The notes under the pieces are model-generated. The model worked only from the letters and a program-made list of their open reading frames with translations, had not been told where the DNA came from and did no database searches. Positions 1 through 34,574 of a stretch of 34,574 nt of DNA are shown in pieces. Numbering within the stretch: position 1 is the stretch's first letter; the number at the start of each line of letters is the position of its first letter. The stretch comes from Candidatus Obscuribacterales bacterium (GTDB lineage: Bacteria; Cyanobacteriota; Vampirovibrionia; Obscuribacterales; Obscuribacteraceae). The position numbers and the translations under genes are program-made. Location of the stretch: NCBI GenBank assembly GCA_020050835.1, contig JAGVKB010000029.1:1-34574 (forward strand), read 5' to 3'.

Positions 1-405
1 CCTCCGGCACCACCGGCACCTCCGCCTCCCGCACCACCAGCGCCTCCACCTCCCGGTCACGCCCAACCAGGTCACGCACAACCCGGTCACGCACAACCCG
101 GTCACGCCCGGCCCGGTCACGCACAACCCGGTCATGCCCAACCCGGTCACGCCCAACCTGGTCATGCCCAGCCAGGTCACGCACAGCCAGGCCACGCCCA
201 GCCAGGTCACGCACAGCCAGGCCACGCCCAGCCAGGTCACGCACAGCCAGGCCACGCCCAGCCAGGTCACGCCCAGCCAGGTCATGCCCAACCCGGTCAT
301 GCCCAACCTGGGCGCCCACAACCTGGACGCCCACAATCAGGAGGCGCACAGGCAGGACGCCCACAGGCAAGCTGTGTGAAGAAAAACTGGTCTACGAAAC
401 GCTGA
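1..405 (+). CDS. 3' end of Pro-rich protein with GHAQP tandem repeats (partial)
   Basis: The gene enters from the left edge. I chose reading frame 1, which opens with a Pro/Ala tract (PPAPPAPPPP type), runs through 17 consecutive five-residue units of GHAQP type and then four GRPQ-type units, and ends in a short basic tail at TGA 403-405. The other two forward frames are also open because the repeat unit is 15 bp, so the frame is an inference; the Pro/Ala tract running into Gly-His-Ala-Gln-Pro repeats looks the most protein-like. Such Pro/Gly/Gln-rich tails usually form flexible, extended segments of secreted or envelope proteins. The N-terminal domains are outside the window, so no function can be given. 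Confidence 0.5.
   Translation, partial: PPAPPAPPPPAPPAPPPPGHAQPGHAQPGHAQPGHARPGHAQPGHAQPGHAQPGHAQPGHAQPGHAQPGHAQPGHAQPGHAQPGHAQPGHAQPGHAQPGHAQPGRPQPGRPQSGGAQAGRPQASCVKKNWSTKR
55..369. repeat. 15-bp tandem repeat array (21 units)
   Basis: Twenty-one consecutive 15-bp units start at base 55. The first 17 are of the type ggtcacgcccagcca (encoding GHAQP in frame 1) and the last four (310-369) drift to Gly-Arg-Pro-Gln type. Between about 175 and 280 the units alternate in pairs, which gives a 30-bp higher-order period and suggests recent unequal crossing-over or slippage. There are no unique spacers, so it is not a CRISPR array. Confidence 0.9.
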
Positions 406-727
406 TTCTACTGATTGATCCCTACCAGGAGGATCTCCAACGCAGTCTAACTCTCTGCCTTTACAATTCTTGCTATTTCAACGAGCGCCACAAATCAGAG
501 GGCGGGGTAAAAATGTGACCCCACCTTCCGATTTGTCTTACACAGCCCCAGTCTCAGGAAAAGACGTGACTAAAGTAACGGTCGATTCATGACGATCTGC
601 ATTTGGAATGGAAATCGCCTAACCGCTAGAATGGAGTTACGCTCTTTGTACAAACTTCTGCATACATATCTTTAAGTTAGTCTACGGGCATCCCGGCACA
701 CCCAACTCGACCATCGAGGTGATTAGC
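406..727. other. Intergenic region with a TTTGTACAAA palindrome
   Basis: No convincing gene is visible. A perfect 10-bp palindrome, TTTGTACAAA, lies at 645-654, about 75 bp before the next start codon. It could be an operator or overlap a -35 element, but no good -10 partner was found at the right distance. The Shine-Dalgarno sequence GAGGTGA of the next gene is at 716-722. Confidence 0.35.
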
Positions 728-3700
728 ATGTCTTCGCATGAAGAAAATCATGAGGCATCCAATACTTGTTCGGACAACTCCGGAAGCGCAAAGTACAGCC
801 CCTGCGCCTGCTGTGTTGCTCTGGCACAAGTGCGCTTTCCACATTATCACCACGATTCCAATGGTGTTCCATATCAATATCCATATGCCGAGGGCTACGC
901 TCCGCCCCTAGCTGCAAAAGGCGCACACTCCTGTCCGACCTGCGGGCAAAGCGAGAACACACTTGCTGCTAGCAACGTTACTAACATAAGGAGCGAAATG
1001 CCGGCAAGGAAGAAGTCAGCCGGCGTTTCTGGTTTTCTTTCTAATTACCTACTTTCGAAATCGAAATCAGAGCCTTCCACCAGGGACTCTAATTCCAGAG
1101 AGACAAAACGAATAACTACGCCAGAAGAGAGTCAATCAGATTCTCAATCTGCTGACAATGCAGAACCTGCAGCTTCCTCAACGGGCGATGTGACTGACGC
1201 TGCCGCCGCCAGCGAAGAGCAAGTAACCGACCATGGAACAGACTGGCCCGCCGAAGAGCATGAGGTAAAGATCCTTAAGCCTCGTCGCATTTGGCACGGA
1301 CTGGATGGAATAGCCATTACGTTGTTCGGAATTCTGATACCCGGAGCAATGTTCTTTCTAACGTGTCTTTCGATGCCGAAACGAGTAACCCTAGTCCTCC
1401 TCAATCATCCGATAGAGACCATACTAGAAATGGCTCTTGTAGTTGCCATTCCATTAATCAACTACATTGTTTGGTCGGCCCTCTGTGCCAACAAGATCAG
1501 ATTTCCGCGTCTCTCATCGCTCGGCTTGGGAGTGGCAGCAGGTAGCTCTCTCATTATCACTGTTCTCTGCCTTGCTGGAATGTTCGCATCCAATGCTCAG
1601 ATGGTGCTGGATTCTGGTTCTGACTTCGCCACCGGATTTTCTTGGATAGCATGCCTGTCCTTACTTGCCGGTTCCGGAGCTGCTTACTCGCTCTATCGCG
1701 TGCGAGCGACAAGAGAATTCCCGCGCACAAAAAAGCAAGTCGCACTCTATTCAGCTATTGGAGCGCTGCTGCCAGTGCTTATTTTTGCTGCTTCGGAAGC
1801 ACGCCCCTGGGCTATTCGAATAGCAGAGAGAATGACGGCGTCGGGAACCAAAGCAGAACGCAAACAAGGAATGTCCTTATTGCGTCAGTTAAACCCAGAG
1901 CGAGAGTTGCGCATGGAATGCTCAGATCCAAGAGCTGCTGGCATATGCGGATTGTTCATACCGGTCAAGCCAAGCAGTCAACATGAGCTCTATTTTTCTC
2001 TCACCGGAAAGCCGTACAGCTTTCGAGAGTTCAATAACACCGATCTATCCTCGATGCCCGATGACTATTTGAGCCGAAACGTAGTTGGCGAACAGATTGA
2101 AGGGCTTTCACTCACGCGCTCGACCTTGACCGGCGTTGTGCACCCCAGAACAATGTCCGCTACTCTAAACTGGACGTTCGTCTTTAAGAACGATACCGCA
2201 AATCCTCAAGAAGCTCGTGCCGAAATCGGTTTGCCCCCGGGCGCGTTAATAACTGGGTTGACAGCCTGGACAAAGGGTGAGGCGCAGGAAGCTACATTCG
2301 TCGCATCAGGTAAGGCAGAAGGGGTCAGTAACTGGTCTGAAGCTGGACACAATAGCCCGGCCATAGCTACTGATCTTGGGCACGGCCGCGTTCTTATGCA
2401 CTGCTATCCGGTTCCACAAGAAGAAGAATCAAAGGTGAGTGTCCGCATGGTCGTTCCGCTTAACCCGGACAGATCGAAATCAGCATCAATAATCATGCCG
2501 AAGTTCATAGCGACCAACTTCGGATTCACCGACGGTGAATACTCCCTTCGAATTCGCGGCTCAGAAGTGCTTACCAGCGGAATCAAGTCTCTCAAATCCG
2601 ACAGAACGGCTGGTGGTGAGTGCGTAATCAGCGGAAATCTTTCAAAAGATGATCTCAAATCAAACAAACTTCTGATCGATACGCAACGTGGCGCGAACAC
2701 GAGCGCCATCGCCGTTTTCGATCAACAAGCCTGGAAAATGGCTAAGGACGAACACAAACGGCTGGAAGAGATAGCAAAGGAAAAGGCGCGTGAAAACAAC
2801 AAAGCGGTACCTAGCGAGCAGGTAATCGTTATGGTGGACGGTTCGAAGGGACTGAACAATCAGCTAGATGCCGTTCGCAAGGCGCTCGCGCAGAAAGTCA
2901 ATCCAACCACCAAGAAGACTTCTACTCCCAGTATCAAACCAATTCCAGCGCGGTACGTAGTGGAGACTGTAGAACGAGTCTCAGCGGCCGCGCCGAAACA
3001 TTTGGTCGTAGTTGTTGATGGGTCCTCGACAACGAAGGAATACAGCGAACAGATCTGCACCGCTTTGAGTAAGTTGCCGGCCGGTATTCGGACAACACTG
3101 ATGCTGGCATCTCAGGAAAACGAAAAGCTAGCAGAACCGATGAAACTTTCAGAAGGTCTCAACCTGCTCAAGAGCGCACAGTTTCTCGGCGGGCAGGACA
3201 ACCTGAAATCGGTAGTAAAAGCGGCTGAGCTTGCGGGTGAGGCTAAGGGTGGTGCAGTTCTATGGATTCACGGTCCACAACCGGTCTTGAATCAAGAGAT
3301 CTATATCATGGCACCTTATACTGCAGCTCCCGCATTCTATGAGACAACACTGGGTACAGGTGACACAGATTCCTATGAGTTTTTCAAGAATCATCCTGAA
3401 GTTGGGCCCTTTACAGCTATTCCTAGAAACGCTGACAATGTCGGCAATGACATGACTGCATTTTTCGGCAGATGGACGCCGGATGACAGCTCATATGCAA
3501 TCAAACTAGCGATGACCACGAAGAAACCGGATAACACCATAGCGCTAAGCCGTGAGGAAAAGACTGAAGTTCTCACTCTGCACGCAGCCCAGCGTTGTCT
3601 CGATTTGATATCATCCAAGCGTATGCATATGGCTGCTGAGCTTGCAGTGAGGTATGGCTTCGTCAGCCCTGTCAGTTCAGCTCTAGTAAGTAGTACGACA

Positions 3701-4237
3701 CCCACCGTGCATGAGGGCGAAGGAGTCGACGCGTTCAGCAATCCATCCGGAATGGCTGATGAAAAGTTAGCATCAGGGGAAGGCGATCAGAGCAGATCCG
3801 CCGGCGGTCTGGCAGGAGCACCACAACCCAAGGCAGCTGCCCAAGAGCAAGAAGTCAGCAGCGAGGCAGACGGGGCCGCTCCAATGCTGCAGGGAGCCAG
3901 CAATGGCACAATCGGTCCGCAATCAGGCGATGCTACTGTCGTCTCCGGTGTGAACACCGCAGGGACTGTTCGCGTCAACAATTTGGCCAACCTGGAGGCC
4001 CTGCTGAACATTATTGCGAACCTGGCTGAAACAGGACTGGGGCTTGCGGGCGTCGTGTTAGTAATTCATGGAATTGCCAGAGGCGTCGTAACTACAGAGA
4101 TCATGGGACAAGAGATCGAGATCTCTCCCGGAAAACGCATAACTATAGGGGTCGCCATGGTCTTAATCGGTCTTGCTGTCCCAGGTATGATCAATTGGTT
4201 CGTAGCCTCAGCTCGCGACGCCAATCTCTTCAGTTAA
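728..4237 (+). CDS. Multi-pass membrane protein with VIT-like and VWA-like domains
   Basis: The start is ATG 728, because GAGGTGA at 716-722 is an ideal ribosome site for it; an in-frame GTG at 719 lies inside that site. The product is 1169 aa. The N-terminus has two CxxC pairs (C26/C29 and C69/C72), possibly a zinc ribbon, followed by a Ser/Thr/Glu-rich linker. Five hydrophobic helices lie at about 193-358. Residues about 465-560 resemble a VIT domain (F-x-F-K-N-D, then E-A-R-A-E-I-G-L-P-P-G). Residues about 700-900 look like a VWA fold, with strand-plus-DGS motifs near 701 and 760 (VVVVDGSS). Two more membrane helices close the protein at about 1100-1162. The VIT plus membrane layout recalls the exosortase-linked VIT proteins (XrtN/MSEP-CTERM types), but no sorting tail or exosortase is visible. 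A role in surface adhesion or assembly is inference only. Confidence 0.75.
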   Translation: MSSHEENHEASNTCSDNSGSAKYSPCACCVALAQVRFPHYHHDSNGVPYQYPYAEGYAPPLAAKGAHSCPTCGQSENTLAASNVTNIRSEMPARKKSAGVSGFLSNYLLSKSKSEPSTRDSNSRETKRITTPEESQSDSQSADNAEPAASSTGDVTDAAAASEEQVTDHGTDWPAEEHEVKILKPRRIWHGLDGIAITLFGILIPGAMFFLTCLSMPKRVTLVLLNHPIETILEMALVVAIPLINYIVWSALCANKIRFPRLSSLGLGVAAGSSLIITVLCLAGMFASNAQMVLDSGSDFATGFSWIACLSLLAGSGAAYSLYRVRATREFPRTKKQVALYSAIGALLPVLIFAASEARPWAIRIAERMTASGTKAERKQGMSLLRQLNPERELRMECSDPRAAGICGLFIPVKPSSQHELYFSLTGKPYSFREFNNTDLSSMPDDYLSRNVVGEQIEGLSLTRSTLTGVVHPRTMSATLNWTFVFKNDTANPQEARAEIGLPPGALITGLTAWTKGEAQEATFVASGKAEGVSNWSEAGHNSPAIATDLGHGRVLMHCYPVPQEEESKVSVRMVVPLNPDRSKSASIIMPKFIATNFGFTDGEYSLRIRGSEVLTSGIKSLKSDRTAGGECVISGNLSKDDLKSNKLLIDTQRGANTSAIAVFDQQAWKMAKDEHKRLEEIAKEKARENNKAVPSEQVIVMVDGSKGLNNQLDAVRKALAQKVNPTTKKTSTPSIKPIPARYVVETVERVSAAAPKHLVVVVDGSSTTKEYSEQICTALSKLPAGIRTTLMLASQENEKLAEPMKLSEGLNLLKSAQFLGGQDNLKSVVKAAELAGEAKGGAVLWIHGPQPVLNQEIYIMAPYTAAPAFYETTLGTGDTDSYEFFKNHPEVGPFTAIPRNADNVGNDMTAFFGRWTPDDSSYAIKLAMTTKKPDNTIALSREEKTEVLTLHAAQRCLDLISSKRMHMAAELAVRYGFVSPVSSALVSSTTPTVHEGEGVDAFSNPSGMADEKLASGEGDQSRSAGGLAGAPQPKAAAQEQEVSSEADGAAPMLQGASNGTIGPQSGDATVVSGVNTAGTVRVNNLANLEALLNIIANLAETGLGLAGVVLVIHGIARGVVTTEIMGQEIEISPGKRITIGVAMVLIGLAVPGMINWFVASARDANLFS

Positions 4238-4263
4238 AGCCACCACACCTAGGGCAAATCAAT

Positions 4264-4303
4264 ATGAAACAGGTGGGCCGCTTAGTCGATCCACCTGTTT
4301 CAT
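4264..4303. terminator. Bidirectional terminator hairpin between convergent genes
   Basis: A perfect 13-bp inverted repeat (atgaaacaggtgg at 4264-4276, ccacctgtttcat at 4291-4303) with a 14-nt loop lies between two convergent genes, 26 bp after the VIT/VWA gene and 9 bp after the devA stop. A T-rich stretch follows on the plus side. Position and symmetry suit termination from both sides. Confidence 0.75.
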
Positions 4304-4312
4304 TCTTTCCTT

Positions 4313-5026
4313 CTACGCCGACAACACCAATTCAACTTTGCTTCCGGCAGCCGACACTTGACTAATTCGACCATCTTCCATTTCCACTATTCGGTCCGCA
4401 ACATCGAGAATTCGATTATCGTGCGTAACAAGCACGATTGCAGTTCCTTGTTCCTTTGCCATATGATGCATCAGGGTCACAACATCCCTACCCGACTTGC
4501 TATCCAGCGAAGCAGTCGGTTCATCGGCTAAAACGAGTTTCGGTCGGCGAACCAAGGCCCTGGCAACTGCTACACGCTGCTTTTGTCCTCCAGACAAACC
4601 CTCCGGGTAGGAGTTGATTCGAGCTGAAAGTCCTACTGCGGTGAGAATTTCATTTACGCGTTGCTCGATTTCGTTCTCCGACATCGCTTCATCCAACTCG
4701 AGCGCAAGGCGAACATTTTGCTTTACTGTTAGATATGGCAATAAGTTTGATGCCTGAAAGATGAATCCGATCTTCCGTCTTGCTTCGAGAAGATCTTGCT
4801 TGTCAGAACAGCACAACTCCATCCCGCAGACATTGACACTGCCACTGCTTGCGGTGCGCAAACCACCGATCAAAGTGAGTAGGGTCGTCTTACCGGAGCC
4901 GGAAGGTCCACATAAGATAACGATTTCGCCTGCAGCAACCTCCAACTGTACTGAGTTCAAAACCGGCCTCTTGCCATGAGCTCCTTCGTAGGAGTAGCTA
5001 AGATCTTTTACGCTTACGACGTTCAT
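4313..5026 (-). CDS. devA: DevA-type ABC exporter ATPase
   Basis: This is the ATP-binding subunit of a DevBCA-type exporter, 237 aa. It has a Walker A (GPSGSGKTT, from G40), Q-loop Q91, signature LSGGQKQR (144-151), Walker B LVLADEP (about 164-170) and the switch histidine in VTHD (H202). In cyanobacteria DevBCA proteins work with a TolC-like outer membrane channel to export envelope glycolipids. The family also resembles LolD/MacB ATPases, but the gene order with DevC and DevB favours DevA. It is the last gene of the operon; its GAGGAG ribosome site lies in the 12-bp gap after devC. No TolC partner is in the window and the substrate is unknown. Confidence 0.9.
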   Translation of the reverse strand: MNVVSVKDLSYSYEGAHGKRPVLNSVQLEVAAGEIVILCGPSGSGKTTLLTLIGGLRTASSGSVNVCGMELCCSDKQDLLEARRKIGFIFQASNLLPYLTVKQNVRLALELDEAMSENEIEQRVNEILTAVGLSARINSYPEGLSGGQKQRVAVARALVRRPKLVLADEPTASLDSKSGRDVVTLMHHMAKEQGTAIVLVTHDNRILDVADRIVEMEDGRISQVSAAGSKVELVLSA

Positions 5027-5038
5027 TTCTAAATCTCC

Positions 5039-6205
5039 TCAAAACAACTCTGCCGGATCAGCCTCACGCAGTTTCCGCATGGCTATCACCGCAGAAATCG
5101 CACACATAGCACAAGTAAGGACGAATACGAATCCGATTCGCTGCCAAGGCATCGACATAGGCAGAAGCGTCGCAGCCTGCGCGATCTGGTAAATTCCACA
5201 CGAGATAAGGAGGCCAGGAACGAAGCCCAATACCGCCAGAATGAGCGATTCATCAAGTACATTGCGCAGCAGGAAATCATCCCCATAACCGATGGCCTTG
5301 ATGGTGGCATACTGAGCCAGGTGATCGATCACATCAGAAGATAGAATCTGGTAGACGATTACTGTACCTACGATGAACCCGACTACAACTCCGAGTCCAA
5401 ACACAAAGCCGATTCCGGAGCTGGTCGCCCAATACTCCCTCTCCTGCTCGGCCAGCTGCTCGACGGTCATAACCTTCGCGGCCGGCGAAACGAGCCGATT
5501 GAGCATATCCGTTACCCTTTCTCGATCTGCGCCGGATTTTAGCTTGATCAATCCAAGTTCGATTTGATCTGCTGTACAGTTAGGGAAAAGACGAAGGAAG
5601 GTGGTATCACTCACCACCATATTCCCATCTGCAGCGAATGATGCACCCATCCGCATCAACCCCACCACCTTAATACAGGCATTGTTCACTTCAGTCTGAA
5701 CAGGTCGGTGCGAATTGAACATCTCTGCAATCGGTCCATACTCTGGGCGAGAACTCATGTCAAATATTGCTGAACCCAGACTGCAGATACCGGGCGTTTG
5801 GCTCTTGAGCTCAGTCGATTGCAGGTCTATAGCTAGATTATACGGATTCGTTCCAAAGATAAGAATGTCTCGAGTATGACGATCTATCGGATTTTTCCAA
5901 ACACCCTTGCCGATGTGGAGAAAATTCACAGAGCTGACACCAGCGACAGACTGGGCTTGATACAGCCGCCTTCGTGAAATACTCTTCAGCGAGAAGAGCG
6001 TCTTCAACTGAGGATTCACCATTACCAACTCAGCATTCAAACTCATATGCGGGCGAACCGCCCCATCAAAGAGCGCCGATAGAAACCCGAGCTGAACGAA
6101 AATCAAAACACATGCAAAGGCTATTCCGGCAACAGCCACCAGCAGTCTCACCTTCTCGCGAATCAACTGCAACCATGCCAGCGGCAACTTAGAATGAGCA
6201 TTCAT
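5039..6205 (-). CDS. devC: DevC-type ABC exporter permease
   Basis: The product is a 388-aa inner-membrane permease. One helix lies near the N-terminus (about 20-45: LLVAVAGIAFACVLIFVQLG), then a large periplasmic domain of about 220 residues, and then three helices in the last 130 residues (around FVFGLGVVVGFIVGTV, LAVLGFVPGLLISCG and IGFVFVLTCAMCAISAV). This one-plus-three layout is that of the DevC/FtsX/MacB fold, and the ending AMRKLREADPAELF is typical of DevC proteins. ATG 6205 has a perfect GGGAGGA ribosome site. It couples DevA ATP hydrolysis to movement of substrate through DevB. It lies 20 bp after devB and 12 bp before devA, so the three are surely co-transcribed. Confidence 0.9.
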   Translation of the reverse strand: MNAHSKLPLAWLQLIREKVRLLVAVAGIAFACVLIFVQLGFLSALFDGAVRPHMSLNAELVMVNPQLKTLFSLKSISRRRLYQAQSVAGVSSVNFLHIGKGVWKNPIDRHTRDILIFGTNPYNLAIDLQSTELKSQTPGICSLGSAIFDMSSRPEYGPIAEMFNSHRPVQTEVNNACIKVVGLMRMGASFAADGNMVVSDTTFLRLFPNCTADQIELGLIKLKSGADRERVTDMLNRLVSPAAKVMTVEQLAEQEREYWATSSGIGFVFGLGVVVGFIVGTVIVYQILSSDVIDHLAQYATIKAIGYGDDFLLRNVLDESLILAVLGFVPGLLISCGIYQIAQAATLLPMSMPWQRIGFVFVLTCAMCAISAVIAMRKLREADPAELF

Positions 6206-6225
6206 GGGAATCCTCCCTGTCTCAA

Positions 6226-7440
6226 CTAACTCTGACCGAGGAACTCAACTTGTACTTGAGAATTAGTCAATCCGCCAACTATCTTGCTGGAGCGACGATC
6301 GAGCAGTATTTTGATTTCCACGATCCTGTTATCGAAGTTGACTCCAGGCTCGTTGGAAAACACAGCCTGCCTATTGACCTTGAGCCCAATTAGATAAACC
6401 TTACCTTTGAGAGAACCGGCAAAACTCGCACCGCAAACAGTGGCAGTCTGACCAGCATGAACAAATCTAACGTCATTCTCGTAGACCTCTGCGACAGCAA
6501 CCATTTTGCCTGTATCGCCCACCTCAATGATGCCTCGCTCTCCGGGCACCTCACCGGCTCGCGATAGGACTTTCAGTACCGTTCCTGCTCTCGGAGCAGC
6601 CACTATCGCTTGATTCAATTCAACCCTTGCCCTGTCGTGAGCTGCCTTAGCTTCGTTCAACTCTGCAGTAGCAAGACCAACGTCGACATAGCGAACTTCG
6701 GAAACTTTGTTGAGCGTTGCAAGCTCTTCGGTCACTCCGGATTGCAGAGTCTCTCTCAAATGACTTTGACCAGCCAATGCCTCTTGCAACCTTGCCACCG
6801 AAGCCTCCCAATCCGTTCTCTTACTGTCAACCAGAGCATATGCAACGGCACCTTGATCCAACAAACTTTTATATCGGCGATAGTCATTTCCAGCAAACTT
6901 CTCCTCACTTTGAAGGCGTTCAATGATCCTTTGCTGTTCCACGAGTCTTCCAGCCAATTCCTCCTTGGCCCTCTCGACTCTTGCCTGCTGTGCAGAGATT
7001 TCACCAGCTTTCGCACCAGCTTTTACCTGCGCAAGCTTGGCTTGAGCGATCGCAACTCTGCACGAGGCTTGGATCAGAGCAGCACGGAGCCTCGGCTCGC
7101 TCTCCATAACCGCAATTGTTTGACCAGGTCCTAGTTGACAATCCTCGTCGACCAACAACTTAGATATACGTTCGTACCTCTGCGATGCAGGCACACCCAC
7201 CGCAACCACTTGCCCAAACGGCTCGAGCCGGCCAAGACAGGTAACACGGCGGATCGCGGCAGTCTGCATGCCAACCGGTGCTGCAGACGGGATTGGTGCA
7301 ATCGCCGAAGCGATATCATGCATCTCAAGAACACCTATCAATACGATCGCTAACAAGAGCAAAACAACAATGCCCAGACGCAGAGCCCTAGCCCATAGAT
7401 TTCGATTTGTCTGCTGATTGAACTTAGAGTCGGTTGACAT
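6226..7440 (-). CDS. devB: DevB-type membrane fusion protein (HlyD family)
   Basis: The product is a 404-aa periplasmic adaptor of the DevBCA exporter. It has one N-terminal membrane helix (about 17-42), a beta/lipoyl half-motif beginning with GRLEPFGQVVAVG, a long Ala/Glu/Gln/Arg-rich coiled-coil hairpin (about 125-280), the second lipoyl half (VVAAPRAGTVLKVLSRAGE), and a beta-barrel region ending in QVQVEFLGQS. Adaptors of this type bridge the inner-membrane permease to a TolC-like channel. The gene begins 4 bp after the tetR stop, and its GGGTGA ribosome site overlaps the tetR stop codon, which points to translational coupling. Confidence 0.9.
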   Translation of the reverse strand: MSTDSKFNQQTNRNLWARALRLGIVVLLLLAIVLIGVLEMHDIASAIAPIPSAAPVGMQTAAIRRVTCLGRLEPFGQVVAVGVPASQRYERISKLLVDEDCQLGPGQTIAVMESEPRLRAALIQASCRVAIAQAKLAQVKAGAKAGEISAQQARVERAKEELAGRLVEQQRIIERLQSEEKFAGNDYRRYKSLLDQGAVAYALVDSKRTDWEASVARLQEALAGQSHLRETLQSGVTEELATLNKVSEVRYVDVGLATAELNEAKAAHDRARVELNQAIVAAPRAGTVLKVLSRAGEVPGERGIIEVGDTGKMVAVAEVYENDVRFVHAGQTATVCGASFAGSLKGKVYLIGLKVNRQAVFSNEPGVNFDNRIVEIKILLDRRSSKIVGGLTNSQVQVEFLGQS

Positions 7441-7444
7441 AAGA

Positions 7445-8050
7445 TCACCCGCCTTTTACTTTCGACTGTTTTCCTTGCTGATTTTTTGAGGAGTGCTTGA
7501 AGTAAGTGGTCAATAGATCGACCATTACTTCACACTGGCGGTCGAGCGAATGACGCTCCCCTTCGATCATTCGTTCAAAGATGATTCCCGTCACTAAATT
7601 GCTGATCAAGATCGCCAAGTCTTCATCTATTTGAAAGTAGTCGCGAATCTGCTGCTCGTACGCATCGCAATATCGACGCACTGAGGGATTCTCAAGCATG
7701 CTTGCACCCATTTGCCTGTATACATCGACACTAATAACGATTTGCTTAGCGAGATAAGGTTCATACTCCTTCAAGAAATCGAACATATATACGATTCGTT
7801 CTTTTAGAGTCTTTGCTGTTGCGGTATATTCCGCAAAACTCAAAACGTCCTGCTCTGCCGCCACATCTACCAGTTGCTCAAAGATCGATTGCTTACTCGG
7901 GAAGTAGTGATAAAGCGTACCTGTTGAAACATCAAGATGCTTGGCTAACTCGCGCATAGTCAGATTGGCATAGCCCTTCACAGCAAAAATTTCAAAACTG
8001 CGCTCAAGAAGATCTTTTCTATATACATCATGGTCAACAATTTTCGGCAT
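7445..8050 (-). CDS. TetR/AcrR-family repressor of the devBCA operon
   Basis: The start is ATG 8050, giving 201 aa and placing MPKIVDHDVYRKDLL at the N-terminus, as is normal for TetR proteins. The open frame runs another 41 codons upstream, but those overlap the promoter and look non-coding. A GAGAGA ribosome site precedes ATG 8050. The helix-turn-helix is at about residues 30-53 (LTMRELAKHLDVSTGTLYHYF). The C-terminal half is a helical ligand-binding domain of unknown ligand. It is the first gene of a four-gene operon with devB, devC and devA, so it probably represses its own transcription and that of the exporter and releases when the export substrate or a stress molecule binds. Confidence 0.9.
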   Translation of the reverse strand: MPKIVDHDVYRKDLLERSFEIFAVKGYANLTMRELAKHLDVSTGTLYHYFPSKQSIFEQLVDVAAEQDVLSFAEYTATAKTLKERIVYMFDFLKEYEPYLAKQIVISVDVYRQMGASMLENPSVRRYCDAYEQQIRDYFQIDEDLAILISNLVTGIIFERMIEGERHSLDRQCEVMVDLLTTYFKHSSKNQQGKQSKVKGG

Positions 8051-8081
8051 CGCTACGTCTCTCTTTTTATAACAACCGTTC

Positions 8082-8110
8082 GATATAAAATATAACACAC
8101 CTGGACTCAA
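8082..8110 (-). promoter_or_regulatory. Sigma70-type promoter of tetR-devBCA
   Basis: On the minus strand, TTGAGT (8110-8105) and TATATC (8087-8082) are separated by exactly 17 bp. Transcription would start near 8075 and leave a leader of about 25 nt before ATG 8050. The surrounding AT-rich stretch is the natural place for the TetR operator, although I could not identify a strong palindrome there. Confidence 0.55.
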
Positions 8111-8336
8111 CCGACAAGAGGGGCTGGGAGTTGAGCGAAAAGCCACATACATGCATATGGGTGTGAGATGCACGAAGGACGTTCTGTTACCCCAACATAC
8201 TGGCGGTATTCAAGCCACAGCAACTATCTCGCTACTCCCTTTCACTCCATTAACAACGCCACTGCACTCGGTGCCATTCCTAAACGGCAGTGATATGATA
8301 CCTACCGCACTAACACTGCCTATCGAAGGAAGCCAT

Positions 8337-9029
8337 ATGCCAGTCTTATTTCTGCTGCTAGTTGTTGGACTCTGTACGATTGGAAGCGCCCTCGCCGCGC
8401 AGCCAGATGGCTTGTACTTGATGACTCGCATGAACATGGGTTCGTCGCTGGAAATTTCCGGGTGGTACTTCAAGAACGGACAAGTGTCTAATCGCCCGAC
8501 CGGCAATATCGCTGCCTTTGACTTCAAGAACGCCTCCGCGAAAAACCCGGACAAGACCGGAACTTACTCAATTTCCGGAAAGAAGATGACGATCAAGTGG
8601 GCCAATGGCAAGCAGTCGACCGGCGATTACGAACCTGGCGATCATAATTGCTTTTACTGGGACATGGGATCGTTCTGTCCCGCCGAACCTTTCGCAAAGG
8701 GAGCTAAACTCGATGGAGTGTTCGAAGGCGGTGCCTCAGTTGGCTATGGTAGCGTAGCCAATGTTACGCAAATTACCTTTACGTCTGCCGGACAGTACAA
8801 ACTGGAATCAGTCGGAACAGTGAAGAGTGAAATTTCAAACGGCACGCAACTTTCTGGCGGCGCGACTGGCGGCGAGAGCGGCACATATCAATTGTCGGGA
8901 ACAAATTTGACGTTGAACGGAGGTGGAAAGTCCAGGCAAGTCCTTGCATTTCCCTACGACGACGGCACAAAGGGTCCACAGCCCCATCGCGTGTTTTTCG
9001 ATTCAATTATGCTCAAACGACTCAAGTAA
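8337..9029 (+). CDS. Exported beta-rich protein with G-[TS]-[YW]-x5-x-W module
   Basis: I chose ATG 8337 because it gives a clean signal peptide (MPVLFLLLVVGLCTIGSALA, then AQPDG) and has GAAGGA upstream. The longer frame from 8151 would bury that signal inside the protein. The product is 230 aa. The mature part is rich in Gly, Ser, Thr and aromatic residues and has two strand-turn-strand units: GTYSISGKKMTIKWANG near residue 75 and GTYQLSGTNLTLNGGG near residue 185. The first closely matches the two C-terminal modules of the giant protein at 25905-34001. This suggests a small lipocalin-like or META-like beta-barrel outside the cytoplasm. No function is known. It is divergent from tetR-devBCA. 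Confidence 0.7.
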   Translation: MPVLFLLLVVGLCTIGSALAAQPDGLYLMTRMNMGSSLEISGWYFKNGQVSNRPTGNIAAFDFKNASAKNPDKTGTYSISGKKMTIKWANGKQSTGDYEPGDHNCFYWDMGSFCPAEPFAKGAKLDGVFEGGASVGYGSVANVTQITFTSAGQYKLESVGTVKSEISNGTQLSGGATGGESGTYQLSGTNLTLNGGGKSRQVLAFPYDDGTKGPQPHRVFFDSIMLKRLK

Positions 9030-9333
9030 TTGAAACCCATACAGCAGCCGGAATTGACTCCTTCAATGTTTAGTCAAGGTATAGCAGCAAAATCACTTCA
9101 TTCATGACGAACCACCATTTGTGCCCTGGAGTGACATTCAACTTTCCGGCGAACCGGTGGCATATATGCATACCAATAGTTGACATTTTGTTGAGTTACC
9201 CTTGAACAGCCCCTAAAGTCCAGGCTGATCAGGAGCAGCCGAACGTGTCTGCTACTGGCTTAGCGTCGACTAGCCAATGCTATATTAGAAGGCGAGCAAC
9301 CTGCCAAATCGCGAACTAGCCAAGGGAACCACC
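9030..9333. other. Intergenic region, no gene seen
   Basis: This stretch holds no coding frame or RNA gene that I recognise. A TATATT sequence near 9281 could be the -10 of the next gene, but a convincing -35 element is not visible at 16-18 bp upstream. Confidence 0.4.
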
Positions 9334-9840
9334 GTGCATCGACTTCTCATTCCTCTACTCTTCGGTCTAATCTGCAGCATTTGCGGTTTTGCAGCCGGCA
9401 TCTGGTTTGGCTCACAACCGAACTCCGCTCAGCCAACCGGATCGCTGCTCTCCTTGGTCGCAAAGCTGCCCTGGGCAAGCTCAATCGCCAAAACTGACGA
9501 TAACAGTCCTTTTGAACTGTACAATTACCCGACCATCAAATGGCGCCCGAAACCACTAGCTGATGCTCCGGGAGGTATTGCTCAGCTATGGACAACGTAC
9601 GAATGGGAAGATAAAGAGCATCGCTCCGGTAAGATGAGTTACAGGCTTACGGTGTTCAAGGCTCCCGACAAACACCTCTTCGAAGTGCAATTGCTCGACA
9701 ACAACGGCTTCAAAATAACTCAATTCAACGCAGCTGACTTTCATCAGATACCAGGAGCCTCCGACATCATGGAAGCAAGAGACAGCCATCCCTGCACAGA
9801 AGAGCAATACAAACGAGCAAGCGACTACTCGATAAAGTGA
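9334..9840 (+). CDS. Small membrane-anchored protein of unknown function
   Basis: The product is 168 aa and begins at GTG 9334, with GGGA a few bases upstream. Residues about 5-26 (LIPLLFGLICSICGFAAGIWFG) form a single N-terminal anchor or uncleaved signal. The rest is a soluble domain of about 130 residues with several Trp and Tyr (IKWRPKPLAD, QLWTTYEWEDKE) and a probable beta sheet, ending in a charged tail. I recognise no family. The next gene starts 37 bp downstream on the same strand and may be co-transcribed. Confidence 0.65.
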   Translation: MHRLLIPLLFGLICSICGFAAGIWFGSQPNSAQPTGSLLSLVAKLPWASSIAKTDDNSPFELYNYPTIKWRPKPLADAPGGIAQLWTTYEWEDKEHRSGKMSYRLTVFKAPDKHLFEVQLLDNNGFKITQFNAADFHQIPGASDIMEARDSHPCTEEQYKRASDYSIK

Positions 9841-9877
9841 CATCGCAGCGAGCGTTCAACTTCTCTGATACAAATAC

Positions 9878-11227
9878 ATGAAGATCACTACAACTTCGCC
9901 TTCTGTACTTGTGGTTTTGACTTTGTCGATTGCGCTTCAATGTGCCACGGCCAAGCCTGCACCTCACCAGAGACACCCTCAATTATCAAAACCGCTGACT
10001 CCAATCCTTGACCCATCTGGCATTCAGAAACCCACCTACTTCCATATACGCGTCGAACAGAAGCAATACATTTATCTTAAGGCAGAAACAGCAATACTTC
10101 ACGGAGGAGCCAAAACCGTCGATCTTTCAGCCAGAGCGAAAGGAAGTTTACTTCGGGGCGGAGCAACGAAAAACGAGCTCAGGACCACAATCAGTACGCG
10201 AGAACATGGACTAAAGCCTCGTTTTCTGGTTGACCTGCACGAATTGACCGCCAAATCCGCACCGGAGATATCCAGATTAATGGAATCAGAAATAGCGGCA
10301 GCACGGCAAAAGATGGCCGACAATGTCACGCGCCAAGAGAGGCTCATGGACGCAAAATTGCAAGCCTTGTCACCCAAAACAGATGTACCCACGGTTCCGC
10401 TGCGTACTACTGCCAGTCGTTCCGAAACTACAGCGCTGGAATCCTCCGTAGCACAATCGAAACAGAACAAGCAGCTTGACTCCCGTCAGGCTAGTCAGCA
10501 GATGATAGCAGCCTTGTCACATGCTCGAGAATCGAGAGAAACGATGCCTGTCATTCCAATGGCACCACACATAGTTCCACCGACTACGAAAGTTGCTAGT
10601 CCCACTCGGATGATTCCAACGACAACTAAGACCAACACATCGGATTCAGAGCGACTCATGAAAGCGGAATTGGCAAAGTCCAAGGAGCAGGTTCCATCGG
10701 ACTCCGAAGTAAACGCAGCACTGACGCAAGCACGCAACAAGGCTCAGGCTACGGTCAGTCAAACCCAGCCAGCATTGGATACATTATTGACTTCGTTGCG
10801 TACAATCCCTACGCTTCGAATTCCAAGCGCATCGAAAGACGAGCCCGCGGGAAATGGCGATACCGCTAGCGTAATAGAATGGGATAGGTGGCACGCCCAC
10901 TTCGCGAAGCTAGCCCGGGATCCAATTCTCAAGTGCTTGAAAAAATCGGGTTACCCATCCGGGGCTAACACCGTTGAGATTACAGTGCAGGCAGATCACA
11001 AAGTCTCTGCTCGACTGGCTAAAGCAGCCAACTCCGGCTTTGATCAAGCCATGTTGCAAGCCTACAAGTCACTCGATCGCAACCCCACTTTAGAATTTCC
11101 AACTGGCTCGCGTCGAGCAGCAATCACCTTTTTGATTGACAATAAGCACTCCGGAAATGGTGTCCCTTCTGAAGTGAAGAGTCAGACCAGTGTTGGGGAC
11201 AAGGAGATTCTACGCTCACGTCGCTGA
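9878..11227 (+). CDS. Exported protein with TonB/TolA-like C-terminal domain
   Basis: The product is 449 aa. A signal peptide covers residues 1-25 (ending ALQCATA before KPAPHQ). The middle, about 60-310, is rich in Ala, Thr, Ser, Gln and Lys, with helical repeats such as SERLMKAELAKSKEQ, and is probably extended or disordered. Residues about 325-425 resemble the C-terminal domain of TonB/TolA-type proteins: a leading W-x-x-H-F-A-K-L, then TVEITVQADHKVSARLAKA, a helix FDQAMLQAYKSL, and the strand RAAITFLIDN. Classical TonB has a membrane anchor at the N-terminus, whereas this looks secreted, so it may be a stand-alone periplasmic domain rather than an energy transducer. It is convergent with the glycosyltransferase at 11348. 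Confidence 0.7.
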   Translation: MKITTTSPSVLVVLTLSIALQCATAKPAPHQRHPQLSKPLTPILDPSGIQKPTYFHIRVEQKQYIYLKAETAILHGGAKTVDLSARAKGSLLRGGATKNELRTTISTREHGLKPRFLVDLHELTAKSAPEISRLMESEIAAARQKMADNVTRQERLMDAKLQALSPKTDVPTVPLRTTASRSETTALESSVAQSKQNKQLDSRQASQQMIAALSHARESRETMPVIPMAPHIVPPTTKVASPTRMIPTTTKTNTSDSERLMKAELAKSKEQVPSDSEVNAALTQARNKAQATVSQTQPALDTLLTSLRTIPTLRIPSASKDEPAGNGDTASVIEWDRWHAHFAKLARDPILKCLKKSGYPSGANTVEITVQADHKVSARLAKAANSGFDQAMLQAYKSLDRNPTLEFPTGSRRAAITFLIDNKHSGNGVPSEVKSQTSVGDKEILRSRR

Positions 11228-11347
11228 GAGACCTTCCTGCCAATGGCAATGCCTAACAACCTTCGTCACAAAGCCTTGATTCATTAGACTCTTGAGTCAG
11301 ATTGCCAAAATCAACTACGTTTAGTTCAGCCACCTGTAGTTGCCAGA

Positions 11348-12370
11348 CTACATGCTCGCTATCATTCGAGTCGCTTGCGCAGCGCCATTGGTGTAAACAG
11401 GAGTCTGACGGCACCCGATCGTTTCAAGCAAGAGAGAAGAAAGTTGAGAAACAACTTCTTGTACTGTATTTGCAACATGCCGTGCATTGATTCGAGCACG
11501 AGTATCCTGCCGATCATAAAGACGCCTTTGCGGCATCGAGATGATAGAAACAGCCAGAGCCCTGCATTCGGCTATCAAATTGTAACCGCCTCCGCCAATC
11601 ACAACCTTTGCCTTAGCCACATAGTCCATCCCGGGCCAAGCTCCAGTGTATCGGCGAGGCAACTTAACCTCTAGATCTGCAGCCGGTGAAAAATCGCCAG
11701 GACACAGACAGGAAAATTCTTCGCGCGGAAACCGTTGCATGAGCACACTCATCAGTTGCTCGAATTTGAGGCTCTCGTCTGGCATTCCCGAGTAACTTAT
11801 CAAAATTCTCGAATCACTATATGGAACCTGCAATAACCGCATCTCCTCGCTGTCCCGTATCAGCCAAGGCTCAGTTGGCACAGAAACAGTAGCGAGCGAC
11901 GAAGAGCTGTGATCGCCCGGATTTACGACCAAAGCGTAGTGGTGTTTAATGAAATCAATCAACTGATATTCTTTGACATATCGAGGCGTGATGTCCCTAG
12001 CAACTAGCACCAGTTGCTCCTTTTTGCAAAGTGCCGGTAGCAGTTCAGCCAATTCACCGGCAATGCCGCGCGGAAATGTGTCGACGATCACTCTCGAAAC
12101 TTTTGTGCGTTCTAGTTGCGCTGCAACTATCCCAGCCAGATTCCTGTGCGTGGCATGCTGGGGCACCAAAATTAGTTCTACACTCTTCGATAGCTCATCT
12201 TGCCACAGCACTGATTTGTATACGAGTTCTACGTAAGGAGAATTCGTCAATACGAGGCTACTTACACCTAACTTTCCAGCCTGTCGCGCAAGAGCAAGTG
12301 CGCGGTTGAGATGTCCAAGCCCGCCGCCGAGTGCATAGATGAACCATGGTCCTTCAGGATCAGCTGCCAC
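11348..12370 (-). CDS. GT-B fold glycosyltransferase (MurG/GT28-like)
   Basis: The product is 340 aa. It starts at GTG 12370, 11 nt inside the end of the upstream gene, with AGGA placed five bases before it, so translation is probably coupled. The N-terminus has the glycine-rich YALGGGLGHLNRALALAR loop typical of MurG/UDP-sugar transferases. The C-terminal half has the nucleotide-sugar site pattern VVIGGGGYNLIAECRA followed by a basic RRLYDRQDTRA segment. Both fit an inverting GT-B transferase acting on the inner face of the membrane. The acceptor and sugar cannot be told from sequence. It is the last gene of a four-gene packed operon, and two more glycosyltransferases lie within 5 kb. Confidence 0.8.
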   Translation of the reverse strand: MAADPEGPWFIYALGGGLGHLNRALALARQAGKLGVSSLVLTNSPYVELVYKSVLWQDELSKSVELILVPQHATHRNLAGIVAAQLERTKVSRVIVDTFPRGIAGELAELLPALCKKEQLVLVARDITPRYVKEYQLIDFIKHHYALVVNPGDHSSSSLATVSVPTEPWLIRDSEEMRLLQVPYSDSRILISYSGMPDESLKFEQLMSVLMQRFPREEFSCLCPGDFSPAADLEVKLPRRYTGAWPGMDYVAKAKVVIGGGGYNLIAECRALAVSIISMPQRRLYDRQDTRARINARHVANTVQEVVSQLSSLLLETIGCRQTPVYTNGAAQATRMIASM

Positions 12371-12677
12371 CTAAGTCCTGCTCGAAATCAGTATCCTGAG
12401 CTTGAGCCACCGAGCTGGAATCCGCGTCCGTAAAGTCGCTGTAGCGGTGATGACCACCATAATAGCCGCCGTAGTAACCATATCCTGGATAGTAGCTACG
12501 ATCGTAATAATAGGGATCGTAATCGCGATTCCATACGTTGGACGATGCTGGTATCACGTTACCTTTACAGTACTTGCATCCGGTACGATCCATACGTCCG
12601 CACGTTCTCTTAAACAAGAATCCAATTTGGACTTTGCAAGGTAAATCGTCCCGGTTGTCTGGTGGTAGCTGCTGCAC
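12360..12677 (-). CDS. Small Cys-motif, Tyr/Gly-rich protein
   Basis: The product is 105 aa from GTG 12677, only 3 bp after the stop of the previous gene, and it overlaps the next gene by 11 nt. Four cysteines (C14, C26, C34, C37; the last pair CKYC) could bind a metal as a small zinc ribbon. Residues about 53-80 are extremely rich in Tyr and Gly (DYDPYYYDRSYYPGYGYYGG type), then come two His and an acidic tail. No signal peptide is visible. I do not recognise a family. Tight packing on both sides supports it as a real gene rather than a chance frame. Confidence 0.65.
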   Translation of the reverse strand: MQQLPPDNRDDLPCKVQIGFLFKRTCGRMDRTGCKYCKGNVIPASSNVWNRDYDPYYYDRSYYPGYGYYGGYYGGHHRYSDFTDADSSSVAQAQDTDFEQDLGGS

Positions 12678-12680
12678 GAT

Positions 12681-13289
12681 TTATTTCCCCAAGAAACTGA
12701 ACGCGTAAGCCAAGGCTGCTTTTTGCGATTTGCTTAGTACATCTAAGCCAAAACAAGCTAAAGCCATCTTGTCGACTTTCGATTTGGTTGAAAGCACTAC
12801 CTTTCCGTCCGCCGACTTCAAAGACATTTTGTCTTCGTTGGTATGAACCTTATACACCGGCTGCTTATTGCGATCCTCAACTTTAAGCCCGTAAGGCTCA
12901 CCCTTGATTTTGAACAGCTCCTGTCCTACCGCATCCTTTAGTTTGTAATCACCATCAGGCTGCTGCTTCAGGGAGAACAGCTCCTTGCGGGCAGCATCAT
13001 TGATCTTCCACTTTGGAGCCACCATAGTTACGTAACCGGTGGGCTTACCGCCCTCATCAATTCTTATCAACTTGCCATCGGACATAACAGTAAAAGTAGC
13101 CTGGACTTTACCTGTGTTATCAGTTAACGAGCCGGCTGATTTATCACCAACCAGGTCAAACTCACCCGAATCGTTCTTGAATTTTACCTTGGCGGATACA
13201 TCGGCTGCCTGAACGCCAGCTTCAAAGAACGTACCGCAACTTGTCACTATCGCAACTGCTAAGGCAATTGCCCTAATTTCTCGTTTCAC
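12681..13289 (-). CDS. Secreted beta-repeat protein of unknown function
   Basis: I chose GTG 13289, which gives 202 aa: GGGAGG lies eight bases upstream, and the product then begins with a proper signal peptide (VKREIRAIALAVAIVTSCG, cut after AGVQA). The longer frame would start inside the upstream gene. The mature protein consists of short repeated strand-turn-strand units in which charged and hydrophobic residues alternate (KELFSLKQQPDGDYKL, QELFKIKGEPYGLKV, VYKVHTNEDKMSLK), recalling LURP-one/tubby-like beta barrels; that comparison is by eye only. It starts 4 bp after the stop of the upstream membrane-protein gene. Confidence 0.7.
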   Translation of the reverse strand: MKREIRAIALAVAIVTSCGTFFEAGVQAADVSAKVKFKNDSGEFDLVGDKSAGSLTDNTGKVQATFTVMSDGKLIRIDEGGKPTGYVTMVAPKWKINDAARKELFSLKQQPDGDYKLKDAVGQELFKIKGEPYGLKVEDRNKQPVYKVHTNEDKMSLKSADGKVVLSTKSKVDKMALACFGLDVLSKSQKAALAYAFSFLGK

Positions 13290-13293
13290 TACT

Positions 13294-14154
13294 CTAGCCT
13301 CCCGAAGCCTGTCCTGAAGATTTGTCGATCGCGCGGCCGGCATTGAGCAAGTGATATGCGCTCAACAGCATCATCGAAATGGTCTTGTATAGCCTGTCTG
13401 ATACTTTGTCACCTTCTTGCTTGCTGCCGCCCGGAAGTTGCTTGACACACAACCGCAAAGTCCTTTCGGTAACGCGCACCGACTTAAGTGAAGCTCCAGA
13501 TGGCAGTTTTATGCTGTCAGCCGCTTGCTGGTTGAGCTGACTAACACCACCATAGCGTTTCTGCGGATAAGCAAGCACCACCGTAATTAGAAACCCCTTG
13601 GGCTTCTGCTTTCCCTTGCGATGTTTTATATGAAGCGCTTCGGTAACGCTAATCAGATACTGCGTCTTGTCTAGAAACCGCCCTCGCAGCTTCAGCCATT
13701 CCGCCTCAAAGTAGCGCCTGTCAGAACGCACGGCTATCTTGGGGTCAGTGATTTGATACTCCTGGGCATTCAACGCACCCAAGCCAAGCTTCAAGCTAAT
13801 CGGCAAAGTAGGGTCGCTATCTCTGGTAACGAGTTCTAGCAACTTGTCAGTAAGCTCGTGTCGCTCATCGGCAATATCAAATCGCGACCAGTTAACACCC
13901 TTCACTATGCCGAAGATGCCAACAGCCAACAGAATGCAAGCAGCAATACCGTTGAAAGCGAAGCCGAAAATTCCCCCCACAAGTCCCAACGCACCAACGA
14001 TGTAAAACTTAGTAGCTTTACCCTGCGCTAGTTTATCGAGAGCAGCTATTCCAGCCATATTCTCAGAGAGAGCATCCGCTGTGCCGCTTCGCTCGAATTT
14101 GCGACTTTGTACAATCTCTTTAATGACAGCGTCCGGATGAGCGACTTCTTGCAT
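13294..14154 (-). CDS. Membrane protein of unknown function (two helices)
   Basis: The start is ATG 14154 (286 aa), with TTGGA six bases before it. Earlier starts up to 14280 would overlap the divergent glycosyltransferase. A cytoplasmic N-terminus of about 50 residues is followed by two adjacent membrane helices at about 53-85 (YIVGALGLVGGIFGFAFNG and ILLAVGIFGIVKG). The C-terminal 200 residues are soluble, with basic segments (ALHIKHRKGKQKPKG). I recognise no family. It is the first gene of a four-gene operon running down to 11348. Only 37 bp separate it from the divergent gene at 14192, so the two promoters must be very compact or overlap the coding ends. Confidence 0.65.
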   Translation of the reverse strand: MQEVAHPDAVIKEIVQSRKFERSGTADALSENMAGIAALDKLAQGKATKFYIVGALGLVGGIFGFAFNGIAACILLAVGIFGIVKGVNWSRFDIADERHELTDKLLELVTRDSDPTLPISLKLGLGALNAQEYQITDPKIAVRSDRRYFEAEWLKLRGRFLDKTQYLISVTEALHIKHRKGKQKPKGFLITVVLAYPQKRYGGVSQLNQQAADSIKLPSGASLKSVRVTERTLRLCVKQLPGGSKQEGDKVSDRLYKTISMMLLSAYHLLNAGRAIDKSSGQASGG

Positions 14155-14191
14155 AGTTGTTCCAACGCGCGATATTGATAACATAAACAGT

Positions 14192-15415
14192 ATGCCACCA
14201 GTGATACACGTTCGCAAGAATTCAAGTGCTTCGTTGTACACATCGTTCGATGTAGTGCCCAGTCCAAAGGGGGCTGCCATTCATATTGAGCAATTTGCTC
14301 GCGGCATAGCTGAGGAGTTTGGACCGCTGCAACTTGCAACGATTTCGCGTGACGGGCAGCTAAACTCCTCTGCCTTTGACACTCAAATAGACCAGGTTGA
14401 GATTCCAGCGCCAGGCAATGACGTTATCACGCGCGTAATGAACTTTAGACGCTTATTGAAAGCCTGGATGAACGAAAGATCTTATGAGGTCATTCAGTTT
14501 CGCTCTCCTTTCGAGGGCTATTGGATCGCTTGCGATAAGCAAAGATACTGCCGTACTTTGATTTACGAGGTAAATGGTCTACCGTCTGTGGAACTCAAGT
14601 ACCGCTATCCGAAGGTGGCTGAAGACGAAGTCCTTCTCGACAAACTGATCGCGCAAGAGCAAAAGTGTTTTGCTGCTGCCGACCTTGTCGTGACCACCTG
14701 TTTAGTCAGCAAGCGCTATTTGATTTCACGCGATGTTCCTACAAGCAAGATCGTGGTGATTCCAAACGGGGTGCAGCTTGACGTCTTCAAATTTAGTAGC
14801 CTCCCTCCGTTGGAGTGCGATGAGCGATTTAGATTGATCTACTTCGGGACCCTGTCTTCCTGGCAAGGAGCTGACTTTGCACTGCGCACGGTGGCAGCCC
14901 TGCTGCAAGATGTGCCAGTACAGCTGACTATAGTCGGTCCTGGTACTGCCATTCAGCTGCGCTCGCTACAAGAGCTAGCAACGAAACTTGGCATTACAAA
15001 CCATGTCTGCTTCCTAGCACCGGTCTCTCAGTCGGAACTTCTTTTGGAAATCCACAAATCGCACGCCATAGTAGCGCCGCTTACCGCAAATGATCGTAAT
15101 CTGGAGCAGGGATGCTGCCCGCTAAAGGTTCTGGAAGGAATGGCGACCGGTCGGCCTGTCATCGCCAGCGACCTGGAGGTGGTTCGCGAGATAGCCAGCA
15201 ACGAGACGGTAATTCTCGCGAAGTGCGGTTCGGTTCAGTCATGGAAAGAGGCTATAAGCTATCTGCGCGAAAACTATATCCTGGCCACGCAGCTTACAGT
15301 CGCAGCTCGAAGTGTAATTGAAAGTCGATACTCCTGGGATAGAGCCCGCCAACAGCTCAATGATTCCTATCGGACAATACTCAACAATGGTGCAACTACC
15401 TTGGCCAAGAGTTGA
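14192..15415 (+). CDS. GT4-family glycosyltransferase
   Basis: The product is 407 aa. Its GT-B fold begins with a glycine-containing loop (PSPKGAAIHIEQFARGIAEEFG) and has the linker TSKIVVIPNGVQLDVFK, the second-domain start RLIYFGTLSSWQGADF, and a donor-site segment with GCCPLKVLEGMATGRPVIASD in place of the common E-G-x-P-x-x-x-x-E. This matches retaining GT4 transferases that build polysaccharides, glycolipids or lipopolysaccharide. ATG 14192 has little ribosome site, and GTG 14201 is an alternative. Its last 49 bases overlap in antisense with the 3' end of the glycosyltransferase on the other strand. Confidence 0.85.
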   Translation: MPPVIHVRKNSSASLYTSFDVVPSPKGAAIHIEQFARGIAEEFGPLQLATISRDGQLNSSAFDTQIDQVEIPAPGNDVITRVMNFRRLLKAWMNERSYEVIQFRSPFEGYWIACDKQRYCRTLIYEVNGLPSVELKYRYPKVAEDEVLLDKLIAQEQKCFAAADLVVTTCLVSKRYLISRDVPTSKIVVIPNGVQLDVFKFSSLPPLECDERFRLIYFGTLSSWQGADFALRTVAALLQDVPVQLTIVGPGTAIQLRSLQELATKLGITNHVCFLAPVSQSELLLEIHKSHAIVAPLTANDRNLEQGCCPLKVLEGMATGRPVIASDLEVVREIASNETVILAKCGSVQSWKEAISYLRENYILATQLTVAARSVIESRYSWDRARQQLNDSYRTILNNGATTLAKS

Positions 15416-16527
15416 CGTTCCTTCTCCAGGCAAAAGGAATCAATTATCGTCTGCCGAGCATTTTGTTCAATGCTCTCCTTCAGTGACGAGTCGAGAGAAA
15501 TTGCTTCATCTATGGCCGTGGAGAGATGGTCCAGGTGAGCACGTGGAACCATAAATCCATTGCTGCCGTGATCAATGATTTCGGGAATACCGCCGGCGTC
15601 ACTTGCAATACACAGACGGCCACATGCCATTGCTTCGAGCAGAGCGTTGGGCATGCCCTCAAAAAGCGATGGTTGAAGATAAACATCGCACAATTGCAAG
15701 TGCGCGACCACGTCTTCAACCCGCTCCAAATGCCCGGTAACAATTACCCTAGCCGCGTCATCCGGATGTTCAGCAGCATAGAGCTGCATGGTCGCTTTCT
15801 GTTGAGCCCTTACTTCGCCTATTATCAGGAGGCATGCCGGGCGCTCTTCCCTGATTTCGCTCAGTGCTTGCAGCAAGAATGGTGTACCTTTTTTCTCGCG
15901 CAACTCTCCGCTAAATCCTAGCACCAACTCATCTCTGGCAATCCCTAATTGATCGCGCAAGCCACTACGCACCGTCACCGGTGCAAAGAGATCCGAATCA
16001 ACAGCATTTGGAAGAACGATGCTGTCGTTTCGTGCGGATACAGCTTCAATTTTTCTCGCCATGTCGCGACTAACTGCGGTTACTGTTGTAGCGTGATTGA
16101 GTGTCCACAACAGTCGAGAAAAATCACCGGGTGGAAACATCTCCCTGTCAAGATCGTTACCTCTAACACTGACAATTGTCTTTACATTATGTAATTGCCC
16201 GATCCAGGTGGCCAAGAAACCGGCAGGAAATAGATAATGCCCCCAAATGAAATCATACGGGCGCTGAGACATTAACCATTCGACGACATTGACAGTAGCC
16301 GGCATCGTCATGTCCCACTGTCGAAACTGACCGACACGAAAGACGCGCAAACCCTGAAGATCGGTTAGCTGCTCCTGTACCTTTCCAGCCTCCAGCAAGC
16401 GGCTCCAGGCGATTACGTCCACTTCCAACCCAAGCTCGGCCAATGACCTGGAAATGCGCCCTCCGCTTGTTGCAAGTCCGCCCACATCCGGTGGAAAACG
16501 TTCAGCTACAAACAATATCCGAGCCAT
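15367..16527 (-). CDS. GT4-family glycosyltransferase
   Basis: The product is 386 aa from ATG 16527. The N-terminal domain starts ILFVAERFPPDVGGLATSGG, the typical sugar-acceptor loop; the hinge is DSIVLPNAVDSDLFAP; the second domain begins LVLGFSGELREKKGTPFLL. The E-x7-E motif is complete (EGMPNALLE, then AMACGRLCIASDAGGIPEII). This is a textbook retaining GT4 enzyme of the WaaG/PimA type, using a nucleotide sugar at the cytoplasmic membrane face. The sugar and acceptor are unknown. It overlaps the convergent GT4 gene by 49 bp. Confidence 0.9.
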   Translation of the reverse strand: MARILFVAERFPPDVGGLATSGGRISRSLAELGLEVDVIAWSRLLEAGKVQEQLTDLQGLRVFRVGQFRQWDMTMPATVNVVEWLMSQRPYDFIWGHYLFPAGFLATWIGQLHNVKTIVSVRGNDLDREMFPPGDFSRLLWTLNHATTVTAVSRDMARKIEAVSARNDSIVLPNAVDSDLFAPVTVRSGLRDQLGIARDELVLGFSGELREKKGTPFLLQALSEIREERPACLLIIGEVRAQQKATMQLYAAEHPDDAARVIVTGHLERVEDVVAHLQLCDVYLQPSLFEGMPNALLEAMACGRLCIASDAGGIPEIIDHGSNGFMVPRAHLDHLSTAIDEAISLDSSLKESIEQNARQTIIDSFCLEKERQLLAKVVAPLLSIVR

Positions 16528-16692
16528 GTCCTATTACTCCCCACAATGCTGGTAGATAGTGCGCTGCTGGCAGCTAAGCACAGCAGCTGGTCCTTCGTCG
16601 GTTCTCTGAAAACGCCGTTGTTCCGAGTCCATACCGACCTCCCACACTCATACTGTCAACCCGTGACAGCCAGACGATTGACACAGAGAAGT

Positions 16693-18135
16693 CTAGTACA
16701 CGCTCATCTGATCTTCCATTAGCTCCAAGTCTCTTAAGTCAGTGAGCAGTTTCGCGTGCATAGACAGCTTTGCAGCAGAGAGCTTCTTCTTCAAGAGTTC
16801 TTCTCGCAGTTTTCCCTGGATATTGTCCGCCGTCCAAACGCCACTACCGACAATGTACGCCGTCGAGGCCGAGGCGACAAGTTTGAAGGAATCTTTTGGA
16901 GAATCGTAGTAATGGAAGCCAGCCACAGACAGTTGCGCGCCTCTCGCTATGTTTGTTCCTCCGACAATTGAGCTAAAAATTAGTCTTTCCGTCAATTCTC
17001 TTCTCGACCAATCTTTGATTCCCGCCCGAACTTCTTGTCTGGAATCGAGAATTTCGTGGTGGCGAGCATAAATCGCTCGCCTTACTTGCAACGCATTAAG
17101 CAGTTGCACGTCAGCAGGGTTGGCCGTTGCGATTAGCCTCTGAAGTGAAAGGCAGTGACTGTCGAGCTGAGCAGCTGGGTTGTTGAGTTCAATCTGGTGA
17201 TCTCGCAGTTGTTTAGCAGCCTTTGATACAGCTAATTTCGTACCGAGTTGAGTAATTAGTGGAGATGCCACAACAGTAGACCCAGACGTAATGAATCCAA
17301 GTCCGGCCACGCCCGTCTGTTTCGGATAATGGTTAGCAACGGACAACAGTGAATTGAGAGAACCCATGTAACCAGCTGTGGATGCGGACAGCAACGCTGT
17401 TACGTTGGCGAGATTGCGAGAAGTTCGAATGCGAACCACATCACAGTAAGAGTTTGCAAACTCGATGGATGCAAGCTGCTTTAAGTCGTTCAAAATTTGC
17501 CCTTCAATATTCAGAATTTCACTCTGACCGGGCGTCAGAGAAGTACAGCTCTGGATCAAATTGTTTCTCTTCACCAAAAGCGAATCGAGCTTCGCTCTGA
17601 CCTGAAGGAACTTCTCCAAGGTCGATCCGCAATCGGCACGCTGCCCGCCGAGCCGCCTCTCTACCAGCCTATCTAGCGTGGATTCGATGAGCGTCCCTCC
17701 AACCACAACTGAAGCTGCCGTTAGATTAACGATGTGCCCTGCTTTCAAATAGTCTCTCGGAGCGGCAGCGGGATCGCGGCTGTACTGAAAGCGTGACGCA
17801 GCTATAGTAATCATACCGGCATTGGTCAACGTCGAGCCTGCCAGTTTATACATAAAAAGTCGCCAGGATTTCCAGTTCCCCTGCCTTAACCAGGATACGT
17901 GAAATTGAGTGGATATCTTCATCAACTGGAGTTCAGCACGCGTTATTTCGTTGGTAACGTTTTCGATTAACACCAGCTCTTCGTTTGCCAAGCCGGATAA
18001 CACCTGATCATCTAAAGAGAATGCACCGGGGTAGAACGACAGTATTGCACTCATAGCAATGCATCCGGCAAGAGCTAGTCGTAGGAAGAATGAGCTGATT
18101 GAATCAGACTTTTCTCTAGATCTCACACTTGACAC
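16693..18135 (-). CDS. Multi-helix membrane protein of unknown function
   Basis: The product is 480 aa if the start is GTG 18135, which has only a weak AGAGA site; a GTG four codons on is an alternative. An N-terminal hydrophobic stretch (about 16-40) looks like a signal or anchor. Several weakly hydrophobic, Ala/Gly/Ser/Thr-rich helices follow near residues 98-112, 132-152, 250-300 and 385-430, alternating with charged helical stretches (LVERRLGGQRAD, VRAKLDSLLVKRNNL) that could be coiled coils. I recognise no family. The long leader and absence of close same-strand neighbours suggest a single transcript. Confidence 0.6.
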   Translation of the reverse strand: MSSVRSREKSDSISSFFLRLALAGCIAMSAILSFYPGAFSLDDQVLSGLANEELVLIENVTNEITRAELQLMKISTQFHVSWLRQGNWKSWRLFMYKLAGSTLTNAGMITIAASRFQYSRDPAAAPRDYLKAGHIVNLTAASVVVGGTLIESTLDRLVERRLGGQRADCGSTLEKFLQVRAKLDSLLVKRNNLIQSCTSLTPGQSEILNIEGQILNDLKQLASIEFANSYCDVVRIRTSRNLANVTALLSASTAGYMGSLNSLLSVANHYPKQTGVAGLGFITSGSTVVASPLITQLGTKLAVSKAAKQLRDHQIELNNPAAQLDSHCLSLQRLIATANPADVQLLNALQVRRAIYARHHEILDSRQEVRAGIKDWSRRELTERLIFSSIVGGTNIARGAQLSVAGFHYYDSPKDSFKLVASASTAYIVGSGVWTADNIQGKLREELLKKKLSAAKLSMHAKLLTDLRDLELMEDQMSVY

Positions 18136-18248
18136 GCTTTGATTCTCTGTTTGTCTTTACACACGAGCCAACGGTTTACTCAATCGAGCTTAGCTGTATC
18201 TGCGGCACATTGTAACTTCTGCCCCGGTGCTTCGCGTAAAGGTCCGAT

Positions 18249-18560
18249 CTATTTAGCTTGAAGATAACTCAGTAGCATCACAAATGGCACTGGTGTCGCG
18301 GCTGGATTGTCAGTTACTATTACTTGCACTTGTAGTTGCTGAACTACAACCGGGTTTGAGAAACTGGTGCTGGGAAATGTACAGAGGGAAAGTTCTATCG
18401 AAAAACATGAGAGCCACATCCGGAGCCATTGGCAAAACAACTTGCCCGCCGGGCGAGTCGATCCCAAGGAATTTCTTGGTCAATAACATAACTGAGCCTG
18501 AGGACTGGGCTGTCCGAAGTCAACAACTGTATCCCTGTATCATTCAGCGCCACTAGCTCC
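18249..18560 (-). pseudogene. Decayed DUF4238-like gene, C-terminal part
   Basis: Three minus-strand frames carry successive pieces of what looks like one protein. They are QLLTSDSPVLRL (codons near 18526-18500), which matches the conserved F-I-T-S-D-N-P-V motif of DUF4238 proteins; then, in a second frame, FLGIDSPGGQVVLPMAPD and VALMFFDRTFPLY; then, in a third, NPVVVQQLQVQVIVTDN, ending at a stop at 18249. No single frame stays open and no start is visible. DUF4238 has no assigned function but is often found near toxin or defence genes. The identification is from memory of the motif and needs a profile search. Confidence 0.4.
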
Positions 18561-18789
18561 CGGCGGTGCAACTATGTGCAACTCACGTTCACCGCGCTCG
18601 AACTTTATGTTGACAAGCTCAACGATTTCTTGCTGACAAAACTGGTTCTGGCTCAAGCCACTGCGCCAGAATTTCTCCCTGTCCGTCTCCCGAATTCCGC
18701 GCTCATTCATCGAGAACCTGCATTGCTATACTCACAAATAGTCTTACAGCTTCACACAGACTCAAAGCAAGATGCTCTTGCTGGAACGC
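18561..18789. other. Region without an intact gene
   Basis: Only short frames occur here. On the minus strand a stretch reading WRSGLSQNQFCQQEIVELV (around 18680-18610) loosely recalls the start of IS66 accessory protein TnpA, but it may equally be the missing N-terminal part of the decayed DUF4238-like gene. I cannot decide. Confidence 0.3.
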
Positions 18790-19119
18790 TTACGCCGTTG
18801 CGGCTGATAAGGGCTCTTCGCATTCCAGGCTAACTTCATTATCGAATTCAGAGAGAATGTCCTCAACCATCGCTCTTCTCTCGCGTGCTCCGCATTTCTC
18901 TGCATAAAGAGCTGCGAGCAGAACCGAACCACCGGATGATATGTATGCTGACTCCGAAAGTTCTATACACTCTTTGACATTGTGGGATTCTGCCACATGG
19001 ATAAGCTCATAAGCTTCACCTTCGCAATGCAGTACTGCAATTAATCCTTGCATGTCCTTTAAATCGGCTACGGAGTTATATGGTCCATCGAATTCGTACT
19101 TTCCTATCAAAATACTCAT
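18790..19119 (-). CDS. Small GIY-YIG-like protein
   Basis: The start is ATG 19119 (109 aa), with AAGGGAG placed correctly before it; an in-frame ATG at 19176 is less well placed. The N-terminus, YEFDGPYNSVADLKDMQG, followed by a strand and then LIHVAESHNVKECI, matches the pattern of a small family I know as Y-x-F-D-G-P...G-V-Y-x-I-L...L-I-D-V-G-E-S, whose layout resembles GIY-YIG nucleases. Here GVY is replaced by GLI and DVGES by HVAES, and the usual His/Cys-Trp segment is missing, so catalytic activity is doubtful. It looks intact although it lies between two broken genes. Confidence 0.55.
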   Translation of the reverse strand: MSILIGKYEFDGPYNSVADLKDMQGLIAVLHCEGEAYELIHVAESHNVKECIELSESAYISSGGSVLLAALYAEKCGARERRAMVEDILSEFDNEVSLECEEPLSAATA

Positions 19120-19201
19120 TGTGTCTCCCTTTGGTCGATCAAGATACTCAAACCCGGAAATACCTGGTCCAAGCAATGACTAAATTATGGTGGAGCCTGT
19201 T

Positions 19202-20510
19202 TTATCCTTGCAAAGGTTTTCCTTTACAGAGAAAACTGAACAAGCTCGCTCGCGTCGCGTGCTTTATGTCAGCCGTTCGCTTGAGTATAAAGGCGTTCGG
19301 TGAAAACTGGGTGAAAAATTGGTGAAAACAGATTGAACACGCAAGAGTGGCGACCGCAATGCTGTTAGCTCTACCGATATTGGACATGCTAGCACCGACG
19401 GTCTTCATCCAGTCAATTAGTTTGGCACTGAGCGCGGGTGAAAACCTGCCTTCTTCAAGGACAAGATGCTCTGCCTTGCCGACTATGAGAAATGTCTTGT
19501 TGTCGGAAGGAATGTCCTTGAAGAGCTTGGCCACGGCTCGGGGAGATACAAGATGATCGTTGAGTCCTTGCACAACCAATACTGGCTTGGCAAGTTGTTT
19601 CACGTAGGTGTCCGTCTTCTTGATGAAACTCAAGAAAGAAGTTGCTTTTCCAAAGGAGAGTTTCAACTTATGAGAGCGGACTGTAAGCCAATGTTCAGTT
19701 AATTTTGGATGGGTCCGCCTGATGCATGACTGCACGACCAGCAGGACCTGGATGGCTACCTTTGAAGAGAAATAGCTCAAAGACCCCCTTCACAGCAGTT
19801 CGGCGCATCTTTAGCAATTTCCAGGCTGGCGCAGAGCAGACGACGCCATCGGCTAGTTCGGGATTTTCAGCGGCTATTCTTATGGCCAGAGCTCCACCCA
19901 TCGATTCGCCTACTAGAAAGACTTTGTAATCAGGGTGTTCCTTGTGGATGTTGGTCAGCAGTTTACTCACGTCGCCTACCGTCTCAACACAATTCAATTT
20001 TGCGCGCTCAGGCTTGTCTCTGTCTGGGCCAAAGCCCCGAACATTCACTCCGTATCCGTCGATACCGGCGGCGGATAGCTCTTGAGCCAGTGGTTTGTAG
20101 GCTCTTGCGCATAGTCCAAGTCCGTGGATGCACACGACAAAGATCTTGGCTGGAGTGGCTGCCTTCCATTCGAGCATATGCGTTCCGCCGACAATTACGC
20201 AGGAGGGATCCTCTGTGCACTGCGAGCCAATTGATGGAGTCGCTAACTGTCCAGTCGTGGCGCAGTCGTCAGCGAATGCTGGAGCTGTGATTACCAGCGC
20301 GAGCAAGCAGCACGTCAGCACCAGGAAGATAAATTTAGTTGCTCTCGCCTGATTTACCCTGCTTCGCCGTTGGCTGGTTATCTCTCTGGGGATTTGTAGT
20401 GCCTTTCTGCTCGACCGAGCAGCTTCCCGACATTCAAGTAGGTATGCCGAGTTTCGGCAGTATCCATAGCTCCTTCGCGAAAATAAAATTCTATGAAACC
20501 AAAAAATCAA
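19202..20510 (-). pseudogene. Frameshifted secreted alpha/beta hydrolase
   Basis: Two overlapping minus frames make one alpha/beta hydrolase. The first (20510-19695) has a signal-like segment (FIFLVLTCCLLALVITAPAFA), an oxyanion loop CIHGLG and the nucleophile elbow GESMGG (S203). The second has the acid residue in QGLNDHLVSP and the histidine in KAEHLVLEE. Removing one A from an AAAA run (plus-strand TTTT at 19703-19706) joins them as DPSK-LTEHW, so a single-base insertion broke the gene. The N-terminus is also odd: the only start gives about 60 residues before the signal peptide. After the natural end near WMKTV the frame runs on for about 60 residues. It resembles monoacylglycerol-lipase or lysophospholipase types. 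A sequencing error in the homopolymer is possible. Confidence 0.75.
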
Positions 20511-20564
20511 ATCAGACTTTCCATGGGGGTAGTCGCTCCTTGCTTTTTCAAGAACTCTCTTTGC

Positions 20565-20765
20565 TCATTCATGTAATTGTCTTTTTCTCCGCGCCCTCAC
20601 TGACTCGGCGCTGTTGCTTTCGTAATCCTTCCAGGCGGCAGTGCCGCCAAGAATGCTTATAAAAAGTTTGAGACCGCCTTGCATTGCCTCTTCCAATTCA
20701 GCATTGGCTGCCAGTTCAGAAGGCGCTATTTGTCTGCAAACATTGGAATTAGACAGTTCTGACAT
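20565..20765 (-). CDS. Possible small protein divergent from arsR-like gene
   Basis: The frame gives 66 aa from ATG 20765, which has GAGGG seven bases upstream. The sequence has a polar N-terminus (MSELSNSNVCRQIAPSEL), one short hydrophobic stretch (GGLKLFISILGGTAAW) and a basic tail rich in Arg. It could be a small peptide with one amphipathic helix. The good ribosome site is the main support; no family is recognised. Confidence 0.4.
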   Translation of the reverse strand: MSELSNSNVCRQIAPSELAANAELEEAMQGGLKLFISILGGTAAWKDYESNSAESVRARRKRQLHE

Positions 20766-20796
20766 AATAAGCCCTCACTCGGTATCAGCTTCAAAT

Positions 20797-20822
20797 ATAT
20801 CGCTATGTGGTTATATGGCGAA
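20797..20822. promoter_or_regulatory. Possible ArsR-type operator
   Basis: The AT-rich stretch between the small divergent ORF and the arsR-like gene contains an imperfect inverted repeat, CGCTAT (20801-20806) against ATATGGCG (20813-20820), with one mismatch. ArsR/SmtB repressors bind imperfect AT-rich palindromes in just this position, overlapping their own promoter. Confidence 0.3.
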
Positions 20823-20862
20823 TCAACCTTGGGTGAAGCTGGTGAACGCTTGGTTTCGCGTT

Positions 20863-21201
20863 ATGAAAGATAGAAACAAGCTCTTATCACGACAGGCTCT
20901 CGAAGTCGTTGCCGCGCGCTTCCGCGCGCTTTCGGACGCCTCCAGGTTACAGATACTGCAATACCTTGTTAAGTAGGAGCATTCCGTACAAGAGACTTGC
21001 GAGCTGAGCGGCATGGGTCAGGCGAACGTCAGCAAGCATTTGTCTGTTTTAGCAGAACAGGGAAGTGTTCAAAAGCGGCGGCAAGGGCTTTTTGTTTACT
21101 ACAGCGTTGGAGACAGCACAGTTTATCAGTTGTGCGATATATTATGCGGAGCTGTCGGCAAGCGCTACGGACAGTTGGTAAGAGAATTCTCTGGACGCTA
21201 G
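20863..21201 (+). pseudogene. ArsR/SmtB-family repressor interrupted by in-frame TAG
   Basis: A normal-length ArsR-type repressor (about 112 codons) can be read from ATG 20863 to TAG 21199-21201, except for a TAG at 20974-20976. Before it: VVAARFRALSDASRLQILQYLVK, the typical first helices. After it, in the same frame: EHSVQETCELSGMGQANVSKHLSVLAEQG, the recognition helix, then the wing QKRRQGLFVYYSV. One base change from a Lys, Glu or Gln codon would create this TAG. Restart at ATG 21013 would make a fragment with only part of the DNA-binding domain. The metal-binding cysteines cannot be assigned with confidence, though two Cys (CDILCG) near the C-terminus are candidates. It lies directly before the P-type ATPase that it presumably once repressed. 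Confidence 0.75.
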
Positions 21202-21229
21202 GTTGTCGCAATCCAAATTGGTGTACTTG

Positions 21230-23164
21230 ATGAAGAGTTCTCGGGAGCATCTTTCGGATGAAGTGACGAAGTCTGAGCTGAGCCAGGAGTCTCCCATCAG
21301 GTCGTGGAATTCCTTTTCTGGTCTTTGGCAGCAAAGATCAACGATAATCGCTGTTCTTTCCGTAATTGCAATTGTTTTGCATCTGTTGCTCCGCTTTGGA
21401 TTCCACGCCAAATCTGATGAAAATCAGATTCCCCTGCTAGCTACGCTTGTTCTCGGCGGGCTGCCGCTTCTCTATGACCTTACTCGAAAGTTCCTGAAGC
21501 GACAGTTCGGTTCTGACCTATTGGGTGGCATTTCCATTATTACCTCTGTCTTACTAGGCGAATTTCTGGCTGGCTCGATTATCGTTTTAATGCTCGCCGG
21601 CGGTGAAGCGTTAGAAAGCTATGCGTTGTGCAGCGCCTCCTCGGTTTTGGCCGCACTAGCCAAACGCATGCCTTCAATTGCCCACCGCAAGCGGGAATCT
21701 GAAATCATGGATGTCGCTCTGCAAGACGTTGCCGTAGGCGACACGCTCGTGGTCTACCCGCACGACATCTGCCCGGTAGACGGGGTTGTGATCGAGGGAC
21801 ATGGCGTGATGGACGAATCCTACCTGACGGGTGAGCCGTTCCAGATTACCAAAACCTCCGGCTCGACAGTGATTTCAGGCGCGATAAACGGGGAATCGGC
21901 CCTCACCATTCGCAGTACCAAGTGCGTGGCCGATTCGCGTTGTGCCAAGATCACGGAAGTCATGCGCGAGTCCGAGAACAAGCGACCACAACTGCGACGT
22001 CTCGGTGACAGATTGGGTGCGATTTACACTCCTTTGTCACTGACTGTGGCGGTTTTTGCCTGGGCCATCAGTGGAGACCCCATTCGCTTCCTTGCTGTAC
22101 TGGTTATCGCTACGCCTTGCCCGCTACTAATTGCAATACCAATAGCAATCATCGGATCGATCTCCCTTTGCGCCCGCCGAGCAATCATCGTCAAGAGTCC
22201 TGTTGTGCTAGAACAAGTCGCCGAGTGTCGAACCGCTATTTTCGACAAGACAGGGACGTTAACTTATGGCGAACCGACACTGACCGAACAACTCATCGCT
22301 CCTGGCTTCGCGCAGAAGGAAGTGCTGACACTAGTGACCAGCCTGGAGAGCTACTCGAAACATCCGCTGGCGCATGCGATTCTTGCCGCGGCGAGGACGC
22401 AAGGGATAGTGGTACCCGAGTGCACCGAGGTGAGCGAGCCGCCCGGAAAGGGACTGCGCGGGACCGTGTCCGGCCGACAGGTGCAGATAACCAGCCGTAA
22501 GCAGTTCGGTACACAACAGGTTGCCGGTAGCGACAAGCTTCCTCCGGTCGCAGGTGGACTCGAGTGCCTTGTGGTGATTGATGGGAAGTATGCAGCAGCT
22601 TTTCGCTTTCGTGATGCACCGCGTGCCGAGTGCAGTTCCTTTGTGAGACACCTCGGGCCGAAGCATGACTTTTCGCGTGTGATGATCGTGTCAGGAGATC
22701 GTGACTCTGAGGTTCGCTACCTCGCCGAATTGGTGGGAGTAAGCGAAATCTTTGCACAGCAGAGTCCTGAAGAAAAACTTGCCATAGTCCGTAAGGAAAC
22801 ACTCGCGGAGAAGACGCTCTACGTGGGAGACGGGATTAACGATGCACCATCTATGATGGCTGCTACTGTTGGAATGGCGATCGGGCAGAACAGCGACGTG
22901 ACCGCTGAAGCGGCAGGCGTCGTCATTTTGGATAACTCCCTTGAGAAAGTAGACGAGTTCATGCACATCAGCCGCCGCATGCGTTTGATCGCCATCCAGA
23001 GCGCAGTCGGCGGCATGGCGTTAAGCGCGATCGGAATGTTCTTTGCAGCTACCGGACATTTGACTCCTGTTAGTGGCGCCATCCTCCAGGAAGTCATAGA
23101 CATTCTTTCTGTACTGAATGCCTTGCGGGCCGCCTTTCCTCCACGAGTGATACATGATCTATAA
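21230..23164 (+). CDS. Heavy-metal-type P1B ATPase
   Basis: I chose ATG 21230 (644 aa, GGTG six bases upstream); TTG 21203, one base after the arsR-like stop, is an alternative. Motifs are in order: TGEP in the actuator domain (200-203), TPCPLL in the ion-path helix (295-300), phosphorylation site DKTGTLT (D339), SKHP of heavy-metal ATPases (376-379), and hinge GDGINDAP (533-540). The SxHP motif places it in P1B. There is no N-terminal metal-binding domain, and the ion-path motif is TPC rather than CPC, so copper is less likely; the metal remains open. It would pump a transition metal out across the inner membrane using ATP. All catalytic residues are intact although its neighbouring regulator is broken. 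Confidence 0.88.
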   Translation: MKSSREHLSDEVTKSELSQESPIRSWNSFSGLWQQRSTIIAVLSVIAIVLHLLLRFGFHAKSDENQIPLLATLVLGGLPLLYDLTRKFLKRQFGSDLLGGISIITSVLLGEFLAGSIIVLMLAGGEALESYALCSASSVLAALAKRMPSIAHRKRESEIMDVALQDVAVGDTLVVYPHDICPVDGVVIEGHGVMDESYLTGEPFQITKTSGSTVISGAINGESALTIRSTKCVADSRCAKITEVMRESENKRPQLRRLGDRLGAIYTPLSLTVAVFAWAISGDPIRFLAVLVIATPCPLLIAIPIAIIGSISLCARRAIIVKSPVVLEQVAECRTAIFDKTGTLTYGEPTLTEQLIAPGFAQKEVLTLVTSLESYSKHPLAHAILAAARTQGIVVPECTEVSEPPGKGLRGTVSGRQVQITSRKQFGTQQVAGSDKLPPVAGGLECLVVIDGKYAAAFRFRDAPRAECSSFVRHLGPKHDFSRVMIVSGDRDSEVRYLAELVGVSEIFAQQSPEEKLAIVRKETLAEKTLYVGDGINDAPSMMAATVGMAIGQNSDVTAEAAGVVILDNSLEKVDEFMHISRRMRLIAIQSAVGGMALSAIGMFFAATGHLTPVSGAILQEVIDILSVLNALRAAFPPRVIHDL

Positions 23165-23525
23165 TGCACAGCTCGGATACATGGGCCACGCATTGATGAA
23201 AATCGCAATGGACTTGTCGTCGATGTGCGGGAGACTCATGCGGTAGGAAAAGCATAACCTATGGCCTGGGAATTCAATCCGGTTGATACACATTCACAAG
23301 AACTCATCCTTTAGGCTCAGTGGTTTGCGAATTCTCCTACCATGGGCTGATGGCCACAGCAAATTTGAGTGATAAGGTTAAGGAGTTACCACATTTCTGC
23401 GTAGACGCTGATTCGACAGGCGGGTACCGATCCGATCCGGTGAATCAGTGAAGTAGTCGGGTTGGAAGAGGAATCCGTCCTTGGGCCGATGTCTTTCTAA
23501 CTGAGGTGGATTGAGAGGAAAGAGA
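23165..23525. other. Intergenic region, no gene seen
   Basis: No credible coding frame, RNA gene or strong hairpin was seen. The only clear signal is the ribosome site GAGAGGAAAGAG just before ATG 23526. Confidence 0.4.
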
Positions 23526-25016
23526 ATGTCAGCGAACGCGGACCAGGAAATTTCGTCTATCATCTCACGCTGTAGAATGCAGACCATATTGGAGACAGTC
23601 CGTCGCTGGGGCTTAATCGTGGGTTTGTTTCTGTCAGTGTTGATGGCAACGTGGACCGATTTTCGCCCATTTTATGCGGTGGCACCGTTGTCGAAGTGGG
23701 ACAAGCTCGAACTGCCAAGAGACTCGGCAATCATAACTTCTCCTGATGCAGATCAATTACTGGCCGAACGATTCAACACGCATACGCCGGTTGTCACTGT
23801 AGATCCAGATCGATGGCAGCAGTGGTTTACATACATCACTGATACGTTTGAGCAGGGCAGCCCGCCTGTGCAGTGGTTGCACCGACTGACCAGCGACGAT
23901 GTCAGAGATGTGAGACGGCAACAGAAGGGCAAGTCAGTCTTCAAACCGGATATTCGCCGTGTGGTCTTTGCCGAGAATGAGGAGCCGATTGCCAGTTTGT
24001 TTCCCGATCGTAAACCCGACCGATCGGTGATTGTTTCAACGGTGATCGAGGGCAGGCGCTATGATGCTAAGATCTACTATTCTGCGGCTCCGAAGTTGCA
24101 AGGGTTTGGCTTTGGAATCTATGGTGTGCCAGAAGCATTTAGTTATCCGCTCCGTTGCTACTGGCTTTGTCCGCTTATAGTTATGCTTGCAGGCTACTGC
24201 GTTATTCCGAGAGCACGTCATGCCGAAAACATTTGTGCATACAAAGGATGGCAGATTGTTCTCTGCGACTTTGCCGGGTGCTTGCTGTACGGAATGTTTA
24301 TGGTATTGCCGTTCTTCATTATAGGAGGAGCCCAGAAGGCTCTGACCGAAGACATCCTAATCTCGGCGATTTTTTGGTCCTTGGCTGCTTTAGGCTTGGT
24401 CTTGTTATGGTTCGCTAACGTCTATGCTGTCTTTCAAATACAGTTGCTTCACGATCGCATAGTGTTTGTGACACCGTCTGGGGTGAAGGCTGTTGCCTAC
24501 TCCGACATTTCGAGTATCGAACCGGTGTGCGCCGTGCCGCCCAAATGGCTGATTGCGGCTACTCTTGTCTCGGCGTTGTTTGCTCGCGGCTCCGCGAGAC
24601 TCGGTGCTGCCGGCAGAGCTTCGTTGTTAGCGAGCAGCTCCTCGGATGGATTATGTTTAGGCACCACAGATGGTAGCGCGATCTACATTTGGCTCACTAA
24701 TGCCATGGGGCAACAATCGCTTTCCAATGTGAATGTGCTGTTGCACAAATTGGAAGGAAGCCCGGCGAAACAATTAAACGATGTTCGCGAGTTTGAAGTA
24801 ATTTTTCCACCATTTATAGAGGAATACGGTAAGCGTAAAACCAGCAAAATCGTCAAGCGGGACCAGGGCGGAGAGCGTTTGTTGGTGCAAATGTCCCATG
24901 CTATTGAGCAGATGGATGACGAGGAGAGTGACGCCGAAATTGGAAATGCAATTTGTGAGGAAGTTGAGGAGGAGAATGGAAAGGTCCGAACCAGGAAGCG
25001 TGGCTGTACAAGGTAA
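23526..25016 (+). CDS. Multi-pass membrane protein of unknown function
   Basis: The start is ATG 23526 (496 aa), with GAGAGGAAAGAG directly upstream; the in-frame TTG 23511 lies before that site. One helix lies near residues 28-46 (GLIVGLFLSVLMATW), then an extracytoplasmic region of about 155 residues rich in Trp and Asp. Further helices follow at about 208-226 (YWLCPLIVMLAGYCVIP), 242-268, and 280-305, then a soluble part with a PH-like strand pattern (LLHDRIVFVTPSGVKAVAYSDI, about 313-340). The C-terminal 50 residues are very acidic and then basic (DDEESDAEIG ... RTRKRG). I recognise no family. Confidence 0.65.
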   Translation: MSANADQEISSIISRCRMQTILETVRRWGLIVGLFLSVLMATWTDFRPFYAVAPLSKWDKLELPRDSAIITSPDADQLLAERFNTHTPVVTVDPDRWQQWFTYITDTFEQGSPPVQWLHRLTSDDVRDVRRQQKGKSVFKPDIRRVVFAENEEPIASLFPDRKPDRSVIVSTVIEGRRYDAKIYYSAAPKLQGFGFGIYGVPEAFSYPLRCYWLCPLIVMLAGYCVIPRARHAENICAYKGWQIVLCDFAGCLLYGMFMVLPFFIIGGAQKALTEDILISAIFWSLAALGLVLLWFANVYAVFQIQLLHDRIVFVTPSGVKAVAYSDISSIEPVCAVPPKWLIAATLVSALFARGSARLGAAGRASLLASSSSDGLCLGTTDGSAIYIWLTNAMGQQSLSNVNVLLHKLEGSPAKQLNDVREFEVIFPPFIEEYGKRKTSKIVKRDQGGERLLVQMSHAIEQMDDEESDAEIGNAICEEVEEENGKVRTRKRGCTR

Positions 25017-25051
25017 CTCTCCGTAGGAGCGATGTCGCGCTGCTAAAACGG

Positions 25052-25062
25052 GTCTGTCCGGA
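25052..25062 (+). repeat. Left inverted repeat of the IS66 remnant
   Basis: GTCTGTCCGGA, exact inverted copy of 25843-25853. It marks the probable left end of the element, about 35 bp after the stop of the preceding gene. Confidence 0.7.
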
Positions 25063-25276
25063 CCGTTGCGTAGCTGTCTTAACTGCCTCATGATGCGATC
25101 GTATAGAAGCAACGGAGTTCAATATTATGGCAGGCACAAGGAAAAGGGGCGCGCGCCAAGGGGAGAGCGACGAATCCAAGTAGCGGTTTTGGCGGGCCAA
25201 GATCGTTTATTCGACTCAACCACGATTCTGACTTCTCATTGGTATCTCGAATTCCCACCATTCTTGAGGTGACATC

Positions 25277-25706
25277 ATGCCAGATCCTTCGCCTTCATTG
25301 CGTGCTTTTATGTGTGCCAAGCCGATCGACATGCATTGCCTGAATAACTGGACTGACCTCAAACAATACGTCACCGACGGTTATCTGAGCATAGACGATA
25401 ATGTATCAGAGCGAGAAATGAAGTATGTCGCCATGGGTCGCAAAGGGTGGCGTTTTCTGGGTAGCAATGACAGCGGCAGAAACCACGCGATCATCCTTTC
25501 GATTCTTTCTACCTGCAGGCATCACGGTGTTGAACCATGGGCGTATTCAAAGATTGACCGAGGATCCCAACACGAACCTCGAAGACCTGGTTCCCCACAG
25601 ATGGCAGCCAAAATATTGCCCTCCGCATCCAATCGAAATCAACACCCTGGCGAGTGCCCCAAACCTATCGCAAAGTTCACTCCAACCGCGAAACACTTAT
25701 CAGTAA
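25277..25706 (+). pseudogene. tnpB-tnpC fusion remnant (IS66 transposase)
   Basis: The first 19 codons after ATG 25277 (with GAGGTGA upstream) match the start of the IS66 TnpB protein (S-P-S-L-R-x-F-x-C-A-K-P-x-D-M). The reading then jumps directly to the IS66 transposase TnpC C-terminus: NWTDLKQYVTDGYLSIDDN, SERE with the presumed catalytic Glu, GRKGWRFLGSNDSG, and STCRHHGVEPWAY. Near 25550 the frame shifts: the end RIQRLTEDPNTNLEDLVPHRW is read in another frame and stops at 25704-25706. So the coding part is deleted, fused and frameshifted and cannot make a working transposase. Confidence 0.8.
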
Positions 25707-25742
25707 AGGCTTCTGGAAACTGCTGTCTAATAGATAACTTAG

Positions 25743-25761
25743 CCTATCAGCAGCTGATAGG
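25743..25761. repeat. Perfect short hairpin inside the IS66 remnant
   Basis: CCTATCAG, loop CAG, CTGATAGG: an 8-bp perfect stem with a 3-nt loop, followed by TAAAAA. It lies between the end of the transposase remnant and the right inverted repeat and could act as a weak terminator, or be a feature of the element end. Confidence 0.5.
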
Positions 25762-25842
25762 TAAAAACGCCACCAGGCACGGTGGTACTTTCGCTGCCGC
25801 CGGCAGTGCTATGCTGGAACAAGAGAACTGACTTTTTTATCC

Positions 25843-25853
25843 TCCGGACAGAC
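25843..25853 (-). repeat. Right inverted repeat of the IS66 remnant
   Basis: TCCGGACAGAC, the exact inverse of 25052-25062. It lies only about 50 bp before the start of the giant gene, so the insertion is immediately upstream of that gene and may have replaced or altered its original promoter. Confidence 0.7.
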
Positions 25854-25904
25854 ACGAATTTGAAGAACTCGATACTCCAAGACTCCTAGGATTACTGTAC
25901 TTTT

Positions 25905-28900
25905 ATGAAATCACGACACTGGTTTGTCTTATTCTCATTTCTTCTGTCCATGTTGCTTCCCTGGTTTCTCAGCGATGCTCGTTCGCTTGCTGCTGTGCCT
26001 ATCGGTTCGGAAGCCAGCGATGAAGACATTTCCACCAGGGAGAAATTCGTGCGCTTTCTGGGACGCTTTGTGCGAGATAAAAACAAAGACACGTTCATCG
26101 CTGCGCGACTCTGGGATCTCAACCATGGCAAACTCTCAGATACGGACTGCTTGGCGTTTCTGAAGGAGATCGGAAAGTTCAATGCTGGCAGTTACTCGAA
26201 AATCACAATGACGGATCTTGTTCGTGTCCAAACAGCGGTGTACGATCTTGCAATTAAAAGAAATGATCCGAAGATTGCAGCGCTCTTCTTCGGGCGTGAA
26301 GTCACCAAAGATCCTGGAGGAGACGTCAAAACCGGGGGCACCGAGGTGGAGCGTGCACTGCTGTTGTCCAGGCGGAAACTTTTGGATTCTGCCATCAGTC
26401 ATGCCATTCGCTCCGCGGGGGCCGCAATCAGGAGTAAACCCGAAAGGTTCAGCGTATATGTAGCCTTCGTAGGCTCGCATCCAGAGACTTTTGCCGGTGA
26501 CGAGGATGTTAACTTCCTGTCAAACGATCCCGATGCGGCCGAACTAATACGACAGGGCACTGAAGCGCACATTAGGTCTGTTGTGGGAATGGGAAGCGAG
26601 GAACTCGATTCCATTTTGACCATACATGGTCAGGCAACTCCGGCTGTTTATATTGGTCCGCACGGGTGCGCCTATGGACGGGAAGCGCTGGCGAAAAACC
26701 TTCGAATTCGCAGAGCTAATTTTGAACAGGAAGTTCTCTCCCCTGAGTTTCTCAGTGGCGAGGTAGTGCTAGAGGAGATGACCCGAGAAGATGCCGCTAA
26801 GTCCGCAGAAGCTAAAGTAATTGAAGCAATCCCGGAAAGCCAGTCGAAAGAGCCCGGACTGTCTATGGAAATGGCTCGGCACCTGAAATGCGATATCATC
26901 GATGTGAAGGCCTTTGATCCGGTCGATTCAATAATTAAAGCCTGCAAGTATTTAACGCGAAGCAATGAAGCGCTTAGAACTTCAGGAGTGGAAGTCGACC
27001 CGAACAATCAAGCGCTCTGCGTTTTTGCCGAAGCGGTTTGCAGTTCGAAGAGCAAAAAAGACTGGCGCCTTTTGTCCAAGAATCTTCAGTCATTCTTTCC
27101 CTCAGGTACGTTTACATACACGACATTTTCCGAGGGCGGAAAACTCCGTGCTCAAGTATCTTCTAATGAAGCAGCTGTTTCCGGTTTTATGCAGCAGGTA
27201 ATGGCGGCAATCTGGAACGACGCACGAGCGAGCCTCAATCAGCGAGTAGCAACTATCGAAGCCATGAAGTCACGGGTCACTGATGTTGAGCAGGCTAACC
27301 CGGACGAGATCAACAAAGTGCGTGAGGAGATGCGCGCACTTCTAGACATGATGAAGGCCGAAAATGCTTTGCTTCCAGCAAAGGGAGTGGAAGTACCGGA
27401 TGACATCATAAGCACCACGGAGAATCTCCAGAAGACTTACGATGACTTTCTCGCGCGCAAGGGTGGCAAGCCCATTGGACCTGGCGATCTGAAACTTGAA
27501 AAGGCCATTAATGAGTGGATAAAGTCGAATCAGCCCAGTTTGAAGGAAATGGCAAAGGGCTACATTGTAAAAGCGCTTTCAACAACTTCAGATGATTTCA
27601 ATAAGGCCTACAGCAAGCTCGATATCATCGATGATGCTTTGCTTGGCAATTTACGGGGCGAAAGTGCAGATTTCGACACATTTATGGCTGAAGCTGCCAA
27701 AGTCGATGCAGCTATGAAAGTGAGTGGAAACAGTGCTTCGGTAGCGAGCAAGCTTCAATCTCTCAAGAATTCTGCAATAGGTATCATTGGTAGTACCAAT
27801 CGTGCACTCAACGAAAAATTGGCCGGAAGTCTGGCTGGTCGTGGAACTGTCGGAGCGTTGAAGGCTTTCAACATTTATCAGGAGGTCAATGCCCTGGCAG
27901 AGGCGATGTCCACGGGAAGTTGGCGTGCATTTGGAACGATGTTGGTAAAAAACCACGTGCCACTTGTTTCGGCGAGTGAGGCGCTGTATGTGCAAGAAGA
28001 TCGCCTGCGCGCAGCATACGAACTGATTTGTAATGTATTCCCCCCTGTAGCGATCCCTGAGGGGATCTATGGCATGCTAGAGTCTATGGGCGAGTGGTCC
28101 GTCGGTAAATACCATCAATGGAACTACAAACACGTAGTCGATGATCTATACGCAGGAAGCACCTTCGACGATAGCGGGAAACTGGAGAGCATCACATATA
28201 AATGCGACGTTCCGAGTCACGGCGAGCACCGCTGCAAGACCCGGGAGGAAATTCTCGATCTCCCCAATCAGTGTCCTGCAATTTGGAAACTCTTTACGCC
28301 AGAGGTTAAGGAGCACCCGGCCATAAAGATCTTCGAGGACATGCTAAAGACCAAGCTGGTGTCGGACGGCGAAGTATCCGGTGTTGGCTGGCCTAAAGGT
28401 TACAACGGCCTTTCAGAAAAGTATGGTGTGGAGCTACATAAGCTGTATCTCCTCAAAGTCAATCAAGTGACGAAAAAGTACTTTGAAGGAGTAATAGAAG
28501 AACTTGAGCGTCGTTATGCATTCGACCAGGGCGAGACGTATAAGAAGATTATTGAGATTGGTAAAGAACTGGGGTGTTCCGAACCGATAGCTGTGAAGAC
28601 AGGTGATTCTGCCGCAGACCAGAAGAGATTTGACGAGATCATATTGGATTACTCTGAACTCAAGAATGCAAATGAGGCGATCGTAGCCCTAAAGACGAAA
28701 TGGAATGCGGAATTCCTTGAACCGTTCCAACCCGAGTGTTCTGCTGAGTCCATAAAGTCTTGCGCGAAACAAGCGAAGGAACTATTAGAAAAGCTCAACG
28801 AGGCACAAGCCATCGCTTACAGCGACGTAAAAAAAATCGTTGGAGAAAAAGCAGCATTGACTACAGACACGTTGCGCGCGCCAACTAAGGCCAGACTGGG

Positions 28901-31900
28901 ACTGGCCTTCTATCCTGAAGGATCTTCCATGCAGGCTCTAAGCAAAGAAGATTATGAACGGGCTCTGAACAATTTGCGCAAAGTTCGGACCGATCTAATC
29001 GCTGAGTTGTCTTATCCCCCAGTGGCTTATATGGGGGAGCGCGTCACGATACAGGCAACTTACGATAGACCAGTGGACGAATACAATATTAAATGGTTGC
29101 TCGTTGATGCTCCGAGAGACTTTAAGTTCATTTTCGAGTCACCGGATATGGTGGTATTCAAGCCATCCTATGAAGGCACGTATGTAATCAGGCTCACCGC
29201 AATCGAGAAGAAGAGCGGAGCGACCCTCGGGCAGGTTCTAACCTCCGGAGGCCTTCATATGTTGGGAAACGCGATTATCAAAATCATGTCTGCATCTGAA
29301 GCTCCCGAAAAGATCTATTTGGAAACGCCCTTCAAGAATCAGCACTCGATAACTGAAGTCGGTCCGAATGTGCAGGTGCCGGTTTCTATCGCTTACGAAA
29401 GTCCACCCAGACCGGGCTACGAATACTGCAAATTCGAGTGGATGGTTAATGGTAGGAAAGTGTCCGACAGGGCTACTGAAAATCCATTCTATGAGTTTGT
29501 TAGCCCAAGCGCTGCTGGATCGACGGAACTATCAGTGGTGGCGGCGAATAAACAACAGCGCATTTACATTGCAAAACATGTGGTCACTGTAATCCCGGAA
29601 TTGCCGGAAAAACAACAAACTCTCAAAGTGGTAGTCAAAACGGTTCCCTCTGGTAAGGTCAGTTTTCTCGAGGGGGAGCAGATCACCTTGGCGGCTAGCG
29701 TTGCTATGAAATCTGGTGGTAGCAAAGCAACATATCATTGGTTCGTCAACAATTCCCCTGCTGGTGACGGGACCAGTGTCTGTAAGATTGACACAACCGG
29801 TCAAGGAGGGAAGTCACTCAAGGTGGAGGTCCTGGTCCAACAGGCTCTGGGCGAGGCTCTGCTGGAAGGGCACGAAACGAAAATCTGCAAAATTGAGAGT
29901 CGGGGCGGACCTCTTTATGTAACTCTATTTCCAATAAACCGGAGTTCTCTTCCCTGTGGAACTAAGATCGAGTTTGAGGTGATGGAGCCCAAATATGATC
30001 CAAACTTGTACACGTATGAGTGGTTCTATTCAGTTGACGGGAATTGGAGCACAGTTGTTCTTTGCGACAAACCGGTCTATGTAGCAGAGTTAAACACCGA
30101 AGGTCAAATTCTTCAATTCAAGGCTGTCGTTACCGATAAGAAAGGAAGAAGGGGTGAGGCAAGAACCAGAAGTATCAGCGTAGGTCCTCGTGTTGAAAGA
30201 CTCGTTGTCTCGGTTACCCCACGATACGCCAGGATATACGAGAACCAAACTGTGATGATTCGAGCTAAGGTGAAACCGTTTTCCGACAGCGGTGTTCTTT
30301 CTTTCAATGGTGTGAAGAACCCGTCCGGCATGGTAGACATCACGTTCCAGTTTGCAGGGAAGGGCAGAGAGGGATTGTACCCGGTCTACATTCTGGCTGA
30401 AGACTCGAAAGCTCGACAAGGAGAGGCTGTCGCTGAAATATTCGTCATGAAAGGTTCTGCGCCTTCCAAGACAACAAAATCAGCTTCACCAAGAGCCGGG
30501 TCCCAAGATGGATCTTCGCCGGCAAAAACCGCTGTTAAGCCCACTGAAGTCAATCTCGGAGAACCGACCAAAGCATCACCGGTAACACCAGGATCGACAA
30601 AGACGTCTCCGGATCCCGCTGTCAGCGCCAATGGCGATAAATTCGGCAACAAGCCTGGCGAGAAAACGGATGAGGACAAGGATAAGTCCGCCGATAAGCC
30701 CGCTGATAAGCCCGGAAGAACGGATGCAGTGCTCAGCGCGCAGATTTCGCTGCTCACACCGCAGGAAGTAATGGCTACAGATATTTTTGAAGTAAGGGCT
30801 ACTCTGGAACCACCTTCCGCATCTAAGTTCAATTGGTCACCGGCACCCTTTGAGCAGCAGGGTGCGAAAGCAACTTTCCAATTCCCCGTCGATTCCGCCG
30901 GTAATCGCGAAATAGCATGTACTGCGCTCAACGAGCGAAATGAAGTAGTTGCCTCCAGAACTACTCCAATTCCGGTAAAAGCTGCATATGTCTGCGGCAC
31001 CATACCGACAACCTGGGGCTCGGTTACTTCAAGTGATTTCATGGTAAACCGAAAAACAGATGGACAAGAGTTTCCTGTCAGGGCCAGCGTTACAGCAAAG
31101 CTAACTACTGCAACTGCGGGCTCGCTTAAAGCTTCATTCGATTCTGCCTTATCCCGATACCCCAACGCAGCAGGGCAGACCAGGGCGCTTACCGTTGGCG
31201 ACTTCAAGGGTTCCTTGAAGGAATTGCCGGACTTGCTGATTACCAGCTCTCCAGGAAGTGTGAGCGGATCGATCGTTCACACCTTCAGTGCTGGTGGTTA
31301 CGGGTTTGCGCAGAAAGGTGGCTGCCCAATTGAGGTGTTCTACAACGTGACTGCTACTGCAATCGAGTCGCACGCATCGAAGAAGTCAAATACCCTGGAA
31401 GATCTCAGGTCGCAGGCCAAAGCAGCTCTTAGCGAAGTGAAGGCAATTATCGACAGTTTGAGAGTTTCTTCTGCACGCGGTATCAATGTAGTGCAAACAG
31501 CCAAAGACGAAACCGTGAAAGCCACAGTAAGGTTGCGCGCTGACAAGCAAAAGGTCAAAGCAAATGAACAGACCATAGTAGAAGCTTTTGTTGATAATGC
31601 GGCGCCGGCAGACGAACCGCTTCAGTACACCTGGACCGGAAACCATGAGGGTTCAGGCAGTAAGGTTCGATTCCTGGCAAGTAAAGGTGGCGCCTATACG
31701 CTTTCTGTAGCAGTCAGCGGTAAACTTGGTGCTGTTGGTAACGCTGAAGTGAAAATTGAAGTCGAACAACTGCAAGCAAATCTTACTGGTGTTCCCAAAC
31801 AAATCTATTACGGTCAATCGGCCAATATCGCTGTAGAAATTCCCGCGTTGAAGATTTCGGGAGTAGTGGCAAAGAAACCGGTAGATCAATCCACTGTCTT

Positions 31901-34001
31901 TGCGACGGATAAAGAAGACGACGAAGCTGCTTCGGAGCTAAACGTAATTTGGCATGCAGAACCTTCTGTAGAATTTAAGCATCCGAATACGTCGAATGCC
32001 AGCAATGAGGTCACGTTCTCCCGCGCGGGACCGGTGAAGTTATGGGCACAGATAGAACTCGGGCGAGGTTCGCAGGCAACACTGATCGAAACACCTCAAG
32101 TAGTTACGAACGTTCAGTCGCCGAGTTTCAGGATCAATTTCAATCCTCCCAATGGAGCCAAGCCTGGTCAAGAAATTGTTGCCACTGTATCCGAAAATCC
32201 TGTGGTGAAAAATCCCTTAATCAGTTTCAAATGGGACTCTCCTCCATCCAACAACCGGATGGAAATGAGTGATAACGCCCGTTGCATCAAGTTTAAGCTC
32301 AAAGATAAACCCCAATATGAGCTGCTTGTCCAGCCAGAAGTTCCGTACTATAGGGATTCAATTGGTGGTCCGGTCAAAGCGACCTACCAGGGCAGTTCTT
32401 ACTCAGTAAAGGCCAGCGTCGAAGAAATCGGACCGAAACCGCAAGTTTGGGACCCCATAAAGAAGGGGCTTGTGGAGATGGCGAAAGGAACATTCGCCAC
32501 CGGTGAGCGCATTCACCTAATCGCGTCGTTAGTGGGAGAGCCTAAACCGGATGAAATACGCTGGAGCTGGAGCGTTAGTGACGGTACCTCAATTAGCAAT
32601 AACATTTCTTCGACACCGACCATCTCACGTTCAGAACCTGGTAGTGCAGTTTGCTCAGTCACGGCAAGGGACAAGGACGGTACTGTACTGGGCGCAGACT
32701 CTGTAACCATATCTGTCTTTTCTCCAGAGCCTGTTCCAACCAAGTCACCCGACGAGCAAACCAGGGTCAAACAAGCAGCGAAGATCGCAGGAGACCTGGC
32801 TCAACATTTAGCTGATGCGAAATTCTACGATCAGAGCGGCCAGCACGACAAAGCCGCAGCATCAGCGGAAGCAGCGTCGAAGTTGGCTCCGTCGAATCAG
32901 GAGCTGGCTAATTATGTTCAGAGTCTCAAGACTAAGGCCGCCAACATTCCCTCTATCACCGGGACAGACGCGAGTATTCCAACTACTCCACCGAAGGATG
33001 ATAGGCCGGTGAGCAAATGGGGGCTTCGGTCCACGCCTGACAATATCAAACCCGAGTGGACTGCGCCCGCCACCACCAGTGGCAGCACTGGTCCGGCACT
33101 TCCTGCCACCGCCGATAAGTCCAAGATTGGCGTACCAGCAAGTGCTGATAAGGCAAAAACCGGCTGGACCGTTCCCGCCACCACCGGTGTCAGCACCAGC
33201 CCGGTAGTTCCCGCCACCGGTGATAAGTCCAAGATTGGCGTGCCAGCAAGTGCTGATAAGGCGAAAACCGGCTGGACCGTTCCCGCCACCACTGGTGTCA
33301 GCACCAGTCCGGCAGTTCCCGCCACCGCTGATAAGACCAAGATTGGCTCGGTGGGTCCACACAGTTATCCGTCCGTGGTAGGAAAGTGGACCTGGTTCAC
33401 GGGAGGGAATGTGGAGCTCTACCCTAACGGAACATTGAAGCAAGCCACGCTCAGTGGCAGCTGGATTCAAACCGGTAATAAGTTGCAGATCACATGGAGT
33501 CACGGATACTACGACAAGATGGTTCTGTCTGCCGATGGAAACAAACTAAGTGGTTATGGTTCTCGAAGTGCAACCGCTACCCACGGATTTACCGTTTGGG
33601 GACATCGAATAGCAACGCCTCCGAACGCAACAGTGAATCCCGCCTCCATGACCAGGCCTGACAAGTCCGCAAGCGCTGATATAGCAAAAACCGGTGGGAC
33701 CGTTCCGTCCACCACTGGTGGCAGCACCAGCCCGGCTCAAACGGGAGCCAAGGAGGCTCTGTTAGGGAATTGGCAATTTATGAACGGCTTGGGTACGTTT
33801 TATTCCAACGGTACATGCCGCCACAGTCACGGTACAACGGGTACATGGACGCTTTATCCGGATAGAACTTTGCGAATTAGCTGGAGCAATGGTTGGTTCA
33901 ACACCTTGTGCCTTTCCAAAGACGGAACATATCTCAAAGGATTCGACTCGATGAACCCGCACGCCAGTAGCGGACGAGATGTGTGGGCCAGGAAGTTGTA
34001 A
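25905..34001 (+). CDS. Giant exported protein with Ig/PKD-like repeats and C-terminal beta modules
   Basis: The product is 2698 aa from ATG 25905; the ribosome site is weak. A signal peptide covers residues 1-30 (FVLFSFLLSMLLPWFL, cut near SLAA). Residues 40-1030 are mostly helical with coiled-coil stretches, including a small region GSHPETFAGDED at 190-201. From about 1033 to 1515 come five Ig/PKD-like domains (for example ERVTIQATYD ... NIKWLLVD; SKATYHWFVNN). A Lys/Asp/Pro/Ser linker follows (about 1516-1610), then more Ig-like and beta domains to about 2280 (LQYTWTGNHEG, IRWSWSVSDG). A TPR-like helical pair sits at 2288-2350, Thr/Ala/Pro repeats at about 2388-2481, and two G-x-W beta modules at 2492-2570 and 2621-2698. 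This is most likely a surface or periplasmic scaffold or adhesin. No enzymatic domain or sorting signal is visible. Confidence 0.85.
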   Translation: MKSRHWFVLFSFLLSMLLPWFLSDARSLAAVPIGSEASDEDISTREKFVRFLGRFVRDKNKDTFIAARLWDLNHGKLSDTDCLAFLKEIGKFNAGSYSKITMTDLVRVQTAVYDLAIKRNDPKIAALFFGREVTKDPGGDVKTGGTEVERALLLSRRKLLDSAISHAIRSAGAAIRSKPERFSVYVAFVGSHPETFAGDEDVNFLSNDPDAAELIRQGTEAHIRSVVGMGSEELDSILTIHGQATPAVYIGPHGCAYGREALAKNLRIRRANFEQEVLSPEFLSGEVVLEEMTREDAAKSAEAKVIEAIPESQSKEPGLSMEMARHLKCDIIDVKAFDPVDSIIKACKYLTRSNEALRTSGVEVDPNNQALCVFAEAVCSSKSKKDWRLLSKNLQSFFPSGTFTYTTFSEGGKLRAQVSSNEAAVSGFMQQVMAAIWNDARASLNQRVATIEAMKSRVTDVEQANPDEINKVREEMRALLDMMKAENALLPAKGVEVPDDIISTTENLQKTYDDFLARKGGKPIGPGDLKLEKAINEWIKSNQPSLKEMAKGYIVKALSTTSDDFNKAYSKLDIIDDALLGNLRGESADFDTFMAEAAKVDAAMKVSGNSASVASKLQSLKNSAIGIIGSTNRALNEKLAGSLAGRGTVGALKAFNIYQEVNALAEAMSTGSWRAFGTMLVKNHVPLVSASEALYVQEDRLRAAYELICNVFPPVAIPEGIYGMLESMGEWSVGKYHQWNYKHVVDDLYAGSTFDDSGKLESITYKCDVPSHGEHRCKTREEILDLPNQCPAIWKLFTPEVKEHPAIKIFEDMLKTKLVSDGEVSGVGWPKGYNGLSEKYGVELHKLYLLKVNQVTKKYFEGVIEELERRYAFDQGETYKKIIEIGKELGCSEPIAVKTGDSAADQKRFDEIILDYSELKNANEAIVALKTKWNAEFLEPFQPECSAESIKSCAKQAKELLEKLNEAQAIAYSDVKKIVGEKAALTTDTLRAPTKARLGLAFYPEGSSMQALSKEDYERALNNLRKVRTDLIAELSYPPVAYMGERVTIQATYDRPVDEYNIKWLLVDAPRDFKFIFESPDMVVFKPSYEGTYVIRLTAIEKKSGATLGQVLTSGGLHMLGNAIIKIMSASEAPEKIYLETPFKNQHSITEVGPNVQVPVSIAYESPPRPGYEYCKFEWMVNGRKVSDRATENPFYEFVSPSAAGSTELSVVAANKQQRIYIAKHVVTVIPELPEKQQTLKVVVKTVPSGKVSFLEGEQITLAASVAMKSGGSKATYHWFVNNSPAGDGTSVCKIDTTGQGGKSLKVEVLVQQALGEALLEGHETKICKIESRGGPLYVTLFPINRSSLPCGTKIEFEVMEPKYDPNLYTYEWFYSVDGNWSTVVLCDKPVYVAELNTEGQILQFKAVVTDKKGRRGEARTRSISVGPRVERLVVSVTPRYARIYENQTVMIRAKVKPFSDSGVLSFNGVKNPSGMVDITFQFAGKGREGLYPVYILAEDSKARQGEAVAEIFVMKGSAPSKTTKSASPRAGSQDGSSPAKTAVKPTEVNLGEPTKASPVTPGSTKTSPDPAVSANGDKFGNKPGEKTDEDKDKSADKPADKPGRTDAVLSAQISLLTPQEVMATDIFEVRATLEPPSASKFNWSPAPFEQQGAKATFQFPVDSAGNREIACTALNERNEVVASRTTPIPVKAAYVCGTIPTTWGSVTSSDFMVNRKTDGQEFPVRASVTAKLTTATAGSLKASFDSALSRYPNAAGQTRALTVGDFKGSLKELPDLLITSSPGSVSGSIVHTFSAGGYGFAQKGGCPIEVFYNVTATAIESHASKKSNTLEDLRSQAKAALSEVKAIIDSLRVSSARGINVVQTAKDETVKATVRLRADKQKVKANEQTIVEAFVDNAAPADEPLQYTWTGNHEGSGSKVRFLASKGGAYTLSVAVSGKLGAVGNAEVKIEVEQLQANLTGVPKQIYYGQSANIAVEIPALKISGVVAKKPVDQSTVFATDKEDDEAASELNVIWHAEPSVEFKHPNTSNASNEVTFSRAGPVKLWAQIELGRGSQATLIETPQVVTNVQSPSFRINFNPPNGAKPGQEIVATVSENPVVKNPLISFKWDSPPSNNRMEMSDNARCIKFKLKDKPQYELLVQPEVPYYRDSIGGPVKATYQGSSYSVKASVEEIGPKPQVWDPIKKGLVEMAKGTFATGERIHLIASLVGEPKPDEIRWSWSVSDGTSISNNISSTPTISRSEPGSAVCSVTARDKDGTVLGADSVTISVFSPEPVPTKSPDEQTRVKQAAKIAGDLAQHLADAKFYDQSGQHDKAAASAEAASKLAPSNQELANYVQSLKTKAANIPSITGTDASIPTTPPKDDRPVSKWGLRSTPDNIKPEWTAPATTSGSTGPALPATADKSKIGVPASADKAKTGWTVPATTGVSTSPVVPATGDKSKIGVPASADKAKTGWTVPATTGVSTSPAVPATADKTKIGSVGPHSYPSVVGKWTWFTGGNVELYPNGTLKQATLSGSWIQTGNKLQITWSHGYYDKMVLSADGNKLSGYGSRSATATHGFTVWGHRIATPPNATVNPASMTRPDKSASADIAKTGGTVPSTTGGSTSPAQTGAKEALLGNWQFMNGLGTFYSNGTCRHSHGTTGTWTLYPDRTLRISWSNGWFNTLCLSKDGTYLKGFDSMNPHASSGRDVWARKL
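33066..33347 (+). repeat. 108-bp in-frame tandem repeat (2.6 copies)
   Basis: Two full 108-bp units (33066-33173, 33174-33281) and one partial unit (33282-33347) encode the 36-residue repeat PATT-G-ST-P, then PAT-DKSKIGVPASADKAKTGWTV. The units are nearly identical in DNA, so the expansion is recent. A worn partial copy at about 33660-33740 (DKSASADIAKTGGTVPSTTGG) separates the two C-terminal beta modules, so the repeats act as flexible spacers between folded parts. Confidence 0.9.
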
Positions 34002-34062
34002 TCGGAGGCGTACTCCGGCAGGTTCTAAGTCGCTTCAAGGCGTGTGCGCAGCTGCCTCCGAT
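34001..34062 (+). terminator. Possible terminator of the giant gene
   Basis: ATCGGAGGC (34001-34009) is exactly inverted as GCCTCCGAT (34054-34062), followed by TTATC. The loop is long (44 nt), so it is a weak candidate; a smaller CGGAG/CTCCG hairpin sits inside the left part. Confidence 0.35.
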
Positions 34063-34165
34063 TTATCACCGATCATCAGAACCAAGTTAGAGAAGCGGCA
34101 CGAATGAAGCCCCGAAGAACTAGCACTGGCTTTCGCCTCGCTGCCAACTTCCTGCCAACTTCAAT

Positions 34166-34193
34166 GAAAACGGCTCATTCTTTCCAGAGCCGT
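34166..34193 (-). terminator. Intrinsic terminator downstream of the tRNA-Arg half
   Basis: On the minus strand ACGGCTC (34193-34187), a 10-nt loop and GAGCCGT (34176-34170) form a perfect 7-bp stem followed directly by TTTC (the T tract TTTT counts the last paired base). It lies about 20 nt beyond the 3' end of the tRNA half, exactly where a tRNA terminator is expected. Confidence 0.7.
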
Positions 34194-34213
34194 CAGATAA
34201 GCCGTTTTAAGTT

Positions 34214-34255
34214 CCTGCCCGGCAAGACTCGAACTTGCGACCTCATGGTTCGTAG
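34214..34255 (-). tRNA. 3' half of tRNA-Arg(ACG); probable att site
   Basis: Read on the minus strand: anticodon loop CTACGAA (anticodon ACG, arginine), 3' anticodon strand CCATG, variable AGGTC, T-arm GCAAG-TTCGAGT-CTTGC with all five pairs, 3' acceptor strand CGGGCAG, and discriminator G. CCA is not encoded. The loop CTACGAACC is the same as in well-known tRNA-Arg(ACG). Upstream, where CATGG, the D-arm and CTGCCCG should be, there is AT-rich unrelated sequence, so the gene is cut exactly at the anticodon loop. Such 3' halves are the usual scar of tyrosine-recombinase integration. Not a functional tRNA. Confidence 0.8.
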
Positions 34256-34367
34256 AAATTTAAAATTCGATTTTTCTGAACTTTCCGATGGTCTCCGGAA
34301 TCTTTTGACAGCCGCATAGTGACTGTGTTTTACTAGAGTTATCAGTTTTCTTGGTCTAAGCGAAACC

Positions 34368-34574
34368 TCACCCATTTTTCGCAAAAACATATACCCCACA
34401 TAGACCCAGACTCGACTGAAACCATGATGAATAAGAGTGCTTGCCGTAGCGGTAATGATGGAATTGGCCCTCGGTAACAATCCGCTTGCTGCCAGAAAGA
34501 AAAAGGATGGTATCACTCTCGGCGATCTCTTCAAAGAGTATCTTCATGGGTACGCCATCGATCATTGCAAGACA
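34368..34574 (-). CDS. Possible C-terminal part of an unknown protein (partial)
   Basis: An open minus frame enters from the right edge and ends with TGA at 34370-34368. It reads ...MKILFEEIAESDTILFLSGSK, then IVTEGQFHHYRYGKHSYSSW and ends VYVFAKNG. An in-frame ATG occurs at 34565 and another at 34547, so it may be a short complete gene (about 59-65 aa) or the end of a longer one. Codon choice is sensible but no family is recognised. If the tRNA scar is read correctly, this gene belongs to the integrated element. Confidence 0.35.
   Translation of the reverse strand, partial: CLAMIDGVPMKILFEEIAESDTILFLSGSKRIVTEGQFHHYRYGKHSYSSWFQSSLGLCGVYVFAKNG

Follow-up and report, generated by a model that had tools for sequence, protein, structure and literature searches.

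Genomic islands that integrate into tRNA genes – with a rebuilt gene, a displaced tRNA fragment and a subsite in the anticodon loop – are known from the Islander collection, in which tandems of two or more are uncommon, 125 being listed (PMC4383910). Tandem accretion is also known for ICEs, IMEs and CIMEs, decayed members of which retain their att sites after loss of the integrase (PMC5704250). In Oenococcus oeni, the prophage integrases IntF and IntB are 92% identical overall, and their N-terminal differences are paired with different arm direct repeats (PMC8074189). A literature search found no earlier description of such elements in Candidatus Obscuribacterales.

Here, we describe a site at the right end of a 34,574-nucleotide stretch (the window), which is contig C19 of a 7.0-Mb draft genome in 154 contigs. 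The site is most likely the recombination junction of two head-to-tail integrative elements in an array targeting tRNA-Arg(ACG). The right-hand neighbour is identified as an element by homology, and the left-hand one just by its P arm, terminator and core. The relatives identified by name are MAGs of Candidatus Obscuribacterales. The features are as follows:

25905-34140, plus strand: putative left-hand element, DNA on the inner side of its P end (a 2698-aa PKD/Ig-domain protein and a spacer), assigned from the arm site
34141-34162, minus strand: P-type arm of the left-hand element, a perfect tandem of two GAAGTTGGCAG units with an 11-bp period, beyond the terminator
about 34167-34208, minus strand: terminator hairpin 3′ of the tRNA half, from folding
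34214-34255, minus strand: att core, the 42-nt 3′ half of tRNA-Arg(ACG), which runs from the anticodon loop (CTACGAA, 7 nt) through to the discriminator
34242-34434, plus strand: integrase-end (P′) region of the right-hand element, with 94.8% identity over 193 nt to the ACE_CYA3 site at C2:1356660
34386-34407, minus strand: P′-type arm of the right-hand element, GGGTCTATGTGGGGTATATGTT, identical to that of ACE_CYA3 element 2
34434-34574, plus strand: remnant of an arm-type tyrosine recombinase (integrase), residues about 98-146, from homology

The core reads, in order, CTACGAA (anticodon loop), CCATG, AGGTC, GCAAG-TTCGAGT-CTTGC (T arm), CGGGCAG and G, and is an exact tRNA-Arg(ACG) 3′ half with a sharp end at the anticodon loop. 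A preliminary description of this DNA, which had the tRNA kept from the anticodon loop to the discriminator with its 5′ part gone and took it for the att scar of a tyrosine-recombinase element, was correct on both points; the integrase remnant lies beside the core. ARAGORN found no whole tRNA in the window, an Rfam scan of the window gave no matches, and tRNA-Leu halves, which would have pointed to another type of island, were sought there and were absent. With a degenerate pattern, five copies of the half were found in the genome – one whole gene (on contig C4) and four orphans (on C19, C22, C87 and C101) – and the reversed pattern, used as a control, had 0 matches. The C19, C87 and C101 orphans are identical (42/42 nt), so that the window has the displaced 3′ fragment characteristic of tRNA-integrating genomic islands, matching two other orphans throughout; the whole gene matches the window half at 37/42 positions, with the mismatches in the T arm, and the C22 orphan also at 37/42. 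The half tRNA of the window is thus a real attachment scar of a tyrosine-recombinase element inserting into the tRNA-Arg gene. Among relatives, the T arm of tRNA-Arg(ACG) varies between genera (L018-L046) and the D and anticodon arms hardly vary, a pattern to be expected from repeated replacement of the 3′ half by elements, considering tRNA-Arg(ACG) alone.

The hairpin 3′ of the half (-15.5 kcal/mol, z -3.5) was equalled by none of 200 shuffles, which bears out the terminator proposed previously, but not its distance: it begins about 6 nt after the tRNA half and not at about 20 nt. The stretch is 84% identical to the terminator following the whole tRNA-Arg on C4, a copy that has an element next to it.

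An element extending to the right past 34574, with an integrase next to the scar, had been anticipated, and both expectations hold: the integrase, although broken, is the first gene of the right-hand element, and it runs off the contig end and continues on C22. A 'partial gene at 34368', formerly put forward as the first gene, is absent from the list of open reading frames, and the actual coding remnant is the integrase sequence. The last 99 nt of the window are the first 99 nt of C22, and no other overlap was found among the contig ends of C4, C101, C87 and C22. The remnant continues in C22:1-129, after which the homology resumes at residue 394. The integrase beside the C101 orphan, which has both an Arm-DNA-bind_3 and a Phage_integrase domain, gives collinear matches to C19:34428-34574, C22:19-129 and C22:119-217 (the last weak, E 0.03), and the joined remnant aligns with the closer integrase of relative G007 at residues 98-154 (74%) and then 394-425 (69%). 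The remnant has lost its arm-binding domain and the greater part of its catalytic domain, and because both complete domains are missing we regard the window/C22 integrase as a pseudogene of the family; in relatives, the integrase beside the att site, inside the element, is intact. Compared with phage and plasmid collections, the integrase had less than 60% identity throughout, the best among the matches listed being about 23-29%. The G007 element sits in JAJPJO010000003.1, which is labelled Proteobacteria although its element is of the Obscuribacterales-like family; the label may be wrong.

The closest reference is ACE_CYA3 (Candidatus Obscuribacterales), in which a 1.8-Mb contig has one whole tRNA-Arg (at 1421088) and two orphans (at 1385182 and 1356660), and thus two tandem elements of 36 and 28.5 kb. 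Element 1 has relaxase- and coupling-protein-like genes. Element 2 (JAHBVO010000002.1, about 1356660-1385182) matches the right-hand side of our site at the P′ end (95%), in the joined integrase fragments (98-100% in protein) and in the next gene on C22 (90% identical to its own next gene, in the same order); together these are evidence for the C19-C22 join that does not depend on the overlap in the assembly. The right-hand element accordingly appears to be a decayed relative of the 28.5-kb element 2. They differ in that the integrase of element 2 is intact and that of the right-hand window element is broken, and in the cargo further in, which comprises nitric-oxide reductase and nitrate genes in element 2 (as read from the sequences) and ars genes on C22 (1581-6298: ArsR, ArsI/CadI, ArsC-like, ACR3, ArsD and ArsA). 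ArsR/ArsI-like genes were also noted by eye in the C101 element (L009 264-1035).

Arm sites were sought as direct repeats with periods of 8 to 14 (threshold 8/9 matches) in the flanks of 39 sites, these being tRNA-Arg 3′ halves in whole genes or orphans. Only period 11 peaks: 17 sites downstream and 13 upstream reach the threshold, whereas shuffles would give about 0.9. On the upstream side the repeats are beside the integrase, at 140-173 nt from the core; on the downstream side most are either about 72 or about 25 nt past the tRNA. Whole tRNA genes have P (downstream) arms only, terminal orphans have P′ (upstream) arms only, and some orphans have both. Core-to-core elements with matching arms are present on single contigs in G013 (4.9 kb), G002 (23 kb) and ACE_CYA3 (36 and 28.5 kb), and in all three genomes the same repeat occurs at both ends of an element and a different one starts beyond the junction core; elements bounded by their own att cores were thus found on single contigs in relatives, and the window holds one junction. 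The two arms within one element match at 19-25 of 26 positions in all six elements with both ends assigned (permutation P 0.001); for two of the six (C4-C101 and G011) this match is not independent, since the arms themselves served to pair their ends on different contigs. At eight junctions, one of them the window site, arms match at 8-17/26. The single contigs show the double-armed orphan sites to be element-element junctions.

At the window site, the integrase-side arm is of the GGGTCTATG type. A scan of the window without the tandem repeat at 1-400 gave a single 9/9 repeat of period 11, namely the GAAGTTGGCAG repeat on the other side. The two arms match each other at 8/26. Because arms of different sequence thus lie on both sides of the half tRNA, we read the site as an element-element junction, and the left flank is most likely the end of a second element and not native DNA. 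The terminator side had originally been taken for the native downstream flank, which would make the site a simple terminal att scar with one element to its right and a native terminator to its left. This is an unlikely account: it does explain the half tRNA with its terminator and the integrase remnant on the right, and the other end of a left-hand element was not found in the same genome, but a 22-nt perfect 11-bp repeat lies past the terminator at the position where P arms mark the tRNA-side element end in relatives, and the terminal scars (C101, G015, G022 and ACE_CYA3 1356660) are without a downstream arm repeat.

It is far less probable that the site is attP-like and belongs to a single element, both arms being its own, e.g. 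put at a non-tRNA site by other means. There are arms on both sides of the core and no tRNA 5′ half, but 8/26 is far from the match between the P and P′ arms of one element, and the GGGTCTATG type of the integrase side has in ACE_CYA3 a P arm that is also GGGTCTATG. Least credible of all is an assembly artefact in which the right end is a misjoined repeat, since, although the contig stops inside the integrase with a 99-nt overlap as is usual for an assembly-graph break, the core, P′ region and integrase stretch are internal to the contig and have counterparts in an independent genome over 193 nt and 47 codons, and C22 goes on with the same neighbouring gene as ACE_CYA3 element 2.

A junction of two elements could arise as follows. 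Elements of the family carry a copy of the tRNA 3′ half with a terminator at the P end and the integrase at the P′ end. On crossover in the anticodon loop, the 3′ half brought by the element would complete the tRNA, and the half that stood there before would come to lie at the integrase end. If another element then integrated at this core, its integrase end would abut the P end of the older one. In the window, the integrase remnant and P′ arm would then belong to the right-hand element, and the core, terminator and P arm to the left-hand one. We infer from this the order of insertion, the membership of the left-hand cargo in an element and the present immobility of either element alone. Neither a P′ arm partner for the left-hand element nor a P arm partner for the right-hand one was found in the same genome, and the integrase of the left-hand element is not in the window. 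Among 50 family genomes, 12 (this one included) have matches to the left arm; this is close to the control rate, and none of the matches has a tRNA or integrase in its vicinity. A remnant P end of an otherwise lost element would look the same as the left-hand P end.

The putative left-hand cargo includes the 2698-aa PKD/Ig-type protein and a heavy-metal P-type ATPase (21203-23164), presumably part of the element. On C22, the DNA downstream of the ars genes has counterparts of two window stretches, 19401-20541 (75% identity) and 20699-21092 (72%), which fits a shared metal-resistance cargo. Upstream of the ATPase, the frame of an ArsR-like regulator, read by eye at 20860-21200, contains a TAG in frame near 20974. 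Homologues of the native downstream flank, sought through tRNA-Leu neighbours and ACE_CYA3 flank genes, were not found in the window. A glycosyltransferase in the window was rejected as a synteny anchor, its matches in relatives being only 28% or so. Contig C70 also has the tandem repeat found at 1-400, which is probably why the assembly stopped at that point; a further tandem repeat (33048-33347) lies within the 2698-aa protein.

The whole tRNA-Arg on C4 adjoins LpxI and a rhomboid-type gene. In eleven relatives, too, the whole gene has either of these as a neighbour, and the C4 locus is therefore the ancestral one; it carries an element with arms matching the C101 orphan and not the window. 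A complete tRNA-Arg(ACG) had been predicted to the right, with an integrase, on the adjacent contig, of which the integrase remnant was recovered and the whole tRNA was not: C22 reaches a conserved tRNA-Leu(CAA)-pcp locus without one. The C22 island ends 374 bp from tRNA-Leu(CAA), whose link to a pcp-like gene is kept in 13 of the 14 loci found in relatives. That a tRNA-Arg-type array lies beside tRNA-Leu(CAA) could reflect loss of the tRNA 5′ half or rearrangement between orphan cores, both being possible. At the island end, the tRNA-Arg orphan half of C22 (12437-12935) – the second on this path – has its own TCCACATG-type repeat, with arms unlike either window arm and no tRNA 5′ half. In G006 (L113), an 11-bp-period repeat, TGTGTGACTAT, lies downstream of tRNA-Leu(CAA), which suggests that a related element family uses this tRNA too. 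On C87, a MobL-like relaxase (weak match), a T4SS coupling protein and an excisionase-like HTH gene (225-6963) adjoin a tRNA-Arg orphan that has arms on both sides and is about 200 bp away from tRNA-Gly, and likely represent a mobilizable element next to a deleted one.

Among 17 integrases, N-terminal similarity tracks arm-repeat similarity (Mantel r 0.83; 0 of 5000 permutations as high), and from this covariation the arm repeats are predicted to be the sites of the N-terminal domain. The two neighbouring ACE_CYA3 integrases share 89% identity in the core-binding and catalytic part and 54% in the arm-binding domain; their DNA is 76-93% identical from the core-binding domain onward and about 47-66% in the arm region and N-terminal coding part, and the arm-binding divergence is in step with their different arm sites (GGGTCTATG and AGGTGTAGTG repeats). 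Shared ancestry alone can, on these sequences, yield part of the overall correlation but not the ACE_CYA3 mosaic. We tentatively propose, as plausible but far from settled, that elements with the same core may be kept apart in tandem arrays by swapping the arm-binding domain together with its 11-bp-phased repeats, an address code on top of the common core by which each integrase would recognise only its own two ends.

These observations describe a widespread tRNA-Arg-targeting family in Candidatus Obscuribacterales, some members of which lie beside arsenic and other metal-resistance cargo. They provide a rule for reading tandem islands in draft genomes – period-11 arms on one side or on both sides of a tRNA half – and the ACE_CYA3 integrase mosaic makes it testable how stacked elements with the same core avoid excising their neighbours.

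The window site is a partly decayed newcomer, in Candidatus Obscuribacterales, to a known type of island. With Islander islands (PMC4383910) it shares the tyrosine integrase, the displaced 3′ tRNA fragment, the anticodon-loop crossover and, in the proposed scheme, restoration of the tRNA by the element. It differs in that its displaced fragment borders the arm site of another element, and in that the assembled stretch does not end in a whole tRNA, the only one in the genome being on C4. Relative to ICE/IME/CIME accretion (PMC5704250), the lineage is different and no transfer proteins were found among the window ORFs scanned, where the elements are incomplete; moreover, elements of the window family have one common core and differing arm repeats. 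Oenococcus IntF and IntB (PMC8074189) are a milder precedent for the integrase mosaic, differing by far less overall than the ACE_CYA3 neighbours do in their arm-binding domains.
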